A DNA stretch of 63,991 nucleotides from a virus. The notes beneath the pieces are model-generated. The model did no database searches, was not told the DNA's origin, and saw nothing but the letters and a program-made list of their open reading frames with translations. The position numbers and the translations under genes are program-made. Shown piece after piece: positions 1 through 63,991 of the stretch. The first letter of the stretch is position 1. The number at the start of each line of letters is the position of its first letter. Where the stretch lies: positions 1 to 63,991 of the IMG/VR virus record IMGVR_UViG_3300036780_000089. One strand, written 5' to 3'.

Positions 1-1034
1 ATGGCGTAGTGCTCGCGCAGGTTCTCCTCGTGCCGCACCTCGAACCCGGTGTTGGTCATGATCGTCATGAGTTCACCGGGCCCTTCGAGTTCACCGTCCG
101 GGAACACGTACCGGTCGATGAAACCGCGGGTCCTGGCTTCCTCAAGGTTGTTCGGCCGGGTGATGCAGTGATTCAGCACCCGTGCGCCGGGCCGGATCTT
201 GTCGTAGAGGAACTTGAAGTAGCCGGGCAGGTTCGCCTGGCCGATGTGCTCGGTGAGTCCGATGGAACTGAGCGCGTCGAAGTTGCCCTCGGCCACGTCG
301 CGGTAGTCGCAGTGGCGTACCTCGGCGAGGTCGGTGAGGCCGCGTTCGACGATGGCCTTCTGCGCCCATTCGGCCTGCCGCTCGGACAGCGTGACGCCGA
401 GCGCCTTGACGCCGTAGTGCTGGGCCGCGTGCATGACCATGCCGCCCCAGCCGCAGCCGACATCCAGCAGGCGCATGCCGGGCCGCAGCCCGAGCTTGCG
501 GGCGACCAGGTCGAACTTGGTGTACTGCGCCTCTTCCAGGGTGGCCTGAGCTGTCGGGTAGACCGCGCAGGTGTAGGCCATGGACGGGCCGAGCACGTGC
601 TCGTAGAAGCGGTTCGACACGTCGTAGTGGTGCGAGATGGCGGTGGAGTCGCGCCGCTTGGAGTGCCGCCTGCCGCGTTGGTGGGATTCCTGTGGGGGCG
701 GCTTCACCGGCCACCACAACCGGGCGGCGAGAACCTTCCTGATCAAGCCGCCGCGCACGTCGGCGGGGATGTCCGCGATGCCGTTGAGCGGCAGGTTCAA
801 CAGCGTGGTCAGCGCGGTGTGCATGTCGCCGACGACTTCCAGCGAACCGCTCACGTAGGCCCGGGCGAAGCCGAGTTCACCAGGGGCGGACCCCAGGTGG
901 GACAGGGCGATCGGCGAACGCACCTCCAGTCGCACCGGCGCGTCGGCCGGGCCGCAACGGCTTCCGTCGTATGCGGTGAACTCGATCGGCATATCCGGCC
1001 CGACAACGCGGGCGAACACTTCGGCCAATCGCAC
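1..1034 (-). CDS. tmsB: SAM-dependent fatty-acyl methyltransferase, CFA-synthase family (TmsB-like), 3' end cut by window
   Basis: Class I methyltransferase of the cyclopropane-fatty-acid synthase family. My translation of the minus strand from a GTG at 1034 (GAGGAG ribosome site just upstream) stays open to base 1, so the C-terminus is missing. Visible: HHYDVSNRFYEHVLG, the SAM-binding LLDVGCGWGG near residue 190, LGVTLSERQ, and the catalytic-region TEHIG. The next gene upstream, 41 bp away on the same strand, is a DWARF1-like FAD oxidoreductase. This is the known tmsAB/bfaAB pairing, in which this enzyme methylenates C10 of oleoyl phospholipids and the oxidoreductase reduces the product to 10-methylstearate (tuberculostearate). 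The family is certain; the exact product is inferred from the neighbour. Confidence 0.9.
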   Translation of the reverse strand, partial: MRLAEVFARVVGPDMPIEFTAYDGSRCGPADAPVRLEVRSPIALSHLGSAPGELGFARAYVSGSLEVVGDMHTALTTLLNLPLNGIADIPADVRGGLIRKVLAARLWWPVKPPPQESHQRGRRHSKRRDSTAISHHYDVSNRFYEHVLGPSMAYTCAVYPTAQATLEEAQYTKFDLVARKLGLRPGMRLLDVGCGWGGMVMHAAQHYGVKALGVTLSERQAEWAQKAIVERGLTDLAEVRHCDYRDVAEGNFDALSSIGLTEHIGQANLPGYFKFLYDKIRPGARVLNHCITRPNNLEEARTRGFIDRYVFPDGELEGPGELMTIMTNTGFEVRHEENLREHYA

Positions 1035-1075
1035 GATCTGCTCCTCTCACTACCCTCGGCTCAACCGTTGAGTTT

Positions 1076-2479
1076 TCAGCTGTTGCGTACGCACTTGGCG
1101 TACAGGTCCGGCAGTCGTCCAGCCGGGTCGTATTCCTTTTTCAGCGCCTGGTAGGCGGCGCCGTTGTAGAGCCGGTCGAACTCGTCCCTTGAGTAGTAGG
1201 AATCCGAGTAGAGCGACTTGTGCCCGTCCAACTCGGTGACCTTCGCCTCGATCAACCGGTTGTAGTGGCCGTTGTCCTCGCCCGGCCGGTGCGGCACCGT
1301 CGACCAGAAGCCGACGTTCACGTACAGCCTGCCCGGCGCGAGCGGGTAGAGCGGCCACTGCTCCTGGGAGCGCAGCTTGAGCGGACACAGCCAGACCGGG
1401 CTGATGCCGATCTCGCGGTGGAAGAAGTCAAGGAACTCGGCGAGCCGCTCGACCGGCACCTCGACGTCCTGGATGACCGGTTCGTGTACGGGGGCGTCCA
1501 GGGAGCGGTAGAGCCGGTCGGACACCTTGTAGCGGCGATCCAGGGCGACGAGCTTGCGGTAGACGTCGGAGCGCAGGTAGCGCTTGGGCCAGAGCTTGCG
1601 CACCAGCGGCTGCTGCACACCGAACGCGCGTGAGCACCAGAACCAGTCGGTGTCCCAGCGCCACAGGTAGTCGTGGATGGTCAGGTAGTCGACCTCGCGC
1701 TCCGGGACGGACTTGTAGAAAATCTTCATCCCGGTGTAATCGCTGGTGTACGGCGCTTCGGTGACGTAATCACCGAGCGTGAGGTACGGACGCGGGTCGG
1801 GGTGGCCCGCGGTCTGATCGGCGGCGAACACGGTGCCGTCGATGAAGTCGACCGGCTCGCCCTGATAGCTCGCGTCCCGACAGATTTCGGCGATCGCCGC
1901 CGCGCATTCACCCGCGTCGGGGAACCGTACGTGGCGCAACCGGACGTAGGGCCGCACCCGCTCCAGTTCGATACGCAATCGCAATGAGTAGCCGAGGGTG
2001 CCGTAGGAGTTGGGGAAGCCCCGGAACAGGTCGGCGTGCTCACCCTCCGGAGTCGCCACCACGACCCGACCGTCACCGGTCAGGATTTCCGCTTCGAGCA
2101 GCGACTCGTGCGGCAGTCCGCTGCGGAACGAGGTCGCCTCGATACCGAGGCCGGCAACGGCCCCACCGAGGGTGATGGTCTTGAGCTGGGGAACCACGGT
2201 CGGCATGAGGCCGTGCGGGAGGGTGGCGGCGACCAGGTGCTCGTAGGTGGTCATCCCGCCGACGTCGGCGACGGCCGCGTCCGGGTCCACTCTCAGTACC
2301 GAGCCGAACTGGCTGACATCCAGGCCAGGGGCACCAGTGGGCTCCCGAAACCGGAACAAATTGGACGTCGGTTTGGCCAGCCTCACCGGCGAACCGGGCG
2401 GCAGCGCGGAGTACGCTGCCCGGAGCGTCGTCACGGCCGCGTGATGACTGTCCAAGCTCGGTTCCATTGCGGTACTCAT
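1076..2479 (-). CDS. tmsA: FAD-binding oxidoreductase, TmsA/BfaA-like (10-methylene fatty acyl reductase)
   Basis: About 467 aa with an N-terminal FAD_binding_4 (PCMH-type) domain: the segments GGMTTYEHLV, TLGGAVAGLGIEATSF and EAEILTGDGRVV fit the FAD pyrophosphate site of the 24-sterol-reductase/DWARF1 family. The C-terminal half has the conserved aromatic-rich region of that family. It would use NAD(P)H to reduce the 10-methylene intermediate made by the methyltransferase downstream, and the two genes form a short leftward operon. An ATG at 2479 was preferred; a GTG at 2485 and an ATG at 2467 are alternatives, because none has a strong ribosome site. Confidence 0.85.
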   Translation of the reverse strand: MSTAMEPSLDSHHAAVTTLRAAYSALPPGSPVRLAKPTSNLFRFREPTGAPGLDVSQFGSVLRVDPDAAVADVGGMTTYEHLVAATLPHGLMPTVVPQLKTITLGGAVAGLGIEATSFRSGLPHESLLEAEILTGDGRVVVATPEGEHADLFRGFPNSYGTLGYSLRLRIELERVRPYVRLRHVRFPDAGECAAAIAEICRDASYQGEPVDFIDGTVFAADQTAGHPDPRPYLTLGDYVTEAPYTSDYTGMKIFYKSVPEREVDYLTIHDYLWRWDTDWFWCSRAFGVQQPLVRKLWPKRYLRSDVYRKLVALDRRYKVSDRLYRSLDAPVHEPVIQDVEVPVERLAEFLDFFHREIGISPVWLCPLKLRSQEQWPLYPLAPGRLYVNVGFWSTVPHRPGEDNGHYNRLIEAKVTELDGHKSLYSDSYYSRDEFDRLYNGAAYQALKKEYDPAGRLPDLYAKCVRNS

Positions 2480-2691
2480 GAGCACTGATGCTATTGGTCA
2501 GCGGCGTTTCGGTCATCGGATGACCATCCGACATCCGTGTGATCTCAGTGTCACCTGGTGGGAGCGAGTGCCCTGGGCACACAACCTTTGCCGCCCCACG
2601 GGCGTCTTGGAATGTGTAGGGCTTGGTGGATCGCCATCGGCGGCGCAGCCAGGAGCGGGCGCGCTGGACATTGAGAGCTAATGAGGAGCAC

Positions 2692-3972
2692 ATGCAGCAC
2701 GGCAACAGAGTGCAGGGCAGACACCGCGGTTTCACTTTTCGTCCGCTGACGGGCGCGCGCGCCCGCAGGGCGGTCATCGGTGTGGTCGGCTTCGCGGTAG
2801 CCGGTGTGATGCTCGCCGCATGCAGCTCCGGCAGCGGCAACGCGACCGGCGGCTCGGGTGGGTCCGGTTCGCAGAGCGCGCCCACCACGACCTCCGGTCC
2901 CCCGGTGAGCATCGCCATCACGCCGTCGGCCGCGGACGCGGCGGCGGTGAACCCGGGCACCCCGATCGTGGTGAAGGCGACCAACGGCACCTTGAAGAAC
3001 GTGACCGTGACCAACTCCAAGACCGGCACGGCCGTCACCGGTGCCTACTCCACGGACAAGGCGACCTGGACGTCGAACGTGGATCTCGGCTTCGGCGCGA
3101 GCTACGCGGTCGACGCGCAGGGTGCCAACCCGCAGGGCGCTCCCAGCGAGCAGAAGTCCACGCTGACCACGATCAACCCGTCGGTAAAGTCGTACACGAA
3201 CATGTTCCCGGCGCCCGCCGCGTACGCGGGCCCCGGCATCGGGGTCGGTATGCCGATCATCTTCCAGTTCTCCCACGCGGTGACGAACAAGAAGGCGGCC
3301 GAGGCCGGCATCACCATCACCACCACGCCGAGCCAGCCGGTCGGCTTCTACTGGATCTCCAGCACCGAGTTGGACGCCCGGCCGCAGAACTACTGGACGG
3401 CCGGCACGAAGGTGCACGTGGTCGCCAAGTTGTACGGCACCGATCTCGGCGGCGGCAACTTCGACCAGGAGGACCGGGACGAGACCTACCACGTGCACGA
3501 CGCCTGGGTCGCCAAGGCCGACGGCAACTCCGAGCAGATGCAGATCTTCGACAACGGCAATCTGGTCAAGACCATGAACATCAGCATGGGCAAGGACTCG
3601 ACGCCGACCTCGCTCGGGCCGCACGTGATCACCGACAAGAACCAGACCGTGCAGATGAACTCGTGCACCTACGGCGTCTGTCCGCCGGATCCGCGCGCCT
3701 ACAACGAGACCGAGTACTGGGCGGAGCGGATCACCAACGGTGGTGAGTTCGTGCACGAGAACCCGGACACCGTTGGCGTGCAGGGCCACAGCAACGTCTC
3801 GCACGGCTGCATCAACCTCAACCAGGCCGACGCGCAATGGTTCTTCACCAACCTCGGGGTCGGTGACGTGGTCGAGGTGACGAACTCGGGTGGGCCGACG
3901 ATCACACCCGGTGCCTTCATCGGCGACTGGGCGGTGCCGTGGTCCCAGTTCACCCCGGTGGCCACCGCCTGA
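2692..3972 (+). CDS. L,D-transpeptidase lipoprotein (YkuD domain)
   Basis: 426 aa enzyme that forms 3-3 peptidoglycan cross-links outside the membrane. It starts with basic residues and a hydrophobic stretch ending in the lipobox LAAC (Cys44), then a Ser/Gly linker. Two Ig-like domains follow (about residues 70-270), typical of actinobacterial Ldt proteins. The catalytic YkuD domain contains HGYG-region equivalents and the signature SHGCINL, with nucleophile Cys373. The ATG at 2692 has AGGAG immediately upstream; in-frame starts further upstream lack this. A strong terminator follows at 3997. It stands alone and diverges from tmsA. Confidence 0.93.
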   Translation: MQHGNRVQGRHRGFTFRPLTGARARRAVIGVVGFAVAGVMLAACSSGSGNATGGSGGSGSQSAPTTTSGPPVSIAITPSAADAAAVNPGTPIVVKATNGTLKNVTVTNSKTGTAVTGAYSTDKATWTSNVDLGFGASYAVDAQGANPQGAPSEQKSTLTTINPSVKSYTNMFPAPAAYAGPGIGVGMPIIFQFSHAVTNKKAAEAGITITTTPSQPVGFYWISSTELDARPQNYWTAGTKVHVVAKLYGTDLGGGNFDQEDRDETYHVHDAWVAKADGNSEQMQIFDNGNLVKTMNISMGKDSTPTSLGPHVITDKNQTVQMNSCTYGVCPPDPRAYNETEYWAERITNGGEFVHENPDTVGVQGHSNVSHGCINLNQADAQWFFTNLGVGDVVEVTNSGGPTITPGAFIGDWAVPWSQFTPVATA

Positions 3973-3996
3973 TCGATCCATTCCTGGCACGTAGCG

Positions 3997-4024
3997 GGGC
4001 CCGACCGGAGAACCGGTCGGGCCC
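3997..4024 (+). terminator. Rho-independent terminator of the L,D-transpeptidase gene
   Basis: A perfect 12-bp inverted repeat (GGGCCCGACCGG, loop AGAA, CCGGTCGGGCCC) is followed by TTCGGTTTT. It lies 24 bp after the transpeptidase stop codon and ahead of the regulator gene. Confidence 0.85.
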
Positions 4025-4117
4025 TTCGGTTTTCCCACCTTGCTTCCCGGGCTCGAACGGGGTAAGAGCTGATAGGGGGCGGCTGGGCGAGGTATCGGGG
4101 TCAGCAGAGGGAGCGCC

Positions 4118-5116
4118 ATGGCGGTCCGGTTCCGGATACTGGGCAGTGTCGAGGCCGGCATCAACGGTGAGCTGGTTGATCTGGGCCCTCGGCAGCAGCA
4201 GTGTGTCCTGGTGGCGCTGTTGGTCAACGCGAACCGGCCGGTGTCCGGCGACGAGCTGATCGAACGGGCCTGGGGCGAGAGCCCGCCGCCCAGGGCGCGC
4301 AACACCCTGTACACGTACCTGTCCCGGCTGCGTCAGGCCCTGTCCGGCACGGACGAGGTGACCTTGCTGCGCAGGCCGGCCGGCTATCAGCTGGTCGTCG
4401 ACGAACAAGCCGTCGACCTGCACCTGTTCCGCTCGCTGACCGCGCGGGCGCGGGAAACGCCCGATCATGGCACCGCGGTCCGGTTGATCCGGCAGGCGCT
4501 TGACCTGTGGCGCGGCGAAGCCCTGCCCGGCCTGGACACGCCCTGGCTGCACGGGATCAGGGCGACCCTGCTCAAGGACCGGTTGGCCACCGAACTTGAG
4601 TACACCGACCTGGCCCTGGCCGGTGGCCGGCACGCGGATCTGCTGGCGACGCTGGCCAGCCAGACCGAGCAGCGGCCGCTGGACGAGCGGCTGGCCGGCC
4701 AGTTCATGCTCGCGCTCTATCGCAGTGGTCGGCAGGCCGATGCGCTCACCCACTATCAGCGCACTCAGGCCCGACTCGGCGATGAACTGGGTATCCGGCC
4801 GAGCGAACCGTTGCGTACCCTCTACCAGCAGATGCTCACCGCCGACCCGGCGCTGGCCGCACCGCGCACCGGGCCGGCGCCCGGCCGGGCCGGATCGGCG
4901 GGCGCGGAGCGGGGCGGGTCGGTGGGCGCACATCTCGCGGAGTTGCCGGCGCCACGGCAGTTGCCGGCCGCGCCGAGGGCGTTCGCGGGCCGGGCCGCGG
5001 AGATCGCGTTGCTGTCCAGGGCGATCGACGAGCACCCGGGCAACGTCAGCGGCACCGTGGTGATCTCCGCGATCGGCGGTGCCGGTGGGATCGGCAAGCC
5101 CACGCCCGAGTTATGA
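4118..5116 (+). CDS. SARP/AfsR-type transcriptional regulator truncated at its P-loop by prophage insertion
   Basis: 332 aa remnant of a longer regulator. Residues 1-95 are an OmpR-like winged-helix DNA-binding domain (GPRQQQCVLVALLVN, NTLYTYLSRLRQAL). Residues 96-245 are a bacterial transcriptional activation domain (BTAD). From about 280 the NB-ARC ATPase begins (VVISAIGGAGGIGK). The frame is normal up to Lys327 of the Walker A motif; the next five residues (PTPEL) and the stop are read from phage DNA. Full-length AfsR-type proteins continue with NB-ARC and TPR domains, which here lie on the other side of the prophage, outside the window. What remains has the domain content of a small SARP such as ActII-ORF4 and could still bind DNA. 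Confidence 0.88.
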   Translation: MAVRFRILGSVEAGINGELVDLGPRQQQCVLVALLVNANRPVSGDELIERAWGESPPPRARNTLYTYLSRLRQALSGTDEVTLLRRPAGYQLVVDEQAVDLHLFRSLTARARETPDHGTAVRLIRQALDLWRGEALPGLDTPWLHGIRATLLKDRLATELEYTDLALAGGRHADLLATLASQTEQRPLDERLAGQFMLALYRSGRQADALTHYQRTQARLGDELGIRPSEPLRTLYQQMLTADPALAAPRTGPAPGRAGSAGAERGGSVGAHLAELPAPRQLPAAPRAFAGRAAEIALLSRAIDEHPGNVSGTVVISAIGGAGGIGKPTPEL

Positions 5117-5121
5117 CACAC
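5072..5121. other. attL: left prophage-chromosome junction
   Basis: The bases left of 5091 belong to the host regulator gene; those from 5091 are identical to the phage copy at 63865. The inferred crossover dinucleotide is AA at 5096-5097, inside the Lys codon of the host P-loop (GGC-AAG). The right half (5097-5121) is the phage P' arm, ending in the ATGACACAC sequence seen in attP. The outer limit of the host half-site is an estimate. Confidence 0.85.
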
Positions 5122-5217
5122 ACGTTACACAACTGTAACCTAGGGCCTGGGTTGACGCGTGACCTGGGAATCTCTCAGTGGCCGAGGCCGTGGCGCTCCC
5201 GGTCGCGGCGCACGTAC
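5091..5217 (+). repeat. 127-bp direct repeat, copy 1 (attL and phage left end)
   Basis: Identical over 127 bp to 63865-63991, the last bases of the window. It spans the att core, the P' arm, a small perfect dyad (GTTACA-CAAC-TGTAAC, 5124-5139) and the 3' end of the first phage gene. See the findings for its meaning. Confidence 0.97.
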
Positions 5218-5504
5218 GAGTGTGGGGTGATCAGGTGCGACGGGACGTAGTGCGTGATCAGCTCGGATGCGGCCTCGGCGTTCCGTGCCGGTAGTTGGTA
5301 GCTCACGCGGGCGAGCCATCCGCCGTCACCCCGCCTGGCCCACGCGTCGACCAAGCCGTGTACCTCGTGATCGAGTTCGAGGCCGCCCGGCGTGTCCCGG
5401 TAGATGTCGTGGACGTCGCGCGCCAACAGTCGGTGCACGTTCACCCAGACTCGGCGCGGTTCGTCCAGTTGACGGAACCATGACGGAGACACAGCCTCGA
5501 ACAT
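5175..5504 (-). CDS. Phage-end hypothetical protein, 109 aa
   Basis: Not recognised as a named family. It is rich in Arg, His and Asp, with no membrane segment. The first half has an amphipathic helical look (WVNVHRLLARDVHDIYRD) and the middle a beta-like stretch (GGWLARVSYQLP). It is the outermost gene at the attL end, 8 bp downstream of the kinase gene on the same strand, so it is probably the last member of that operon. Its final 14 codons are duplicated at the window end by the 127-bp repeat. Confidence 0.6.
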   Translation of the reverse strand: MFEAVSPSWFRQLDEPRRVWVNVHRLLARDVHDIYRDTPGGLELDHEVHGLVDAWARRGDGGWLARVSYQLPARNAEAASELITHYVPSHLITPHSYVRRDRERHGLGH

Positions 5505-5512
5505 GCGTTCGA

Positions 5513-6448
5513 TTACACCACATCGTCACGCCTGAATTCGGCGCCAATCCGGTCGGGGAAGTGCCGTTCTAGCCGGTACTTGGCCCACAGTCGGGCGGCG
5601 TCGGTCAACGCTGCCCGGTGCGGCATCGGGCGGTTGTGCAACAGCCATTCCCACACCCCGAGCACTTCCACCGCGAACAGCGTCACGGCCGGTTCCGGCA
5701 TCGCCCCCCACGCGGGTGTACGCGCCGCCCACCGCTCCGCGTCCAGCGGGGAATGCCCGGCGCTGATGAGTCGGATCACGAGAAACGCGGCATCCACCCA
5801 CGGCGCGGCCCGACGCGACCACGCCCAATCGATCAGCCGCGCGCGGCCACCGTCGATCATGATGTTGAGCGGCTGTACGTCGGTGTGGGCGAGGCTGTCA
5901 CCGCGCATGATGCTGATCGCGGCGGACTCGGCGTCATACCCGTAGATGAGAAGATCCCGTGTCCACGGGTCGAGATCAGGCGGGGTGTGGTTCAGCAACC
6001 GTTGCCATGCGCCTAGCCGTTCCCACTGGTCGGCGAAACTGGGCAGTTCGACGGGCGGGCAGGGTGTGAGCGTCACCTGTACCTCTGTGACCGCCGTGAT
6101 GATCAGCGGCAGATCAGCCGACCCCGGCCCGATATCCGCGTGCCGACCCGGTACATGCTCGAACCCGAGTAGCAGCCACCCAGCCGCCTCTACCTCCCAG
6201 AGCATCCGGGGCGCGACCGTGACCGGCAAGTAGCTGTTCACCCGAGCCTCGGTCCGATGGGTGACCGCGTTCGCCGAGTCGAGCTGAACGCCTTTCACGA
6301 ACACGCGTCCGGTGGCCGTGGTCAGCGACGCCGTGAAATCGGCATTGATCCCGGCGGACGCGTGCTCCACGCGGGAAACCTCCCCGCAACGCTCGACAAT
6401 GGCATGCCAGGCGTCGCCGGGGAGGTCTCTCAGGGCAGGATTGGTCAC
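5513..6448 (-). CDS. APH-fold small-molecule kinase (aminoglycoside phosphotransferase family)
   Basis: 311 aa protein-kinase-like phosphotransferase. The catalytic loop HTDVQPLNIMID carries the H-x-D-x4-N Brenner motif, and LIDWAWS supplies the metal-binding Asp. The N-lobe has VFVKG with the expected Lys and a Gly-rich AGINADFTASL. Family members phosphorylate aminoglycosides, other small molecules or sugars; the substrate cannot be read from sequence. I place the start at GTG 6448, which overlaps the stop of the preceding gene (GTGA); a longer reading from 6511 would run 67 nt into that gene. The overlap implies translational coupling, making this a lysogenic cargo operon with its upstream partner. 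Confidence 0.82.
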   Translation of the reverse strand: MTNPALRDLPGDAWHAIVERCGEVSRVEHASAGINADFTASLTTATGRVFVKGVQLDSANAVTHRTEARVNSYLPVTVAPRMLWEVEAAGWLLLGFEHVPGRHADIGPGSADLPLIITAVTEVQVTLTPCPPVELPSFADQWERLGAWQRLLNHTPPDLDPWTRDLLIYGYDAESAAISIMRGDSLAHTDVQPLNIMIDGGRARLIDWAWSRRAAPWVDAAFLVIRLISAGHSPLDAERWAARTPAWGAMPEPAVTLFAVEVLGVWEWLLHNRPMPHRAALTDAARLWAKYRLERHFPDRIGAEFRRDDVV

Positions 6449-6912
6449 GCGTCGCAGCTTAGTTTTCCGCCCTGGCCACAGTTCGTGCAGCCGCCATGGC
6501 ATTGCGAGCACTTACCCGACGCCTGCGCCCACAGTTCCTCGTTGACGACGAATCCCGCGCCCCGCATGGCTTCTACCGTGGGGTTCAGCATCGCGCCCGC
6601 GTCGACGGGTGGCGTGAATTCCTCGGGTTCGTGGTGAAGGAATCGGCCCGCGACCCGCTGACAGAAGATCGCATACTCGGCGGTGTTCAGGATGAATGTA
6701 TGCCACGCGACGTCAACAGACTTGGACGGCCGTAGCCGCCCTCCGGGATTGTCAGCACAGGTTTTGATGAACGCCAAGGCTTGATCAAGAATGGCCTCGG
6801 CGTAGTCCTGCTCTACCCCCTCGTTGGCCACGATTTGCCTTACCAGGCGGTCAAACACTTCCGGGCGTAGCAGAGATCGCCCGACTGTGAGAACTTCCAT
6901 GGTCGACGTCAT
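6445..6912 (-). CDS. WHTFIL-motif protein with Cys-rich C-terminal tail (GRDP-like family)
   Basis: 155 aa. The central block VDVAWHTFILNTAEYAIFCQ and the following GRFLHHEP resemble the glycine-rich-domain-like (DUF1399) family found widely in actinomycetes. The last 20 residues hold five cysteines (C-x2-C-x3-C-x2-C, then a fifth near the end), separate in composition from the helical core, as in a metal site or a modifiable tail. GGAAAGGA precedes the ATG by about 9 nt. Its stop overlaps the start of the APH-fold kinase, so the two are made together; a protein-kinase pairing is possible but unproven. Confidence 0.78.
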   Translation of the reverse strand: MTSTMEVLTVGRSLLRPEVFDRLVRQIVANEGVEQDYAEAILDQALAFIKTCADNPGGRLRPSKSVDVAWHTFILNTAEYAIFCQRVAGRFLHHEPEEFTPPVDAGAMLNPTVEAMRGAGFVVNEELWAQASGKCSQCHGGCTNCGQGGKLSCDA

Positions 6913-6971
6913 CGACTTGAATCCTTTCCTACGGGGGGTTGAGTCCGAATGTCAGCCGCGCGCAACCTCGG

Positions 6972-7277
6972 TTACGCGATCACCCGGCAGCTTGCGACGA
7001 CGGGGCCGACGTGGCGCGCGTGCCGCGTGGTCTCGGTCTCGATTTGCTTGCCTGCCGGGCGCACTGTGTTCGCAAGCGTGGTGCACGGCACGCACAGGGG
7101 ACGGGCGACGGTCCGCGCCATGGCGTCCGGGTCGGGCGTGCATACCTCGCCGTGTGTGTCGACGTCGGGCGGCCGGTTGGTCGTCGGGTCCACGGCCACG
7201 ACGGTCACACACTCCAGACAGAACGTGAATGATCTACCACACGAGTAGCAACCGGCTATCCCGCTGACCACGTCCAT
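6972..7277 (-). CDS. Small Cys-rich zinc-ribbon-like protein, 101 aa
   Basis: Cysteine pairs CYSCGRSFTFCLEC near the N-terminus and a later C-x2-C (CVPC) suggest a structural zinc site. It is the promoter-proximal gene of the leftward cargo operon. No ribosome site is visible and a -10-like TACATT lies close to the ATG at 7277, so it may be translated from a leaderless message. Function unknown. Confidence 0.6.
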   Translation of the reverse strand: MDVVSGIAGCYSCGRSFTFCLECVTVVAVDPTTNRPPDVDTHGEVCTPDPDAMARTVARPLCVPCTTLANTVRPAGKQIETETTRHARHVGPVVASCRVIA

Positions 7278-7285
7278 GGGTGCAA

Positions 7286-7341
7286 TGTAGCAGCGGACAC
7301 GTGACCAGTCTGCTACAGACGGTAGCGAAGTGATTTGCTAC
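7286..7341. promoter_or_regulatory. Divergent control region with GTAGC inverted repeats
   Basis: A perfect 8-bp inverted repeat TGTAGCAG (7286-7293) / CTGCTACA (7310-7317) is followed by GTAGC (7322-7326) / GCTAC (7337-7341). Another GTAGC lies at 7245. The cluster sits between the leftward cargo operon and the rightward membrane-protein gene, where a repressor operator would be expected. Confidence 0.55.
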
Positions 7342-7470
7342 TCGTACGCGTAACGGCACACGCACCGTAACCGACACATACCCTTGAACCGCGCGCAGAA
7401 AACCACCCCGGACCCCGGTGGCCCGCGCGGTTCCACCGTCGCTTTCTATGCGCTACCCAGGGGAAACACC

Positions 7471-8220
7471 GTGACCACGCCGCCCATGCAACCGCCCACG
7501 CCGACACCTACCGAGCCGCCGACCCGTCGCCGTCCGTGGTGGCGCCGCTGGTGGGCCATCGTCTTGTACGTGGTCGTCGTCGGACTGATCATTGACGTTG
7601 CGACCCTCGGCCACGGCCAGCCGAGCAACACCGCCGCCCACACGGCGCCCTCGGCGTCGACTAGCGCCCCGGCGGCCACAACCGCCACGCCGAACACCGC
7701 GACGCCCGTACGGGCCACTGGACGGCCAGCGACGACCACCACGCACCCGGCCGCGCCCAACGTCCCCGCCGACACGCTCACCGGCTACGGCGCCACCGTC
7801 GCCCGGTGGAACGCGACACACCACGCGGACCCGAGCTATGCGGGCGGTTCGGCGTACAACCCGGACCCGTCGCTACCCCCGGCCAACGGGCGCACAGCGG
7901 ACACGTACGTGGCCGTTCAGCCGCTCGGCGGGCGCGTCACCGACTACATGATGAACATGGCGGCCACGTCGTTGTCCGGCGCGGAAACCGTTGTCGCACA
8001 CGAATTCCCCGCCGACACGCACGTGTTGTGGACCCAACCGCTGGCCGGATGCACCATCGTCGAATACGCCAGTGCCACCGTGCGCGGCGCCCTCGGCAAC
8101 ACCGACACCGGGGACGCGCAAGTGGTGTACGCCAGCCAGCAGCCCGGCGCGTCCACTGTGGATGAAGCGACGTTCAGCAACATTCCCGGCGCCGCACCGG
8201 ACCCGGCCGCATCCTGCTAG
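7471..8220 (+). CDS. One-TM secreted/anchored phage protein, 249 aa
   Basis: A proline-rich cytoplasmic start (QPPTPTPTEPPTRR), a Trp/Arg cluster, one transmembrane helix (AIVLYVVVVGLIIDVATL, about residues 31-48), then a Thr/Ala/Pro linker and a globular external domain of about 140 residues. Two Cys in that domain could form a disulfide. I prefer GTG 7471, with AGGGG in front, over ATG 7384. A surface protein expressed from the lysogenic end could act in superinfection exclusion, but no family supports this directly. A bidirectional terminator follows. Confidence 0.72.
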   Translation: MTTPPMQPPTPTPTEPPTRRRPWWRRWWAIVLYVVVVGLIIDVATLGHGQPSNTAAHTAPSASTSAPAATTATPNTATPVRATGRPATTTTHPAAPNVPADTLTGYGATVARWNATHHADPSYAGGSAYNPDPSLPPANGRTADTYVAVQPLGGRVTDYMMNMAATSLSGAETVVAHEFPADTHVLWTQPLAGCTIVEYASATVRGALGNTDTGDAQVVYASQQPGASTVDEATFSNIPGAAPDPAASC

Positions 8221-8249
8221 CATCCCCGCTAGCGCCGGTTCGCACGAAC

Positions 8250-8291
8250 ACCTCGGCCCCCGTCTCCTGTCACGGATTCGGGGGCCGAGGT
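8250..8291. terminator. Bidirectional terminator between convergent genes
   Basis: Perfect 13-bp stem ACCTCGGCCCCCG / CGGGGGCCGAGGT with a 16-nt loop, lying exactly between the rightward gene ending at 8220 and the leftward gene ending at 8306. Confidence 0.75.
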
Positions 8292-8305
8292 GCGTCGGGG
8301 CCGAG

Positions 8306-8509
8306 CTACACGGCGGCGAGCGCCTCACGGTTCCGCGCGTCGCAATCGGCCTGAGCGGCGCCGTAGCCGGTGGCCTCGAACAGCACCGGCAACGGGACGG
8401 TGCCTCGGCTGTTCGCGTGCGCCACCCACGCCGCGTGATCCACGACGCGGTGAAACTTGCTCGGGTTGGTGTTCGAGTGCGGTTGCAAGATCACGAATGA
8501 CATGGTCAT
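8306..8509 (-). CDS. Small phage protein, 67 aa
   Basis: Starts at ATG 8509, overlapping the stop of the acetyltransferase gene (ATGA), so it is translationally coupled. The sequence has FVILQPHSNTNPSKFHRVVD and a Cys near the C-terminus; no family recognised. A longer reading from 8584 is less likely because it would overlap the upstream gene by 79 nt. Confidence 0.55.
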   Translation of the reverse strand: MTMSFVILQPHSNTNPSKFHRVVDHAAWVAHANSRGTVPLPVLFEATGYGAAQADCDARNREALAAV

Positions 8510-8898
8510 CCTCTCGTCATGAGCGCGCGGACGAAATCGGCGCCGGGTTGCGTGTAGCGCTGTGCGTACGGGTCCACCGGCCATCGGGTCATGGCCTCAC
8601 GGACCAGCCGCGTTCCGATACCCCGGCGCTGCCGGTCTTCCCGCACGATCACCAAGACGTTGCCCGCCTGTTCGTACGGCGGGAAGTCCATCGGGTAGTG
8701 ATTCAGGATGCCGACCAGCACGCCGGACGCGTCCCGGAACAACAGGCAGTCAATGTGAGCGCCCGGCCCGAACCCGTCGGACATGTCGCCCCGGAAGTAG
8801 CTCACACCGGGCTGCCCGGTCGGCGGGTACTGCTCGGCCTGCGATTCCCACGTGAACCACGTGTCACCCTGGAATACCGGCAACTCTCTCACTGCCAT
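8506..8898 (-). CDS. GNAT-family N-acetyltransferase
   Basis: 130 aa. The acetyl-CoA binding motif A is clear: NVLVIVREDRQRRGIGTRLV, with the Q/R-x2-G-x-G/A signature. The beta4-strand VLVIV precedes it. Such enzymes acetylate amines on small molecules or proteins; the substrate is unknown. It lies in the middle of a leftward accessory operon, 3 bp after one gene and overlapping the next. Phage GNATs can modify host targets, but nothing here identifies one. Confidence 0.8.
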   Translation of the reverse strand: MAVRELPVFQGDTWFTWESQAEQYPPTGQPGVSYFRGDMSDGFGPGAHIDCLLFRDASGVLVGILNHYPMDFPPYEQAGNVLVIVREDRQRRGIGTRLVREAMTRWPVDPYAQRYTQPGADFVRALMTRG

Positions 8899-8901
8899 GG
8901 C

Positions 8902-9498
8902 TCACCGCCCCCGCTGGTCGTCGGAGAACTGGACGCCGGGCACGGTGCGCCGGGGAGCGCGGGCGCGGCCCGTGGTGGCCGAGCTGGACGCCCGCGCGGG
9001 CGTCTTACTGGTCGCCGCCGTGTCGAGCGCCGCCGAGCTGACCGCCGCCAGGTGGTGACTTGCCGCCGCCGAGCGGGCCGCTGAACGCGCGGGCGTCGCC
9101 GTACGCGTGGTGGCCTTGCCCGTCGCCTTACTGGCCGCTGGCTTGCCCGTGGCGCGCTTAGTCGGCGCCGGGGCACGCCGAGGCCGCATGAGTGGCGCGC
9201 CGAGCTGTGTCGCCACGTTGACGGCCACGTTGTACGCGCCCGCGTAGCGTCCGGCCGCCACCTTGGCCCACGGCTCATAGTCGGTGTCCAGCACCGCGAA
9301 CCCGCCGATACGTTCGGTCACCGCGCACGTGTGCCCACTGACGATGCGCACACCCACCGTCGTGCCGATCACGATCACGTCCCCGTCGCCGATGCTGTCC
9401 GCGTCGTCGGCTACCGCGTATGGGTCCGCGTCATCGGCGGCCGTGACCGTGTGGACGGCGGTATGGCCGATGGTGCGGGTTTCGATAGATCTCGACAT
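8902..9498 (-). CDS. Phage protein with basic histone-H1-like tail, 198 aa
   Basis: The first 95 residues are acidic to neutral with beta-like segments (DGDVIVIGTTVGVRIVSG). From about residue 107 the protein becomes a low-complexity tail of Lys, Arg, Ala, Thr, Ser and Pro (KRATGKPAASKATGKATTRT), like histone-H1 or actinobacterial HupB tails. A nucleic-acid-binding role is suggested by composition only. It is co-directional with and 2 bp from the following HTH gene. Confidence 0.65.
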   Translation of the reverse strand: MSRSIETRTIGHTAVHTVTAADDADPYAVADDADSIGDGDVIVIGTTVGVRIVSGHTCAVTERIGGFAVLDTDYEPWAKVAAGRYAGAYNVAVNVATQLGAPLMRPRRAPAPTKRATGKPAASKATGKATTRTATPARSAARSAAASHHLAAVSSAALDTAATSKTPARASSSATTGRARAPRRTVPGVQFSDDQRGR

Positions 9499-9500
9499 GG

Positions 9501-10031
9501 TCAGCTCTCCACACTCGGGTCTCCGGTGACATGCTCGGCGATTTCCCGTGCGGCTTGGTCTCGGTCGTCGTACACGTTGAGTACTTGCGGGTTGTACTGG
9601 TACCGGCCATCGGGCATACCGTTACTCCAGTCGTGCGCCTCGGCGACGTAGGCAGGGCCGGTGCTGGTTTCGATTTCCCACATGTTGCCGATCGTGCGGC
9701 CGTATTCGTCGACAAACGTTGTTTGCGTCGCGGTGACTTCCGTAATTCCGCTGCTGCGCATTGCAATCCCTTTGCTGTGTTCGTGGACCGGTGAGCGCCT
9801 ATTTACGGCGTCGTCACCGTGCGATGGTCGGATGATGTCGGCTACGGCGGAACGCGGGAACAAGCTTTGTCCGCCCCGGCCCGGTTCGCGGCCGACAGCA
9901 TGGATTTCCGGGTGTCGGGTAAGCCATACGCCCGCTGAGCGGATGACGCGCGCCCGGTCACCCGAGTAGCCGAGCATCACCCCGATTTCGTATGTCGTGA
10001 TCGTGTCCGGTGCCGGTGCCTGATCGGACAT
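9501..10031 (-). CDS. Phage protein with N-terminal helix-turn-helix-like region, 176 aa
   Basis: Residues 10-68 (TTYEIGVMLGYSGDRARVIR through SLFPRSAVADII) read like an excisionase/MerR-type winged helix that ends in a beta-hairpin. The C-terminal half (from MRSSGITEV) is a separate domain with DEYGRTIGNMWEIET and could also be an independent product from that internal Met. Role unknown; a recombination or transcription accessory role is possible. Confidence 0.62.
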   Translation of the reverse strand: MSDQAPAPDTITTYEIGVMLGYSGDRARVIRSAGVWLTRHPEIHAVGREPGRGGQSLFPRSAVADIIRPSHGDDAVNRRSPVHEHSKGIAMRSSGITEVTATQTTFVDEYGRTIGNMWEIETSTGPAYVAEAHDWSNGMPDGRYQYNPQVLNVYDDRDQAAREIAEHVTGDPSVES

Positions 10032-10113
10032 GGTGTTGCGCTCCCTCGGTTCGGCGTGCGGCCTCGCGTTGAGCGGACGCTACCGCCCCCGCGTGAGGCG
10101 CGAACCGAGGCGT

Positions 10114-10359
10114 TTAGACGTCTGTCGGCCTGACCGTTTCCAAGTGGCGGCCGATCACCTCGGCGTGCGTGACCTGGTCGGGTCGGACGTCCTCCTGTAG
10201 CTCACCGTCGACATTGACGCCGAGCATGGAACCCATGCCGGTGACGGTGCCGGTGTGCGTCTTGCCGCCGCGTGTGAACGTCACCCGCATACGTAACGTG
10301 TGCGAGCCCTGAATGCCGCGCCACACGGCGTTGAGCGTGAGCAGGGACCAACCACTCAT
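10114..10359 (-). CDS. Small phage protein, 81 aa, beta-rich
   Basis: Contains TLRMRVTFTRGGKTHTGTVT and a Gly/Met/Val stretch typical of a small beta-barrel. No family recognised. GAGGAG precedes the ATG. It is the first gene of the leftward run, transcribed from the control region at 10360-10516. Confidence 0.58.
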   Translation of the reverse strand: MSGWSLLTLNAVWRGIQGSHTLRMRVTFTRGGKTHTGTVTGMGSMLGVNVDGELQEDVRPDQVTHAEVIGRHLETVRPTDV

Positions 10360-10413
10360 GATCGTTTACTCCTCGGTAGGAAATGCCCGGCGGGGGCCGA
10401 GCGATGCCAGTAT

Positions 10414-10428
10414 GTAGTACCGTACTAC
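10414..10428. promoter_or_regulatory. Perfect palindrome in divergent intergenic region
   Basis: GTAGTAC-C-GTACTAC, a 7-bp inverted repeat around one base. It lies between the leftward gene starting at 10359 and the rightward gene starting at 10517, as expected for an operator controlling both. Confidence 0.55.
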
Positions 10429-10516
10429 GGGCAGGCAATCGAGGGCCGGTCCCGGACTGGTAACAGGCACCGCGACCGGGCACGATGAACCCAGCGAACC
10501 GAGGGAGCACACCACC

Positions 10517-10891
10517 ATGACCGTCACGCACACGCCCACATTCCAGGACACCGACGACCACTTTCTCGGGTCGGGCGCGCTCGACTTTCACCCCTGGTAC
10601 ACGAACATTTCGACGACCGACGCCACCGACACCGAATCGTGGACACTCACCTTTACGGACCCGGCCGACGAACCGGCGGACGATGTGGCCGCGACAGAAC
10701 GCACCATCACCCACGCTGACATCATGCGCGCCGTTGGGCAGATTGCGGACGGGACGGTGGAAATGCGGGAGGAATACCGGGAGGAATGCCAACTGTTCGA
10801 GTCCGGCGAACTGGACGCGGTCGACTTTGACGCAATCTCGGCGGACGTCGTCATTCAGGTGGCCGCGTTCGGGAAAGTCGTCTACGGCTGA
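10517..10891 (+). CDS. Acidic phage protein, 124 aa
   Basis: Very acidic, with clusters of Asp, Glu and Thr and a helical C-terminal part (IMRAVGQIADGTVEMREEYR). It lacks Lys almost entirely, a composition seen in phage DNA-mimic and inhibitor proteins, though no such family is recognised. GAGGGAG lies in front of the ATG. The next gene starts one base after its stop. Confidence 0.6.
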   Translation: MTVTHTPTFQDTDDHFLGSGALDFHPWYTNISTTDATDTESWTLTFTDPADEPADDVAATERTITHADIMRAVGQIADGTVEMREEYREECQLFESGELDAVDFDAISADVVIQVAAFGKVVYG

Positions 10892-11194
10892 ATGAGCGCC
10901 AACGACACAGGCAACGTCACGCCGACAACTAGTTCGGCTCTTGCCCACACGTTGCGACGGGCCGGAATCATGACCGTGCCCACCCGATTGCGGGAAGGTG
11001 TCTACGTGACCGGCGGCGACCCCAACCGGCGCGGCCCCGTGTCGGTCAGCGTGCAAATCGACCACGACCAGCGCCACGCCGACAATCTCGCCGCCGCTGT
11101 GCGAGACGTGCTGGACGGCGCCGGTCTCGTGTACCAGTACAGACAAGACGACGACGGTTACCACTCGTTCACCGTGGAAGGACGCCGAGGCTAA
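10892..11194 (+). CDS. Small phage protein, 100 aa
   Basis: Begins directly after the stop of the acidic protein gene. An alpha-beta pattern (ALAHTLRRAGIMTVP, VSVSVQIDHD, LAAAVRDVLDGAGLVYQY) suggests a compact fold. Function unknown; probably co-translated with its neighbour. Confidence 0.6.
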   Translation: MSANDTGNVTPTTSSALAHTLRRAGIMTVPTRLREGVYVTGGDPNRRGPVSVSVQIDHDQRHADNLAAAVRDVLDGAGLVYQYRQDDDGYHSFTVEGRRG

Positions 11195-11259
11195 CCGCAC
11201 ACCGTCTCCCGGCCCCTTGCGCGCTAAGCGTGGGGGGTCGGTCTCGTGTCCGCCCAGGG

Positions 11260-11520
11260 TCACCAGCGCCGCCGATCCACGATCAGTAGAAACTCGTCGA
11301 CCGGCACGCACAACGTGTTCAGCATGTCGACCACGCGGACGGCCGCCGTGTGCATGTCAAGCTCACGGTGTTGGCCCGCGTACGTGTGCGCCTCGACCCA
11401 CCGGTTAGCGCTGCCCCCGTCGAACGCGCGACACTCCCACCGATGCACGTAGCGGCCGTACCGGTCGCGGACGTCGTCGGGTATGTCCTCGGCCTCGGCC
11501 AACCGCCGAGCCGCGCTCAC
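11260..11520 (-). CDS. Small phage protein, 86 aa
   Basis: GTG start at 11520 overlaps the stop of the upstream gene (GTGA). Helical N-terminus rich in Arg and Asp, then a segment with a HRELDMHTAAVRVVDML helix. No family recognised. Confidence 0.55.
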   Translation of the reverse strand: MSAARRLAEAEDIPDDVRDRYGRYVHRWECRAFDGGSANRWVEAHTYAGQHRELDMHTAAVRVVDMLNTLCVPVDEFLLIVDRRRW

Positions 11521-12161
11521 GACGCGGCAGGGACGTAGCGCAACGCCGCCTGTAGCCGCTCGTCCAGGTCGGCATGCGCCAACGGGCCGTCTTTGTCCGC
11601 CGCTTCCCGTAGCAGCGGCATACCCGACTCAATCGAGGCCATGACGTCCGCGTGCGTTGCCGGTTTCCCCTCGGCGAACCACAAGGTTTCGATCGGCTCA
11701 CCGACGTTGAACAACACGCCACCGTCCACAGTGAACGACGTGTGCGTTCGCGTCCGCCACACCAGCGCGACGCCCGGATTCCGTGCGATCATGACGCCGG
11801 GCGGGTCCACCTTGTCCACTGGTAGCCCGCGCTCTCGCCGGATCATGCTCGGCCTGGTCAGGAACGGACAGAACCGCGCCGAGTACACCGCACAATCCGT
11901 GTGACACGGCGGCTCGGCCGAGACGCGGTTGACCGCGCACATGGGACCGATCACGAACGCCGCGTCATCCATGCGCGGTTGCCCGCACACCCAACACAGC
12001 CCGAACCATAGGGCTTTGTGTAGGCGTCTCTCGTCGGCCACCCGGAAATCGGGCGTGTCGTTGTTGCCGTCTGACCGGTCCACAAAGTACGGGATCGGCC
12101 GCCCTTTCCGGTCACGCGGCAACGCCCGGATATGTCCCGGCATGTCTCGCGTCTTGAACAT
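11517..12161 (-). CDS. Conserved phage Cys-rich protein (CWVCG / CHxxCAxYS type)
   Basis: 214 aa. CWVCGQPRMDDAAFVIGPMC and AEPPCHTDCAVYSARFCPFL are repeated cysteine pairs like those of a conserved family found in many actinophage and actinobacterial genomes, and fit two zinc sites. Function of the family is unknown. ATG 12161 has AGGAAG at good spacing and was preferred to GTG 12167. It is coupled to the 86-aa gene downstream. Confidence 0.72.
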   Translation of the reverse strand: MFKTRDMPGHIRALPRDRKGRPIPYFVDRSDGNNDTPDFRVADERRLHKALWFGLCWVCGQPRMDDAAFVIGPMCAVNRVSAEPPCHTDCAVYSARFCPFLTRPSMIRRERGLPVDKVDPPGVMIARNPGVALVWRTRTHTSFTVDGGVLFNVGEPIETLWFAEGKPATHADVMASIESGMPLLREAADKDGPLAHADLDERLQAALRYVPAAS

Positions 12162-12163
12162 GA

Positions 12164-12391
12164 TCACTTCCTAGGACTGTTGATCTCCCGTGCCACTTGT
12201 CGCGTCCACGACGTCGCCGACACCGACACCGTGACATTGGCGACCGCTAGCGCCGCCCACATCTCGGCCGCCGCCGCGTGGCCGTGCATCATTGCTGCGA
12301 CCGTGCTCCATACGGCCGCGAATGCTGAAATAGACGCCGATACCCACATCACGCCCAGTCGTGCGCGGGTCGCGGTACTGCGCCGCGTCAT
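12164..12391 (-). CDS. Small membrane protein, 75 aa, two TM segments
   Basis: Starts at ATG 12391, overlapping the upstream stop (ATGA). Two hydrophobic helices, LGVMWVSASISAFAAVWS and EMWAALAVANVTVSVSA, are joined by a His-containing loop. Holin, exclusion or signalling roles are all possible; the sequence does not decide. Confidence 0.62.
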   Translation of the reverse strand: MTRRSTATRARLGVMWVSASISAFAAVWSTVAAMMHGHAAAAEMWAALAVANVTVSVSATSWTRQVAREINSPRK

Positions 12392-12663
12392 GTCGTTGCG
12401 GTGTAAGCGGTTCCCGCACCCCCATGCGACCGGAACCGCGCGAATCGTGCATAGATGTCGTTCATGGCGACCGCCAGATATCGCGTCTTGTCCTGACTGG
12501 ACAGAGACTCGTCGACCACGATCACCGGCCGACCGTCCACAATGTCCCAACCCGCGCCCCGGAAACCCAAGTCCGTGAACAGTACGCGCGGAACGTCGCC
12601 GCCATCGCCGCCCGTGCCGTCACCGTCGCTGGTGTCATCTCTTGGTCTCAACTTGTGAGCCAT
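12388..12663 (-). CDS. Phage protein resembling the N-terminal part of ImmA/IrrE-like proteins, 91 aa
   Basis: The stretch VIVVDESLSSQDKTRYLAVA looks like the strand-turn-helix that precedes the metal-binding helix in ImmA-type antirepressor peptidases, but the expected HExxH is absent (MNDIYARF stands in its place). It may be a degenerate or non-catalytic relative, or the similarity may be accidental. An operator-like element lies 27 bp upstream of its start. Confidence 0.5.
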   Translation of the reverse strand: MAHKLRPRDDTSDGDGTGGDGGDVPRVLFTDLGFRGAGWDIVDGRPVIVVDESLSSQDKTRYLAVAMNDIYARFARFRSHGGAGTAYTATT

Positions 12664-12689
12664 GGTGTCAGTTCTCCCGGTGTCCGATG

Positions 12690-12703
12690 ACTAAGAACTG
12701 AGT
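12690..12703. promoter_or_regulatory. Possible second repressor operator
   Basis: ACTAA-GAAC-TGAGT matches the layout of the perfect dyad at 13669-13684 (ACTCA-GCAT-TGAGT) with one mismatch in the arms and the same 4-base spacer. It sits just upstream of the leftward operon starting at 12663. Confidence 0.4.
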
Positions 12704-12716
12704 AAGAACGCGTGCG

Positions 12717-13079
12717 CTACATAGGCGCCCCCTGGCATCGCAGCGGGCCGCCGGTCGCGAACACTTCCGACACCAGGCCACGCCACCCTTGCGCCGACAG
12801 GTCGGACACGGGTTCACCGCGTTGGTAGCGGCACGCCGTCTGTTGCGACACTGTGAGCAGGGCGCCGAGGCGCGCTTGCCGATATGCCCCCTCGGCCTGC
12901 CATCGGTCGCACACCAGCGTGATCAGTTCGGTTGGGGTGCCCAGATAGGCGAGACCTTCCACGGTGGACGGTGGGTCAACACCGGGCGGACCGGTGAGCT
13001 TGAACCATCGTCCGTCGTCCGCTCCGTACACCGCGCGCCACGGAATCGCGGCAGGCCCTTGTGGTGTCCGGTCGTCCAC
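12717..13079 (-). CDS. Phage protein, 120 aa, possible HTH at C-terminus
   Basis: AYRQARLGALLTVSQQTACRYQRG reads like a helix-turn-helix with a recognition helix, preceded by a longer region with Trp and Pro. No named family. It lies alone between the repressor-like gene and the 12.7-kb operon. Confidence 0.55.
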   Translation of the reverse strand: MDDRTPQGPAAIPWRAVYGADDGRWFKLTGPPGVDPPSTVEGLAYLGTPTELITLVCDRWQAEGAYRQARLGALLTVSQQTACRYQRGEPVSDLSAQGWRGLVSEVFATGGPLRCQGAPM

Positions 13080-13258
13080 GTTCCGCGCTCCTGTACATGT
13101 CGTCCCGCCTCGCCGCCGTTTCCGATGGGACGCGCTAATGAGTACGTGCGCGTCACCTCTCCGGCGGCGAGATATCAGACCCTATGTACCCAGAGCAGCG
13201 TACGGCAACCGTCATCCCACGATTGTGCGAAATTTACTGTCAGTACCACGCGCGCTTG

Positions 13259-13642
13259 CTACTCCTGGTGATCTTTGTTGCGCGCTGCCCGGCGCACCCG
13301 CCGACCGTATTCCTCGGCCGTGTCGTGTGAAATGTGTTCATCTACGATCACCGTGGCGCCCGGCCGCCACAGTTGCGGGAATCCCAGTTCACGCGAACAC
13401 GCGTTCAACACTTGTTCATAGGACACGTCCAGCGCGGCGGCCATCGTCTCAATGGTTTTCGGCTTGGGATACTCTTTGATTCCCCGAATAACGAATGCGC
13501 TCAATTGCGCCTGGCTCAAGTCCTCTAGGCCACGTTCCCAGGCGCGTTTGAGTAGTTTATTGAACGACATTTTATCCCGCGTTTTGACGTAGTCAATCAG
13601 CTTGCCCAATGGCAGGGTGTTCACGGGATCGGCGTCGGACAT
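13259..13642 (-). CDS. Probable immunity repressor (XRE-like HTH)
   Basis: 127 aa with an HTH near the centre: SQAQLSAFVIRGIKEYPKPK then TIETMAAALDVSYEQVLNAC, the usual XRE order of helices. It is transcribed divergently from a Cro-like HTH gene at 13863, the classic arrangement of a lysogeny switch. GGGGAGAG precedes the ATG, and a perfect dyad (13669-13684) overlaps the likely promoter, allowing autoregulation. The repressor assignment is by position and domain. Confidence 0.68.
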   Translation of the reverse strand: MSDADPVNTLPLGKLIDYVKTRDKMSFNKLLKRAWERGLEDLSQAQLSAFVIRGIKEYPKPKTIETMAAALDVSYEQVLNACSRELGFPQLWRPGATVIVDEHISHDTAEEYGRRVRRAARNKDHQE

Positions 13643-13650
13643 GCTCTCCC

Positions 13651-13782
13651 CTAGCTAGGTGGTGGCCGTACTCAGCATTGAGTATCTAACCACCAGGCGT
13701 CTTACGCCAGACATCTACCGGCATCATCACCACACCGTGTGATAAACGGCGCTTGACGTGCGGCGATAGACAGACCTACGGT
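13651..13782. promoter_or_regulatory. Lysogeny-switch intergenic region: operators and divergent promoters
   Basis: Contains CTAGCTAG (13651-13658), the perfect dyad TACTCA-GCAT-TGAGTA (13669-13684), GGCGT-CTT-ACGCC (13696-13708), CACAC-C-GTGTG further right, and a rightward promoter candidate TTGACG-18 bp-TACGGT (13753-13782) for the Cro-like gene. Several dyads between divergent HTH genes are typical of a phage switch. Confidence 0.6.
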
Positions 13783-13862
13783 GACCCACACACGCCAACG
13801 GGCGGTGACCAGGGACGATAGACACTCTCCCGACCCTCACCGCGCACGACCACGGGGCGACC

Positions 13863-14132
13863 ATGGCCGTGTACGTCTCACTTCGCAGCGTGAGCGCTCT
13901 CCGAGACCGGATGGCCCTCACGCGGACCACACAAGCGGCGCTCGCACTCGCCGCACATACGAGTGCCGCTCGCATTTCACAAATTGTGTCGGGTCGCGTC
14001 ACGACAATTACGGTTGCCGCTGCCGCCGCCATTGAGCTTGCTCTTGGCGTGCCGCGCGGGGCGCTTTTTGCCGTGCCCGAACCGCCCGACCTGGTACAGC
14101 CCTACGTCACCTCGCAACAAGGGGTGGCGTGA
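13863..14132 (+). CDS. Cro-like XRE HTH regulator, 89 aa
   Basis: Nearly all HTH: TTQAALALAAHTSAARISQI then SGRVTTITVAAAAAIELAL, a standard XRE fold. First gene of the rightward early operon, divergent from the repressor-like gene, so a Cro or early activator role is likely. Confidence 0.72.
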   Translation: MAVYVSLRSVSALRDRMALTRTTQAALALAAHTSAARISQIVSGRVTTITVAAAAAIELALGVPRGALFAVPEPPDLVQPYVTSQQGVA

Positions 14133-14228
14133 ACACCCACGCCATGCGAGAGAAAGCCGTCTGATTCGCGCAGGGAATGCAAATTCATGCGGCGAATTCT
14201 CCACGCACACACATTCAAAGGGTGAGCG

Positions 14229-14516
14229 ATGTCAGCACCGCAAAGGCATACCGTCCGCGTCACCAATCGGTACAGCGAGGCCGCCATGTGGGTAATGTGG
14301 CGGTTGTGCGCGCTGCCCACATGGGCTATAAGCGCCGCCGTCGTGATAGTCGGACCCCATCTGTCCACTGTGCCCGGATTCCTGTCCACCATGGCACGCC
14401 ATGTCGGTGATCGAGCCGCCGACGTGTGGAACCGGCCCACCACAACCTATGTCGGCGTGATCGCCGGGGTAGTTGGCCTCGCAATCTTTTCCGGTCTCAT
14501 CGGCCACGCGTCGTGA
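14229..14516 (+). CDS. Small membrane protein, 95 aa
   Basis: Two or three hydrophobic helices (MWVMWRLCALPTWAISAAVV and TYVGVIAGVVGLAIFSGLIG) with a basic start. AAAGGGTGA precedes the ATG. The following gene begins inside its stop codon (TGATG). Role unknown. Confidence 0.65.
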   Translation: MSAPQRHTVRVTNRYSEAAMWVMWRLCALPTWAISAAVVIVGPHLSTVPGFLSTMARHVGDRAADVWNRPTTTYVGVIAGVVGLAIFSGLIGHAS

Positions 14517-14806
14517 TGCACATGTCCCTGATCATTCATCGCTGCGCCGTGTGCGCACACCCGGACATCTACCACGACGGTGACCGCGCCCGTTCGTGCT
14601 GCTGGACGCAATGCCACATCGGACCCCACGTCATGCTGCCCGCACCGTCCGAACTCCTCACCACCTACACGCCGGACGGTGCCGCCGTGGCCCGAATCGA
14701 ACCACCCGGAACGGCGTTTCGCGGGTTCGGCCGGGGCACCGTCGACCTGTGCGGGTGCGCGAACTGTGAGGCGCTGTACGCGTCGGTGACAGGCGGTGCC
14801 GCGTGA
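14516..14806 (+). CDS. Small zinc-ribbon-like phage protein, 96 aa
   Basis: HRCAVCAHPDIYHDGD and SCCWTQCH near the start, then DLCGCANCEALY near the end, give four cysteine pairs likely to bind zinc. Coupled by overlap on both sides. Function unknown. Confidence 0.65.
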   Translation: MHMSLIIHRCAVCAHPDIYHDGDRARSCCWTQCHIGPHVMLPAPSELLTTYTPDGAAVARIEPPGTAFRGFGRGTVDLCGCANCEALYASVTGGAA

Positions 14807-15240
14807 CGCCCACGGCCACCGTCGACCGGCCCGCCGCCGAGCTGCCCGCCCGTGCCCCCGGTGGCCTGCCGGACGTGCTCAGCCACTACACGTGCGTACA
14901 CAGCGCCCTCGGCATCGACCAGGACCGGTTGATCCGGCCCCGTCGACACCCCCTGTTCGGTGCCGCCCTGGTGTGGCTGACCGACCTCTACCCGCCCGAC
15001 CGGTACGCACTCGGCCTCACCTCGGCGTGGATTCGATGCGACCGGACGGCCGCCCGTGTCCGCGTCCACCCCGGACCCGACATTGTCCCGTGGGGACGGT
15101 GGGCGCACGAGCACCGCGTGCCCCGCACCATCCGCGAACTACTGGAAGAGGGCGCCATGCCTGCCCACTGGTGGGTGTCCGTCGCGCCCGTGCCCGTCCT
15201 GACCGTGCACACCTATTCGCAGGAACAACCCCATGGCTGA
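14803..15240 (+). CDS. Conserved actinophage protein (HYT...WLTD type), 145 aa
   Basis: GTG start overlaps the previous stop. LSHYTCVHSALGIDQDRLIR and LVWLTDLYPP, with a later ALGLTSAWIRCDRTA, recur in many actinophage proteins of unknown role. The His-Tyr-Thr plus downstream WLTD layout faintly recalls ADP-ribosyltransferase-type (DarT-like) folds, but the catalytic Glu cannot be placed with confidence. Confidence 0.65.
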   Translation: MTPTATVDRPAAELPARAPGGLPDVLSHYTCVHSALGIDQDRLIRPRRHPLFGAALVWLTDLYPPDRYALGLTSAWIRCDRTAARVRVHPGPDIVPWGRWAHEHRVPRTIRELLEEGAMPAHWWVSVAPVPVLTVHTYSQEQPHG

Positions 15241-15583
15241 ACCCACACCCGAATCCACGCCCGACCCCGTGGCCGTCCCCCTCGACACCGACATGGCCGG
15301 ATGGCTCGCCGCGTACCGGCGCGCCCGCGACAAAGTCAAGCATTGGGCCGCCACCGCCGAGGCCGCACAGAAACACGTCACCGACCTGTTGGACGCGCAC
15401 GGCGCCGGAATCGGCACTGTCGACGGACACCCCGCCGTGCGCTGGACGCGGGTCGAAAGCCGCCGGGTCGACGGTGCCCGGTTGCGCGCCGATCACCCCG
15501 ACCTTGCCGACGAATACAGCAGCGTCGTCGTGTCGCGCCGGTTCAGCACGCCCAACGTCCCCACCGAACGGACCGTGTCATGA
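15233..15583 (+). CDS. Recombination-associated phage protein, 116 aa
   Basis: A helical N-terminal half (WLAAYRRARDKVKHWAATAE) is followed by a small beta unit with GTVDGHPAVRWTRVESRRVD. Proteins of this pattern sit next to YqaJ/RecB-type exonucleases in many actinophages, as here (15819). A role in recombination or nuclease partnering is inferred from position. Confidence 0.62.
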   Translation: MAEPTPESTPDPVAVPLDTDMAGWLAAYRRARDKVKHWAATAEAAQKHVTDLLDAHGAGIGTVDGHPAVRWTRVESRRVDGARLRADHPDLADEYSSVVVSRRFSTPNVPTERTVS

Positions 15584-15828
15584 CCGGTTTCAGCAAAGCC
15601 GAATGCCCCTGGTGTGGGCGCGCGCTCACACTCAGCCGCTCCGGTGTGTCCCCTCGGCACAAGCGTGTCACCGGAACGCACATCGTCACCGGCGCCCCCG
15701 TCCGCGCCTGGTGCCCCGGTTCCTCCGAGCTGCCGTGGGCGCTCCACGCCGAACAGCGTCGGCAACTCCGTAGCCAATGGCGGGATGACGCCGGGGAATT
15801 GCGCGGCGGTGACGACGGATGGAACTAA
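15580..15828 (+). CDS. Small zinc-ribbon protein, 82 aa
   Basis: ATG 15580 overlaps the preceding stop. CPWCGRALTLSR at the N-terminus and a later Cys (WCPGS) fit a half zinc ribbon. Rich in Trp and Arg. Coupled upstream and downstream within the recombination operon. Confidence 0.6.
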   Translation: MTGFSKAECPWCGRALTLSRSGVSPRHKRVTGTHIVTGAPVRAWCPGSSELPWALHAEQRRQLRSQWRDDAGELRGGDDGWN

Positions 15829-16595
15829 CCACCCTTGCCCCGCCGAGCATTCCCGCGCCGCCAAGCGGTACGGCCGCCCTCGCCGAGGACATTCGCGGCG
15901 TCGTCATCGACGCGGCCCGCCGCGCGCCACGCAGCCAGCAAACCGCCCTCGGCCCGTCCGAGATCGGCGAGGCGTGCGCCCGCAAGCTCAGTTACAAGCT
16001 CATGGCGCACACGGAATACAACGCCGGTTCCGACCCGTGGCCCTCGATAGTCGGCACCGCTGTGCACGCCTGGCTAGCCGACGCGTTCCTTGCCGTCAAC
16101 GAACGATTGGGCCGGATTCGCTATCTCGTTGAGCAGCGGCTCACGATCAGGGACGGCCTCACCGGCACGTGCGATTTGTACGACGTCGACCGGGGCATGG
16201 TCATTGATCACAAAGTGCCCGGCACCACGTCCATGACCAAGACGAAAAAAGACGGCCCGTCACCCACCTACCGGGCGCAAGCACACCTCTACGGCCTCGG
16301 CTATGCGCGGCTCGGCCTGCCCGTGCGTGACGTCGCGTTGGCGCTGTATCCGCGCGGCGGGATGCTGTCCGGTCTGTGGATATGGTCGCAGCCCTACGAC
16401 GAAACCGTGGCGCTCCAAGCACTCGCGCGGCATGACGCGATCCTCGAAGCCGCGTGCGCGCTGGACGTGGCGCACCATCCCGAGCGGTACCGGCAGATTC
16501 CGCGCACGGTCGGTCACGCGTGCACCTATTGCCCGTACTGGCGTCCCGGCCGTGATACCGGCGACGGATGCCCCGGCCACCTGGAAGACGAATGA
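15819..16595 (+). CDS. RecB/Cas4-like PD-(D/E)XK exonuclease with Fe-S cluster cysteines
   Basis: 258 aa. GTAVHAWLADAF, then TGTCDLYDVDRGMVIDHKV, give the PD-(D/E)XK active site (Asp, then Asp-x-Lys). An early Cys (GEACARKLSYKL) and a C-terminal CTYCPYW with a last Cys in GCPGH match the 1+3 cysteine layout of Cas4/AddB-type Fe-S nucleases. It would resect dsDNA ends for phage recombination with the SSB-like protein at 17478. The last 42 bp, coding for the final Cys and C-terminus, are repeated 188 bp downstream. Confidence 0.82.
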   Translation: MELTTLAPPSIPAPPSGTAALAEDIRGVVIDAARRAPRSQQTALGPSEIGEACARKLSYKLMAHTEYNAGSDPWPSIVGTAVHAWLADAFLAVNERLGRIRYLVEQRLTIRDGLTGTCDLYDVDRGMVIDHKVPGTTSMTKTKKDGPSPTYRAQAHLYGLGYARLGLPVRDVALALYPRGGMLSGLWIWSQPYDETVALQALARHDAILEAACALDVAHHPERYRQIPRTVGHACTYCPYWRPGRDTGDGCPGHLEDE

Positions 16596-16783
16596 CGATG
16601 GATGCAAGGCAACGGGCGGTAGCTCGCGCTACCGAGGCCGCTCAGTCGCTGCCGGAAAACCAGCGGTTGAACTACATGGCAGATGCGGCTCAGCGGTTTC
16701 ACCATGCGGCAGGACAGTCCACGGTCACCACGAACGCCGACGATACCGGCGACGGATGCCCCGGCCACCTGGAAGACGAATGA
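16554..16783 (+). repeat. 42-bp direct repeat bounding a 188-bp unit
   Basis: 16554-16595 and 16742-16783 are identical over 42 bp. The first copy ends the exonuclease gene, the second ends the 63-aa gene inside the unit, so both proteins finish with DTGDGCPGHLEDE. Confidence 0.93.
16592..16783 (+). CDS. 63-aa protein sharing its C-terminus with the exonuclease
   Basis: ATG 16592 overlaps the exonuclease stop (ATGA). The body is helical (ARQRAVARATEAAQSLPE, NYMADAAQRFHHAAGQ) and the last 13 residues are the same as those of the exonuclease, coded by the direct repeat. It carries one copy of the Cys that completes the nuclease Fe-S motif. It may be a real small partner or a by-product of a tandem duplication. 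Confidence 0.55.
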   Translation: MTMDARQRAVARATEAAQSLPENQRLNYMADAAQRFHHAAGQSTVTTNADDTGDGCPGHLEDE

Positions 16784-17106
16784 ACCACGTTTACCGCACG
16801 GGCAGTCACAACGCCCGCAACATCTACCGGTGCGGCCGAGACCGCGACACAGACGAACACGTGGGCGTCACGTTCGCACCGGAATTCGCGCGCTACATCG
16901 TGCGCACCCTCAACCTGTACACGAATCACGCCAACGCCTATGACGCGTTGCACCGCATCGCCGAGGCGCACCGGCAAGTCGTGGACGCCGCTGGTGGCGT
17001 GTCTGGCTATTGCTGCGAATGCGATCAGGTGTGGCCGTGCCCTACCCGCAAGTGGGCCACGCTGTCCGTCGGCAGCCCCTTGGAACCATGGGACGCCGAC
17101 ACGTGA
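16780..17106 (+). CDS. Conserved small phage protein with CCECDQVWPCPTR motif, 108 aa
   Basis: ATG 16780 overlaps the previous stop. The C-terminal YCCECDQVWPCPTRKWA is a zinc-ribbon variant repeated in many actinophage early proteins. The N-terminal part is helical (HVGVTFAPEFARYIVRTLN). Function unknown; position suggests a replication/recombination accessory. Confidence 0.65.
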   Translation: MNHVYRTGSHNARNIYRCGRDRDTDEHVGVTFAPEFARYIVRTLNLYTNHANAYDALHRIAEAHRQVVDAAGGVSGYCCECDQVWPCPTRKWATLSVGSPLEPWDADT

Positions 17107-17393
17107 CCAGCACGGCGGAAGCGCTCGAATGTCCACGATGCCAACGCGGCGCCGAACTGTGGCCCTGTCCACGATGCGCCCGTGAGATGTGCTGGTGGTG
17201 TCTGTGGGCGCACGCCGACGATGCCCCTGACGACCCGACCGACGATGACAACGGGAGTCCCGACGATGACCACTCACGATTGCCCCGGTGGATGCGGCGC
17301 GCCCGTCGTGCGGCATCGGTTCGCGTGCGGCGTGTGTTGGCGTCGCCTGCCCGCACAGCTGCGCCGCGCGATCACCAGCACCTACAACGTTGA
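17103..17393 (+). CDS. Zinc-ribbon protein, 96 aa, overlapping the next gene
   Basis: GTG start overlaps the preceding stop. CPRCQRGAELWPCPRCAREM and CWWCLWAH hold three cysteine pairs. After about residue 54 an acidic stretch and then an Arg-rich tail are read through the region that also encodes the 71-aa protein in another frame; the tail may not be constrained. Confidence 0.58.
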   Translation: MTSTAEALECPRCQRGAELWPCPRCAREMCWWCLWAHADDAPDDPTDDDNGSPDDDHSRLPRWMRRARRAASVRVRRVLASPARTAAPRDHQHLQR

Positions 17394-17481
17394 CCACACC
17401 GCACACGCCCGCGCCATGGTGCGCGCCATGCACTGGTACTGCGACATTCCGCTACAACGCAAGGGAGCACCGTCCCAATGA
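17266..17481 (+). CDS. Zinc-ribbon protein, 71 aa
   Basis: ATG 17266 has GGGAG 9 nt upstream and lies 128 nt inside the previous frame. CPGGCGAPVVRHRFACGVCW is a clean two-pair zinc ribbon, followed by a helical RRLPAQLRRAITSTYN. Its stop overlaps the ATG of the SSB-like gene. It is a recurrent phage type and more convincing than the end of the overlapping gene. Confidence 0.68.
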   Translation: MTTHDCPGGCGAPVVRHRFACGVCWRRLPAQLRRAITSTYNVDHTAHARAMVRAMHWYCDIPLQRKGAPSQ

Positions 17482-18164
17482 ATCTGGACACATTCACCCC
17501 GCCTATCCGTGAGGAAGGCGACCGGGTGCCCGCCAAGGAAATGGTGGGACGTCCGCTCGTCGTCCAAGTGCGCGAACACCGGACCGGCGTCAAAACCACA
17601 TTCAACTCAGACCCGGCCGACACCAAGCGGTTTAAGCCCGAGGGCGGCGAGGCCGTACACCTCGATATGGTCGACCTCACCACGGGCGCCGTCTACATCG
17701 GCGTGTTGTGGTTCAACGGCGCCATTGTAGACAGTCTCAAGCCCTACGTGGCGCAGACGTTGCCGGTGAAACTGTTCTATGACACCCCCAAGGGCGGCGG
17801 AACCAATCCCTACCTGAACGTGGAACCGCTCACCGCCAATGAGCTTGCCGCCGCGCAACAGTGGGCCAACGCCAACCCGGACCGGTTCGAGCGGGAACGT
17901 GCCGCGCGGGCCGCACAGGCAGCGCAGAACGCCGCCAACGGCACCAACGGAACCGCCCCGGCCGCCGCGCCACTGGCCACCCTGCCCGCCGCCGCACCGA
18001 CCTACGCGCCACCCGCACCCGCACCCGTGCAACAGTTCGCGCCGCTCGGCAACGCGCCCGCCGCAGCGCCGCCGAGCGTCCCGGCCGCCGCGCCCACCGT
18101 GGACGTCAACGACCCGGCGATTCAAGCGCTGTTGGCCCAAATCGCCGGGCAACAGCAACGATAG
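17478..18164 (+). CDS. SSB-like / ssDNA-binding phage protein, 228 aa
   Basis: N-terminal 115 residues form beta strands (GRPLVVQVREHRTGVKTTF, VHLDMVDLTTGAVYIGVLWF) like the OB-fold-type single-strand-binding proteins of actinophages. An Ala/Pro-rich flexible linker leads to a short conserved tail, DPAIQALLAQIAGQQQR, placed like the protein-interaction tip of SSB. It follows the exonuclease module, as expected for a recombination partner. Confidence 0.65.
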   Translation: MNLDTFTPPIREEGDRVPAKEMVGRPLVVQVREHRTGVKTTFNSDPADTKRFKPEGGEAVHLDMVDLTTGAVYIGVLWFNGAIVDSLKPYVAQTLPVKLFYDTPKGGGTNPYLNVEPLTANELAAAQQWANANPDRFERERAARAAQAAQNAANGTNGTAPAAAPLATLPAAAPTYAPPAPAPVQQFAPLGNAPAAAPPSVPAAAPTVDVNDPAIQALLAQIAGQQQR

Positions 18165-18174
18165 CGCGGTCACC

Positions 18175-18405
18175 ATGACATTCGCGGCATCCACGACCAC
18201 GCTGTACGCGCTGCGACACACCGTCTGTGGACACGTGGTCGGCGTCGGCAACAGCCCGGCCATTCTCGAACGCGTCCAAGCGAGGTCGGCGCCCGGTTGG
18301 GCGTGCGACTGGCGGATCACGCCGAACCCGACCGACGCCGACCTAGCTCAACTTATCCGTGGCGAACGGTGCTCCTACTGCGCATCCGTTGCCGACAACC
18401 GATAG
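18175..18405 (+). CDS. Small phage protein, 76 aa
   Basis: ATG 18175. TLYALRHTVCGHVVGVG and a C-terminal CSYCA may bind zinc. No family recognised. It is 10 bp after the SSB-like gene. Confidence 0.58.
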   Translation: MTFAASTTTLYALRHTVCGHVVGVGNSPAILERVQARSAPGWACDWRITPNPTDADLAQLIRGERCSYCASVADNR

Positions 18406-18430
18406 GTACGAAAGGAAACCGTATTACCGA

Positions 18431-18841
18431 ATGACTGACACCACTCCCGTAGAAGTGATCGAACCGACCGAGACCGATCCGACCGAGGCACCGACCGAGG
18501 CCGAGCCGACCGAGGCACCGACCGAGGCGCCAAGCGAGACCGAATCGCCCGACGCGCCGAGTGAGCCGACCACTGGACAGACCAATCCGACCGTTCAGCT
18601 CGGTGACGGCGTGGCGTACATGCTCAGCGAGTACGACGTGCAGTTGATCAACTCGGCGGACCCGGCAGGAAACCACCGCAACACCGTCTATGCCGGACAG
18701 CGTTATCCGGCCCTGGTGACCGCCGTGTTTTCCCCGTCGTGCGTCAACCTGCGCGTGTTCCTCGACGGTGCCGGGCCAGGCTCCGACTACTGGGCTACGT
18801 CCCGGCAGTCCGGTGACCAGCCGTCACAGTGGCGCGTCTGA
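18431..18841 (+). CDS. Phage protein with PTEA repeats, 136 aa
   Basis: An acidic N-terminal third made of repeated Pro-Thr-Glu-Ala units (TEAPTEAEPTEAPTEAPSE) precedes a conserved domain with DGVAYMLSEYDVQLINSADP and DYWATSRQSGDQPSQW, found in other actinophages. The repeats come from a 12-bp DNA unit (GACCGAGGCACC and variants) that could vary by slippage. Function unknown. AAAGGAAACC precedes the ATG. Confidence 0.66.
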   Translation: MTDTTPVEVIEPTETDPTEAPTEAEPTEAPTEAPSETESPDAPSEPTTGQTNPTVQLGDGVAYMLSEYDVQLINSADPAGNHRNTVYAGQRYPALVTAVFSPSCVNLRVFLDGAGPGSDYWATSRQSGDQPSQWRV

Positions 18842-19015
18842 GCATTGCCCCTGGTGGCCGACCCGTAGGTAAGAGCGGGCAACACGTCACGCAACCCCCA
18901 GAGTCCGTGACACGGGTTTCACAGCAGAGAACGGGTGGACCCACCCGCCGCCACCACCAGCCGCGCACCGCGCGACACACCCCGAGGCACCAGCCACCCC
19001 GAGCGGAGGTCTGTC

Positions 19016-21508
19016 GTGGACGACCCCGAACGTCCAACTACCACCGACACGGCCACCGTCCGCGCTGCTGCTCTCGCGTGGTGCGCGGCCGGATGCTCCG
19101 TTGTCCGCGTCGCCGTGGACGGCAGTAAAGCGCCCCTCGGCGCCTGGAAAGCCGCCCAATCGCAGCGCGCCGACACCACCACCGTCACCCGCTGGTTTGC
19201 CAGCGGACACCCCGGCGTCGGCGTCGTGTGCGGCGCCATATCCGGCAACCTCGAAATGCTCGAAATCGAGGGGCGCGGCGTCATCGACCACACCGCCGAG
19301 CATTTCCTCCGCGCATTCGCCGAGCACGACGTGACCGAGCTGCGCGACCGGATTGTGTCCGGCTACACGGAAGCATCCCCGGCCGGTGGTCTACACCTGT
19401 ACTACCGGGTAGCCGACGCGCCCGCGTTGGGCAACGTGAAACTTGCTCAGCGGCCCACCCCGGACGGCGGCGTGACACCGTTGATCGAAACACGCGGTGA
19501 GGGCGGTTTCGTGATCGTCGCGCCCTCACACGGACCCGTGCACCCCACCGGCCGACCCTGGCGGCGCGTCACCGGCAGTCCCGTCACCATCGCCACCGTC
19601 ACCGCCGAGGAACGCGACGCGGTACACGAGATAGCGCGCACGTTCGACGAAACGCCGCCACCCGACCCGCTACCCGACCCGGTGACACTGGACAAACGCG
19701 ACGGTCGCACGCCACCCGGCGCCGACTACAACCAACGCGCCACGTGGGATGACGTACTCACCCCGGCAGGCTGGACGACGGTAGCGCGACACGGCGGACG
19801 GACACTGTGGCGGCGCCCCGGCAAACGCCTCGGTGTCAGCGCCGCGACCGGTGGCCCCGGCGGCGACTACCTCTATGTGTGGTCGACGTCAACCGAGCTG
19901 CCCGCCGAAACCGGGCTGTCCAAGTGGCGCGCGTACACCATGCTGCGCCACGGCGGGGACTTCCACGCGGCAGCGAAAGCGCTCAACGCGGCCGGGTACG
20001 GCGAGAAGACGTCGCCGCCACAACCGCACCGGCCCGTGCGGCTCACTGTCCTACCGGGCTACGGCGGCGGCAGCGTGAACGGCAGCACGCCGAACGGTGC
20101 CCTAGCGGCCACGCTGCCCGCCGAGGCCGCGCCCGTCGGGGCGACCACCCACGCGCGCACCGATGACGCCGTGGCGCTCGCCCTGGTCGACACGTACGGG
20201 TCGACGCTGCGCTACTGCCCGGAACGCGGTCGATGGTTGCATTGGGACGGCCACCTGTGGCGCTGGTGTGAGCGTGAGGGCGGCGTGGTACGTGAGCACG
20301 TCAAGGCCGTGGCGCGTGGGCTGGCCGAGGATGACGCCGCCGACGTTCGGCACAAGGTGCGCGCCCTGTCCGGGCAAGGCACCTCGGCCATCGTCCAGCA
20401 AGCCAGCAGTGACCCGCGCGTGGTCGTCCGCCTGGCCGAGCTGGACGCCCGACCGTTCGAGCTGAACACGCCGAGCGGCATCGTGGACCTACGGACCGGG
20501 GCGCTCATGCCGCCCGACCCGTCACACCTGCACACCCGGTCCACCACGACCGCCCCCGGCCCGGCCGCCCGGACCGATGCGTGGCACGCGTTCCTCGGCG
20601 CCACGTTCGCGGGGCACGCCGACGACCTCACCGGCTACGTGCAACGCCTGGTGGGCTACTCGGCGACCGGCGCCGTCCGAGATCACATACTGCCGTTCGC
20701 CTACGGTTCCGGCGCCAACGGCAAAAGCGTGTTGCTCGGCGCCGTGGCCAGCGTGCTCGGCGACTACGCCACGGTGGCGCCGAGCGGCTTTCTCATGGCC
20801 CAACAGAATGCGAAACATGAGACCGAAATAGCCGACCTCGCCGGGGCCCGATTCGTCGTCTGCTCCGAGCTGAACGAGGGCGACCAGTTCGACGAAGCAC
20901 GCGTCAAACTATTGACCGGCAAAGACACCATCAAAGCACGCTACATGCGACAGGACTATTTCTCGTTTGCGCCCACACATCACCTATGGCTCATGGGCAA
21001 CCATCAACCCACCATCGCATCCGGTGGCCCCGCATTCTGGCGGCGGTTGAGAATCATTCCATTCACTAACATTGTCCCACTCGGCGAACAAGACCCCGAC
21101 CTAGCCGACACATTGGCGAGCGAACACGGTTCGGCGGTGTTGGCGTGGATTGTGGCGGGTGCCGTGGATTACCTCGGCGGCGGCTTGCGGGAACCGGCCA
21201 GCGTGCACGCTGCGACCGAGGGATACGAACGTGATCAGGACACGGTGAGCCAATTCGTTTCGGAATGCTGTCGTGTGGGCGGCGGTGACAGTGTGCGAAT
21301 CCAGGTCGGAACGTTGCGGGGAATGTACGAGAAGTGGTGCCGTACCGAGGGATACGCGCCCGTGTCCGCCAAGGCGCTCGGCATGGCGTTGTGCCGAATC
21401 GAGGGCGTCGGCCCGGCCCGCTCGAACGGTGTGCGGCTCTACACCGGACTGTCACTGAGCGGACCGGCGGCCGATGACGCGTACGGCACTGGTTGGGGCG
21501 ACCGATGA
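19016..21508 (+). CDS. Replication primase-helicase (Prim-Pol + D5_N + SF3 helicase)
   Basis: 830 aa. Residues 10-180 form a bifunctional DNA primase/polymerase N-terminal domain (APLGAWKAAQ, GVVCGAISGNLEMLEIEG). A D5_N region follows (about 390-530), then an SF3 helicase with Walker A GSGANGKS near residue 564, FVVCSELNEG as Walker B-like, and sensor LWLMGNHQP. It would prime and unwind at the phage origin. GTG 19016 has GGAGG at ideal spacing, so the upstream in-frame ATG at 18935 was rejected. A candidate origin lies directly downstream. Confidence 0.9.
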   Translation: MDDPERPTTTDTATVRAAALAWCAAGCSVVRVAVDGSKAPLGAWKAAQSQRADTTTVTRWFASGHPGVGVVCGAISGNLEMLEIEGRGVIDHTAEHFLRAFAEHDVTELRDRIVSGYTEASPAGGLHLYYRVADAPALGNVKLAQRPTPDGGVTPLIETRGEGGFVIVAPSHGPVHPTGRPWRRVTGSPVTIATVTAEERDAVHEIARTFDETPPPDPLPDPVTLDKRDGRTPPGADYNQRATWDDVLTPAGWTTVARHGGRTLWRRPGKRLGVSAATGGPGGDYLYVWSTSTELPAETGLSKWRAYTMLRHGGDFHAAAKALNAAGYGEKTSPPQPHRPVRLTVLPGYGGGSVNGSTPNGALAATLPAEAAPVGATTHARTDDAVALALVDTYGSTLRYCPERGRWLHWDGHLWRWCEREGGVVREHVKAVARGLAEDDAADVRHKVRALSGQGTSAIVQQASSDPRVVVRLAELDARPFELNTPSGIVDLRTGALMPPDPSHLHTRSTTTAPGPAARTDAWHAFLGATFAGHADDLTGYVQRLVGYSATGAVRDHILPFAYGSGANGKSVLLGAVASVLGDYATVAPSGFLMAQQNAKHETEIADLAGARFVVCSELNEGDQFDEARVKLLTGKDTIKARYMRQDYFSFAPTHHLWLMGNHQPTIASGGPAFWRRLRIIPFTNIVPLGEQDPDLADTLASEHGSAVLAWIVAGAVDYLGGGLREPASVHAATEGYERDQDTVSQFVSECCRVGGGDSVRIQVGTLRGMYEKWCRTEGYAPVSAKALGMALCRIEGVGPARSNGVRLYTGLSLSGPAADDAYGTGWGDR

Positions 21509-21556
21509 CCGATGCGACCCGACCCGCAGTGCCTCATCTGGCCGGTAGGGACGTGT

Positions 21557-21703
21557 ATCCGAGGCGCTGTGACGCGTTTTCGACCGGATGCGTCCGACAC
21601 GTAGTGCCGCGTTTTCGCGTTCCCCCCTTCGCGTGCGCGCGCGAAGCCACGAAGCAGGAAAAGCGGCACTACGCGTCACTAGGAACACATAGTGTCGTGT
21701 TTT
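21557..21703. other. Candidate phage replication origin with iterons
   Basis: Four copies of a roughly 20-24-bp element read on the minus strand as GAAAACGCGGCACTACGTGT or close variants: 21557-21581, 21592-21616, 21682-21703 in one orientation and 21659-21679 in the other. The following 21705-21760 is the most AT-rich stretch nearby. Position right after the helicase gene fits an origin recognised by it. Confidence 0.55.
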
Positions 21704-21787
21704 CCCACCATATAAAGCTATACGTACGCACACAGATAGGCCGTTATATGTCGACGCGGGCACTATCCGACCCTGCCGAGGCGGTTC

Positions 21788-22216
21788 ATGATCCACTTTG
21801 AGACGACCCGGCCACGCGGCGACCGGTGCCCCCGATGCGGCCGACTCAGGCTCACCGGACTCGCCGAGGGCATCCCGTACCGCGCCGAACCGGCGCCGCT
21901 CAACGCACGCGCCGAATTGCTCGCTCGTGTCGGCGGCCGAGCGTCCTACGCGATATGCGGCGGCATGCTGGTGTGGCGCACCCCGGAACGCATACGCGGC
22001 GACTTCCGGGGACGACCGATTGTGTTCGCGGATCACCGTTGCGCCACGCCCGCCGAGGCCACCGACATTGACCCGCGATTCCTGCCCGCCGTGGCCGAAT
22101 TCCTCGCCAAGCTCGCCGACGCCGGTCGGTGGTCCGATGTGGAAATCGACGCATTCACGGTGTTGGCGTGTCAGCTCGGCGCCCGCGTCGTCGCCACCGA
22201 TGAACCACCGTTCTAA
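21788..22216 (+). CDS. Conserved phage protein with N-terminal zinc pair, 142 aa
   Basis: CPRCGRLRLTGLAEGIPYRA opens the protein; the rest is alpha-helical with LACQLGARVVATDEPPF at the end. The pattern recurs in actinophage early regions. Function unknown. Confidence 0.65.
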   Translation: MIHFETTRPRGDRCPRCGRLRLTGLAEGIPYRAEPAPLNARAELLARVGGRASYAICGGMLVWRTPERIRGDFRGRPIVFADHRCATPAEATDIDPRFLPAVAEFLAKLADAGRWSDVEIDAFTVLACQLGARVVATDEPPF

Positions 22217-22230
22217 GGGAACGAATACAC

Positions 22231-22503
22231 ATGGACCATTCCGCATCGCAGTACCGGGCGCGCCACACGCCGTGCCGGTGCGACACGTGCAAGGCCGACC
22301 ACCGACGACGCCACGCCGCCGAGCGTGCCGCACGCTACGCCGAACGCATTGTCAGGAATGGCCGTCCATTCGCCACGAATCCCGTCGTGCGGCACGGCAC
22401 GCACACCGCGTACGGCTACTACGGGTGTCGCTGCGATGAATGCATAGCGTTCAACACCGATGCCAGTCGCCGCTATCGACTACACCGTCAACGCAAAGGC
22501 TGA
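22231..22503 (+). CDS. Basic Cys-rich phage protein, 90 aa
   Basis: PCRCDTCKADHRRR, then HGTHTAYGYYGCRCDEC, give paired cysteines in an Arg- and His-rich protein, consistent with a small nucleic-acid-binding zinc protein. Known as a recurrent actinophage type, function undefined. TAAGGGA lies before the ATG. Confidence 0.65.
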   Translation: MDHSASQYRARHTPCRCDTCKADHRRRHAAERAARYAERIVRNGRPFATNPVVRHGTHTAYGYYGCRCDECIAFNTDASRRYRLHRQRKG

Positions 22504-22507
22504 TTTG

Positions 22508-23194
22508 ATGAGCACTTCCCGTTCGTTCGCCGACCCGTTGAATCCATCGGGGGACGGCAGCGCCTACTACGCCGACGCCGCCGAGCTGCCCGCCGAGGCG
22601 CTGAGCGCCCCTGTGAGCGCCGAGACGCCCCCGGTGGACCCAACCGACGACCCGGACGCCGCCGAGGCCGCAGAGAGCCGCACAGCGGCCCGCAACGCCA
22701 ACGCTCGCCGAGGCAAGGCGAACGGGGATCGGGGCAAGCGGGCCGAACGCGCCCTAGTCGCATGGCTGCGCGCCCACGGGTGGCCCGGCGCCGAGCGGAC
22801 CGTGCGCACCGGCCACCGGACGCGGCAGCGCGTGAGCGTCGACAAGGGCGACGTGGACGGCACCCCCGGCGTGTGCTGGCAGCTCAAAGACGTGGCGGAC
22901 GCCGCGTTGCATCGGGTGCCGGTGTGGCTCAACGAGACCGAGCGGCAACGCATGGCGGCCGGGGCCGACCTCGGCGTGTTGGTCGTCAAGCGGCGCGGGC
23001 ACTCCGACCCCGGCGACTGGTGGGCGTGGGTGCCGCTCGTCACGCTCATGCACGGCGTGATGACACCGGCCGCCGCCAGCGGGATCGGCGCCGCGCGCAT
23101 GTTCACCGTGCCCGTCCGCCTGGCCGTGGCCGACCTCGCGCCGATCCTGCGCCACCAGGGTTACGGGACACCGTTCGACGGGGACGCGGCGTGA
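22508..23194 (+). CDS. Holliday-junction-resolvase-like PD-(D/E)XK nuclease, 228 aa
   Basis: A disordered acidic N-terminus of about 75 residues, then a basic helix (NGDRGKRAERALVAWLRAHG) and a core with KGDVDGTPGVCWQLKDV, where Asp, Gln/Glu and Lys positions match a PD-(D/E)XK nuclease. WLNETERQRMAAGADLGVLV then VKRRG follow. It probably resolves branched replication or packaging intermediates. Start ATG 22508 has AAAGG upstream. Confidence 0.72.
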   Translation: MSTSRSFADPLNPSGDGSAYYADAAELPAEALSAPVSAETPPVDPTDDPDAAEAAESRTAARNANARRGKANGDRGKRAERALVAWLRAHGWPGAERTVRTGHRTRQRVSVDKGDVDGTPGVCWQLKDVADAALHRVPVWLNETERQRMAAGADLGVLVVKRRGHSDPGDWWAWVPLVTLMHGVMTPAAASGIGAARMFTVPVRLAVADLAPILRHQGYGTPFDGDAA

Positions 23195-23853
23195 TCACCG
23201 TGTGCGCGTTGGGCTGCACCACCCGCGACGGTCACCCGGTCGCCGCCCCTACCGGATACCGGCTGTGCGACCGGTGTTCGCTGCGCATGCGGGACACCTT
23301 CGCCGACATTGTCGACCGGTGGTGCCGGATCGTGCCGACAACCGCATTGTTGCTGACCTCGCCGACCACCGGCCGACGTGCGCCCGGATTCGCGTCGACA
23401 CCACCCGGAAACGTGCATCTCATGGCCATGCGTGATCCGCGTACACGTGCCGCTGAGCAGGGCGATATCCGGTCACCACTGGAAGTGACGCATTGGTGGG
23501 CGAGCTTTGTTCGGGACCAACGCGGAATACGTGCGCCGGAATTCGCCACGGTCACCACGGAGATATCCACCCTGTCCTTCCACTGGGATTGGATCACGCG
23601 CGAATTCGAGGCCGATCACCTGGTCGGCCTGGCGTACGAATTGGGCGCCGTGCGTGCACAGTTGCACGTCGTCACCGACGACCCGCCGCCGCCGACCGTG
23701 GGCTATTGCACGGCCATCGTGGACGGTCGGCGCTGCGCCGCGCCGTTGTCGCTGCCGCCGCGTGGCGGGACGATGATTCGCTGCCCGGCGTGTCCGGCGA
23801 GTTACGATGGTGTCAAGTTGATCAGGCTGTATCAGGAGGACAGCTCGGCATGA
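23191..23853 (+). CDS. Phage zinc-site protein, 220 aa
   Basis: GTG 23191 overlaps the previous stop. ALGCTTRDGHPVAAPTGYRL then CDRC forms an N-terminal zinc site; a C-terminal YCTAIVDGRRCAAPLSL and MIRCPACPASYDG form another. The middle is helical. A two-ended zinc protein of this type is common next to a small HTH gene in actinophages, as here. Function unknown. Confidence 0.66.
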   Translation: MITVCALGCTTRDGHPVAAPTGYRLCDRCSLRMRDTFADIVDRWCRIVPTTALLLTSPTTGRRAPGFASTPPGNVHLMAMRDPRTRAAEQGDIRSPLEVTHWWASFVRDQRGIRAPEFATVTTEISTLSFHWDWITREFEADHLVGLAYELGAVRAQLHVVTDDPPPPTVGYCTAIVDGRRCAAPLSLPPRGGTMIRCPACPASYDGVKLIRLYQEDSSA

Positions 23854-24026
23854 TTCCGGTGACGGCGGCGCTCGCCGTGCTCATGGTCCACCAATCGGGC
23901 GAGCCGTGTACGCCCGCGACGTTGCGGCAGTGGGTGCGGCGCGGCCACATTCGCCGCACTCCCAAGGGATATGACCTCGCGTCCATCGCGGACTACCTCG
24001 AACACCGGGCCGTAAACCGCGTTTAA
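23850..24026 (+). CDS. Small MerR-like HTH protein, 58 aa
   Basis: ATG 23850 overlaps the previous stop. PCTPATLRQWVRRGHIRRTP is a winged HTH, and YDLASIADYLEHRA closes the domain. Likely a DNA-binding regulator or accessory factor; last gene of the early operon before a structured intergenic region. Confidence 0.65.
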   Translation: MIPVTAALAVLMVHQSGEPCTPATLRQWVRRGHIRRTPKGYDLASIADYLEHRAVNRV

Positions 24027-24044
24027 GCGTTGACAGCGTGGCCG

Positions 24045-24171
24045 GTGACGTGTCACGGTCCGTGGCGGATCACTCTGCGCACCGGACGGTGACGGTTCCG
24101 GTTCCGTCGTGACACACAACCCGTGGGGAACGCCGCTGCTGGCCTGTGCCGACACGGTGCGGGTTGTGTGT
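24045..24171. promoter_or_regulatory. Structured intergenic region: dyad and long hairpin
   Basis: TTGACA (24030) is followed by the dyad GTGAC-GT-GTCAC (24045-24056). A perfect 12-bp stem ACACACAACCCG (24112-24123) / CGGGTTGTGTGT (24160-24171) encloses 36 nt with internal pairing. No U-run follows, so attenuation or a structured leader is as likely as termination. Confidence 0.55.
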
Positions 24172-24197
24172 TGCACTCTCGCGATCGGACAGACGCC

Positions 24198-24446
24198 GTG
24201 ACGTTTGCGACGGTCCAGTACGGCGCGGTCGGCGCCGTGGCCACACTCGCACTGGCGGGAATCGGCGTGCTCTTTCGACGCGGCGTCAAGATCTTGGATC
24301 GCGAACAAGCGCGCGCCGATCGGCTGGAAGCGGAGCTAAAGGCGCTCAACGAGGCTGTGCGCGGCCAGTACACACAGGTCGTCGCGGAGGCGACACGGGC
24401 GATCGGGGATGCGATTGCGTTGGTTCGCGGCACGCGCCGCCGATAA
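24198..24446 (+). CDS. Small membrane-anchored coiled-coil protein, 82 aa
   Basis: GTG 24198. One hydrophobic helix (VQYGAVGAVATLALAGIGVL) followed by a charged helix (LEAELKALNEAVRGQYTQVV). Could be a holin-family or anti-holin-like protein, but it lies far from the endolysin. Upstream in-frame codons to 24123 lie in the hairpin and were not used. Confidence 0.58.
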   Translation: MTFATVQYGAVGAVATLALAGIGVLFRRGVKILDREQARADRLEAELKALNEAVRGQYTQVVAEATRAIGDAIALVRGTRRR

Positions 24447-24615
24447 GCGTCCCAACCGGAGTGACGCTGTTCTCGCCGAGTCCGAAAGCGTGCGGCGGCA
24501 ACTCCTGGTGACCACTGACAAACTGGCGGCCTACACGGAATCGCTGCAAGTCGAAATCGCGCGTCTCAAAAAGCTTGCGGACCAAGTGAAGGACGACAAT
24601 GGACAAACCCGGTGA
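24409..24615 (+). CDS. Short coiled-coil phage protein, 68 aa
   Basis: Overlaps the previous gene by 38 nt and the next by 17. The helix LLVTTDKLAAYTESLQVEIA with heptad spacing suggests a coiled coil. Such a gene between two membrane-protein genes is common in related phages. The start is uncertain. Confidence 0.5.
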   Translation: MRLRWFAARAADKRPNRSDAVLAESESVRRQLLVTTDKLAAYTESLQVEIARLKKLADQVKDDNGQTR

Positions 24616-24994
24616 CACGACCGAGCTGGAAGCACGCGCCGAGGCGCTTACCCGTTCGGTGGCAGATCTGACCGGCGCGGCGGACCGTCTGAGCAAACGC
24701 ACGCGTCGCTCGGAAATCGCCATCGGCTTGACCATTCTCAGCTTCCTTTTCGATATCACCTTGACCGTTCTCCTGTACGTCGGGTTGCACAATCAGCAGA
24801 GCGCGACAGAAGCGATCCAAGCCGTTCAGGCCAACGGTGCCATCGTCCGACAGCAAGTCCTGTGTCCGCTCTACCAATTGCTGATCTCGTCCGAGTCGCC
24901 GCAAGCGCGTGCCAAGTATCCGCGTGGCCCTGCCGCATATGACCAAGCGTTCGCAACGCTCCACGCCGGACAGAAAGCGCTCGACTGCAAATAG
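24599..24994 (+). CDS. Conserved phage membrane protein with external CPLY domain, 131 aa
   Basis: A coiled N-terminal region, one TM helix (IAIGLTILSFLFDITLTVLL), then an outside domain starting CPLYQLLISSESPQAR and ending GQKALDCK. The two Cys probably form a disulfide. The family is frequent in actinophages; role unknown, possibly in lysis or envelope contact. Confidence 0.68.
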   Translation: MDKPGDTTELEARAEALTRSVADLTGAADRLSKRTRRSEIAIGLTILSFLFDITLTVLLYVGLHNQQSATEAIQAVQANGAIVRQQVLCPLYQLLISSESPQARAKYPRGPAAYDQAFATLHAGQKALDCK

Positions 24995-25015
24995 AGACCG
25001 GAAAGGACAGACGCC

Positions 25016-25204
25016 ATGGGTGGCAAGCCAAGCACGGGCACACCAGCCGACCAGCGACTGAGCGAAAACCAGAACAGCGGCTCATCGTCGCGCTCGTCCA
25101 GTTCGGACAGTGGAACCCGCGTCACCGCGTCCAGCAAGCCGAGCGACAACGTCGGCGGCAATGACCGTCCCTTTGACACGTTCATGCCTTGGGCTAGCCA
25201 GTAG
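25016..25204 (+). CDS. Ser-rich small protein, 62 aa
   Basis: Low complexity: NSGSSSRSSSSDSGTRVTAS. AAAGGA precedes the ATG at good spacing, and it ends 2 bp before the HNH gene. No family recognised. Confidence 0.5.
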   Translation: MGGKPSTGTPADQRLSENQNSGSSSRSSSSDSGTRVTASSKPSDNVGGNDRPFDTFMPWASQ

Positions 25205-25206
25205 CG

Positions 25207-25506
25207 ATGCCCGGCCGATGGGTCGGCAGCACCCGCGCACAGCGCCTACCGCCCGGCTGGTCGACGCGCATCGTGCCGCGCATCCTCGCCCGCGACCGGG
25301 GCGTGTGCTACCTGTGTGGCTACCTCGGCGCCGACACGGTCGACCACGTGAATCCCGGCGACGACCACTCAGACGCCAACCTTGCCGCCGTCCACGACGC
25401 CAATCCGCCGCACTGCCACCGACACAAGAGCGCCGCCGAGGGCAACGCCGCACGGTGGAAAGCACGCGAGAAACGCCCACCGGAGCGTCATCCCGGACTG
25501 ACCTAA
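25207..25506 (+). CDS. HNH endonuclease, 99 aa
   Basis: CYLCGYLGADTVDHVNPGDD then HDANPPHCHRHKSA give the HNH fold: zinc cysteines/histidines and the catalytic His in VDHV. Small HNH proteins next to packaging genes are needed for cos cleavage with the terminase in many phages. Here it is separated from terminase by the receptor-binding genes. Confidence 0.85.
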   Translation: MPGRWVGSTRAQRLPPGWSTRIVPRILARDRGVCYLCGYLGADTVDHVNPGDDHSDANLAAVHDANPPHCHRHKSAAEGNAARWKAREKRPPERHPGLT

Positions 25507-25531
25507 CCCGTTGAAAGGACACCATCTCACC

Positions 25532-25867
25532 GTGGCCACGTTGACCGACTCCGCCAATTTCGCTGACAACACCGACATTCGCTTGCCCATGATGGCCGGT
25601 ATCGTCGCCGCCGCCGTGAACATCATGGCCGAGGATGGTTCGACCGCCTACCATGATCAGCGGGTGTCGTTGGCGATTCAGGCAATCCGCAACCCTAATT
25701 CCGTTGTGGACGCGTTCTGTTGGGCCGTGTCGACCAACGCGACCGTGGTAGACGAGTGGACGTCCGACAACCGAACCGGTGCGATTTCCGATTTCGCGTT
25801 CACGATTTCGTCCGTGTGGAACGCCGTAGCCGGTGCGGCGGCGCCGAGCACCACCCCGGCCGCCTGA
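25532..25867 (+). CDS. Phage protein, 111 aa, possible structural role
   Basis: TLTDSANFADNTDIRLPMMA then helices (IVAAAVNIMAEDG, RVSLAIQAIRNP) and a Ser/Thr/Ala C-terminus. Placed between the HNH nuclease and tail-fibre genes. AAAGGA lies 12 nt before GTG 25532; a TTG at 25511 is an alternative. No family recognised. Confidence 0.58.
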   Translation: MATLTDSANFADNTDIRLPMMAGIVAAAVNIMAEDGSTAYHDQRVSLAIQAIRNPNSVVDAFCWAVSTNATVVDEWTSDNRTGAISDFAFTISSVWNAVAGAAAPSTTPAA

Positions 25868-25922
25868 TCACCCACCCACACACGCGCGACGGACACAGCT
25901 CACCACGGGGGAGGTGTCCGCG

Positions 25923-26525
25923 TTGACGTTGAGCAGCGTCATAGTCACCGGCCATTGGGTCGACGCGGACGGCGGCGCAGCACAAGGGATGGTGGCGTTC
26001 ACGCCGATTGCGTCCACCAGCAACGGCGGCTACATCGTGACCGCAGCGCCCGTGTACGCCATGCTGGACAACGGCAGTATCAGCGAATCACTCGTCAGCG
26101 ACGTTGACGTGCCCGACCTGCAATACCAAGTGGTAGAGCGGATTATCGGGCAACCACTGGACAGTTACGTGATCACGCCGACCGGCAGCACTGTTGACCT
26201 GAACAGCATCCCGCGCGGTGACCCGATTTTCGCGTTGTCCGCCAGCATCGGTCAGCCCAACGGGCTCGCCACACTGGACGCGCAAGGGCAACTGTCCATC
26301 GGTCAGCGGGTCAACGGTGGTGGTGGCGCCACCTACATCTACCAACAGTCGGACGCCGCTCCACAGTGGACGATTGAGCACAACCTAGGCTATCCGCCAC
26401 ACGGAATCACCGTCATCACCAACGAATACGGCCTCACCGAAGCCGATATTTCGTGGCCGGTACCGGAAACGACCGTCGTGATCGACTTCAACGGACACGC
26501 GCGAACCGGTGTCGCCTATCTCTAA
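25923..26525 (+). CDS. Receptor-binding/tail-fibre attachment protein, about 200 aa
   Basis: The N-terminal LTLSSVIVTGHWVDADGGAA is a beta-sandwich attachment domain seen in tail proteins of actinophages. A Gly-rich hinge (NGGGGATYIYQQ) leads to WTIEHNLGYPPHGITVITNE, a C-terminal unit also frequent in phage fibres. TTG 25923 has GGGGAGG at ideal spacing; GTG 25914 is an alternative. It forms a receptor-binding module with the next two genes. Confidence 0.68.
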   Translation: MTLSSVIVTGHWVDADGGAAQGMVAFTPIASTSNGGYIVTAAPVYAMLDNGSISESLVSDVDVPDLQYQVVERIIGQPLDSYVITPTGSTVDLNSIPRGDPIFALSASIGQPNGLATLDAQGQLSIGQRVNGGGGATYIYQQSDAAPQWTIEHNLGYPPHGITVITNEYGLTEADISWPVPETTVVIDFNGHARTGVAYL

Positions 26526-26538
26526 AGGAGATTGACCG

Positions 26539-27228
26539 ATGACGCGTATCTTTGAAACACCGATCGATTTGCGCGGGTTCGAGCTGCGCAACGCGGCGGC
26601 GGCCAACCTGTCCGGTGCGCCGAGCGGCCCCACCGTCGGACAGATCTACTTTGACACCACACTGAACCGGCTGGCCGTGTGGGACGGTACGGCGTGGCGG
26701 GTGTGGGCTGACCGGGCAAACACGTTGTGGGATGGCAGCACCGACCACGCGGTGAGTGACCTGGTGAACCGGGCCAACGCCACCGGAACCCAGACACGGG
26801 CCACGATCAGTGATCTGTTTACCGCGACGCTGGACGAATTCACCGCGCCCGCTGGCAACGTCGGCATGAACGGGCACAAGCTCACCGGGATGGCCGCCGC
26901 CAGTGCTGCCGGTGACGCCGTGGAATACGCACAGTTCGAGGCCGCGCTAGCGACCGGCGTGGTACACAAGCTCACCGCCGTGGCGCCCTCGGCGACAACC
27001 GGGGCGTTCACCGTCACCCCCGGCACGCCGTGCACCGTGGTATGGACTCACGGCCTCGGCAACAGCGCCGCCGACCTGGTGTGCCGCTACTACACGTCGC
27101 CCGGCAGCGGCAACACCCAAGGTGCCCGCGTCGAACTGGACGACGTCGCCACCGACCCGAACAATCTCACCATCACGTTCCCGACCACCCCGGCCGCGAA
27201 TCAGTACTACCTGTCCGTGACCGGCTGA
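26539..27228 (+). CDS. Tail fibre protein, 229 aa
   Basis: FETPIDLRGFELRNAAAANL and GQIYFDTTLNRLAVWDGTAW are standard phage fibre units that trimerise and link to other fibre parts. The C-terminal half repeats a beta-rich pattern ending in NLTITFPTTPAANQYYLSV. AAAGGAGA precedes the ATG. Confidence 0.75.
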   Translation: MTRIFETPIDLRGFELRNAAAANLSGAPSGPTVGQIYFDTTLNRLAVWDGTAWRVWADRANTLWDGSTDHAVSDLVNRANATGTQTRATISDLFTATLDEFTAPAGNVGMNGHKLTGMAAASAAGDAVEYAQFEAALATGVVHKLTAVAPSATTGAFTVTPGTPCTVVWTHGLGNSAADLVCRYYTSPGSGNTQGARVELDDVATDPNNLTITFPTTPAANQYYLSVTG

Positions 27229-27240
27229 TCGGGGGTTGAC

Positions 27241-29118
27241 GTGGCGCGCAAGTTCGATTTCGGCGTTGACCTGAATCTGAACCGCGCTGTCAACGTCGCC
27301 ACCGGCATAGCGGCCTCGGACGCCGCCACCGTCGCGCAAACCGTGGCAACCGGTGCCCTGGTGCTCAACGTCCACGACTACGGCGCCACCGGCAACTACC
27401 GCAGCGCCACCACGGGCGCCATGACAGCCGGATCGGCCGTGCTCACCGACGCGTCCGGCACGTTCAGCGCGGCAGACGTCGGCAAGCTCATCACCGTTGT
27501 GGGCGCCGGGTCCAGTGCTGACCTGTCCACCACCATTGCGAGCGTCCAGAACGCCACACAAGCCACGTTGACCGTGTCCGCGTCCACGACAGTCAGCGGC
27601 GCCGGATACGGCTACGGCAGCGATGACGGCGCCGCGCTCAACGCTGCGATCACAGCGGCCGGAACCCTCGGCGCCACCGTGTACCTACCGCCCGGTGGCT
27701 ACGCGGTCGGCTCGGCCATCGCACCGGCCAGCAACGTTGCGGTTGTCGGCGCGGGAATCGGTGCCAGCATCGTGTACCCGTTCGGCACCGTCGCCGCGTT
27801 CCAATTCCTCGCGTCGCTGGCCTCACCGCTCACCTCGTTCACGCTGGCACACCTGAGCATTGACGGTGTCCGCCAAGTCGGGCCGTACAACGTGAGCATC
27901 AAAGGCGTGTTCACCCAATACTGCTCGGCGTGCACGTTTGAAGATCTCATCATCCGCAACACCGTTGCCACCGGCATGGGCGCCGACTTCCTCACCAACG
28001 GCACCGTCATACACGCGGTACGTGTCGTCAACTGTGGACGGCTCAACCAAGGCGGCGTGTCCGGTGGCGGCGGCAACGGGATCGGTGTCGGCACCGGCAA
28101 GTCAACCGTTGAAGCGTTTTCGATCAGCCAATGCTACGCGTACGGCAACGGCCGATACGGGATCATGGTCGAATCGCAGACCGGTACGACGTCGCGCGGC
28201 GCGCGAATCAGCAACTGTTTCAGTCAAGGCAACTACAACCACGGGTACGGCGACGCTGGCACGTCACACGCCGCGTGGTTCAACAATGTGGCCTACGCTA
28301 ACAGCTTTGACGGATTCAGCATCGACAATGGCACCGTGGGCGTCACAGCCGTTCCCAGCGACAACAGCGTGTACAACGGATGCGTGGCGCTGTCCAACTC
28401 CCGCTATGGGTTCAGCTATCAGCCATCGGCAGGCACCAATCCCGGTGGCGGCAACATTGCGTACGTCGGATGCCGGTCCGTGTCCAACACGTCATTGGGG
28501 TTCCAAAGCAACTCGATAGCAAGTCATCCGGTCACCGGAATCAGCTACCTTGCGTGCGAGGCCGTGAATAACGGCGCGTCCGGTATCCAAGTGTCCAACC
28601 CGATGAACGATCTCAAGATCTCGGGTTGTCGACTGGCCAGCAACGGACAGACCAGCAGCACCAGCAAGACCGGCGTACAACTCAACGCCAATGTCACCGG
28701 ACTACAGATAGATCACAACCGGATTTACGACGATGCCGGTACGCAGAAACAAACCTATGCAATCGTCGTGCCATCCGGTGTCACACTCACTACCGGACAT
28801 GTCAGCGGCAACGATGTACGCGGCAACCTCACCGGTACGGTGAGCCAAAGCGGCACACTGTCCGGTGTGGTGTTGCGCGACAACGTTGGTTACACACCCG
28901 CCATTACACAGCCCGGTGTGCCAACGTCCACAACCGTGTACACCAACAACCTTGGTGTTGACTGCGAAGTACACATCACTGGTGGCACGGTCACAGTGGT
29001 TGCTGTCAACGGCATCACAACCGGTGCCACATCAGGCACGTTCATCGTCCGTGCACTGTCCACCATCACCATCACGTATTCGGTCGCACCAACATGGGTG
29101 TGGATACCGCAAGGATGA
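27241..29118 (+). CDS. Tailspike with right-handed beta-helix (pectate-lyase-like), 625 aa
   Basis: The first 45 residues (RKFDFGVDLNLNRAVNVATG) match the attachment segment of the preceding fibre. NVHDYGATG starts the pectate-lyase-type domain, with YLPPGGYAVGSA, then many short N-x-h rungs (NCFSQGNYNHGYG, NAYANSF-like units) forming a beta-helix of about 400 residues. A small beta domain closes the protein. Such spikes bind and often cleave host surface glycans; active-site acids cannot be assigned by eye. GTG start. Confidence 0.83.
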   Translation: MARKFDFGVDLNLNRAVNVATGIAASDAATVAQTVATGALVLNVHDYGATGNYRSATTGAMTAGSAVLTDASGTFSAADVGKLITVVGAGSSADLSTTIASVQNATQATLTVSASTTVSGAGYGYGSDDGAALNAAITAAGTLGATVYLPPGGYAVGSAIAPASNVAVVGAGIGASIVYPFGTVAAFQFLASLASPLTSFTLAHLSIDGVRQVGPYNVSIKGVFTQYCSACTFEDLIIRNTVATGMGADFLTNGTVIHAVRVVNCGRLNQGGVSGGGGNGIGVGTGKSTVEAFSISQCYAYGNGRYGIMVESQTGTTSRGARISNCFSQGNYNHGYGDAGTSHAAWFNNVAYANSFDGFSIDNGTVGVTAVPSDNSVYNGCVALSNSRYGFSYQPSAGTNPGGGNIAYVGCRSVSNTSLGFQSNSIASHPVTGISYLACEAVNNGASGIQVSNPMNDLKISGCRLASNGQTSSTSKTGVQLNANVTGLQIDHNRIYDDAGTQKQTYAIVVPSGVTLTTGHVSGNDVRGNLTGTVSQSGTLSGVVLRDNVGYTPAITQPGVPTSTTVYTNNLGVDCEVHITGGTVTVVAVNGITTGATSGTFIVRALSTITITYSVAPTWVWIPQG

Positions 29119-29132
29119 ACAGGCGGTGACAC

Positions 29133-29378
29133 GTGAGCATGCGTCGACCAGCCATCGGCGACATGGTGCACTACACCAGCTATGGCACACCGCACGGTGA
29201 ATACACTTCCCAATGTCGTGCTGCTGTTGTTGCTGGTATCCCTGATATCAATGACACCACTACCATTGAGCTGTGCGTGTTGAATCCAACAGGGATATTC
29301 TTTCATGAATCAATACATCATGATGTGTCATTGAATAAAGAATATCGTGGTGGCACATGGCATTGGACATGCACATGA
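29133..29378 (+). CDS. Small conserved phage protein, 81 aa
   Basis: RPAIGDMVHYTSYGTPHGEY and ELCVLNPTGIFFH then GGTWHWTC are features of a family regularly found near actinophage terminase genes. Likely a small beta-barrel. GTG 29133 used; ATG 29139 is an alternative. Its 3' part is lower in GC than its neighbours. Confidence 0.7.
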   Translation: MSMRRPAIGDMVHYTSYGTPHGEYTSQCRAAVVAGIPDINDTTTIELCVLNPTGIFFHESIHHDVSLNKEYRGGTWHWTCT

Positions 29379-29551
29379 CACACCAGCAGACAGAGCACGT
29401 CACGGTTGCCGAGGCAGTCAGCAACGCGGCACGACTACTGCACCACGCCGAACTAGAAACCAACCTCGCCACCGTCGAACGGCTCGATTCACTCGCCGAC
29501 TCATGGCTGAACATGGCCGCATTGCTTTCACAATGCGACACGATCACTTGA
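29375..29551 (+). CDS. Small helical phage protein, 58 aa
   Basis: ATG 29375 overlaps the preceding stop (ATGA). Helical throughout (TVAEAVSNAARLLHHAELET, LDSLADSWLNMAALL). Partner of the 81-aa gene in related phages. Function unknown. Confidence 0.65.
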   Translation: MTHQQTEHVTVAEAVSNAARLLHHAELETNLATVERLDSLADSWLNMAALLSQCDTIT

Positions 29552-29837
29552 TCCACGATCCAATAAAGGCGCAGGTCGAAACGGACATAGGGGGGTATAA
29601 CCTCCCAACAATGTGCCCGCGGAACCGGGAGTTTCCGAGGGTCGCGGTGCGCACTATGAATTCAGTAAATCCGGTTTAATATACGGGTATTACTGGCATT
29701 CTTCGCGGAATTCGGCATGAAAGGTGGTGAATTGCTCATGCTTTCTTGTATTCTCCAGTTTCTTCAAACTGTTCTCGGTGCCCTCTGACTATCCGTGCTA
29801 TTCACCATGACATTTTCTCGATGGGAGGTGAATTCCG
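29552..29837 (+). promoter_or_regulatory. Low-GC leader region in front of late genes
   Basis: 286 bp without a convincing gene and clearly richer in A/T than its surroundings. A stem GGGGGGT-ATA-ACCTCCC (29590-29606, one G-U pair as RNA) could end early transcription, and AATATACGG/TATTACT (about 29678-29692) could hold the late promoter -10. A 23-codon frame (29717-29788) with an internal GGTGG-ATG could be a leader peptide but is weak. Confidence 0.5.
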
Positions 29838-30290
29838 ATGGTGGCGCGTGGCAATGCGACGCCGGGGAAGCGCAGCCGACCCCGCGATCAGGCTCGACTC
29901 ATCGCCGCGTTTCAAGATCTTGAGTGGGACGGCCACATTCGCGGCTTCCCGCTTCCCAAGGGTGCCCTACTGGACGGCGAGGAATGGCACCCCATGACGG
30001 TGTCGTGGTGGGATACGTGGCGCCGCTCGGCGCAGGCCATGAAAATGGTCGAGACCGACTGGCAAGAGCTGTTGGCCACGGCGGTGTTGCATCACGACAT
30101 GTGGGCGCACGGCCGAATGAACATGGCGGCCGAGATCAGGCAGCGCGTGAAACGGTTCGGCGCGACCGTCAGCGACCGCGTGACCCTGCGCATGAACCTG
30201 ATGGAACCGGGCACGTCGGAGGACAACGACGCGGCCAGTTCGGACACGGTCACCGACATTGCGTCCCGCCGGTCGCGGTTGTCGAGTTAG
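29838..30290 (+). CDS. Terminase small subunit (P27-like), 150 aa
   Basis: Basic N-terminus with RPRDQARLIAAFQ, then LPKGALLDGEEWHPMTVSWW and a helical middle, as in P27-family small terminases of actinophages. It recognises phage DNA for packaging by the large subunit at 30838. GGGAGGTG stands before the ATG. First gene of the late operon. Confidence 0.8.
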   Translation: MVARGNATPGKRSRPRDQARLIAAFQDLEWDGHIRGFPLPKGALLDGEEWHPMTVSWWDTWRRSAQAMKMVETDWQELLATAVLHHDMWAHGRMNMAAEIRQRVKRFGATVSDRVTLRMNLMEPGTSEDNDAASSDTVTDIASRRSRLSS

Positions 30291-30302
30291 GAGCGTGGCC
30301 TG

Positions 30303-30509
30303 ATGCGGTTGCCGTTGAGCACCGATCCGGAGATTCGCGCCATTCAGACCGAACCGTGTAGCCGGTGCGGCCACGGCGGACACTGGCACCGGCTAGACGA
30401 CGCCACCAACCTTGGCCCGTGTGATCCGGGCGCGCGGTTCCGTTGTCTCGGCCCGGCATTCGTCGGGTGCCCGTGCCCGGACATGGTGCGCGCGTCCATC
30501 GTGGGGTGA
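30303..30509 (+). CDS. Small zinc-binding phage protein, 68 aa
   Basis: EPCSRCGHGGHWHRLDDA plus CLGPAFVGCPCPDM provide Cys/His ligands for one zinc. A common insert between the terminase subunits of actinophages. Function unknown. Confidence 0.68.
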   Translation: MRLPLSTDPEIRAIQTEPCSRCGHGGHWHRLDDATNLGPCDPGARFRCLGPAFVGCPCPDMVRASIVG

Positions 30510-30512
30510 CCC

Positions 30513-30800
30513 ATGTGGGCATTCCTTGCGCACGTGCTCGGCGTGGACGACGTGTCGGGCCGCTGGTATGCGTGGTGGTCCGGGTTCGCCGGGGACCTGT
30601 CGAGTTTCGCGCTGTTCGGCGGCGCCTACGCGCTGATACGGCGCCACAACTGTGACGTTCACGGGTGTTGGCGCCTCGGCGTGCTCCCGACCGACGTCGG
30701 CGGCATGGTCCACCACGTGTGCAAGCGGCATCATCCGGGCGCGCCGACCGCCGACGACGTGTGCCGAGCTGCCGACGCGCCCGGTTCAGCCGACACCTGA
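30513..30800 (+). CDS. Small membrane protein with Cys/His tail, 95 aa
   Basis: One or two hydrophobic segments (FLAHVLGVDD, FAGDLSSFALFGGAYALI) followed by HNCDVHGCWRLG and HHVCKRHH. Membrane-to-zinc layout recurs in this genomic position in related phages. Function unknown. Confidence 0.65.
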   Translation: MWAFLAHVLGVDDVSGRWYAWWSGFAGDLSSFALFGGAYALIRRHNCDVHGCWRLGVLPTDVGGMVHHVCKRHHPGAPTADDVCRAADAPGSADT

Positions 30801-30837
30801 AATTCGCTGAACCCGCCTGAACTTCCGGGGGCGCGTC

Positions 30838-32481
30838 ATGCCGAGGTCACTGGTTACGGCACCCCGCCATAGCCGCTCACGCTCCCTCGGGTGGCTGGTG
30901 TTGGCGTGGTTGGAACATTGGACGGTCCACGGCCCCGGCGACGTTCAGGGCGAACCTGTGACACACGGCGATGAGTTGAGCGGTTTCGTCGCCGACTGCT
31001 ACGCGTTGGACGACGACGGGCGGCGCCTGTATGACTCGGCGTTCCTGTCCCGGCCCAAGGGTGCCGACAAGAGCGGCCTAGCGGCCCGCCTGGCGCTTGT
31101 CGAGGCGCTAGGGCCAGTCCGGTTCGGCGGATGGGCGCAGGGCGGCGAGCTGTTCTCCTGGCACGGTTTCCGGTACCGCTACGGCCCCGGTGAGCCGATG
31201 GGGCAGGCCGTCACCGTGCCCTACGTCCGATGCCTGGCCACTGAGGAACAACAGGTTGGCAACGTCTATGACGCGGTGCACTTCAACTTGACGGACGGCC
31301 CGCTGTCCGAGGTGCCCGGCATTGACTGTGGCCTCACGCGGACCCTGCTCCCCGATGGCGGGGAAATCACGCCGTCCACGGCGGCGTCCAGTTCCAAGGA
31401 CGGCGGCAAAGAGACCTTTTGCGTATTCGACGAAAGCCACCTGTACAACACCGCCGAGCTACGGCAGATGTACAAGACCGTGACCCGAAACCTGGTCAAG
31501 CGCCGCCGGGTCGCCGAACCGTGGTACATCGAAACCACCACGATGTTTATGCCCGGCCAAAACTCCATTGCGGAATCCACGTACGAACTGGCCGAGGCAA
31601 TTCGGGAAGGACGCGCCCGCCGCACCCGCGCACTGTTTGATCACCGTTGGGGCGAATGCGGGGACCTGACCAACGAACCCGCGTTGCGCGCCGCCGTCCA
31701 GGATGCCTACGGCGACGCCATGGACTGGATCGACCTGTCCGCCGTGGTGGACGAGTTTTACGATCCGCGCGCCGACGTCATCGACAGCCGCCGCTACTTT
31801 CTCAACGCGCGCACCTCGGCCTCGGACGCGTGGATTGCCGCCGATGAGTGGGCGTCGTGCGCCGATCCGACGTCCACATTGCACGACGGTGACACGATCA
31901 CGCTCGGGTTTGACGGCGCCGTACGGTCAGACAGTACCGCGCTGGTCGCGGCCCGCGTCGCCGACGGCCACATTTTCCTGTTGGGGTGCTGGGAAAAGCC
32001 CGTCACGCAACGGGAATCGTGGGAGGTCGACCGGGAAGCGGTTGACGCCACCGTGTCCGCCGCGTTCGACCGGTACGACGTCGTGGGTTTCTACGCGGAC
32101 CCGCCGCATTGGCAGGACTATGTGGACCGTTGGGCGCGCGAATTCGGGGAACGGTTGCGTATCAAGGCATCCGCGCAACGTCCAATCGAATGGTGGACCA
32201 ACCGTCCCAAAGTGATGGTGGACGTGCTGTCCCGCTTTCATGACGCCGTGATCGAAGGCCGGCTTGTCCACGACGGTGGCAGTGTCCTTACGCGACACGT
32301 ACTCAACGCGCGGCGTCGGCTCGGCCGATCCGGCATCACGATCGCCAAGGAACACCCTCAATCCGACCGGAAAATCGATGCGGCCGTGGCCGCCGCACTC
32401 GCGTACGAGGCACGCGCCGACGCCGTGGCAACCGGTGTGCGCACAGAGAAACGCCGTACCCGCAAGCTCTACAGGTTCTAG
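30838..32481 (+). CDS. Terminase large subunit, 547 aa
   Basis: ATPase-nuclease motor that packages DNA. Walker A-like SRPKGADKSG near residue 71, Walker B FCVFDESH near residue 194, a coupling region TTMFMPGQNS, and the RNase-H-like nuclease with LGFDGAVRSDSTAL near residue 356 and later acidic residues (FYADPPHWQDY, KIDAAVA). Length and motif spacing fit the family. Follows the small subunit by two inserted genes. Confidence 0.93.
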   Translation: MPRSLVTAPRHSRSRSLGWLVLAWLEHWTVHGPGDVQGEPVTHGDELSGFVADCYALDDDGRRLYDSAFLSRPKGADKSGLAARLALVEALGPVRFGGWAQGGELFSWHGFRYRYGPGEPMGQAVTVPYVRCLATEEQQVGNVYDAVHFNLTDGPLSEVPGIDCGLTRTLLPDGGEITPSTAASSSKDGGKETFCVFDESHLYNTAELRQMYKTVTRNLVKRRRVAEPWYIETTTMFMPGQNSIAESTYELAEAIREGRARRTRALFDHRWGECGDLTNEPALRAAVQDAYGDAMDWIDLSAVVDEFYDPRADVIDSRRYFLNARTSASDAWIAADEWASCADPTSTLHDGDTITLGFDGAVRSDSTALVAARVADGHIFLLGCWEKPVTQRESWEVDREAVDATVSAAFDRYDVVGFYADPPHWQDYVDRWAREFGERLRIKASAQRPIEWWTNRPKVMVDVLSRFHDAVIEGRLVHDGGSVLTRHVLNARRRLGRSGITIAKEHPQSDRKIDAAVAAALAYEARADAVATGVRTEKRRTRKLYRF

Positions 32482-32492
32482 GAGGTACCGCC

Positions 32493-32840
32493 GTGCCGGT
32501 GGAAACCAAAGTGTCGGCGGCGTCGGTCGCATCCACGCTGACCGGTCTCGTGGTGATGCTGATCGGCACGTTGGTGTTCCACGGCGCCGACGTGCCCGCC
32601 CTGGTGGTGAGCATCGCCGGGGCACTCGTCACGGGCGCCGTGACGTTCATTGCCGGATGGGTAGCGCGACACACACCCCGTCCACCCGAGACAACCGGCA
32701 CGGGCAACTCGGCGCCGCTCACCACGTCGCCGCCCACTGTGGCGCCCGCGTCGGCCAGCTCGGCGACGCCACCGGCTGACCTCCCGGTGACGCCGCCGAG
32801 CGTCCCGCCGAGCACGCCGCCGACGTCGGGGAGCGCGTGA
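32493..32840 (+). CDS. Holin-like membrane protein, 115 aa
   Basis: Two transmembrane helices (VASTLTGLVVMLIGTLVFHG; LVVSIAGALVTGAVTFIAGW) with a short charged turn, then a Pro/Thr/Ser-rich tail. This resembles a small-membrane-protein family of Streptomyces phages. AGGAGG precedes the GTG. It would permeabilise the membrane for the endolysin at 49540, but it sits among packaging genes, so the role is inferred. Confidence 0.62.
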   Translation: MPVETKVSAASVASTLTGLVVMLIGTLVFHGADVPALVVSIAGALVTGAVTFIAGWVARHTPRPPETTGTGNSAPLTTSPPTVAPASASSATPPADLPVTPPSVPPSTPPTSGSA

Positions 32841-33005
32841 GTGTTCTCCCAAGATTGGTGCGTGGCAATCAGTATCGGTCTGCTGTTCTACGTCCTAGCC
32901 GACCTCGTTTCGCACCGTACGTGGCATATCGCCGTGCTGGTCGTCGCCCTGGTGGCGTTCACGGCCGCCGTTGTGCTGTCCGTGACGGTCATTCCCGCGC
33001 CCTGA
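32841..33005 (+). CDS. 54-aa membrane protein, second holin candidate
   Basis: GTG directly after the stop of the holin-like gene. Two hydrophobic helices (VAISIGLLFYVLADLVSH; IAVLVVALVAFTAAVVLSVT) around a short basic loop fill almost the whole protein. Two adjacent small two-TM proteins fit a holin/antiholin pair. Confidence 0.6.
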   Translation: MFSQDWCVAISIGLLFYVLADLVSHRTWHIAVLVVALVAFTAAVVLSVTVIPAP

Positions 33006-33035
33006 CACGGTCGCTGACACCCTGGGAGGCTCGCC

Positions 33036-34460
33036 GTGTTGGATGACACCACCACGCCCGGTGCGCCCGGCTGGTGGCTGCTACGGCTCGGCCGCCGACT
33101 GGACGCGCAACGGCAGCGGTTCGACCGGCTGTCCCAATACCACCGTGGCGAGCACCCGCTACCGTTCGGCAACCGCAAGATGCGGGAAGCGTATAAGCGC
33201 CTGCAAAAGCAATCGCGGTCGAACTACGTCGGACTGATCGCTGAGACGCTGCTGGAAAGGATGAAAGTCACAGGCTTTCGGGCCGGTGGCGCGGCAACGG
33301 ACGCGACGGACAACCAGGCGTGGGGATGGTGGCAGGCCAACAAAATGGATGCCAACAGCGGCCTAGTTCACCGGGCCGCCGTGGTCATGTCTCGCGCGTA
33401 CGTCATCGTCGGGGACAACGGCCAAGGGCAACCGCTGGTCACCGGGGAAGACCCCCGGCAGGTCATCCACGAAAGTGACCCGGCCGACCGGTATTCGATC
33501 CGGGCCGCACTCAAAGTCTGGGCGGACGACGTCGAAAACCGGGCGTTCGCGGTGCTGTACTTGCCTGACACGATCCACTACTACCGGTCCACGGTCCCCA
33601 TTAACAACTTGGCGACCGCGTGGCATCCGGCCACTTGGGACGTTGACTCGTCCAACGAGTTTGCGCCGTTCGGGACGGCCATCAACACGTTGGGCGTGGT
33701 ACCGGTGGTGCCGTTCATCAACCGGCCCGACCTTGCCGGGAACGGACTCGGCGAATTCGAGGACGTGACCGACGTACAGGACCGAATCAACACGATCACC
33801 CTTGACCTGTCAGTGATATCCGGCATGCAAGCCTACCGGCAACGGTGGGTGAAAGGCGTGGACCCGGAAGACGACAAGGGCAACCCGCAAACCCTGTTCG
33901 ACCCTGGCGCCGATCTACTGTGGATCACACCAGAGGATGACGCACAGTTCGGCGAATTCGGCGCAACCGACCTGTCACCACTGATCGCCGCGATTGAGTC
34001 GTCGGTGCAAACCCTGTGCGCCATCACTCGTTGTCCGCCGCACTATCTCATCGGGCAAATTGTGAACGTGTCCGGTGACGCCCTGGCGGCGGCAGAAACT
34101 CCGCTCACGATGAAAGTCGTTGAGAGAGAACAGGAATTCGGCGAGTCGTGGGAGGCCGTCTACCGGCTAGCGGGGAAGGTGCTCGGCATCGACATATCCG
34201 ACGACGCCGAGGTGATCTGGAAAGATCCGCAGTTCCGCACGCTCACGGAAATGGCTGCCGCGTCGGTGCAACTAGAGGCCGCCGGGGTGCCGTGGCGGAC
34301 GCGCATGTTCATGTTGGACAAGACCCCGCCGGAAATCGACCGGATGCAAAAAGAGCGGGAAACCGACGCCACGCTGAACGCGCCGATACCGGTCATGCCG
34401 CCCGCGCTCGCCGCGTCGGTGCACCCGCCGAACGCCAAGATTCCGACCGCCAACGTGTAA
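33036..34460 (+). CDS. Portal protein (SPP1 gp6-like), 474 aa
   Basis: The dodecameric ring through which DNA enters the head. YVGLIAETLLERMKVTGFRA, WWQANKMDANSGLVHRAAVV and GEFEDVTDVQDRINTITLDL are the typical SPP1-gp6-family blocks, and SNYV at the N-terminus is shared with actinophage portals. Follows terminase, precedes scaffold and capsid. GTG start. Confidence 0.9.
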   Translation: MLDDTTTPGAPGWWLLRLGRRLDAQRQRFDRLSQYHRGEHPLPFGNRKMREAYKRLQKQSRSNYVGLIAETLLERMKVTGFRAGGAATDATDNQAWGWWQANKMDANSGLVHRAAVVMSRAYVIVGDNGQGQPLVTGEDPRQVIHESDPADRYSIRAALKVWADDVENRAFAVLYLPDTIHYYRSTVPINNLATAWHPATWDVDSSNEFAPFGTAINTLGVVPVVPFINRPDLAGNGLGEFEDVTDVQDRINTITLDLSVISGMQAYRQRWVKGVDPEDDKGNPQTLFDPGADLLWITPEDDAQFGEFGATDLSPLIAAIESSVQTLCAITRCPPHYLIGQIVNVSGDALAAAETPLTMKVVEREQEFGESWEAVYRLAGKVLGIDISDDAEVIWKDPQFRTLTEMAAASVQLEAAGVPWRTRMFMLDKTPPEIDRMQKERETDATLNAPIPVMPPALAASVHPPNAKIPTANV

Positions 34461-34475
34461 CCGAGGGGCGGAACG

Positions 34476-34742
34476 ATGAGCACACCCGCCAACGATGAAA
34501 TGCGACGCCTTGTCCAGCAAGGCAAAGCAATGCCTGCCCCGAACCAGGATCGGCCGGGACGATTTCAGATCCGCAACGGTGATGATCTCGCGAGCGCGAT
34601 CAGGGCGGTAGGCCGTGTACGCCCCAACACCGACGAAGCGCGCGGAAAAGTGCGCCGTTTCATCATCTCACGGGCACGCGCGCTGAACCTGTCCAGTCGC
34701 ATCCCGGACAACTGGAACGCGGACGGCAGCTTGAAATCCTGA
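34476..34742 (+). CDS. Small head-gene-region protein, 88 aa
   Basis: The conserved tail ARALNLSSRIPDNWNADGSL is found at the end of head proteins and of DUF6582-type stand-alone proteins in actinophages. IRNGDDLASAIRAVGRVRPN precedes it. Position between portal and scaffold suggests a capsid-assembly role. Confidence 0.66.
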   Translation: MSTPANDEMRRLVQQGKAMPAPNQDRPGRFQIRNGDDLASAIRAVGRVRPNTDEARGKVRRFIISRARALNLSSRIPDNWNADGSLKS

Positions 34743-34800
34743 ATTCCCTTGCTGGTAGCCGAAACGGTCCCACCAGCGCACCCGAAACGGGGAAACACTC

Positions 34801-35334
34801 ATGTCAGACGACAGTACCGACGCTCAACAGCTTCTCACGGACGCGGTCAACGCCAACCAGCAGGACACGGCGCCCAAGCCCACCGACACCACGCCGAAAG
34901 CCGCAACGGCTACGCCGTGGGATGACCTGGGATCGTTCGACGACGTGAAAAAGCGGCTCGAACACTCGCGCACGTGGGAAAAGCGAGCCAAAGAGAACGC
35001 CGACGCGGCGAAAAAGCTTGCCGATATCGAGGAAGCGAGCAAGACCGAGGCGCAAAAGCTGCAAGACCGGTTGGCAGCGGCCGAAACGGAGCTGACCGAG
35101 CACCGCGTGCGTGACATTCGCGCCCGCGCGGCCCGCGAAGCCGGTCTTGACACCGATATGGCGGAGTTTTTGACCGCGTCGGAGCCTGACACCGCACTTG
35201 CGCAAGCAAAAGCGCTCGCCAAGCGCGTACAACCGGCAAAGCCCGACCTACGCCAAGGCGCACGCACTGCCACGCAGACCAAAGAGGACCCGAACGCGTG
35301 GCTACGCCGCGCCGCTGGCTACACCACCCCCTGA
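34801..35334 (+). CDS. Scaffolding protein, 177 aa
   Basis: Charged, helical and coiled (RTWEKRAKENADAAKKLADI, LQDRLAAAETELTEHRVRDI), directly before the capsid gene, the usual make-up of a head scaffold. Ends with DPNAWLRRAAGY. It guides capsid assembly and is removed from the mature head. Confidence 0.82.
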   Translation: MSDDSTDAQQLLTDAVNANQQDTAPKPTDTTPKAATATPWDDLGSFDDVKKRLEHSRTWEKRAKENADAAKKLADIEEASKTEAQKLQDRLAAAETELTEHRVRDIRARAAREAGLDTDMAEFLTASEPDTALAQAKALAKRVQPAKPDLRQGARTATQTKEDPNAWLRRAAGYTTP

Positions 35335-35395
35335 CTGAGCCGATTCCTGCCGGGCCAGTGGGGTTCTTTTAGCTCACATTCACGGAGGAAACCCC

Positions 35396-36355
35396 ATGGC
35401 CGACTACGGCGACATTATTTCGCGGGCGTCGACCGGTTCCGATCCCCTTGTGCCGGAACCGGTCAGCACCGCCATCATCGAGGAACTTCCCAAGCAATGC
35501 GCGGTACTTCAGCGCGCCCGCAAAGTCCAGATGAGCGCCAAGACTCAGCGTATGGCCGTTCTGGACGTGCTCCCGGTCGCCTATTTCGTCAACGGTGACA
35601 CCGGAATGAAGCAGACTTCTTCCCAGAAGTGGAAGAATGTTTCCCTGGTCGCCGAGGAAATCGCCACCATCGTGCCGATTCCCGAATCGTACCTTGCGGA
35701 CGCCGACGTTCCCGTGTGGGACGAAGTCAAGCCGCGCATGACCGAGGCTATCGGCGCGCTCATCGACGGTGCGTGCCTGTTCGGCGTGGGCCGTCCGTCC
35801 ACCTGGAACACCAGCATTTACGAGGGCGCCACGGCGGCGGGCAACATCGTGACCGAGGGCACCGGCATCGACTTCGCCCAAGACGTGACGGCTGTTGGCG
35901 AGCTGTTGGCCAAGGACGGCTATTCGGTGGACGGGTTCGTGGCTCGGCCTGGCCTGAATTGGCGGCTGACCGGCATGCGTTCGCAGGGTACGAACCTGCC
36001 GATTTACCAGCCGAATTTGCAAGACGGCAAGCCCGGCGGGAACCTCTACGGCTACCCACTGGCCGAAGTGGACAACGGTTCGTGGAACGAGTCCGAGGCG
36101 CAGCTCATCGCGGGTGACTGGGATGACGCGCTGCTCGGCATGCGTGCCGATATCTCGTTCAAGCTGTTCACGGAAGGCGTTATCTCGGACGACACGGGCA
36201 AGATCGTGTTGAACTTGATGCAACAGGACAGTGTGGCCATGCGCGTGACCATGCGGCTTGCGTGGGCCACGGCGAACCCGGTCACCCCGTTGAATCTCAA
36301 CGATGCCACCCGGTACCCGTTCGCGGTGCTCAGCTCTGCCGGGCCGAACAGCTGA
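35396..36355 (+). CDS. Major capsid protein (HK97 fold), 319 aa
   Basis: TAIIEELPKQCAVLQRARKV, a beta-strand pair (RMAVLDVLPVAYFVNGDTG), KWKNVSLVAEEIATIVPIPE and MTEAIGALIDGACLFG are the conserved elements of the HK97-type family. GGAGG precedes the ATG. Forms the icosahedral head with the scaffold upstream. Confidence 0.93.
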   Translation: MADYGDIISRASTGSDPLVPEPVSTAIIEELPKQCAVLQRARKVQMSAKTQRMAVLDVLPVAYFVNGDTGMKQTSSQKWKNVSLVAEEIATIVPIPESYLADADVPVWDEVKPRMTEAIGALIDGACLFGVGRPSTWNTSIYEGATAAGNIVTEGTGIDFAQDVTAVGELLAKDGYSVDGFVARPGLNWRLTGMRSQGTNLPIYQPNLQDGKPGGNLYGYPLAEVDNGSWNESEAQLIAGDWDDALLGMRADISFKLFTEGVISDDTGKIVLNLMQQDSVAMRVTMRLAWATANPVTPLNLNDATRYPFAVLSSAGPNS

Positions 36356-36408
36356 CCGAGCGGAACCGCATCGGCGCCCGCGAACCCGTGATGCGACAAG
36401 GGGAATCA

Positions 36409-37458
36409 GTGCGCGTACTCGCCATGCTGCACCTGTACACGCCGCATCACAACGCGGGCGCCGAAATGGCCGCACACGCCCTGTTGCGTGGCCTGGTCGA
36501 CCGGGGCCACCGGGTCGACGTCATCCTGTCCCGCCACCATCCCGAGATCACCGGTCCGTACACGGTGGACGGGGTGCACGTACACCCGCGACACAACAAG
36601 GGTGACCCGCCCCGGTGGCTCTCCGACCCGGCCACACACCCGCACGTCATCGTCACCCACCTGGAAAACACCGACCGGGCAACTATCCTCGGCGCCTTGC
36701 ACCGCGTGCCGGTAGTGCACCTCGCACACAACACGCACCCGCAAACCAAGTGGTCGATACTGCGCCGCCCCGCCCTGGTGGTCGCTAACTCGGCGTGGAT
36801 GGCCGAGGACTTGTCTCACTGGTGGGACCTGGCCAGGCCGAAACGGCATATGCCCCCGGTGATCGTGATTCACCCGCCGATCCACGCCGAGGACTACCGG
36901 ACGAAACCCGGTCAGCACGTGACGTTGATCAACGTGACCGCCGACAAGGGCGCGGACATGTTCTATGCCCTGGCCGACCGGCACCCCCGGACGCGGTTCC
37001 TTGGCGTCGAGGGTGCCTACGGCGTCCAGGATCGCCGCCAACGGCCAAACGTGACGTGGGTGGACCACGTGGCAGGGGACCGGATGCGCAGCGCCGTGTA
37101 CCGCCGTACGCGGGTGCTGCTCATGCCGAGCGTGTACGAGTCCTACGGCCGCGCGGCGGTCGAGGCCGCATGCTCCGGTATCCCCACCATCGCCGCGCCC
37201 ACGCCCGGACTACGGGAAGCACTCGGACCCGCCGGGGTGTTCGCCCCACGTGACGACGTGGACGCCTGGACGGCCCACCTAGAGCGGTTGCTCACCCCGT
37301 CCGGCTGGTCCGCCGCGTCCGAGGCCGCGCTAGCCCGCGCCGCCGAGCTGCACACCGACGCCGACCTAGACCGATGGGCCACGGCCGTAGAGGGGGTGTC
37401 CCGGTGGATGCCCTCGCCGCGCTCTCTGACGTCACTGCCCGCTATCCCGGCACGCTGA
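36409..37458 (+). CDS. GT4-type glycosyltransferase, 349 aa, inside the head-tail gene block
   Basis: GT-B fold: N-terminal HLYTPHHNAGAEMAAHALLR with the donor-acceptor loop, and a C-terminal nucleotide-sugar domain containing VLLMPSVYESYGRAAVEAAC, the E-x7-E signature near residue 244. AAGGGG supports GTG 36409 over ATG 36391. Its 3' end overlaps the connector gene by 55 nt, so it is part of the late operon. A target could be the capsid or the FnIII-bearing tail tube; that is inference. Confidence 0.88.
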   Translation: MRVLAMLHLYTPHHNAGAEMAAHALLRGLVDRGHRVDVILSRHHPEITGPYTVDGVHVHPRHNKGDPPRWLSDPATHPHVIVTHLENTDRATILGALHRVPVVHLAHNTHPQTKWSILRRPALVVANSAWMAEDLSHWWDLARPKRHMPPVIVIHPPIHAEDYRTKPGQHVTLINVTADKGADMFYALADRHPRTRFLGVEGAYGVQDRRQRPNVTWVDHVAGDRMRSAVYRRTRVLLMPSVYESYGRAAVEAACSGIPTIAAPTPGLREALGPAGVFAPRDDVDAWTAHLERLLTPSGWSAASEAALARAAELHTDADLDRWATAVEGVSRWMPSPRSLTSLPAIPAR

Positions 37459-38024
37459 GCGGCGACCAGGTAGCCCGCGTGCCCGGTCTGCTCGGCGACG
37501 CGTCGACCGTGGTCCGCAGCTACACGCGGCAGACGTTCACCCCGGCCACGGTCACAGAGAACGTGCGGCCGATCGGTGACCGGGTCCGGCTACGGCAGGC
37601 ACCCGTCACCGCCGTCACCGCCGTGTCCCTGGTGGACACGCTCACCGCCGGGAGCTTGCTTGCGCTGCCGATGGGTGCGTGGATGTGGGACGGTGGCCAA
37701 GAGATCTGGCTAGGCGCCATTAACACGGTGATCAATCTGCCCGATGACATCACCGAACTGTTGCAATATCAGACGCCGCTGGTCCAAGTCGTGTACGCGT
37801 TCGGGTATGACGTGATGCCCGACCCGGTGGTGACCGTGGTGTGTTCGATGGTGATTCGCGCACTCGACATGCCCGGCCCGGTGTCGGTCGCCAGTTCCAC
37901 CGTGGGCGGACTGTCCTACCGTCTCGGGACCGCCGCGCAAGACGGCATTCTCGGCCTGACACCGTCTGAGATGCGCATGCTTGCCCAGTACCGCCGGGTG
38001 GCGACCACGGTAGAGCTGCGATGA
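37404..38024 (+). CDS. Head-tail adaptor/connector protein, 206 aa
   Basis: GTG 37404 with AGGGGG upstream. Helical start (VDALAALSDVTARYPGTLSG), then RLRQAPVTAVTAVSLVDTLT and GLTPSEMRMLAQYRRVATTV. Order after the capsid and before the stopper fits a gp6/gp15-type adaptor. Confidence 0.78.
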   Translation: MDALAALSDVTARYPGTLSGDQVARVPGLLGDASTVVRSYTRQTFTPATVTENVRPIGDRVRLRQAPVTAVTAVSLVDTLTAGSLLALPMGAWMWDGGQEIWLGAINTVINLPDDITELLQYQTPLVQVVYAFGYDVMPDPVVTVVCSMVIRALDMPGPVSVASSTVGGLSYRLGTAAQDGILGLTPSEMRMLAQYRRVATTVELR

Positions 38025-38356
38025 GTACGCCGCTGATCGGACGGCAGACGGTCACCGTCGTACATCGGACGGACGGGCCGCCGGACAGTCTCGGCGTACC
38101 GAGCGTGGTCGAAACCGAGACCGCTGTCACGGGGTGCTCGGTACAACCGGTCAGCACCGCCGAGGAACTATCCGACGTCGACCAGGTGATTACCCGGTGG
38201 CAACTGTTCATGCCCGCTGGGATCACGGTCACCGCCACCGACAACGTGATCGCGGACGGCGTCGTGTACGGCGTGGACGGCGACCCGCAAACGTGGACCG
38301 ACCTCGGCGGCCGTCCACACCACACAGAGTGCTATCTGCGGCGTGCCACTGGCTAG
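38021..38356 (+). CDS. Head-tail stopper, 111 aa
   Basis: ATG overlaps the adaptor stop. A small beta-barrel pattern: VTVVHRTDGP, ITRWQLFMPAGITVTATDNV, YGVDGDPQTW. This is the usual make-up and position of a gp16-type stopper that closes the connector until the tail joins. Confidence 0.78.
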   Translation: MSTPLIGRQTVTVVHRTDGPPDSLGVPSVVETETAVTGCSVQPVSTAEELSDVDQVITRWQLFMPAGITVTATDNVIADGVVYGVDGDPQTWTDLGGRPHHTECYLRRATG

Positions 38357-38368
38357 GAGGTGTTCGCC

Positions 38369-38818
38369 GTGGCCGACACCGTCGAATTCAGCTACAACTT
38401 TGCCGAGATCGGCCTGTTTCTGCGGACTAGTCCCGAGTTGCGCGCCTACCTGGAAGATCTCGGACGTAAAGGCGTGGAATACGCCCGATCGATCGCACCC
38501 GTAGGCACGCGGACTACCAAGCACAGCAAGCCGGGGCAGTACCGGGATTCGATCAAATTCGAGGTCACCGCAAGCAAAACGCGGCTGTACTTGCGGATTT
38601 TCTCGGACGATTTCACCGCCTGGTGGATCGAATACGGGTCGATCAAGATGCCGAAATCAGCCGTGTTGCGTCGCACACTCGACTATCTGGCGTCCGGTCA
38701 CGCGCAAGCGGCGTCCGGGTATGCCGGTGTCAGCGAGTACGACGCGGGAAACCTCGGCACGCAAACGAAACGCCGCGCGCGGCGAGTCCAACGCGCCATT
38801 GCGAGCGTGCGCCGGTAG
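38369..38818 (+). CDS. HK97 gp10-like head-tail joining protein, 149 aa
   Basis: SPELRAYLEDLGRKGVEYAR, then YRDSIKFEVTASKTRLYLRI and AWWIEYGS, are gp10-family features. AGGAGG 8 nt before GTG 38369 sets the start; an in-frame GTG at 38360 lies on the ribosome site itself. Confidence 0.8.
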   Translation: MADTVEFSYNFAEIGLFLRTSPELRAYLEDLGRKGVEYARSIAPVGTRTTKHSKPGQYRDSIKFEVTASKTRLYLRIFSDDFTAWWIEYGSIKMPKSAVLRRTLDYLASGHAQAASGYAGVSEYDAGNLGTQTKRRARRVQRAIASVRR

Positions 38819-38833
38819 TCGAGGGGGTGCCCG

Positions 38834-39217
38834 GTGTACGCGGACGTAGAGACATTGCTTGTCACCTATCTGGCATCGATTCCCACTGTCACAGGGGTTT
38901 CCGTCGACCTCCCGCACAACGTCCTGACACGCCTGCCGTTCATTCAAGTGAACCGTGTCGGCGGGTCGGACAACTACATCACCGACTCGGCCACCGTTGA
39001 CGTGGACACGTTCCACGCCACGCGGGCCGGGGCGAGCGCACTAGCGCGCGCGGTGCACGCCGCGATGATGCGCCTACGGCACACCGCCGTGAACGGTGTG
39101 TTGGTGGATTCGGTCGAAACCATCACCGGTCCACTGTGGATCAATTACGACGACGAAAACCTTGAGCGCTACGTGGCCACGTATTCAATCGACTCCCGCG
39201 TGTGCGCCGTGCCCTAA
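38834..39217 (+). CDS. Tail terminator protein, 127 aa
   Basis: VETLLVTYLASIP start, LPFIQVNRVGGSD and a strongly alpha-beta pattern (TFHATRAGASALARAVHAAM) fit the gpU-type tail terminator that caps the tube. Immediately before the tail tube gene. GTG start with GAGGGGG upstream. Confidence 0.78.
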   Translation: MYADVETLLVTYLASIPTVTGVSVDLPHNVLTRLPFIQVNRVGGSDNYITDSATVDVDTFHATRAGASALARAVHAAMMRLRHTAVNGVLVDSVETITGPLWINYDDENLERYVATYSIDSRVCAVP

Positions 39218-39241
39218 TCGTACTGATAAGGAGATATCGCA

Positions 39242-40183
39242 ATGGCCGGTGTCACCTGGGATAGCATCTTTCCTGGCAATACCGCACTTGTCCGTAAGGC
39301 GCTGTATGGCTCTGTGCTCGTACAGGACTACGACGCCGACAACAGCTTTGCCACGTACAGCCCGTTTGATCCCACTACGGGTTTGCTCAGCTCGTCTCTG
39401 CTCACATCGGACGGTTGGTCTGACTGTGGCTACCTGGACGAAAACGGTGTCGAGTTCACGCCGACGTACAGCACGGCGGACACAAACTCTTGGCAGACAA
39501 GGCAACCGCTGCGCACCGACGTCACGGCGGACACCGAACAGGCCAAGATCACGGCCTTGCAGTCTACGCCGCTGATCGACTGCCTGTACAACAGCCTGCC
39601 GCTGTCGAGCGCCGGTAGCCTCGGCGCCGCCGGGTACTCCTACGCCAAGCCCAAGACACCGTCCATTATCTACCGGTCGCTGTTGTTCCTCGGCGTTGAC
39701 GGTTCGTCGGGTGAGTATTCTTTCCTGGCGACGCTGTACCCGCGCGCGTTGATGATCAAGCCCGATAAGCAGGATTGGGTTGCGAAGACGGAAATCCAAA
39801 CTCCGTTGACTTTCCAGGCGTATCCCGACACGCAAGCCGGATTCACGATCAAGCGATTCCGCGACGGTCCCGCGTGGCGTTCGCTGGCCGTACCGAACCC
39901 GCCGACCGCGCTCACCGTGGGCGCCAAGACCACGACCACGCTCCCCGTGTCGTGGACCGCCCCGGCCAGTGGCCCGACGCCGACCGGCTACACGGTGTCC
40001 GTGGTGCTCACCTCTACCGGTGTCCCGGTTGCGGGCGCCACGTTCACGCCGAGCAACCCGAACACCACCACGGCCGCCACGGTCGGTGGCCTGGTCACCG
40101 GCACCCAGTACACGGTGTCCGTGGTCAGCGATGGCACCAACGGCAACAGCACGGCCGCCACCGTCACGGCCACCACCAACTGA
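39242..40183 (+). CDS. Major tail (tube) protein with C-terminal FnIII/Ig-like domain, 313 aa
   Basis: Residues 1-215 form the tube fold, with ALYGSVLVQDYDADNSFATY and TFQAYPDTQAGFTIKRFRDG. From about 220 a fibronectin-III-type domain follows (PPTALTVGAKTTTTLPVSWT, TGYTVSVVLTSTG, TATVTATTN), rich in Thr and Ser, exposed on the outside of tails in phages that have it. AAGGAGAT precedes the ATG. Confidence 0.88.
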   Translation: MAGVTWDSIFPGNTALVRKALYGSVLVQDYDADNSFATYSPFDPTTGLLSSSLLTSDGWSDCGYLDENGVEFTPTYSTADTNSWQTRQPLRTDVTADTEQAKITALQSTPLIDCLYNSLPLSSAGSLGAAGYSYAKPKTPSIIYRSLLFLGVDGSSGEYSFLATLYPRALMIKPDKQDWVAKTEIQTPLTFQAYPDTQAGFTIKRFRDGPAWRSLAVPNPPTALTVGAKTTTTLPVSWTAPASGPTPTGYTVSVVLTSTGVPVAGATFTPSNPNTTTAATVGGLVTGTQYTVSVVSDGTNGNSTAATVTATTN

Positions 40184-40245
40184 GCAGAGCAGGCGGGCAG
40201 AGCGGCCCCACGTCGCCGAGCTGCCCGCCGCCACGCTCCCCACGC

Positions 40246-40264
40246 CGGGCGTCTCCTGCGCCCG
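40246..40264 (+). terminator. Stem-loop between tail tube and chaperone genes
   Basis: CGGGCG-TCTCCTG-CGCCCG, 6-bp stem, inside a 164-bp gap with no gene. An attenuating stem-loop here is common because the tube protein is needed in far larger amounts than downstream products. No U-run, so termination would be partial at most. Confidence 0.4.
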
Positions 40265-40347
40265 TCCGAGGGCACGCGGGGAGGCGTTGACGGTCGCGCC
40301 CCGCGTGTCCCTCTTACACCCCACCGTCACACCGAACAGAGGAATCT

Positions 40348-40665
40348 ATGCCGTCCCCTAATCGTCGCCGTATGCGGCTCGAAGAAATGCGCACGCAAGC
40401 CGTCGAGGCACTGGGCATGGACCCCGGAATGGAATTGGAGCTAGACGACGGGGAAACCGTCACCATTCCAAACCCCATGTTTGTGACCGAGGAAGCACAA
40501 GAGCTGATCGAGGCCGCGCAAGGCACCATCGCCTCGGCGAAAGCCATTCTCGGCGAGGAAGACCATAAGCGCCTGATCGCGGGTGGCGGCCACTCGGCGG
40601 ACGTCATGCTTGCGTGGCGTCTCATGGCGGAAGACGTCCAAAAGGACCCAAAACTGCCGAGGTAG
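40348..40665 (+). CDS. Tail assembly chaperone, zero-frame product (G-like), 105 aa
   Basis: A small alpha-rich protein (RRMRLEEMRTQAVEALGMDP, EAAQGTIASAKAILGEEDHK) located between tail tube and tape measure, as for lambda gpG. Near its end lies CCCAAAA, in the reading phase needed for -1 slippage. It guides tape-measure folding and tube growth. Confidence 0.82.
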   Translation: MPSPNRRRMRLEEMRTQAVEALGMDPGMELELDDGETVTIPNPMFVTEEAQELIEAAQGTIASAKAILGEEDHKRLIAGGGHSADVMLAWRLMAEDVQKDPKLPR

Positions 40666-41090
40666 TGTCGATATTGCGCGCCTACCCGGAAGAAGTTGAA
40701 GCGGACATCGCCCGCTTTTATCCGGGCCGCGACATCGGCCAATTCTGGCGTGGTGACCTGTCCGGGCGGGCGCTCGGCGTGCTCATCCGCTATCTGCCGG
40801 AAGACTCGGCCACTGTGCGCGCCATGCGCGGCACGCCGTGGTCAGAGCTGATGTACCTGTTGGCGCACATCGCCGACACGGTGGCGTACAGCCGCGCCGA
40901 CTACGCCAATGTGCACGGCGGCAAGACACGTCCCGAACCGGTACAGCGGCCCGACACGGCCGAGCAGCGCGACCAGCGCGACCACGTCCGGCACGTGCAC
41001 GACGCGCTCACCGCCGCCATGGGTGGAACGTTCGTTGTGGACGCACCCACGGACGGCCGCCGCCACGAACCGGAAACCGAGACCGTGTGA
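40348..41090 (+). CDS. Tail assembly chaperone, -1 frameshift product (GT-like), about 247 aa
   Basis: Read zero-frame to the AAA codon at 40651-40653, then -1 from 40653 (ACT-GCC-GAG). The added part continues TAEVVSILRAYPEEVEADIA with an uninterrupted frame to 41090 and includes YLPEDSATVRAMRGTPWSEL and MYLLAHIADTVAYSRADYAN, a typical T domain, ending acidic. The second frame lacks a ribosome site of its own, so frameshifting is the natural way to make it. Confidence 0.85.
40647..40653 (+). promoter_or_regulatory. -1 ribosomal frameshift slippery site CCCAAAA
   Basis: C-CCA-AAA in the zero frame is a canonical X-XXY-YYZ heptamer, twelve bases before the zero-frame TAG stop (40663). Slippage joins the G-like frame to the T-like frame exactly where the two overlap. 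Confidence 0.87.
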
Positions 41091-41106
41091 GCGCAAGGGG
41101 GACGTC

Positions 41107-44100
41107 GTGGGCAACGCCGCGTCCCTCGGAATCAACGTTTTCCCCACCACCAAAGACTTTGCGGCGTCGCTGCAAGCTCAGGTGATGCCCTCGGCGACCG
41201 AGGTAGGCGCCAAGACCGGCCGCTCATTCTCGGCGGCGTTCAGTGCCGAGGCCGTCAAAGGTGGCGACGGTGCCGACCTTGCTATCGCGAACATGGCGCG
41301 CACCTCGCAACTGGCTATCGAGTCGGCGGCGGCCAAGGTTGTTGCCGCGCGGGCGCGGGAAAGCGACGCCGCCGGACGGGTGCGTATCGCCGAGCAGCAA
41401 CTAGCCGAGGCGCGCGCCAAGTATGCCGCCGACAGCTCTCAGGTGGTCGCCGCCGAGGAACGACTAGCTACCGCACAGCGCAATGTCGAGGTGCGCGCCG
41501 ACGCGTCCGGCGTCGCCGAGGGCAAGCTCTCCGCTGTACGTCAGGAATCCCGCACCGCCGCGTTGTCCTCGGCCGCCGCCACTGACACCGAAAGTGCCTC
41601 GCTCGGCAAGTTCAAGACGTTGGCCGCCGACACCAGCACCACGGCCGGTGGACTGATGAGCCAGTACGGCAAGCTCGGCGCGCTCATCGGTGTGGCTATC
41701 GGCGTTGACATGGGAATCAAGGGCGTACAGGCGGCCTCGGCGTTTCAGCAGAGCCAAGAGCGGTTGGTGACCACGGCTGGTGAGCTGCAAACGAACTTGA
41801 CCGGTGTCAGCAACGGCATCCTTGCCATGGCCGGACAGGTCGGCTACAGCGCACAGGACTTGTCCACCGGAATGTACACAGTGGAGAGTGCTGGCTATCA
41901 CGCGAGCGACGCACTGACGGTTCTGAAAGCATCGGCGCAGGGCGCGAAAGAGGAAAACGCCGACCTCTCCAACGTCACCGACGCGGTTACCTCGGCCATG
42001 CGTGACTATCACTTGCCCGTCGACCAGGCGGCCACGGTCACGTCCAAGCTGATCACGGCCGTATCGGACGGCAAGACCAACTTTCAGGACCTTACGGGCG
42101 CCATGTCGGCGGTGCTGCCCAAGGCAAGCGCCGTGGGTATCAGCCTGAATGACGTGTTGGGCGACCTCGCCGGAATGACGCTGCACGGTGTGAGCGCCGA
42201 GCAGGCATCCCAGAACCTCGCCGACGCGATCAGCCACCTGTCTAACCCCACCGTGGCCATGACCAAGGAAATGGCGTCGCTCGGCCTATCCAGCGCCGAC
42301 CTGTCGAAAAACCTTGGCAAGACTGGTGTTCAGGGCACGATGGAAGAGGTTTCGCAAGCGATCTTGCAACACATGGGGCCAGCGGGCACGACGCTTCTCA
42401 ATGCTTTCAACCAATCCAAGGTGGCCGCCGCCGACGCCAAGGCGGAATTCAACGCTATGCCAGCGAGTTTGCAGAAGGTCGCTCAGGCGTACAGCAACGG
42501 ACAACTGACGCTTGCCCAGTGGCGGACACAGCTCAAAGGCATCCCGGCTGACCAGCAAGCGTTGTTGACCTCGTACAAGTCCGCAACGGACAGTGCTAAC
42601 GGGTTCAATGCTGCGCTGAAATCGGGCGGGAACGCGTCGCAGACGTACAGCCAGGCGTTGGCGAAAGCGACCGGTGACAGTTCGTCGATGAATGTCGCGC
42701 TCATGTTGACGGGCGAGAATGCCGCGAAAGTCCAGCAGAACATTAGCGACGTCGCGCGCGCGTCCACAGAGGCAGGCGGCAACGTCAAGGGCTGGTCGGA
42801 CATTCAGCAGACATTCAATCAGCGGGTAGCCGAGGTGAAAGCGTCGCTCGGCGCGTTCGCTATTGAGATTGGGCAAAAGCTGCTACCGGTGCTCACGGGC
42901 ATGATTGGCGGCTTGCAGAACGCCGTAGGGTGGCTCATCCAAAACCGCGTGTGGATTGGCCTGGTTGCTGCCGTGGTTGGTGGCCTGGTCGGGCCGATCG
43001 TGGCTGTACGCCTAGCCGTGATGGCGTGGGAAGCGGTACGCATCGTCGTACTCAACTTGCGCGTGGCCATGTGGCTATTGAATTCGGCAATATTGGCTAA
43101 TCCGGTTGTCGCTCTCAGTCTCGCTATTGCCGCGCTGGTCGCGGGTATCGTGTATGCCTACTTCCACTTTCAGACGTTCCGCAACATCATCAACGACATC
43201 GGCAATTTCTTCAAAGTCGTTTTCCTCGCCGTCATTCACGCGGTCGGCGACGCCATAGGCTGGCTCGTTGACCACTGGAAAATCTTCGCCGGGATTCTCG
43301 CCGTGATCTTCGCGCCGATCTCCATTGCCATTGGCTTGTTCGTGCTGATCGTGACCCATCTCCACCAGATCGGCGACGCGTTCGTATGGTTGTGGCAAAA
43401 CATCATCCAGCCCACGTTGAACGTGATCGGCGTCGCGATTCGCATCGTAGCCGCGATTCTGTATATCGTGCTCGTGCTGCCGTGGGTCGAGCTATTCCAG
43501 CACGTCCTAGCGCCGCTGTTTACCTGGCTGTACAACACGGTGATCAAGCCAGCGTTCGAGGGCATCGCGGTGATCGCGAAATGGCTCTACGACAACGGAA
43601 TCAAGCCGGTGTTCGACGCTATCGGCGCCGTGTTCGCGTGGATCAACAACAACGTGATTCAGCCGTGGGTTGTCGTCGCGAAAATCGCGTTTCAGCTTTT
43701 CATGGATGCCGTGCACGCGGTGTACGACAACGCGATTAAGCCCGTGTTCGACTTGATCAACAACATCTTTACGTGGGTCCACGATCACGTCATTCAGCCT
43801 TTCGTTACCGGCTGCAAGATCGAATTCGAGCTGTTCAAGGAAGCGTTTAAAGCCGTCTACGACAACGTGATCAAGCCCGTAGGTGACGCGATCGGTTCGG
43901 CCGTCTCCGGCATCAAAAACGCTTTCACCGACGCCGTCAACGCGATCAAAACCGCGTGGGGCACCATCGAAAACATCGTCAAGGTACCCGCGAAATTCGT
44001 GGTCGACTTGGTGTACAACAAGGGCATCGTTCCACTGTGGAATAGTGTTGCCGGGATTTTCGGCCTCGGCAAGCTCGGCGCGGTCGACGTGTCTAGTTGG

Positions 44101-45180
44101 GCCGGTGGCGGCATCCTCCCCGGCTACGCGCCCGGACAGGACAGCATCCCGGCGATGCTTTCGCCTGGTGAATCCGTGCTCACACCGGAAGCAACACGAT
44201 TCCTTGGCGCGCAAACGATCCTGGCTCTCAACGCGATGTCCGGGCGGCCGAGTGGCAACGACACCAACGGAATGCCGATCCACGCGGCCGGTGGCTTTTT
44301 CGGCGACGTGTGGGGCGCACTGTCCAGCGGCGCAAAAGCCGTGTGGGGCGGGATCACCGACGCCGCGCATTGGGCGGCCAGTATCGCGGGCGACGTCGCG
44401 GGCGGCATCACCAAGCTATTCCAATCGGCCATTGACCAGAACAAGTCAACACCCGGTGGCGCCGACTCGTGGAAAACCATGATCACAGACATTCCGGGCG
44501 ACGTGATTCAAGGTGCCATCAACACTGTCAAGTCGTGGTTTAGTTCCTCGGCCGGGCAGAAAGTCGTTGCCAGCGCACAAGGCGGCGGCGCGATCGGTGG
44601 CACCATCCCCACCGGGCAACGTCTGGCAATCCTGACGCAAGCGCTACAGGCGGACAACGTGCCGCAAACATCCTGGGGCGTATGGGAAGCCGGGTTGAAC
44701 ACGCTGATCACGCGTGAGTCCGGCTGGAACCCCAACGCTGTCAATAACACTGACAGCAACGCGAAGGCTGGTCACCCGTCGACCGGTCTCATGCAAACGA
44801 TTATCGGCACGTTCGAGGCGTATCGAAACCCAGCGTTCCCGGATTCGATGGTGAACCCGGTGGCCAACGTCGCCGCCGGAATCAAGTACATCATTTCCCG
44901 ATACGGGGATATCACGCGGGTTCAGCAAGCCAACGCCAACCTGCCGCCCAAAGGCTATGACAACGGCGGCATGCTGCCTATCGGCATGTCGTTGGCCTAC
45001 AACGGAACCACGCGGCCCGAACCGGTGTTGACCGGCGACCAGTGGGACACGCTACGGTCCCGCGCCGCGCCCGAACAGGCCGGTTCGACACACCACTATC
45101 ACATCACCTCGCATGATCCCGCGTCCGTAGCGCATGAAATCGAGCGTCGCGAGACCGCGAACATGCGGGCGCGGCTGTAG
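41107..45180 (+). CDS. Tape measure protein with C-terminal lytic transglycosylase domain, 1357 aa
   Basis: Sets tail length. A helical, coiled N-terminal third, hydrophobic segments around residues 615-800, then an internal repeat region (residues 811-930: TVIKPAFEG, NGIKPVFDA, NAIKPVFDL, NVIKPVGDA). A lysozyme-like SLT domain follows near 1171-1280, with the catalytic Glu probably in ITRESGWNPNAVN and GLMQTIIGTFEAY. It would open peptidoglycan during entry. GTG 41107 fits the GGGGGAC ribosome site. Confidence 0.92.
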   Translation: MGNAASLGINVFPTTKDFAASLQAQVMPSATEVGAKTGRSFSAAFSAEAVKGGDGADLAIANMARTSQLAIESAAAKVVAARARESDAAGRVRIAEQQLAEARAKYAADSSQVVAAEERLATAQRNVEVRADASGVAEGKLSAVRQESRTAALSSAAATDTESASLGKFKTLAADTSTTAGGLMSQYGKLGALIGVAIGVDMGIKGVQAASAFQQSQERLVTTAGELQTNLTGVSNGILAMAGQVGYSAQDLSTGMYTVESAGYHASDALTVLKASAQGAKEENADLSNVTDAVTSAMRDYHLPVDQAATVTSKLITAVSDGKTNFQDLTGAMSAVLPKASAVGISLNDVLGDLAGMTLHGVSAEQASQNLADAISHLSNPTVAMTKEMASLGLSSADLSKNLGKTGVQGTMEEVSQAILQHMGPAGTTLLNAFNQSKVAAADAKAEFNAMPASLQKVAQAYSNGQLTLAQWRTQLKGIPADQQALLTSYKSATDSANGFNAALKSGGNASQTYSQALAKATGDSSSMNVALMLTGENAAKVQQNISDVARASTEAGGNVKGWSDIQQTFNQRVAEVKASLGAFAIEIGQKLLPVLTGMIGGLQNAVGWLIQNRVWIGLVAAVVGGLVGPIVAVRLAVMAWEAVRIVVLNLRVAMWLLNSAILANPVVALSLAIAALVAGIVYAYFHFQTFRNIINDIGNFFKVVFLAVIHAVGDAIGWLVDHWKIFAGILAVIFAPISIAIGLFVLIVTHLHQIGDAFVWLWQNIIQPTLNVIGVAIRIVAAILYIVLVLPWVELFQHVLAPLFTWLYNTVIKPAFEGIAVIAKWLYDNGIKPVFDAIGAVFAWINNNVIQPWVVVAKIAFQLFMDAVHAVYDNAIKPVFDLINNIFTWVHDHVIQPFVTGCKIEFELFKEAFKAVYDNVIKPVGDAIGSAVSGIKNAFTDAVNAIKTAWGTIENIVKVPAKFVVDLVYNKGIVPLWNSVAGIFGLGKLGAVDVSSWAGGGILPGYAPGQDSIPAMLSPGESVLTPEATRFLGAQTILALNAMSGRPSGNDTNGMPIHAAGGFFGDVWGALSSGAKAVWGGITDAAHWAASIAGDVAGGITKLFQSAIDQNKSTPGGADSWKTMITDIPGDVIQGAINTVKSWFSSSAGQKVVASAQGGGAIGGTIPTGQRLAILTQALQADNVPQTSWGVWEAGLNTLITRESGWNPNAVNNTDSNAKAGHPSTGLMQTIIGTFEAYRNPAFPDSMVNPVANVAAGIKYIISRYGDITRVQQANANLPPKGYDNGGMLPIGMSLAYNGTTRPEPVLTGDQWDTLRSRAAPEQAGSTHHYHITSHDPASVAHEIERRETANMRARL

Positions 45181-45199
45181 TCGGCCGAGGGGGGACACG

Positions 45200-46069
45200 G
45201 TGCGGTACGACCCGGCGTTTTACGGCTCAACGTTCACCCTCGGCGGGATCACCATCAACGGGGGGACCGACGCCAACGGGTGCGACTGGATCTTGACCAA
45301 AGAGACCGGCTGGTTTGGTTCCCCCGCAATCAAAACCGCGCGGGTCGACAAGCCAGCGTCCCGAGGATTGTTTCGTGGCAACGAATTCCGTGGCGGCCGG
45401 GTGATGACGCTAGAGGGCACGTTGTCGGCGCCGAACGTGAACGCGCTCCGCGCCGCGCAACGTGCCATCGGCGGTATCTGCCCGAACCCGCACCTGCAAT
45501 ACCCGCTGACCGTGGTCGAGGAATCCGGGCTGAGCCTGTACGCGAACGTGGCCCTAGACGGCGAGATCCTGACGACGCCGATCAGTGCGCTGTCCGTGGA
45601 TTTCAGCATTCAGCTTGTGGCGCCCGACCCGCGCAAGTTCAGCGCCAACCCCACCACCTTGTCCACACTGTTGGCGTCCGGCGGCGTCGGCGGCGTCCTG
45701 TACCCCGTCATGTACCCGGTGAGCTACGGCCCTGCCGGTGTGCCGGGTGCGTTGACGCTCACCAATCACGGCACCGCCGACGCCGACCCGGTGTGTGTCC
45801 TCACGGGACCACTCACCAATCCCGCACTGATTCGCGCCGACACCGGGGACACCGTCACCTATCACGACACGCTCGGCGCCACCGACACGGTCACGATCGA
45901 TTTCGGGACCGGCGACGTGACCTTGAACGGTGAGAACCGGCGCCCGCTGGTGTCGGCGCTGCAATGGTTCGAGGTACCGGCGCAATCGTCCATCAATCTG
46001 CTGTTCCGCTCCGCGAATGTGGCTGACACGGGGACGTTGTCGGTGACGTTCGGGGACTGCTGGTATTAG
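45200..46069 (+). CDS. Distal tail protein (Dit-like), 289 aa
   Basis: Follows the tape measure. NGCDWILTKETGWFG, a beta-rich N-terminus and LEGTLSAPNVNALRAAQRAI match siphovirus distal-tail components; the C-terminal half (from about 190) is a second beta-sandwich. It forms the ring at which the baseplate begins. GTG 45200 has GGGGGA upstream. Confidence 0.82.
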   Translation: MRYDPAFYGSTFTLGGITINGGTDANGCDWILTKETGWFGSPAIKTARVDKPASRGLFRGNEFRGGRVMTLEGTLSAPNVNALRAAQRAIGGICPNPHLQYPLTVVEESGLSLYANVALDGEILTTPISALSVDFSIQLVAPDPRKFSANPTTLSTLLASGGVGGVLYPVMYPVSYGPAGVPGALTLTNHGTADADPVCVLTGPLTNPALIRADTGDTVTYHDTLGATDTVTIDFGTGDVTLNGENRRPLVSALQWFEVPAQSSINLLFRSANVADTGTLSVTFGDCWY

Positions 46070-46080
46070 GAGTCGACCCT

Positions 46081-47181
46081 ATGGCGTGGAGCGGAACACC
46101 CGTACAAGCCGCATCCGCAATCCCCATGCTCACCGCGTCCGGCGCCGCCATGAACACCGCCGCCAACTATCGGTACGGGTTCATCGGCGCACTGGTCGCC
46201 GCCAACCCCGGCGGCCCCATGGCATGGCGGCCCGGCATCATCCCGTCCGCTGGTGGCAGCACGCCACCGAACACCGATCTAGCGGTGACACAGACAGCCA
46301 CGGCAAGCAACCAAGTATTGGTGGCGCCCGGAACACTCGTCATACCCAAGGCGGGATTGGCGGCCGGTCCGTACCTGGTCGGGTTCCCCACCGTGTCCAC
46401 GCTCACCACCGACCCGGCGTCCAGCACCAACCCCCGTATCGACGTCGTGGCCGCTCAGGTCATCGACAACGCGATCGGCGACAGCGGGACACAGGGCGGG
46501 CAGCTTTTCATCGTCAACGGCACACCCGGCGCCACACCCGCGATTCCCGCGCCACCGCCCGGCGCTATCCAAGTCGCGCAGCTCTACCGCGCTACCAACG
46601 TCAACACGGTGACCGCCGCCAACATCACCGACGCGCGCACCTCGGCGGGTGTCGCGGGTGGTGTGCGCGCGCTGTTGCCCGGTGACCCATGGAACGGGGC
46701 GGGCGCCTACATCGGTGAATGCACGTTCGACGCGGTGACCTCGTTCAAGAGCGGACTCCGCTACTGGGACGGGACACAGTGGCGGGGTGTCGCCACCAAG
46801 ATTGTCCCCTACACGTTGAATATCGCACTGGCCGCCAGTATTGATGCGGCACACAGCCCGTACACCTGTTGCACGGCAACGGTTGCTGACCCTGGATACC
46901 CGTACTACCTGTCTGTCAGCGCCAAGGCGGGCGGCTCGAACGCGAGTAGTACTACGTCCATGCTCACGCGGCTCAATGTGGACGGCAACCTGATCTCAAT
47001 CGCGTGGTCGACACTCGGCGCAAACACAATCTGGGAAAGCAACAACCCGAGCGTCATCGTCGGCCCCTACACCGGTTCGCACACAGTGACACACACCCTG
47101 ACCGTGGACACCGGAGGCCCGGCGGCGACGTCCAATAACGCGGACGACATTTACCTGTCCACTCAACTGATTCCGTACTGA
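46081..47181 (+). CDS. Minor tail / baseplate protein, 366 aa
   Basis: The N-terminal half has a Pro/Ala/Thr-rich beta pattern seen in phage minor tail proteins (MAWRPGIIPSAGGSTPP, TVTAANITDARTSAG). A domain from about 220 (GAYIGECTFDAVTSFKSGLR) may bind host or sugar. No specific family name. TAGGAGT precedes the ATG. Confidence 0.72.
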   Translation: MAWSGTPVQAASAIPMLTASGAAMNTAANYRYGFIGALVAANPGGPMAWRPGIIPSAGGSTPPNTDLAVTQTATASNQVLVAPGTLVIPKAGLAAGPYLVGFPTVSTLTTDPASSTNPRIDVVAAQVIDNAIGDSGTQGGQLFIVNGTPGATPAIPAPPPGAIQVAQLYRATNVNTVTAANITDARTSAGVAGGVRALLPGDPWNGAGAYIGECTFDAVTSFKSGLRYWDGTQWRGVATKIVPYTLNIALAASIDAAHSPYTCCTATVADPGYPYYLSVSAKAGGSNASSTTSMLTRLNVDGNLISIAWSTLGANTIWESNNPSVIVGPYTGSHTVTHTLTVDTGGPAATSNNADDIYLSTQLIPY

Positions 47182-47187
47182 GAGCGG

Positions 47188-48366
47188 GTGGGCATGCCGC
47201 TACAGGACTGGTCGGTGTACGTGTTCGAGACCGTGACGGGCCGCATGGTCGCGGAGGTCCCTTTTGTCAACACGCTGGGCTACACGTCCGCGATCAACGA
47301 CGCTGGAACCGGCTCGGTCATGGTTCCGCTCGGCGGCAACGGAATGTCCACGGCGGACATTGAAGAACTGACACAGCCGTGGCGCTGGACGTGGGCTATC
47401 GCGTTCCGCAACTACATTTGCCAAGCGGGACCGGTCATCAGTGAACAGATGTCCGACACGCAGAACTACACGCAAGTGACGTTCGCGGGTGTCTGGAAAC
47501 TGTTGACCAAGCGGCTGGTGTTCCCGGCGACGTTCACGGGCGGCAACCCGGCAGTGTCCGCAGTAGACACCACGTACACCAACGTGACGTACTTGCAAGC
47601 GGCGAAAAACCTGGTGGCCGCGACGCTTGCGCGTGGTGCGCTGCCGATCGTGTTGCCCCCGGACGACCCGACCGGTACCAACACGCTCACCTACTACGGC
47701 TATGACATGAACGTGGTGTCCGACGCGCTGACCAACCTGACCGCGCTGGTGGGTGGCCCCGAAGTCGAATTCCGCCCACAGTTCAACCCGGCCCAACCTG
47801 GCTATCTGCAATGGGTGATGCGTATCGGTGCACCCCGGCTCGGCCAGGTGGGTAGCCCGTGGACATGGGATTACGGTCCGCGCGGCGCCGTCCAACAGCT
47901 CGGTTTCAACCGTGACGGCTCAACAATGACGTTCAGCGACTACACGCGGTGCGCGGGCAGCCAGTACACACTACTGGTCGGTAATGGACAGTCCCTCGGA
48001 CTGGTCGCCGCCGACTACCCGCTGTTGGAAGACGTCAACGGCGACCACACCACGGTCACCGACCAGGCTACGGCCGATTCGTACGCGCAACAGTGGGTGG
48101 CCACGTACGACAACGTGATCGATACCCCCGGCCCGCAAGTGCGGGTGGACGCGTTGGACGTGTCCGGGCGGCGCACCGGTAGCCCAACCCTCGATCAGAT
48201 CTCGGTCGGGGACGCTGCCGTGATCAACGTGCAAGGGCATCGCCGGATGCCGGACGGCACCTATACGGGCCGGATAACCGGTGTCGGCAACGGGTCCACG
48301 TTCGACGTCGCCGCGCTCACGCTACAGCCGATTTCGCGGGTACTGGCCACCACGGGGGCGTCATGA
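47188..48366 (+). CDS. Tail-associated baseplate protein (Tal/minor tail type), 392 aa
   Basis: DWSVYVFETVTGRMVAEVPF, then NDAGTGSVMVPLGG and a repeated alpha-beta organisation (WTWAIAFRNYICQAGPVISE; TYLQAAKNLVAATLARG) fit the tail-associated-lysin-type minor protein that follows Dit in actinophage siphoviruses, here without an obvious enzyme domain. Confidence 0.78.
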   Translation: MGMPLQDWSVYVFETVTGRMVAEVPFVNTLGYTSAINDAGTGSVMVPLGGNGMSTADIEELTQPWRWTWAIAFRNYICQAGPVISEQMSDTQNYTQVTFAGVWKLLTKRLVFPATFTGGNPAVSAVDTTYTNVTYLQAAKNLVAATLARGALPIVLPPDDPTGTNTLTYYGYDMNVVSDALTNLTALVGGPEVEFRPQFNPAQPGYLQWVMRIGAPRLGQVGSPWTWDYGPRGAVQQLGFNRDGSTMTFSDYTRCAGSQYTLLVGNGQSLGLVAADYPLLEDVNGDHTTVTDQATADSYAQQWVATYDNVIDTPGPQVRVDALDVSGRRTGSPTLDQISVGDAAVINVQGHRRMPDGTYTGRITGVGNGSTFDVAALTLQPISRVLATTGAS

Positions 48367-49280
48367 CCGTGCCCGCCGCTGGGATGGTGCCCCGGCCCAA
48401 CGCGACCGTGATAGACCGTCTGGCGGCCATTGAGCGCCGTCTACGCACCATGCAACAGGCCACGGCCGGGGCGACCACCGCCGAGGGCGGCGTGCCGCTG
48501 GCAGGCACCTACCCGGCCGCCATCGGCCGCGCCGCCGTGGTGGGCAGCTCGGCGACGTCCGCGCACGCCGACCACGTCCACACGTCCACCCTGGCCGCAC
48601 AGATAGACGTGGCGCTGAGCAGCCCGGTACAGGGACAGTCACTCATCTACAGCGGGTCGACGTGGGCCAACCTCGGCGTGCCGTTCGTGGTGTCCGCGTT
48701 GAGTCAGCTCACCACGCCATTCGTCGGCGAGTTTGCCTATTGCACCACGGACGGTTTGCTGTACAAGTACGGCGCGACCGGGTGGGTAGGCGTGGCCGCG
48801 CTCGGCCCCGACTCGCCGAGCTTCCCGAGTGCCGTGCAAGCACACGAAGCCCGGTATCGCGCGATCACCAGCGCCACGGCGCAAGGGCCGCTCTCTGCTG
48901 GCTCGACCGCCGTCCAGTTCGGCAGCGCCGACTACACGTCCAACGATGTGAGCGTGTCCGGCACCGGCAACACGGTCTTTACGTTGGTGCGCGGCGGCTT
49001 GTGGACCATTACCGCGTGCGTGCGCATCGCGGACACCACGGCGGGCGTCACGCGCTACGTGCAACTGACTGATTCGACGTTCGCCACCGTGTACCAGTCG
49101 CAAGCCCTACCCGTGGCGAACACGTCCACCGTCGACATGGGCTTGACATGCACGATGCGGCTCCCCGCGTCGACCTCGCTATCGGTCAACGCCGTATCCA
49201 GTTCCACCGGGAGTATTGACCGGTCACTAGCGACGTTCGCCGGTCGCACCTCGATATCGCTTGCATGGCTGAGGCCGTAA
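48363..49280 (+). CDS. Minor tail protein / tail tip, 305 aa
   Basis: ATG overlaps the previous stop. Helical coil at the N-terminus (ATVIDRLAAIERRLRTMQQA) then ATSAHADHVHTSTLAAQI, GEFAYCTTDGLLYKYGATGW and a C-terminal beta domain of about 130 residues. Typical of trimeric tip or fibre proteins. End of the structural block. Confidence 0.74.
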   Translation: MTVPAAGMVPRPNATVIDRLAAIERRLRTMQQATAGATTAEGGVPLAGTYPAAIGRAAVVGSSATSAHADHVHTSTLAAQIDVALSSPVQGQSLIYSGSTWANLGVPFVVSALSQLTTPFVGEFAYCTTDGLLYKYGATGWVGVAALGPDSPSFPSAVQAHEARYRAITSATAQGPLSAGSTAVQFGSADYTSNDVSVSGTGNTVFTLVRGGLWTITACVRIADTTAGVTRYVQLTDSTFATVYQSQALPVANTSTVDMGLTCTMRLPASTSLSVNAVSSSTGSIDRSLATFAGRTSISLAWLRP

Positions 49281-49286
49281 GGAAGT

Positions 49287-49508
49287 GTGCCCGTGTATCA
49301 CCACCTGTGCATCACGCCGAGGGCCGCGCTGTGCGGACTAGTCGGTGTCGCGTCCGGCGTCGTGGCGACCATTGTTCTGGCCCTGGCCATTGACCGGTTG
49401 CGCGGCATACCCATGGCCGAGGGCACCGGCCCGGAAACCGGCGCCATCGTCGACGAACCGGGCGAGGCCAGCGAGGACAATCCTGGATTCTTCGCACCGC
49501 CACGCTAA
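49287..49508 (+). CDS. Small membrane protein before endolysin, 73 aa
   Basis: One TM helix (ALCGLVGVASGVVATIVLAL) and an acidic tail (ETGAIVDEPGEASEDNPG). Immediately upstream of the endolysin, so a spanin- or holin-like lysis role is plausible. GTG start behind TAAGGAA. Confidence 0.62.
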   Translation: MPVYHHLCITPRAALCGLVGVASGVVATIVLALAIDRLRGIPMAEGTGPETGAIVDEPGEASEDNPGFFAPPR

Positions 49509-49539
49509 CCGTTCGCGTACAAGGGAAAGAGGGTGCGTC

Positions 49540-50406
49540 GTGCTCGGAATCGACTTGTATCAACGCTACAACCTGGTGTCCGACTGGCACACCGTCTACG
49601 CCGATGGTGTACGCGAGTGCTACGTCAAGCTGACCGATGGTGGCGGCCCGGCCGTGGTGCACGGTGACGCGTATGTGGCCGGGGCGCGCGCCGCCGGAAT
49701 CAAAGTCGGTGGCTACCACTTTATGGAACCGACGCCGAGCCCGGAAACTCAGGCCGAGGTGTTCGCGGCCGAACTGCGCCGACTGAACGCGCTGGACATC
49801 GCACCGGCTCTTGATCTTGAAGCACCGGCCATCCCGGTCGGTTCCCGTGTGGACTATGCGAAACGCTTCCTCACGCACCTACAGGCGACACTGAACATGT
49901 CCAAAGTGGTGCTGTACGCCTCGGCATCGTGGATGACCACACTTAAGCCGGACACGTGGGGAATCAGTGGCCTAATCGATTGGGTGGCGTCCTACGGGAC
50001 CAACAGCGGCGCCGAGCAAGCCGTGACCGCCTACACCGGACACGTGGACGTCCACCAGTACACGTCAGCCGGGCACCTCGCCGGAATCAGCGGCGCCGTC
50101 GACCTAGACGACGTGCTGGGAGATATCAGCGAATCGGCGCCCCTGCCCGGCGCCCCTTCGCCGCCGCCCTCGGCGCCCGGCAAGATCCCCCCTGGGACGA
50201 TTCTCCGGCTCGGCAGTCGCGGCGCGGACGTCGCGCTCATGCAAGCCGCACTCAACCACCAGTACCCGGCGTACTCGCATCTTGCCACTGACGGCATTTA
50301 CGGTCCGCAGACCGAGGCGACCGTGAAAGAGTTTCAGCGCCGTGATCACCTCACTGTGGACGGCGTCGCCGGTCCGCAGACGCTCGGCGCCTTGCACGTG
50401 ACGTGA
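49540..50406 (+). CDS. Endolysin: GH25 muramidase plus peptidoglycan-binding domain, 288 aa
   Basis: GH25 fold (GIDLYQRYNLVSDWHTVYAD; YVKLTDGGG; GGYHFMEP; ALDLEAP, which holds the catalytic Asp-x-Glu; ASYGTNSGAEQAV), a Pro-rich linker, then PG_binding_1 (LRLGSRGADVALMQAALNHQ, DGIYGPQTEATVKEFQRRDH). Cleaves host peptidoglycan for lysis. GTG 49540 begins exactly at the catalytic strand, with GGGAAAGAGGG upstream. Ends the late operon. Confidence 0.92.
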   Translation: MLGIDLYQRYNLVSDWHTVYADGVRECYVKLTDGGGPAVVHGDAYVAGARAAGIKVGGYHFMEPTPSPETQAEVFAAELRRLNALDIAPALDLEAPAIPVGSRVDYAKRFLTHLQATLNMSKVVLYASASWMTTLKPDTWGISGLIDWVASYGTNSGAEQAVTAYTGHVDVHQYTSAGHLAGISGAVDLDDVLGDISESAPLPGAPSPPPSAPGKIPPGTILRLGSRGADVALMQAALNHQYPAYSHLATDGIYGPQTEATVKEFQRRDHLTVDGVAGPQTLGALHVT

Positions 50407-50414
50407 TCAGCGGC

Positions 50415-50954
50415 CTAGCAACCGTACCCGTACCCCAATTCGCGCCCCTCGTGCTGATCCTGGCTTGACGCCGGGACGGCGCGGGGGGCGCTTTTCTGTG
50501 TTTCCGGGGTGTCGGCGTCGGCCTGGTCGTCGGCCTGGTCGTCAGCCTGGTCGTCAGCCTCGGCCACCATGTCGCCGAGCACTGCGCCCATCCGGTCCGC
50601 GTGCGCGGTCAGCTCGGCGGCCATGAGCGTGAGCGTACGGGCGTTACGCGAAAGCCGCGCTTGCATCTCCCGCACGGCAACGATGGACGGTGTGGGCGGC
50701 TGAAAGGGACGGTCGCCCAACAACAGCCACGCCACGTCACAGTCCAGCGCGGCGGCCAGGCGGGCGACATCATCCGCGTGCGGGCGCAGCGCGGCACGTT
50801 CCACCTTGTCCAGCCACGCCCGCGTAAATCCGATCAGGTGGGCTAGCTCGGTTTGCGTGAGGTTCCCTTGCGCCCGTGCGTACTTGACGCGCTCGGCGAA
50901 CTCACGGGTCCATTCGCGTGACTGCTCGGCGCGGGCGTCGTCGGGCGCTTTCAT
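50415..50954 (-). CDS. XRE HTH regulator with Asp/Ala-rich tail, 179 aa
   Basis: ATG 50954 overlaps the upstream membrane-protein stop (ATGA). NLTQTELAHLIGFTRAWLDK is a canonical XRE HTH followed by ALDCDVAWLLLGDRPF. The tail has DDQADDQADDQADADTP repeats. Made together with a membrane protein, which suggests a membrane-linked sensor/regulator pair. Convergent with the endolysin gene, 8 bp away. Confidence 0.78.
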   Translation of the reverse strand: MKAPDDARAEQSREWTREFAERVKYARAQGNLTQTELAHLIGFTRAWLDKVERAALRPHADDVARLAAALDCDVAWLLLGDRPFQPPTPSIVAVREMQARLSRNARTLTLMAAELTAHADRMGAVLGDMVAEADDQADDQADDQADADTPETQKSAPRAVPASSQDQHEGRELGYGYGC

Positions 50955-51454
50955 TGAGCGCACCACACGGCCATGTCCGCGTCCGCCAGTTCGCCGCGCA
51001 ACACGGTCTCGTCCATCGCCGCCGCGTGCGCCGTGTCGACGTCCGCAATGTAGCGGCGTGCCGTGGACGGTGCGAGGGCGCCGCATAGGACGGTGCCTGC
51101 GACGGTGACCGCACACACGTAGATGCACCACGTCAGGGCGGCGGTCATCAGATCGGCGTCCCACAGGTCCACGGCAGCGTTGAGCGCGTACACCACGGGC
51201 ACCGTGGCAATGGCGCGGCGGGTCAACGCACGCGGCGGCCGAGGCATCATCGCGAGGTGTGCGTGCGCACTCCACATGCGCGCCATGGCTTGTGTCAGCG
51301 GCGGCGCCGTCCACCGGGCCAGGGCGGTAGCGTTCAGGCTCGCCACGGCGGCGGTAGCGCCGATGACGGGGCCGCCGACAAACGCGACCAGTGCGCACAG
51401 TACGGCGACCAGCCCGGCGCATACCGTGGCGTCACGCGTCCACCATTCCACCAT
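50951..51454 (-). CDS. Multi-spanning membrane protein, 167 aa
   Basis: Four or so TM helices (VCAGLVAVLCALVAFVGG; VIGATAAVASLNATALA; MTAALTWCIYVCAVTVAG and others), with a short cytoplasmic C-terminus. Translationally coupled to the XRE regulator downstream. Function unknown; could be an exclusion protein. Confidence 0.72.
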   Translation of the reverse strand: MVEWWTRDATVCAGLVAVLCALVAFVGGPVIGATAAVASLNATALARWTAPPLTQAMARMWSAHAHLAMMPRPPRALTRRAIATVPVVYALNAAVDLWDADLMTAALTWCIYVCAVTVAGTVLCGALAPSTARRYIADVDTAHAAAMDETVLRGELADADMAVWCAQ

Positions 51455-51558
51455 CGCGGGTCACCTCCTTTGTCTCTGTAGGTTCCGGTCCATCCGGCTA
51501 CTTAAGCACCGTTTATCATGCGGCGCATGTCGTGCGGCAGGCGAATTTTGCACTTGAA

Positions 51559-51873
51559 TCACTCCAGTTTGGCGGCGCGCGGGAACGCCCGACACCGGGC
51601 GCACAACACGATCATGGCCTGCTCGGCACACCCGCGTTGCTGCGCGCAATCCTTGCAATAGCTCAGAAACCGGGCCGCCAAGTCCGGCACGCCATACACG
51701 GTCAGGATGCCGCGCACCTCGGCCACGCTCGGCGGCGGCTCACGCGTGTTGTCCTCCACGGCGGCCAACTCGTCCGGCGACATGCCCAACGCCGAGGCCG
51801 CCCGATCCAAGCTCATGCGCGCCGCGCCGAGGCGCAGCACCCGCAACTCGTGGCCGAGTGACATCGTGGTCAC
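51559..51873 (-). CDS. HTH protein with C-terminal Cys cluster, 104 aa
   Basis: SLDRAASALGMSPDELAAVE is an XRE HTH core; the end carries CKDCAQQRGCAEQ and CARCRAF, a possible zinc site. GTG 51873 overlaps the upstream stop (GTGA). Likely DNA-binding, co-made with the next HTH protein. Confidence 0.7.
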   Translation of the reverse strand: MTTMSLGHELRVLRLGAARMSLDRAASALGMSPDELAAVEDNTREPPPSVAEVRGILTVYGVPDLAARFLSYCKDCAQQRGCAEQAMIVLCARCRAFPRAAKLE

Positions 51874-52349
51874 GCCGCCGATGCCACGGCCACGTCCGCC
51901 AACACCACGGTGAGATCAGTCGGCGGCATGTCGACCAGTCCAGCCAGGCGCCCTATTTCGTCCGTGGACAGGCGAACCGTGCACCGGCCACCGTTGACCA
52001 CTGTGCGCGCCCAACGGGCCACGGAGGCCAGCTCGGGTACCTCTACGTCGGCGAGCTTGACCAGGTCCACCGTGATGTCCACGACGGTGGTATCCCCCAA
52101 CAGTGCGCGATCGACCTCGGCGAGCAGGGCATGCGGCGTCGTCCCGAGTGCGCTCGCTACCAACGGCAGCTTGGACACCGGCATGTTGCGCTCGCCCAAT
52201 TCCCAACTCCGGTACGCCTGAATCCCGACGTCCGGCACGCGTTCCGACACGAACGCCTTGCGGCTACGGTGTGTCCCGTGACGGTGTGCCTTCAACACCT
52301 TTCCCAACGCGCGAACGTAGGCAATCGCCAACGCATCCGTGTTATCCAT
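51870..52349 (-). CDS. XRE-family HTH regulator, 159 aa
   Basis: IQAYRSWELGERNMPVSKLP is the recognition region of an XRE HTH with the following VASALGTTPHALLAEV. A C-terminal domain of about 80 residues carries TVVDITVDLVKLADVEVPEL. Coupled to the 104-aa HTH gene. A regulator of a lysogenic gene set is likely. Confidence 0.75.
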   Translation of the reverse strand: MDNTDALAIAYVRALGKVLKAHRHGTHRSRKAFVSERVPDVGIQAYRSWELGERNMPVSKLPLVASALGTTPHALLAEVDRALLGDTTVVDITVDLVKLADVEVPELASVARWARTVVNGGRCTVRLSTDEIGRLAGLVDMPPTDLTVVLADVAVASAA

Positions 52350-52351
52350 GA

Positions 52352-52786
52352 TCAGGACTCCGTCCGTTTGAACCTGGTACCCAAGGTTTCCGGCGCACGC
52401 AGATGATGCGTGTGCAGCTCGGAACGCACATACGCGGCCGACAGGTCAAAGTCCTTAGCCAGACTCCGAATCGTGTCGGTCGCGCTCAGACCCGTTGACA
52501 GGTAAGCGGCAAGCGCCGCCTCGGCCTGTTCGCTGTCCGTGAGGGACGGCGCGGGCGCCGGTGCCGGACGTGGACGCGGCCTCGCCCCCGCCGCCGGGAA
52601 CAACGTCGCCGCCCGGACACGTAGCCGCGCCTCCCGGTACTGCTGTTGCACGTATGTCGCGGACACGTGCGCGTGGGCGCTCAGCCACTCATCGATCGGC
52701 GTCCACGCGTGCGGCGGCTCATTGAGCATGTCCGCCAACGCTTCCGCGTCCAGCTCGGCCGGTGTCCTGGGAGCAAAAGTGTTCAT
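52352..52786 (-). CDS. DNA-binding-like phage protein, 144 aa
   Basis: Start ATG 52786. Two similar helical segments, WLSAHAHVSATYVQQQYREA and SLAKDFDLSAAYVRSELHTH, both look like HTH elements, joined by a Pro/Ala/Arg-rich linker. Two DNA-binding units in one protein would fit a regulator of paired operator sites. Confidence 0.62.
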   Translation of the reverse strand: MNTFAPRTPAELDAEALADMLNEPPHAWTPIDEWLSAHAHVSATYVQQQYREARLRVRAATLFPAAGARPRPRPAPAPAPSLTDSEQAEAALAAYLSTGLSATDTIRSLAKDFDLSAAYVRSELHTHHLRAPETLGTRFKRTES

Positions 52787-52799
52787 CGTCGTTGTCCTG

Positions 52800-53132
52800 T
52801 CACGCAATGACTTCCGTGGGCCACTCCGGTTGCGGCGCGGTGCCGCCGTAGTTCCCGCATAACAGCCTCGGCTGACCTTTCGGTGCGATCAGGCGAGTGT
52901 CCGAGTCGGACACGTCCGTCACGTGCGGCGTGGTGACGCGCGCCATGGCCTGCCGGTGCGATTGTTCGTCGTGTACGCGGTTGTCTTCCAACTCGACCTT
53001 GAGCACGTCAACCGAGTAGTTCGGGTCATAACGGCCATGCGCGCCCCGTTTGCGAGGCCACCAGACGTTGACGAAGTAACCCGCCGGTCCAACTACGGCG
53101 GCGGTGATGAACACGGCAATGATGATTGGCAT
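52800..53132 (-). CDS. One-TM membrane protein, 110 aa
   Basis: N-terminal TM helix (IIIAVFITAAVVGPAGYFVN), a basic WWPRKRG stop-transfer, then a soluble charged region. Start ATG 53132. Function unknown. Confidence 0.62.
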   Translation of the reverse strand: MPIIIAVFITAAVVGPAGYFVNVWWPRKRGAHGRYDPNYSVDVLKVELEDNRVHDEQSHRQAMARVTTPHVTDVSDSDTRLIAPKGQPRLLCGNYGGTAPQPEWPTEVIA

Positions 53133-53170
53133 AATCCGCCCCTCGATTGAATTGTGTTCTCCGAAAAGTG

Positions 53171-53683
53171 TTAGCCCTTCGCCGGGCGAATGATGTTCGG
53201 GCGTCGCCTCGGCAAGTGAATCGACTCCGGGATCGGTACGCCCGGCGTGTCCGTGTAATCGAGATCTTTCACGCCGTCCAGCGTGCGCGCCGTGTCGTGG
53301 ATATAGCCGCTGTAATACCAGGCAACGTCACCCGGCATTGTCGGGTCGGGCGTATCCGCCAACGTGAGGTAGGCGGCCGACGCAACCGCGTAGAGCGTTC
53401 CGTGTGTGCTTCCGGCGCGGCGGGAGAACAGGCAGAACACCCGCCACTGATTCGAGCCTGAGCCCAACGCTAGGGGCCGAATGTATGCCACGGCGTCCGC
53501 ATCCTCGGCGCGCCCGTACACGTATTGGGTCCACGTGCCGAATAGCTCTTGCACAAGATCCACGTCTTGGCGCGCCGTCCGCGTGGTGGGCGTCAACGCC
53601 ACCGGGGGAGGCACCACGGGCGGCGGCCCCACGGGCGCGGCGGTGACGGGGGGCAACGGCGTGGCCGGGCGGCGCTCAGTCAT
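53171..53683 (-). CDS. Phage protein with Pro-rich N-terminus, 170 aa
   Basis: The first 35 residues are Pro/Val/Thr-rich; then LVQELFGTWTQYVYGRAEDA and a domain with YLTLADTPDPTMPGDVAWYY. First gene of the leftward cluster. No family recognised. Confidence 0.62.
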   Translation of the reverse strand: MTERRPATPLPPVTAAPVGPPPVVPPPVALTPTTRTARQDVDLVQELFGTWTQYVYGRAEDADAVAYIRPLALGSGSNQWRVFCLFSRRAGSTHGTLYAVASAAYLTLADTPDPTMPGDVAWYYSGYIHDTARTLDGVKDLDYTDTPGVPIPESIHLPRRRPNIIRPAKG

Positions 53684-54318
53684 CAGACGTCATCTCGGAT
53701 CGTGTGCGAATGTGAATGACCGGGGAGGATGGAACGCGGCAGCGCCGAGGGACGCATGTCGGGGGAAGACCACCCGGCGCCGCCGCAGTCAGGGGCCGAG
53801 CCGAGGGCGCCACCGGAGGCGCTGGCGGGCGTGGGTAGCGCCCTCGGCCGGGTGAGCGGACACCGGGGCGCGTGGGGGTCCACAGTGCGCCGCTCAGTGC
53901 CGCTCGGTGGGCCACCGGGTCCGTGATCAGTCGGACAAGGTGGCCAGGGGTGCCCTCGGCGGCGGGAGGCTTGCCGGGGGCGTTGGTCAAGGTCAACGAC
54001 GCGGCGGGGCGCTGGAAACCGGGGGGCGTGTCTCCAGCGCCCAACCGCAGGCCAGAGGTGATCTACGGCACGCACGCGCACCTCGGCACCTCCGGTCACC
54101 TAGGGCCGGGGGGACTATCCCCCGACCACGTGTCAGCGGCGCCGACGGGGCCACGGAGCGGAGTCACCGCCCGCAAGGCGAGGGACACTCCCCTGCGACG
54201 TGCGGTTACTTCCCATGGCCCCGCCGACAAGAGGGGAATGTACCAAGGGGGGATACTCCCCCGCCATGCATCCAACGGGTGACTATTCCCTTTTGGCGGC
54301 TACGGCTAGTGTGTGTGC
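53684..54318. promoter_or_regulatory. Long GC-rich intergenic region with repeated GGGGA-N3-TCCCC elements
   Basis: 635 bp between divergent genes with no frame I can support. Its right half carries operator-like elements: GGGGGA-CTA-TCCCCC (54109-54123), GGGA-CAC-TCCC (54182-54192), GGGGA-ATG-T (54233-54241, partial), GGGGGA-TAC-TCCCCC (54248-54262), and a half-like GACTATTCCC (54281-54290). The last three crowd the likely promoter of the DUF5753 gene. Confidence 0.62.
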
Positions 54319-55179
54319 ATGCCGAGCACACCGACCAAGCGACGCAAGCGCCTCGGCGCCTACCTGGCGAAGCTCCGGGACGACGTCGAGCGGACCGCCG
54401 ACGACGCGGCCGAGCTGCTGCACAAGCGGCAGAGTCAGGTCTCCAAGATCGAACTTGGCTACGTCCGGCCCGCGCACGCCGAGATGGTTGCTTTGCTGGC
54501 TTTCTACGGCGCCGATAAGGCTCAACGCGACCACGCGGAGACCTTGTGGAATGACGCCGGGCAAGATTCCCGACGAATTCAGGGGTCATCGGCAGTGCCA
54601 CCAAAGTTCCGCGCATTCTTGCGCAACGAGGCCGAGGCAGACTCCGAGGATGAACTAAACCGAATCACGGTACCTGGAATGCTGCAAACTCCGCGCTTTG
54701 CGAAAGCGTCGCGCGCAGCCGGTCACCGAATCGCCAACCCAAATGTCGGAGAGGAACGGGCAACGGCCGCTCGAATCGCTCGCCAAGATCTACTTCGCGG
54801 GTCGAGTCCGATTGAGTTTCGCGCCGTGGTCGATCAGGCGGTCATTGCCCGCGAGGTCGGCGGCCGAGATGTTATGGCCGAACAATTGGCCTACATTCTC
54901 GAAACGATGAACCTTGGCAATGTCAACGTTCATATCGTGCCGTTCGGCGCGGGGGCATACGGGGGAATGTCCGGCTCGTTCACGATCTTGGGGTACTCGG
55001 CACCAGAGGACCCCGACACCGTGTATTGCGAATACGAAGGAGGCGGCGACTGGTTTGATACGCCAAGCGACGTTGAGAAATTCAAGCTGATTTTTGAAGA
55101 CGCTAAAGAATTGGCGCTGTCTTCTGCGGAGTCGGCTGCGCTGATCGAACAAACGATGCGAAAGCTAGAGGGACGATGA
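54319..55179 (+). CDS. XRE HTH + DUF5753 regulator (Scr1 family), about 286 aa
   Basis: N-terminal HTH (RLGAYLAKLRDDVERTADDA; HKRQSQVSKIELGYV) followed by DUF5753 (MLQTPRFAKASRAAG, REVGGRDVMAEQLAYILETM, IVPFGAGAYGGMSGSFTIL). Such genes in Streptomyces and relatives are usually followed by a DUF397 gene, as here, and some pairs behave as regulators or toxin-antitoxin systems. Visibly lower in GC than the intergenic DNA. ATG 54319 chosen; 54313 is an alternative. Confidence 0.82.
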   Translation: MPSTPTKRRKRLGAYLAKLRDDVERTADDAAELLHKRQSQVSKIELGYVRPAHAEMVALLAFYGADKAQRDHAETLWNDAGQDSRRIQGSSAVPPKFRAFLRNEAEADSEDELNRITVPGMLQTPRFAKASRAAGHRIANPNVGEERATAARIARQDLLRGSSPIEFRAVVDQAVIAREVGGRDVMAEQLAYILETMNLGNVNVHIVPFGAGAYGGMSGSFTILGYSAPEDPDTVYCEYEGGGDWFDTPSDVEKFKLIFEDAKELALSSAESAALIEQTMRKLEGR

Positions 55180-55388
55180 CCGTCTATAGCCCGTGGCACC
55201 GGAGTACCTACAGTGGCACTGACAACAATTGCGTGGAGACACGTTCGGCCGCCCACGACGATGGCTCAACCGAGGAACAAGTGCAAGACAGCAAAAACCC
55301 CGGTGGTGGCCACCTGTCATTTCACCCCAATCAATGGGCCGCTTTCCTTGACACTGTGACGCCAGTGCGGAAGCGACGTATCCGGTAA
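55176..55388 (+). CDS. DUF397 protein, 70 aa
   Basis: ATG overlaps the DUF5753 stop. The canonical DUF397 features are here in altered form: WHRSTYSGTDNNCVETRSA, then SKNPGGGHLSFHPNQWAAFL. Partners of DUF5753 proteins, typically an antagonist or co-regulator. A strong terminator follows. Confidence 0.82.
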   Translation: MTVYSPWHRSTYSGTDNNCVETRSAAHDDGSTEEQVQDSKNPGGGHLSFHPNQWAAFLDTVTPVRKRRIR

Positions 55389-55403
55389 CGCTTAACACCG
55401 GCA

Positions 55404-55447
55404 CCACGGCCCCCGCATCGGACAACCCCCCGACGCGGGGGCCGTGG
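55404..55447 (+). terminator. Terminator after the DUF5753/DUF397 pair
   Basis: Perfect 13-bp stem CCACGGCCCCCGC / GCGGGGGCCGTGG with an 18-nt loop, 15 bp after the DUF397 stop. Confidence 0.75.
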
Positions 55448-55466
55448 CATACCTCCCCCTTGGGAT

Positions 55467-55519
55467 GGTGGACGGGAAGCGAGTCAGGGGCTAGGTTCCC
55501 GGCCCGCTCCCCGTCCACC
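55467..55519. repeat. Second long inverted repeat in the same gap
   Basis: GGTGGACGGG (55467-55476) / CCCGTCCACC (55510-55519), perfect 10-bp arms. The enclosed 33 nt have partial pairing but no tRNA layout. It may end transcription of the convergent leftward operon or form a structured RNA. Confidence 0.5.
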
Positions 55520-55679
55520 GTGCGCGGCTCACGTCGGCATGCCCGTGTCGGCTCCCCGGTAGGACCCAACGGGCGCGACGGTGCCGCGCTGCCGCCGAGC
55601 AGGGATGACGTGGCTTACCCACGCGGCGGCGGTTTCTCTCTGTGAATCCACTGTGGAATTCTCAAAGGTCGGTATTCGG

Positions 55680-56054
55680 TTAGAAACGGTTCGCGACCGC
55701 CAGAAAATCGTGCTCGGCGGTGCTGATCGCGAGTAGTTGCGCCACCATGGACAACTCGATGTCCGCGTCTCGATAGATCGGGATATGTGCGCACAACTGT
55801 TGGCCGCTCGGCATCATGACCACGTTGCCGGTGACCCCGTGCCGAATCAGGTACATGCCGCCGTCGCTGCCGGTGCACAGAAACTCTTTGGTCGCGCCGT
55901 AGCGTTCCCGTTCGGACGATGGCAGCAACGAGAGCAACAGCGCCTCGGCGTGCGAGGTGTCGTGGTATGCCGCGTGCCGTTGCCGGTCGCGTTCCTCCCA
56001 CATGGCCATCAGATCGGCCCACCAAAACGTCGGCACCTTCACCGGGCCGGTCAC
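55680..56054 (-). CDS. Small phage protein, 124 aa
   Basis: GTG start overlaps the upstream stop (GTGA). WWADLMAMWEERDRQRHAAY then a compact domain (GMYLIRHGVTGNVVMMPSGQ). No family recognised. Last gene of the leftward chain. Confidence 0.62.
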   Translation of the reverse strand: MTGPVKVPTFWWADLMAMWEERDRQRHAAYHDTSHAEALLLSLLPSSERERYGATKEFLCTGSDGGMYLIRHGVTGNVVMMPSGQQLCAHIPIYRDADIELSMVAQLLAISTAEHDFLAVANRF

Positions 56055-56350
56055 CCGCCCTGTAGCGGCCGGGATAGGACAATCGTCGGCGCCGACGCGT
56101 CGAACGCGTGCAACGTCACGTTCTCACCCGGTGCGCGGGTCGCGTAGGCGAGATATCCCCACTGCTTGCGGGATTGGAACACCTTGGCGGCCTCGGCCTC
56201 TGTGTTCGGGTCGCCGTAGGTCCACGTGACGACCGAGTGGTTTCCCTGGTCGCACACGTGCATGGTGTGTGTGCCGGTGTCGGCCTCGGCCGGTGTCGGC
56301 GGCGTTGGCGGCGGCGGGATCGTGTCTTCACGGTCAAGAGTGACGGTCAT
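56051..56350 (-). CDS. Small phage protein with YLAYATRAPG motif, 99 aa
   Basis: An acidic/Pro-rich start, then SVVTWTYGDPNTEAEAAKVF, a helix, WGYLAYATRAPG and a C-terminal APTIVLSRPLQGG. This is a recurrent beta-grasp-looking family of actinophages and actinobacteria with unknown function. Start ATG 56350 after an Arg-rich shadow. Confidence 0.65.
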   Translation of the reverse strand: MTVTLDREDTIPPPPTPPTPAEADTGTHTMHVCDQGNHSVVTWTYGDPNTEAEAAKVFQSRKQWGYLAYATRAPGENVTLHAFDASAPTIVLSRPLQGG

Positions 56351-56376
56351 TGTCCGGTTGTCTCCTGTCTTCCGGC

Positions 56377-56511
56377 TTACCCGGCCGCGAACAAGTCGCC
56401 GCAGTCGGTGCAACAGCACACACACGCCCGCAAGTCATGTAACGGGTTGCGCTGTTGCCGTTGCTCGTGTCTGTGTTGGCGCACAAGCGGATCGGTCGTT
56501 GGCACGGTCAC
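56377..56511 (-). CDS. Tiny Cys-rich protein, 44 aa
   Basis: GTG 56511 overlaps the preceding stop. Ends with LRACVCCCTDCGDLFAAG, five clustered cysteines in twelve residues, after a His/Arg/Gln-rich start. Too small for a family assignment; context and overlap support it. Confidence 0.55.
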   Translation of the reverse strand: MTVPTTDPLVRQHRHEQRQQRNPLHDLRACVCCCTDCGDLFAAG

Positions 56512-56849
56512 AGTGGCCCCAAATTCTGGTTGTGGCGCACGCGGTTGATCTCGTCGAGTATCCGTAGCGCTTCCTCTCGATAGGTTCCCCGCCACGACCC
56601 GGCCGTGATGCCCAGCAGCGGCGCGACGCCGCCGACCGCGCACCGTAGGGCGCATTCCATATGCACGGGCGCCGGGGCCGTGGTGAGCACGCCGCCCTGT
56701 ATCCGCAAGCCCGTAGTCAGGGCGCCGCGATCGTGCGGCATGATCGGCTCGGCGCACTGCACACACCGTTGCCCTACCGGCGTGGCGACCACGACGACGC
56801 CCGTGGTGTGCGCGTCCCACGGTCGGCCGAAGTAGGCGCGGGCGCTCAC
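56508..56849 (-). CDS. Zinc-ribbon phage protein, 113 aa
   Basis: GTG 56849 overlaps the preceding stop. CVQCAEPIMPHDRGA and HMECALRC provide four cysteines; EALRILDEINRVRHNQN is helical. Function unknown. Confidence 0.62.
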   Translation of the reverse strand: MSARAYFGRPWDAHTTGVVVVATPVGQRCVQCAEPIMPHDRGALTTGLRIQGGVLTTAPAPVHMECALRCAVGGVAPLLGITAGSWRGTYREEALRILDEINRVRHNQNLGPL

Positions 56850-57028
56850 AACGCGTCCCAACCGTGCACCGGGCAATCCAGCCGCGTCACGTACACGGTG
56901 CGGCCCTCGGCATCGTGGACGTCATCACCGGCAGCCCTACCACCCGCGAACGTCATCCCTGAGCACACACAGCCCTGTGTATCGGCCGCCGTGCTGCCCG
57001 GCGCTGGCACCTCGGCGGGCGCCGTCAC
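56846..57028 (-). CDS. 60-aa Cys-rich protein, paralogue 2
   Basis: GTG 57028 overlaps the stop of the neighbouring paralogue. Shares TQGCVCSGM and DAEGRTVYVTRLDCPVHGW with it. The two are tandem copies; this one has lost the middle Cys (see findings). Confidence 0.66.
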   Translation of the reverse strand: MTAPAEVPAPGSTAADTQGCVCSGMTFAGGRAAGDDVHDAEGRTVYVTRLDCPVHGWDAL

Positions 57029-57207
57029 GGCGTTGTCCAGCCGTGTAGCGGGCAGTCTTCCCGCATCACGTACAGCGTGCGCCCCTCGGCATCGCGTGCG
57101 CCGCCCATGCACCCCCGGCCGTACGCGTTGTCCATACCGGGGCACAAACAGCCCTGAGCGTGGGCGTCGTCGCTGCCGGGCGGCGGCGGCTCAGTGGACA
57201 CCGTCAT
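57025..57207 (-). CDS. 60-aa Cys-rich protein, paralogue 1
   Basis: AQGCLCPGMDNAYGRGCMGG and DAEGRTLYVMREDCPLHGW: cysteines and histidine likely bind a metal. It starts at ATG 57207 within the stop of the upstream gene. The C-terminal block is shared with the adjacent paralogue and with small proteins of other actinophages. Confidence 0.68.
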   Translation of the reverse strand: MTVSTEPPPPGSDDAHAQGCLCPGMDNAYGRGCMGGARDAEGRTLYVMREDCPLHGWTTP

Positions 57208-57434
57208 GGCGTCTGCCTCCCTGCGAGACGGTGCGACGGTGCCACCGACGCGGACACCACGATCAGCCGGTCGTCACCGGGCAGCATCACGACCGCGCAC
57301 CATCCCCGGCGCCGTTTCAGCGGCGTGTACGTCACCGGCAGCGCGCGGCCATCCGGCCCGGTGATCGTGACCCGAGGCATCGGCGCCGCCGCGCGCTGCC
57401 GACGCCCGAACCACGGCCACCCTCGGCCGGTCAC
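57204..57434 (-). CDS. Small basic phage protein, 76 aa
   Basis: GTG 57434 overlaps the preceding stop. A beta-rich core (PRVTITGPDGRALPVTYTPL; WCAVVMLPGDDRLIVVSASV) after an Arg/Trp-rich start. Unknown. Confidence 0.6.
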   Translation of the reverse strand: MTGRGWPWFGRRQRAAAPMPRVTITGPDGRALPVTYTPLKRRRGWCAVVMLPGDDRLIVVSASVAPSHRLAGRQTP

Positions 57435-57547
57435 GACCGCCGCCGGGACGTGTCGCCGCAGTAGACACAGTGCATTCGGCCGCCGTCCCATTTCGTCCAG
57501 TGGCGGCCGAGCCGACACAACACGGTGCGATGCCACCACCAGATCAC
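57431..57547 (-). CDS. Tiny zinc-finger-like protein, 38 aa
   Basis: GTG 57547 overlaps the preceding stop. HRTVLCRLGRHWTKWDGGRM then HCVYCGDTSRRR: a single knuckle of Cys/His with a basic tail. Similar mini-proteins recur in actinophages. Confidence 0.58.
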   Translation of the reverse strand: MIWWWHRTVLCRLGRHWTKWDGGRMHCVYCGDTSRRRS

Positions 57548-57915
57548 GACGACGCTCCCTTGCGGCGGCGGCCGGTCTTGCGTGGCGGGTCGGCCTCGGC
57601 GGCGAGCATGCGTTGAATCTCCCAACGCCGCACCTCGCCCCGATTGATCGTGACGCCGGGCTCGGCCTTGTATCCGTCCGGGTAGACGTACTGACTGTGC
57701 AGCCGTTCGAACCGCGCGTTGACTCGGTCCACGCGTTGCGTGTCGCACACCGGGCAACGCCGCGTCTTTCGGTAGACGCGTTGCGCCCCGGCGCCCTCGA
57801 TAAACCAGTCGTGGGTTTCGGTGATCCACGGGTGGCCTAGCTCCCGACAGTCCACAAACCCATACCGGTCAAGGAAGTTGTCGACGGTCGCGGCGAGTGA
57901 GTGTCCAGCAGTCAT
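57544..57915 (-). CDS. Conserved phage zinc protein, 123 aa
   Basis: ATG overlaps the Lsr2 stop. ELGHPWITETHDWFIEGAG, KTRRCPVCDTQRVDRVNARF, then YVYPDGYKAEPG, a family well represented in actinophages, with a basic C-terminus. Function unknown. Confidence 0.7.
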   Translation of the reverse strand: MTAGHSLAATVDNFLDRYGFVDCRELGHPWITETHDWFIEGAGAQRVYRKTRRCPVCDTQRVDRVNARFERLHSQYVYPDGYKAEPGVTINRGEVRRWEIQRMLAAEADPPRKTGRRRKGASS

Positions 57916-58514
57916 GACGCCACCCGGACGGGCGCCGAGGTGCGCGTGCGGCTAGCGGGTTTCTTCGCGGGCGCCTTGCGCGGCTTATGGTCGGAGAAAC
58001 GCGGCGCCATGTCCAACTCGGCTTGACCCGGATCGGTGTCCGACTCGGACGCCTCGGCGTCGGCATCCTCGGGTTCCGGCTCACGATGCCGATAGTTGGA
58101 CTGATGAGCCTTGCGCCACTTCGCGTACAGCGCACGGGGCAGCTTGCCGCGCTCACCCAAGCTTGGGTAGCCGTGGCCGATACCCCACTCGCGAATCTCT
58201 TGCCGCATCTCGTGATACCGCTTCTGTTCGGCCGGACTCGCGTCGTCCGGTGTACGCCACCATTCGTCATCCGTGCTGGTGTCGTCGTCAACGTGCGCGT
58301 GTGCCTCGGCGGCCTGGCGCGCGGACAACATCTTGGGCACCGTCCCGCGTTTGCGTGCGTGGGTAATCCAGAACGCCATTTCTTCCGTGATCTGTTCGGC
58401 GTTCCGCTCGCACAGGTCAATGTCGTACTCTTTACCGGCAAACGCGAACGAGATTGTTCGATCCGCGTCTGAGACCTTGTCGACGTCGTCGACCAGGCGC
58501 ACCATTTGTGCCAT
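57912..58514 (-). CDS. lsr2: Lsr2-family nucleoid protein, long variant (200 aa)
   Basis: N-terminal dimerisation domain of Lsr2 (VRLVDDVDKVSDADRTISFA; YDIDLCERNAEQITEEMAFW) and a C-terminal DNA-binding unit (IREWGIGHGYPSLGERGKLP) separated by an acidic insert and followed by a Lys/Arg/Ala/Pro-rich tail. Lsr2 silences AT-rich foreign DNA in actinobacteria; a phage copy could counter or redirect host silencing. Adjacent to a second Lsr2. Confidence 0.85.
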   Translation of the reverse strand: MAQMVRLVDDVDKVSDADRTISFAFAGKEYDIDLCERNAEQITEEMAFWITHARKRGTVPKMLSARQAAEAHAHVDDDTSTDDEWWRTPDDASPAEQKRYHEMRQEIREWGIGHGYPSLGERGKLPRALYAKWRKAHQSNYRHREPEPEDADAEASESDTDPGQAELDMAPRFSDHKPRKAPAKKPASRTRTSAPVRVAS

Positions 58515-58574
58515 GGGAAAATAAACCCCCGCGTCTGATTGTCTACGGTGGTGTTGCTGAACGTCTGTCGTGGG

Positions 58575-58922
58575 TTAGGCGGCGTTCTGGTTCAGGCGCC
58601 GGTACCGTTCCACCACATGCTCAGGGATACGTCCCCGAGGGGACAGTGAAATTCCCTGAGTGGCGGCCCACTCGCGAATTGCTTGCGCGTCACCCTGTGT
58701 ACCGCGCCGACGTCGCGCGCCCGGTTCCTTGTGTGCGCGTGTCTTGGTGGCGCGTCGGGCGTGTTCGATCCAGCGGCCGATGTCCGCGCGCAGCTCGGCG
58801 GCGTGTGGCCCGTTCACGTCAATGTTGTAGGTGATCCCGTCCAGTCCGAACACGACGGTTTCCTCGGCGGTGCTGCTGCCGTCAATGTCATCGGTCAGCC
58901 GGACGGTGACTTCCTGCCCCAT
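58575..58922 (-). CDS. lsr2: Lsr2-family nucleoid protein, compact variant (115 aa)
   Basis: VTVRLTDDIDGSSTAEETVV; YNIDVNGPHAAELRADIGRW and a C-terminal IREWAATQGISLSPRGRIPE with the RGR AT-hook-like core: the standard Lsr2 order and length. CAGGAGA precedes the ATG. First gene of the leftward chain, so it is probably expressed most. Confidence 0.9.
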   Translation of the reverse strand: MGQEVTVRLTDDIDGSSTAEETVVFGLDGITYNIDVNGPHAAELRADIGRWIEHARRATKTRAHKEPGARRRRGTQGDAQAIREWAATQGISLSPRGRIPEHVVERYRRLNQNAA

Positions 58923-59386
58923 ACGGTTGTTCTCCTGTGCGCTCTCCCGTGATGTCTTGCGCCGTATGTCGCGTGGCGCTTGTTGCCTGGCATTTAACTA
59001 CTGGCGCTGATAGTCCGCAACCAGACAAGCCCCGTTCGCCGATAACCGCCCGATCGGGTGACGGCTTGTTCGGTCGACGGGACGCCGAGGCCGACAATTC
59101 GTGATCACTCGGACGTCTGATCAGACACGATGCGCGCCGAGGGTGCCCCGTCCCGGTTGGCCGGTCAGAGTGGACCGGTGCGCTCATAGCAGCGCGCACA
59201 CCTCGGCCCACTGCGACATTCGGGTGAGGCGTATCCCGAACGGCCGCACGGCGCTATCGGCCTGGTCGACCGAATTTCAGGCGAGAATGCGGCGCCATGG
59301 ACATTGCTCCGGTGATCGCTATGGTTCGCCCCGAACGGTCACGTTCAACCGGAAAAGCATTCACGAATGACGGGGAGACATTCAGC
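58923..59386. promoter_or_regulatory. Divergent control region between Lsr2 and HAD genes
   Basis: 464 bp with no gene. A leftward promoter candidate TTGCGG-17 bp-TTAAAT (minus strand, 59018 to 58990) fits the Lsr2 operon. GTCTGA-TCAGAC (59115-59126) is a perfect 12-bp palindrome, and TGGCGCTGATAGTC (59000-59013) resembles the 14-mers next to attP. Confidence 0.5.
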
Positions 59387-60079
59387 GTGACAACGCGACC
59401 ACTATTCACAATCGACCTCGGCGGCACATTCGGCCACGTCGTCGGTGACGGCGCCGATCCCGCCGAAATCCTGGCCAGACTCGCGCCACGCGGCTACAAC
59501 CGACAGACTCTTGATTTCCACGTCAAGCGCATCCTGAACACCGCCGCTGTCACCGACGACGTGATCCGGCAACTGTGTGACGTGCTGTTGATCAACGAAG
59601 ACCAGTGGCCCGACCCGTGGCCGGGCGTCACGTTCGAGTTTTTCGAGGCCGCATGGACCGTGCTCCGCGAACTGAGCGACCTCGGAACCGTTGTCGCACT
59701 GACCAATCAGAACGCCACCACGAAACCGGCCATGGATTACATCATGAACCGGTGCGGCCAGTACGTGAAAACGCTCTACGCCAGTTACGACCTCGGCGAC
59801 GTGAAACCCGCCCGGTGGCTATGGAAAAGCGTCGCAGAGTCCGAGGGATACAAGGTCGGTGACATCGTCCACATTGGAGACCGCTACACGCAAGACGTTC
59901 GAGGCCCGTTGAGCGCGGGCGCCCGTGGCGCGGTGTGGGTGCACGGCGGTTCGACCGTGTTTGCCGACCTGGACGACCGCACCGCGTGCGTCACCACACT
60001 GGCCGAGGTGCCCGGCGCCGTGCGGCGGTTGCTCGGCGAGGTCGACACGGGACACACGTTTACCGGCGGCGGCGTATGA
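59387..60079 (+). CDS. HAD-superfamily hydrolase, 230 aa
   Basis: Motif I is TIDLGGTF, with the nucleophile Asp but Gly instead of the second Asp; motif II LTNQN, motif III DVKPARWLW (Lys), motif IV HIGDRYTQDVRG with both metal Asps. Family members are phosphatases for nucleotides or sugars. GTG 59387 has GGGGAGA upstream; an ATG at 59297 would add 30 unlike residues. Confidence 0.82.
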   Translation: MTTRPLFTIDLGGTFGHVVGDGADPAEILARLAPRGYNRQTLDFHVKRILNTAAVTDDVIRQLCDVLLINEDQWPDPWPGVTFEFFEAAWTVLRELSDLGTVVALTNQNATTKPAMDYIMNRCGQYVKTLYASYDLGDVKPARWLWKSVAESEGYKVGDIVHIGDRYTQDVRGPLSAGARGAVWVHGGSTVFADLDDRTACVTTLAEVPGAVRRLLGEVDTGHTFTGGGV

Positions 60080-60186
60080 CCGGCAGCTACCACGACCCCT
60101 ACGGCATCGTGTCGTTGCTGCGCCTACTGGTGCTGGTGATGATGATGTGCGGGGCACCGATTTCGTTCGTATGGCCACTCATCTAG
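60076..60186 (+). CDS. 36-aa membrane peptide
   Basis: ATG overlaps the HAD stop. GIVSLLRLLVLVMMMCGAPI plus a short hydrophobic end make one TM helix. Homologous to the 42-aa peptide at 60282. Confidence 0.55.
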   Translation: MTGSYHDPYGIVSLLRLLVLVMMMCGAPISFVWPLI

Positions 60187-60198
60187 GGAGATATAACC

Positions 60199-60285
60199 GT
60201 GACTACGCACGCTATCGACACCACCGAACCCAAAAAATCCCGATGGGCGCGGTTCCTTCTCGTCATCCTCGCAATCGCGCTGTGA
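60199..60285 (+). CDS. 28-aa membrane peptide
   Basis: GTG with GGGAG 9 nt upstream. Polar start (IDTTEPKKSRW) then one hydrophobic helix (FLLVILAIAL). Its stop overlaps the next start (GTGA). Confidence 0.5.
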   Translation: MTTHAIDTTEPKKSRWARFLLVILAIAL

Positions 60286-60410
60286 GCGCGGACCGGACGC
60301 CGGAACGGCCCCACGGCATCGGATCGTTGCTACGTCTGGTGGCGTTGGTGATGGTGGCGACCGGGGCGCCCGTTCTGGTGGCGCTGGGCATGCACTGGCG
60401 CTTGGCCTGA
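60282..60410 (+). CDS. 42-aa membrane peptide, paralogue of 60076 gene
   Basis: GTG start overlaps the previous stop. HGIGSLLRLVALVMVATGAP aligns with GIVSLLRLLVLVMMMCGAP of the 36-aa peptide. One TM helix with a basic N-terminus. Confidence 0.55.
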   Translation: MSADRTPERPHGIGSLLRLVALVMVATGAPVLVALGMHWRLA

Positions 60411-60425
60411 AAGGACAACTCGACG

Positions 60426-60605
60426 ATGGGCCTGTTCAGCGGCCGGAAGAAATCCGACAACTCTAGTGGCTCCAACGCTGATTGCTCGCATCCGGGGACG
60501 TGGGACTCCGAGGGGCCGGTCAAAGACGACAACGGTCGATCGTGCAACAAGTTCTATTGCCCTCGTTGCCGCAGGCTCATGCGCACGACGTACCCGTACG
60601 ACTAG
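60426..60605 (+). CDS. 59-aa zinc-ribbon protein
   Basis: Start ATG after AAAGGA. Basic N-terminus (FSGRKKSDNSSG), CSHPGTWD, then SCNKFYCPRCRRLMRT, a compact Cys/His zinc site. Last rightward gene; ends 4 nt inside the convergent gene at 60602. Confidence 0.6.
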   Translation: MGLFSGRKKSDNSSGSNADCSHPGTWDSEGPVKDDNGRSCNKFYCPRCRRLMRTTYPYD

Positions 60606-60838
60606 GCCACTCGGCGCCCTACCGGGTCGAACAGGGCGCGCAGCTCGGCCACCTGTTCACAGGTCAGCGGCGGCCAGTCGTCCACCATGTGTGCGATGTA
60701 TTCGGCGAGTGACGCGGCGGCGTAGTCGCGGCGGGCGTTGGTCAGCTCGGCGGCGGCGTCCGGGTCGGCGGCAGCACGACGGGCCGCTTTCGCTGCCCTA
60801 GCAACGCGCGCACGGGCTTCACGGCGTGGTGCGTCCAT
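60602..60838 (-). CDS. Small helical phage protein, 78 aa
   Basis: Basic N-terminal helix (RREARARVARAAKAARRAAA), then RRDYAAASLAEYIAHMVDDW then PPLTCEQVAELRALF, a pattern frequent next to integrases or small zinc genes of actinophages. Function unknown. Confidence 0.68.
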   Translation of the reverse strand: MDAPRREARARVARAAKAARRAAADPDAAAELTNARRDYAAASLAEYIAHMVDDWPPLTCEQVAELRALFDPVGRRVA

Positions 60839-60944
60839 TGGGGTATCCCCACGGGTGACAACGCGTCCAGCGCGCGGAGAGCGGTTCGTCCGGGCGTGGT
60901 TCTGCGGGTCGGTGACGGTGTCCTCGACCTTAGAAGCAGAGGAA

Positions 60945-60987
60945 AGCCCGGCGCAACACGTAAATCAGATTTACGGTGCGCCGGGCT
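60945..60987 (-). terminator. Integrase transcript terminator
   Basis: 11-bp outer stem AGCCCGGCGCA / TGCGCCGGGCT and an inner CGTAAAT / ATTTACG stem; read leftward it ends in GGGCTTTCCTC. Just downstream of the integrase stop. Confidence 0.85.
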
Positions 60988-61004
60988 GACCGGGGCGGGA
61001 CGTT

Positions 61005-62612
61005 CTACGCGGCGGCGGACACCACCACGTCCGGCCGCGTGCGCGTCGGCACCTTGGGGCGAATCTCAATCGTTTCCGGGTAAAACCCGCTGCCACGCTG
61101 CCCGGACGGGTGGATCTTGACCGTCACCATGGTGTCGATCACCGCTCGCTTGATCGCCAACGGTTGCGCGTCCCACGCGGCGGCCACGTCCCGAGCGGCC
61201 AATAGCGGTAGCACGGGCGAGTCCTGCTCTACCGACGCGGCCAACGTCGTGTTGATCTCCTCTAGGCGGTTGTTCCCGCGCTCGATACCGTGCAAGTACT
61301 GCTCACGGGTAATGATCCGCGCGCCCCGGTCTGCGGCCAGTTCGTTCAGGCCGTCCCTGATCGCCGCCGCTTCCGCGTGCAACGCGCGGGCGTCCACCGC
61401 CGGGCCGGTCTCCACCGTGAACACCTCGGCCGCGTCCGGGCGCGACAGACGCTCAATGATCACGTCGCGTACAAACAAGTCGAGCCGTTCCGCGTTGCGC
61501 GTCAAGTGATTCTTGCCCTTGCACGCGTAGCGCGGCGAACGGCCCTTACCGCCCGACACCCAACACGTCGTGCCATCGTCACAGATACCGCACCGGTAGA
61601 TGCCGGAACCCTGCCAGCGCGGCGTAGCGCCCTGCTCAGCGTTCGTGCGCCGACTCGGGTCGGTCAGCACCCGCACCACGGCCCGGAAGACCGGTTCCGG
61701 CACGATCGGCAACCACGGCGCCGGGCCGATTTCCTCGCCCCGGTGTTCCATGATCCCGGCGTTGCGCGGGCGCAACAGAATGTCCCGTAGCGTCGCCGCC
61801 GTCCACGCTGCGCCGGTCACGGTCGGCACCTCGGCCGCGCGCAACTCGGCGGCCAACAGGCGCAGCGACGTCAGCTTGCCCGCCCGGTGTGCGCGTCCGT
61901 CGATTTTCAGCACGCGGTGCGACGCCACGTTAATGATCATGCATTCGTCCCACCGTTTGGTGATCCCGTCCGACTCGAATCCGAACCGGCGCGGGCCACC
62001 ACCGAATTCGTTCGCGCGCGCCTTGCGTTCCCGGCCCTCGGCGACCCGCCGCGACGTGTCCAAGCTGGACTTGTTCGCGATCGTGACCAGGAACCGTGCC
62101 ATCGTGATCTCGGAATCCGTGCCGCCATCGGTCAAGGTCAGCGAACTGGACACCGAACGCGCGTTCGCTTTCGTCGTGCGCACGGCCGCGATCAGATCTT
62201 CACAGTCGTACGGGTCACGCATCGTCCGGTCAAGATCTTCCGTGAGCAGCGCGTCATACGTACCGTCCGCGATACCGCGCACGATCCGCTGAAAACCCGG
62301 ACGGATCACGCGGAAGATGACCGACCCGTCCGCTTGGGTGATCTTGCGCCGCTTGAACGCGGACGCGTTGCGCTGCTTGCCGCCCTCACGTCGTGCGACG
62401 TCGTTTTCAATGATCACGTCAACAACGGTCCAGCCGTGGCGCGCGGCCAGTTCGCGGACAGCGGACTCACGGGCGCCGAACGTCTTGGCCTCGCCCTGGT
62501 CGTTCAGGTCGGCGTCATCAAGATCACTCAGACGCAGGTAGATGACGCACCGCTGCCCCGGACGGGTGAGCAGGGTCGTTGCGGCGGCGGCGGGCCGACG
62601 TGTGCGAGACAT
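61005..62612 (-). CDS. int: Large serine integrase, 535 aa
   Basis: Resolvase domain with catalytic Ser29 in VIYLRLSD, then Arg residues and LLTEDLDRTMRDPYD, a recombinase domain (TLRDILLRPRNAGIMEHRG), a zinc ribbon (YRCGICDDGTTCWVSGG, Cys again in PRYAC) and a coiled-coil and C-terminal domain. Such enzymes join attP and attB directionally without host factors; reversal needs a phage directionality factor. ATG 62612 overlaps the preceding stop (TGATG). attP lies 1.25 kb upstream. Confidence 0.95.
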   Translation of the reverse strand: MSRTRRPAAAATTLLTRPGQRCVIYLRLSDLDDADLNDQGEAKTFGARESAVRELAARHGWTVVDVIIENDVARREGGKQRNASAFKRRKITQADGSVIFRVIRPGFQRIVRGIADGTYDALLTEDLDRTMRDPYDCEDLIAAVRTTKANARSVSSSLTLTDGGTDSEITMARFLVTIANKSSLDTSRRVAEGRERKARANEFGGGPRRFGFESDGITKRWDECMIINVASHRVLKIDGRAHRAGKLTSLRLLAAELRAAEVPTVTGAAWTAATLRDILLRPRNAGIMEHRGEEIGPAPWLPIVPEPVFRAVVRVLTDPSRRTNAEQGATPRWQGSGIYRCGICDDGTTCWVSGGKGRSPRYACKGKNHLTRNAERLDLFVRDVIIERLSRPDAAEVFTVETGPAVDARALHAEAAAIRDGLNELAADRGARIITREQYLHGIERGNNRLEEINTTLAASVEQDSPVLPLLAARDVAAAWDAQPLAIKRAVIDTMVTVKIHPSGQRGSGFYPETIEIRPKVPTRTRPDVVVSAAA

Positions 62613-63547
62613 CAGCGCTCACCCCCGGCGCGGTTGACCTCGGCGGTGTGCACCGTGATCATGGACGACGCCGCAGACATCGGCGCTTCCGAGTGGGACA
62701 GGTGGTAAGCGTCGACCAGGGCGATACACCGCGCGCTGAGAGCCGCGATCAGCTCGGCGTCCTGCTCGGCGGCGGGGCGCCGCTCGGCCTCGGTCAGCTT
62801 CGCCTGAGCGTCGGCCACCATGGCACTCAACGCCGCCGTGACGCGGTCAAGCGGCGTCGCGCCGCCCCAATGCCCGGCGAGGCCGTCACACCGGCCGTAC
62901 GCGTCCAGCGGGCGCCCACACACGCCGTCCCCGGCGTCCGCGCGGCACGTGCCGTAGTCGTCGTGCGCCCGGCGGGCGGCCTCGCGACGCGTGATCGACG
63001 CATGGTGCATGTCGTCCAACAGGTTGGTAAGGGACGCCTCGGCCTTGCGCTGAGCGGCCTCGGCGGCGTCGGCCTCGGCAGGGTCGGCCTCGGCGGCGGG
63101 CGCCGGGACGGTGACGTAATGCAACCGCGTCCAGTAGTAGTCAAAATTCGGTGCACCGTGCGGCCCGTCAAAGCGGCTGACCGAGTAGCGCCGCTCACCG
63201 CTGGGCATGAGTACGGCGGTGAACGAGTAGCGCTTGCCGGACAGGGTGCGCGTCCAGTGGCGGGACGTGCCGTTGCCGGGGCGGTTCGGCTCGGTGACCC
63301 GCACGGCGCTGCGCGGGCCGACCGGCGCCGAGGCAAGGCGCTTGGCCTGCGCGGCGGCTCCCGCGTCCGTGAGGTACCAGCGGGCGAACTCCAGTGCGTC
63401 GCCGTTGGCGTCGCGGTGCTGTTCGCACCGGATCACGCCGCGCCGCTCCAACGCCTCTAGCGTGACGCCCTTGACACCGGGGGCGTGCACGTCGCCCGTG
63501 ATCGCGTCCAGCGCCGCCCACATGGCCGGGGTGAGTTTGATCGACAT
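62612..63547 (-). CDS. Integrase-operon protein, winged-helix-like N-terminus, 311 aa
   Basis: Residues 1-70 (LTPAMWAALDAITGDVHAPG, LEALERRGVIRCEQH) look like a winged helix ending in WYLTDAGAAAQAKRLA. A beta segment follows (SGKRYSFTAVLMPSGERRYS), then helices and a Cys cluster (CRADAGDGVCGRPLDAYGRC). Directly upstream of and coupled to the integrase, so it is made together with it. A regulator of integration, or a directionality factor, is possible but unproven. Confidence 0.7.
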   Translation of the reverse strand: MSIKLTPAMWAALDAITGDVHAPGVKGVTLEALERRGVIRCEQHRDANGDALEFARWYLTDAGAAAQAKRLASAPVGPRSAVRVTEPNRPGNGTSRHWTRTLSGKRYSFTAVLMPSGERRYSVSRFDGPHGAPNFDYYWTRLHYVTVPAPAAEADPAEADAAEAAQRKAEASLTNLLDDMHHASITRREAARRAHDDYGTCRADAGDGVCGRPLDAYGRCDGLAGHWGGATPLDRVTAALSAMVADAQAKLTEAERRPAAEQDAELIAALSARCIALVDAYHLSHSEAPMSAASSMITVHTAEVNRAGGER

Positions 63548-63771
63548 CAGAACAGCCCCCCGATCGCGGTCACCAGGCCGGTCACCAGGCCGGTCAGGAA
63601 GCGCAACGGCGATTCGGTCACGGCGAGCATGACGGGCCGGGTGGCGGGCAGCACGAACGCGACGACCAGCGCCACGACCAGGGCGGCCACGACGGTGCCG
63701 GTGATCAATGCCGCGCGGCGGGATGGGGGCGCCGGGTCGGCGTCCGGGGCGGGTGACGGTTGGGTGTTCAA
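63547..63771 (-). CDS. Two-TM membrane protein, 74 aa
   Basis: Pro-rich start, TM helix AALITGTVVAALVVALVVAF, a second hydrophobic stretch FLTGLVTGLVTAIGGLF. ATG 63771; its stop overlaps the next start. First gene of the integrase operon. Confidence 0.65.
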   Translation of the reverse strand: MNTQPSPAPDADPAPPSRRAALITGTVVAALVVALVVAFVLPATRPVMLAVTESPLRFLTGLVTGLVTAIGGLF

Positions 63772-63802
63772 CGTGACATCTCCTGGTCAACGCGGGTTCA
63801 AG

Positions 63803-63844
63803 CGGCGGTAGTCGCTTGGCGCTAGTCAACTGGCGCATGTCAAT
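63803..63844. repeat. Three tandem 14-bp units adjoining attP
   Basis: CGGCGGTAGTCGCT (63803), TGGCGCTAGTCAAC (63817), TGGCGCATGTCAAT (63831): contiguous, the last two differing at three positions and the first more degenerate. They lie between the integrase operon start and attP. Confidence 0.72.
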
Positions 63845-63845
63845 A

Positions 63846-63895
63846 GTGTGTTATAACCCTGGTGTCGGCAAGCCCACGCCCGAGTTATGACACAC
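63846..63895. other. attP: intact phage attachment site
   Basis: A 50-bp imperfect dyad with 19 of 24 arm positions paired: GTGTGTTATAAC ... on the left, GTTATGACACAC on the right, core GGC-AA-GCC. The central AA at 63870-63871 is non-palindromic, as a serine integrase needs for direction. Right half identical to attL. Confidence 0.88.
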
Positions 63896-63991
63896 ACGTT
63901 ACACAACTGTAACCTAGGGCCTGGGTTGACGCGTGACCTGGGAATCTCTCAGTGGCCGAGGCCGTGGCGCTCCCGGTCGCGGCGCACGTAC
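63865..63991 (+). repeat. 127-bp direct repeat, copy 2 (attP right half and phage left end)
   Basis: Identical to 5091-5217, ending at the last base of the window. Everything after 63870 is the phage left end read a second time. Confidence 0.97.
63949..63991 (-). CDS. Second, partial copy of the 109-aa phage-end gene
   Basis: Corresponds to 5175-5217: the last 14 residues and stop of the 109-aa protein, cut by the window end. It is not a separate gene but the start of another reading of the phage. Confidence 0.85.
   Translation of the reverse strand, partial: YVRRDRERHGLGH

Follow-up and report, generated by a model that had tools for sequence, protein, structure and literature searches.

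A clade of large serine integrases predicted to use Walker A P-loop DNA as attB, and the splitting of a SARP regulator gene by one of its phages

Introduction

A temperate phage is usually addressed to a tRNA gene or to a single conserved gene. The DNA analysed here (the window, 63,991 bp, a single-contig IMG/VR entry covering the attL and attP junctions rather than attR and the right fragment of the gene) holds a phage joined to a large regulator gene in the middle of its Walker A motif. A sequence-only reading of this locus had placed the crossover in the Walker A lysine codon, described the truncated gene as encoding a small SARP-like activator, and proposed a broad target within NB-ARC genes together with a regulatory role for lysogeny. 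Two questions follow, namely what the integrase reads as its address and what becomes of the regulator that is broken there.

Results

The phage interrupts a SARP gene, predicted to be of the large AfsR type, whose left part lies at 4118..5116 on the plus strand, as judged by Pfam, alignment with AfsR and a structure model; the end at 5121 given earlier is corrected to 5116. The product has 332 aa: a winged helix, BTAD and a linker precede the beginning of NB-ARC, which reaches as far as the Walker A lysine, and the C-terminus is ...GGAGGIGK-PTPEL-stop. Lys 327 is encoded by AAG at 5096-5098, and the translation bears out that five phage-coded residues (PTPEL) and a stop follow it. Trans_reg_C (residues 20-92) and BTAD (99-240) both score above the Pfam gathering cut-offs, and this order of an OmpR-type winged helix and then BTAD, with the AfsR alignment, places the protein among the SARPs. 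Alignment pairs residues 2-247 with the SARP construct of AfsR in the solved structure 8hvr, in line with the make-up claimed for the truncated product, and residues 2-329 with AfsR 24-338, up to the AfsR Walker A region. The structure predicted with 18 homologues has pLDDT 87-98 in blocks of residues 1-250 and mostly low values in the remainder. Homologues that are 52-60% identical to the protein have 925-1034 aa or lie within long open frames, and the best SARP identity of 60% suggests that the host of the phage is probably a member of Pseudonocardiaceae. Synteny of the LD-transpeptidase/SARP pair was not found in the six best SARP genomes and four other SARP loci.

The final 127 bases of the contig (63865..63991, plus strand) are an exact repeat of 5091-5217 at an offset of 58,774. 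The copies cease to agree immediately to the left of TCGGCAAG, where the host reads GGTGCCGGTGGGATCGGCAAG and the phage GTGTGTTATAACCCTGGTGTCGGCAAG. As one copy is flanked by host DNA and the other by phage DNA, the second is the attP of a circular phage (63836..63905, plus strand) and the first is attL (5062..5131, plus strand, from comparison with attP), with the crossover dinucleotide AA at 5096-5097. A dyad scan of attP put the best centre at the AA of 63870-63871 in GGC-AA-GCC, with arms GTGTGTtATAAC / GTTATgACACAC and 23 of 35 positions paired (17 at the next offset). The crossover dinucleotide is thus the first two bases of the AAG codon of Lys 327, as the earlier reading had it. The 127-base overlap resembles a de Bruijn k-mer, and the assembler probably followed a path from host through attL and phage to attP, halting on re-entry into the phage start. 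Such re-entry requires both integrated and circular forms, which indicates excised or circular phage DNA in the sample, and the presence of attL and attP in one assembly suggests that integration is physically reversible. The same overlap marks the join as a branch point through which the assembler passed, as it would in a chimera of an unrelated host contig and a phage contig. A chimera is nevertheless very improbable because the join falls exactly at the attP dyad centre and because independent genomes are joined at the same codon on single long contigs (e.g., G318).

From the end repeat and gene content, a temperate phage genome of 58,774 bp spans 5098..63871 and encodes a large terminase, portal, scaffold, tape measure, endolysin, primase/polymerase, repressor and integrase. 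Just within the left phage end is a gene for an APH-family phosphotransferase (5513-6511, minus strand; a weak Pfam match above the cut-off), which has a 33% identical relative in the G325 element. A tail-spike-like protein with a pectin-lyase-type match (27241-29118, plus strand) precedes the terminase, and a protein within the head gene block (36262-37458, plus strand) matches phrog_26352, of unknown function, and weakly a glycosyltransferase family.

The integrase gene (61005..62612, minus strand) encodes 535 aa with Resolvase and Recombinase domains (Pfam) and a phrog_95 profile match spanning 104-524. The resolvase catalytic domain is PF00239, in which YLRLSD with S29 is invariant in all ten aligned rows, and the Recombinase domain PF07508 is accompanied by a long C-terminal part; DUF4368 is absent from the Pfam matches, and the target is GC-rich and motif-specific. 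The att sites have the 2-bp crossover, the imperfect attP dyad and the attL/attR identity confined to the core region that characterise large serine recombinases. The window integrase belongs to this class by these features, and recombination activity is predicted for it. Between the integrase and attP lies an ORF of 408 aa without a Pfam match (62612..63838, minus strand), which overlaps the integrase start; in most relatives the integrase start is near the junction instead.

We then read the insertion sites of the window and of 22 relatives that had been picked by integrase only, blind to target. Nine relatives (51-56% identity) came from 390 genomes of Pseudonocardiaceae, the family of the Saccharothrix locus L005; integrase alignment searches gave ten more from 301 genomes in the family to which the Micromonospora locus L007 belongs and three more from 395 genomes sampled across the whole class. 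The Walker A lysine codon is split at 18 of the 23 sites, window included, and the genes concerned are of NB-ARC, HelD-like, TadA/CpaF-like and ABC-F kinds. NB-ARC right fragments begin exactly at GK-T in G318, G325, G144, G262 and G335, a left NB-ARC fragment ends at GVGK in G301 (reverse orientation), and NB-ARC genes are also hit in G652, G424, G431 and G445a (reverse). The ABC-F ATPase of G002 is split at ENGVGK/STLL in reverse orientation, a HelD-like UvrD-type helicase gene is hit in G408, G433 and G455, and the three whole-class relatives, two of them reversed, interrupt the Walker A motif of a secretion ATPase of the TadA/CpaF-like kind (FLVTGGTGTGK or FGKTTLLSSLLSLADPGDRLLLVEDSAELRPEH), assigned from translations read by eye rather than by profile search. 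The HelD-like genes (loci L100, L101 and L105) are a repeat target of one integrase sub-branch, in a helicase family that is linked to rifamycin tolerance.

The right fragment that the earlier reading would have sought on another contig was found in the relatives, where the right flank continues the NB-ARC frame, so the outcome named earlier as refuting does not arise there; in G318 it comprises NB-ARC and TPR. No two of the NB-ARC right fragments share more than 44% identity, so they come from different genes and separate insertions. Pfam profiling of the left halves of G318, G262 and G431 identified SARP fragments (Trans_reg_C plus BTAD); those of G144, G335 and G424 lie outside the comparison, and a search for the left half in G455 was without success. 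At the attR of loci L046, L047 and L043, ATG codons in the phage arm share one open frame with the NB-ARC right fragment (MTVRVM...CHKQVFGKT), and a right-hand NB-ARC/TPR product could be made from these loci.

At the remaining five of the 23 sites the Walker A codon is not the target (G308, in a CopD-like gene, G022, G471, G435 and G445b). The sites of G308, G471 and G435 look like degenerate versions of the motif (GGCCAGCC, GGCACGACC and GGCAACCC, respectively), while no P-loop was found in the DNA beside the G022 integrase, whose insertion is probably intergenic. Large serine integrases commonly insert in coding sequence (PMC10083194), and an ordinary phage could land in a conserved codon once, with no preference at the family level. 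Such a coincidence is extremely improbable given that the same codon of unrelated genes is split at 18 of 23 sites, for which a generous chance model gives about 1e-65. Some insertions, among the three HelD-like and the three TadA-like cases, may be inherited rather than independent. A recurrent preference for Walker A DNA thus stands, and the broad target proposed earlier holds for the NB-ARC genes; its limitation to them was too narrow, as ABC-F, HelD-like and TadA/CpaF-like genes are also hit.

Both ends of the insertion could be read in eight relatives. The reconstructed attB encodes GxxGxGK[TS] in seven of them (G318, G325, G262, G652, G431, G408 and G002); G308 instead has a CA core at a non-P-loop site, GGGC-CA-GCCGG, in the CopD-like gene. 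AAG is the sole sequence common to attL and attR in G652, and in G431, G408 and G002 the attL/attR identity starts exactly at the core AA or TT. Taken with the attP dyad, the identity of AAG alone in G652 sets the crossover at the first two bases of the lysine codon. Elements with an AA core insert along the gene, and G002 with its TT core inserts against it. This tracking of orientation and target with the core (AA, TT or CA) is, on the junctions read, what core-determined serine recombination predicts. The G308 phage (loci L044 and L053-L055) is a natural core-swap, CA for AA, that appears to have retargeted it to the CopD-like gene. The dyad scan by itself found no att sites in the genomic relatives, which is expected because attR sites are hybrids. 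As a single-protein query against viral contigs the integrase found no relative; an alignment search of these contigs gave 16, and the metagenomic phage contigs L073 and L074 have P-loop-like attP centres (TCCGGC-AA-GACG and GTGGGC-AA-GACC).

How many such addresses a genome offers was estimated by motif counts. The pattern GGNNTCGGCAAGACC occurs 10-46 times per genome vs 0-2 times for the reversed pattern. Twenty matches in G318 were read in translation; 19 resemble Walker A motifs (NB-ARC, LuxR-type, ParA-, Lon-, ComM- and SNF2-like proteins, among others) and one a transporter. Since several motif genes would be costly to lose, the bias of the insertions to NB-ARC regulators is probably survivorship. 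In the integrase tree, P-loop targeting is scattered across the clade and forms no single group, with 4 changes, no better than shuffles; we read it as an ancestral trait with losses, of which the tree gives no proof.

Discussion

We have documented the site in the window, the attP/attL pair, recurrence in 17 relatives, the minimal crossover interval, insertion in both orientations and the abundance of the motif. On this basis it is very probable that a phage integrase family uses Walker A P-loop DNA as attB with crossover at the AA of the lysine codon, the truncation of the SARP included. In the mechanism that we propose, a large serine integrase would recognise the DNA for the Walker A P-loop, G-x-G-[IV]-G-K-[TS], with an attB of approximately GGNNTCGGC-AA-GACC in GC-rich actinobacteria, and would cross over on the AA of the lysine codon. 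P-loop DNA is nearly invariant, and each genome has tens of copies of it among dispensable regulators and other NTPases, so the phage would find a usable attB in many hosts. Integration would inactivate the large regulator by severing ATPase and sensor, and a stop codon just within the phage arm would leave a stand-alone DNA-binding/activation module that may act free of ATP or ligand control until excision restores the gene.

Actinophage integrases of the same enzyme class, such as those of the Streptomyces phage phiScoe3 and the Mycobacterium phages Curiosium and Kumao (phrog_95), are 29-31% identical to the window integrase over most of the protein and do not belong to the present clade; in four such phages, neither a dyad scan nor a look at the DNA next to the integrase revealed a GGC-AAG P-loop-like core. 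Durrant et al. 2022 (PMC10083194) describe site-specific and multi-targeting large serine recombinases that favour conserved coding sites, a Mg chelatase/ATP-dependent protease gene being hit by 12.4% of the site-specific ones. As in that study, related integrases here share one motif across several target genes; unlike there, the address is a protein functional motif common to unrelated NTPase families, and the main text of the paper contains neither P-loop nor ATPase as a term and sets out no motif of this kind. The multi-targeting clade of that study commonly has DUF4368, with an example of a relaxed AT-rich target, in contrast to the window integrase with its GC-rich motif target (PMC10083194). 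The literature searched gave no account of serine integrases that target Walker A or NB-ARC DNA, and absence from it is not proof.

Whether the split regulator does anything for the phage is a separate question. The left fragment stops 5-13 residues past the lysine in the window, G318, G262, G431, G652 and G301, so that the gene retains its SARP module and loses the STAND control region; the left ORF of G325 stays open for some 55 residues without a quick stop, a point against a regulatory use of the truncation. The winged-helix and BTAD make-up is that of the AfsR SARP domain and of small SARPs such as ActII-ORF4, from which the product differs in being made by phage insertion and in having about 80 additional residues, mostly of low confidence in the model, and a tail encoded by the phage. 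On its own, the SARP domain of AfsR binds DNA and activates transcription, more actively in vitro than full-length AfsR, whose NOD and TPR inhibit the SARP domain until ATP relieves the inhibition (PMC10936776). A deregulated activator is therefore plausible. The NOD is also said to be essential for AfsR function in vivo, per literature quoted in PMC10936776, and as the AfsR evidence cuts both ways we consider it doubtful that truncation of the SARP yields a constitutive product of biological meaning.

The earlier reading went further, in that lysogeny could make the SARP constitutive, or switch it off, and excision would restore the full gene. Extended to a regulatory switch, this would have the phage profit from the change, as in active lysogeny. 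In the known cases, a phage in comK of Listeria and the Sa3int phage in hlb of S. aureus, the prophage likewise splits a chromosomal gene that excision can restore (PMC6872733, PMC6597384); the target here is a motif rather than one gene, a defined N-terminal activator module stays intact, and the case is known from sequence. The circular phage in the sample and a window SARP module that folds with high confidence in the structure model, along with the retained module and the in vitro activity of its AfsR counterpart, speak for such a benefit. We nonetheless judge it unlikely, since the same integrase clade inserts in genes of HelD-like, TadA/CpaF-like and ABC-F kinds, which yield no product of this sort, and a regulatory effect is more likely a by-product. 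Equally tentative is the wider proposal that a clade of phage and island integrases evolved to read Walker A DNA as a many-copy address in very different hosts, with SARP hits yielding a ligand- and ATP-independent activator that couples phage state to specialised metabolism.

In essence, what emerges is a predicted clade of large serine integrases with a P-loop-coding attB and tens of sites per genome. A motif address common to unrelated NTPases would explain integration in very different hosts and the genes that are broken, which are AfsR-type regulators above all, together with HelD-like helicases, TadA/CpaF-like ATPases and an ABC-F protein. Caution is to be exercised with annotations, as some 'small SARP' or 'NB-ARC fragment' entries may be prophage-split genes. 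The natural core-swap variants AA, TT and CA would serve studies of serine-integrase targeting, the clade may supply new integrases for actinomycete genetics, and a connection between lysogeny and antibiotic-type regulators in actinomycetes becomes testable.

Follow-up and report, generated by a model that had tools for sequence, protein, structure and literature searches.

The stretch of DNA analysed here, referred to as the window, is a 63,991-base IMG/VR virus record which reads as a prophage. Host-like genes (FAD-binding, SARP/BTAD regulator) occupy its left end at positions 1-5116, and these flank genes, together with a serine recombinase in the region 61005-63838, indicate an integrated prophage. 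The head and tail module spans 30838 to about 50400, and the head genes follow each other in the order TerL, portal, scaffold, major capsid protein (MCP), glycosyltransferase (GT), head-tail adaptor, head closure, neck, tail terminator and tail tube. Just upstream of the terminase and outside the tail module, a pectate-lyase-like beta-helix protein is encoded (27241-29118), possibly a tailspike or depolymerase. The features of the window are as follows.

18935-21508: primase-helicase
33036-34460, plus strand: portal protein (PF05133, 2e-24)
34801-35334, plus strand: capsid scaffolding protein (PF14265, phrog_9857)
35396-36355, plus strand: MCP of the HK97 fold type, the proposed acceptor (PF05065, 3e-22; phrog_10, 1.4e-45)
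36350-36352, plus strand: AGC, codon of the C-terminal Ser of the MCP, the proposed glycosylation site (terminal-residue statistics and window sequence)
36398-36404, plus strand: Shine-Dalgarno-like AAGGGGA of the GT, read from the sequence
36409-37458, plus strand: GT4-family GT-B-fold glycosyltransferase (GT), PHROG 26352 (Pfam, PHROGs, AlphaFold, Foldseek)
37389-37396, plus strand: Shine-Dalgarno-like AGAGGGGG of the adaptor, read from the sequence
37404-38024, plus strand: head-tail adaptor Ad1 (phrog_442, 5.3e-24), start placed by the Shine-Dalgarno-like motif and the homologue of the GT-less locus L222
38021-38356, plus strand: head closure protein Hc1 (phrog_501, 3e-21)
39242-40183, plus strand: major tail (tube) protein (phrog_476, 1e-55), with an fn3 domain at about 39899-40153 (PF00041, 1.6e-9) and AAC (Asn) as the last codon
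61005-62612, minus strand: serine recombinase

Pfam, PHROG membership and the start signal agree on a complete GT4-type enzyme at 36409-37458, as the first-pass annotation had proposed with the right coordinates. Read from stop to stop, the frame opens at 36262 and contains an in-frame ATG at 36391; the likely start is GTG 36409, with this ATG as the alternative, because AAGGGGA precedes the GTG and the homologues at loci L003 and L004 begin exactly there. For the adaptor, GTG 37404 is the probable start, given that AGAGGGGG stands in front of it and that the adaptor of L222 begins at the same residue (MDPLA). The adaptor and the GT overlap by 55 nt from this start, and by 85 nt if the listed ATG at 37374 is taken. 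With the MCP upstream and the overlapping adaptor downstream, the GT is indeed located inside the head-tail operon and overlaps a connector gene, as had been claimed from the letters of the window, and it follows from this layout that the enzyme is predicted to be made along with the structural proteins. The dN/dS of the GT relative to its nearest homologue is 0.10, similar to that of the capsid gene, and the gene is intact and under purifying selection. This value, together with a gene order recurring in 85 of 88 loci, argues against a chance open frame.

The protein matches PF13692 (1e-12), PF00534 (7e-11) and PF13439 (4e-8), and the GT4 N- and C-terminal domains exceed the curated cut-offs, with 33.8 bits for PF13439 (cut-off 28.5), 49 bits for PF13692 (27) and 42.3 bits for PF00534 (26.4). 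Structural modeling with AlphaFold yielded a confident GT-B double Rossmann fold (pLDDT 95.5), and the EX7E motif is present, its residues E250 and E258 (numbered from 36391) being invariant among 62 homologues. In a Foldseek comparison the model matched MshA with an E value of 1e-16 and a TM score of 0.75, and the nearest solved structures are MshA, mannosyltransferases, BshA, PglA and PimA. The bacterial GT4 enzymes MshA, PimA, BshA and PglA thus resemble the window GT in the GT-B fold, the EX7E motif and a TM score of about 0.7, but they share only about 13-21% identity with it, use other acceptors and are not phage genes. The window protein is a member of PHROG 26352 (E value 1.6e-99), a family that carries the annotation "unknown function" and for which a function is proposed here.

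More than 140 loci with GT homologues were retrieved from viral contigs and from a genome set with one representative per species, chiefly viral contigs and genomes of Streptomyces and other actinobacteria; they were drawn from best-match lists, and the locus counts are not to be read as unbiased frequencies. Among the 88 viral or prophage loci in which both the MCP and the adaptor were recognised, the GT lies between the two in 85. In L016, one of the three non-conforming loci, the GT is really in place, its frame having merged with an open frame upstream. A second sample (A4), chosen by a different MCP type with the GT disregarded and intended as a second GT-less control, consisted almost entirely of GT-positive loci (88 of 90 with a GT in the locus). 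In the related GT-less isolates Muddy, JacoRen57 and ReT1v-2 the slot is occupied by a small gene, and in L222, which is placed near the window MCP on the tree, the adaptor follows the MCP directly; no GT was found anywhere on the 24-kb contig of this locus.

Thirteen of the 85 loci with a GT in the slot carry a second GT after the adaptor as well. Such a paralogous gene between adaptor and head closure was seen at L006, L015, L016, L024, L025, L033, L034, L040, L042 and L091-L093, and perhaps serves a second sugar or the tail. Between MCP and GT, HNH-endonuclease-like genes are present in L017, L023, L027 and L032 and a methyltransferase-like gene in L080, as judged by sequence reading. About 20 loci in Streptomyces genomes (L102, L103, L104, L107-L119, L121, L122, L128) possess a GT homologue with no recognised phage genes nearby, and in several of these an NHL-repeat beta-propeller protein adjoins it. 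Proteins of about 650-680 aa with two GT4 units in tandem are encoded at L137, L141, L145 and L007 (Streptomyces loci, TurkishDelight).

In the GT-bearing loci, the last residue of the MCP is Ser or Thr in 98% of 65 clusters formed at 90% identity (Ser 86%, Thr 12%). For other proteins of the same loci the corresponding values are 7% (TerL), 4% (portal), 18% (scaffold), 3% (adaptor), 3% (closure) and 2% (neck); the tail terminator reaches 48%, a value driven by one lineage, and 18% with clusters at 60%. When the MCPs are aligned at their right ends, the entropy is 0.24 bit at position -1 compared to 2.2-3.5 bits at positions -2 to -15. Eight MCP families with less than 50% identity between them are all essentially Ser/Thr-ended, while their tails vary in length and sequence, and the window MCP ends in SSAGPNS. 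Such a conservation of the very end over differing tails is the pattern that would be expected of a C-terminal recognition site. The terminal codons are TCN (44) and AGY (37) for Ser and ACC (12) for Thr, and the use of both Ser codon families points to selection on the amino acid. We also considered whether the terminal Ser might be a nucleotide artefact of a stop/start overlap, which was rejected since TCN and AGY both occur and the gaps range from -3 to more than 1000 nt. A literature search, with Freeman et al. 2023 outside its reach, retrieved neither a stated C-terminal Ser rule nor a report on GTs of PHROG 26352.

In a control set of MCP relatives gathered without regard to the GT, complemented by named isolates, the MCP is Ser/Thr-ended in 42 of 46 GT-positive cases versus 4 of 43 GT-negative ones; the GT-less relatives mostly terminate in residues such as P, A or E. 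The MCP of L222 ends in KTA, and the MCPs of L217, L218 and L229, which are located inside the GT-positive clade and have no GT, end in H or G. Similarly, Girafales and Misha28, two F1 mycobacteriophages, have a Che8-type GT and K-type MCPs ending in DGS; of seven K-type relatives in which this GT was not detected, six end in P, E or A. Exceptions occur on both sides, as some GT-positive MCPs end in GSA or GSN and the GT-negative L168, L177/L181, Wintermute and L341 have MCPs ending in Ser; the annotated MCP of Myrna, which ends in KA, also counts against the rule. Two further candidates for a GT-less, Ser-ended MCP were discarded: L199 runs into an integrase, indicating a broken or rearranged contig, and the contig of L219 carries a GT4-like gene. 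On the MCP tree the GT state changes three to four times, and independent pairs were concordant in 2.7 of 3 comparisons and never opposite (sign test, p 0.25); the pairs agree, in a number too small for significance alone. A specific coevolution of GT and MCP was dropped as evidence, as the partial correlation of distances is weak and unspecific (0.16 versus 0.33 for TerL). This absence of correlated divergence fits an enzyme that would read only the last residues of its acceptor, without being proof of it.

The tail tube protein was considered as a further acceptor. Its last residue is Ser in 81% of the clusters from GT-bearing loci; that of the window ends in TATTN, and the relatives at L003 and L014 end in TATTS at the same point. 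The C-terminal FnIII domain that the first-pass annotation had noted on the tail tube is present, but an FnIII-type end occurred in only five of the GT-positive tube proteins seen, most of which are devoid of fn3, and the domain was therefore rejected as a requirement for the GT. Based on its sequence, it is doubtful that the tail tube of the window serves as a second acceptor. The suggestion that the enzyme decorates capsid or tail proteins is thus upheld in its capsid part by the slot and the terminal Ser, and is weaker for the tail tube with its Asn end and unlinked FnIII domain. One lineage (L044, L056, L069, L084), with MCPs ending in LT and tubes ending in TP, is the main group in which the tube is not Ser-ended.

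Virion glycosylation by phage enzymes has precedents. According to three articles (PMC12363180, PMC12619734, PMC11600133), the capsid and tail tube proteins of Che8 and Corndog carry glycans at their C-termini, attached by GTs that the phages encode, and the three name Freeman et al. 2023 as the source study for Che8 gp108-110 and Corndog gp36-38. The first demonstration of glycosylated phage virions is recent and comes from mycobacteriophages, and the modification is reported to weaken antibody recognition (cited in PMC12363180 and PMC11600133); the roles of phage GTs are reviewed in PMC12619734. GTs within the structural operon have been described for cluster O (PMC4351075). The Che8/Corndog type has in common with the window a phage-encoded GT and a capsid protein with a C-terminal Ser: the MCP and tube of Che8 end in KTGS and SDGS, and those of Wildflower (cluster O) in VGS and GDS. 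In contrast to these Ser-ended tubes, that of the window ends in Asn, and no O-methyltransferase adjoins the window GT. The positions differ as well, the GTs being located at the far right genome end in Che8 and between portal and protease in cluster O, as opposed to the single GT4 gene between MCP and adaptor in the window. The enzymes are unrelated by sequence; with Wildflower instead of Corndog itself representing the Corndog-type GTs of cluster O, neither hmmsearch with the family HMM nor phmmer matched Che8 gp108-110 or Wildflower gp34-36, and blastp E values were at least 2.

The only isolate match among 50,697 phage records is gp20 of the Streptomyces phage TurkishDelight, which belongs to the same GT family (37-39% identity) and is likewise encoded between the capsid and tail tube genes. 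It differs from the window GT in being a tandem double GT of 679 codons including the stop, both halves of which match the family, and the capsid and neighbouring genes of TurkishDelight are of another type than those of the window; its MCP ends in GSTS and its tail tube in VAS. The earlier suggestion of a case independent of the mycobacteriophages is, for the capsid, well supported by the unrelated enzyme family, the conserved location and the Ser rule.

Based on the intact fold and catalytic motif, the fixed place beside the capsid gene and the near-invariant terminal Ser/Thr, we consider it probable that the GT O-glycosylates the C-terminal Ser of the MCP, a reading for which we infer catalysis, acceptor identity, surface exposure and role of the glycan alike. 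A soluble GT-B (GT4) enzyme would be translated in the late head operon and would use a nucleotide sugar to glycosylate the hydroxyl group of this Ser; in relatives the acceptor might also be Thr and probably a Ser that ends the tail tube protein. Each capsid would then display hundreds of glycans on its surface, and these may shield or stabilise the virion or bind surfaces.

Alternatively, the GT might modify a polysaccharide or teichoic acid of the host surface during lysogeny or late infection, leading to receptor masking or superinfection exclusion, with its place in the head operon being incidental. Small molecules, lipids and polysaccharides are common acceptors for GT4 enzymes with this fold, MshA, BshA, PimA and PglA as the nearest structures among them, and the window represents a temperate element that encodes a serine recombinase. 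However, the slot between capsid and adaptor persists in divergent phages with different capsid types, and the capsid C-terminal Ser covaries with the GT. Known seroconversion GTs usually lie elsewhere than in the virion operon, those for O-antigen or surface conversion (gtr-like) in a conversion cassette, whereas the GT of the window is found inside the head operon and does not correspond to this type; we regard a host-surface role as unlikely.

It might also be argued that these capsid proteins end in Ser by descent or for structural reasons (assembly or surface chemistry), and that the GT has a different virion target, for instance the adaptor, a decoration protein or the tube's FnIII domain. 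GT and terminal Ser are mostly co-inherited along one MCP tree, the adaptor overlaps the GT and most tail tubes at these loci are themselves Ser-ended. Nevertheless, the terminal Ser recurs in at least eight distant-to-unrelated MCP families with differing tails and is found on the other MCPs of Che8, Wildflower and TurkishDelight, while the adaptor C-termini have no common residue and fn3 is limited to a minority of tubes, which makes this possibility decidedly unlikely. Other phages use GTs with the GT-B fold to glucosylate hydroxymethylated bases, and the enzyme could similarly glycosylate phage DNA carrying a hypermodified base. We consider this highly improbable, as a DNA-modifying GT is not expected to be tied to a capsid slot or to the C-terminal residue of a capsid protein, and no gene for base hydroxylation or hydroxymethylation was recognised among about 30 ORFs of the window scanned outside the head and tail module, short ORFs being covered in part.

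Virion glycosylation by phage GTs and the location of such GTs in the structural operon of cluster O (PMC4351075) were already known. As far as the literature was surveyed, what is new is a GT4 family, unrelated to the enzymes of those systems, that holds a constant position in the head operon of many actinobacterial phages, together with the function proposed for PHROG 26352 and a target rule, the terminal Ser, which also fits the known systems. If glycosylation of the capsid C-terminus holds true, another enzyme family, unrelated to the first, performs this task from a fixed place in the head operon in many phages of Streptomyces and other actinobacteria, a function can be given to PHROG 26352, now labelled as unknown, and the target is named to a single residue, providing a simple sequence rule for sugar-carrying phage capsids. 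It might thus be hypothesized, and we are inclined to favour this view, that a single C-terminal Ser/Thr serves as a portable glyco-tag of capsid and tube proteins, used independently by unrelated phage GTs, and that PHROG 26352 acts in virion maturation as a core gene throughout a large group of actinobacterial phages and prophages; virion glycosylation would then be far commoner outside the mycobacteriophages than is now recognised, and predictable from sequence.
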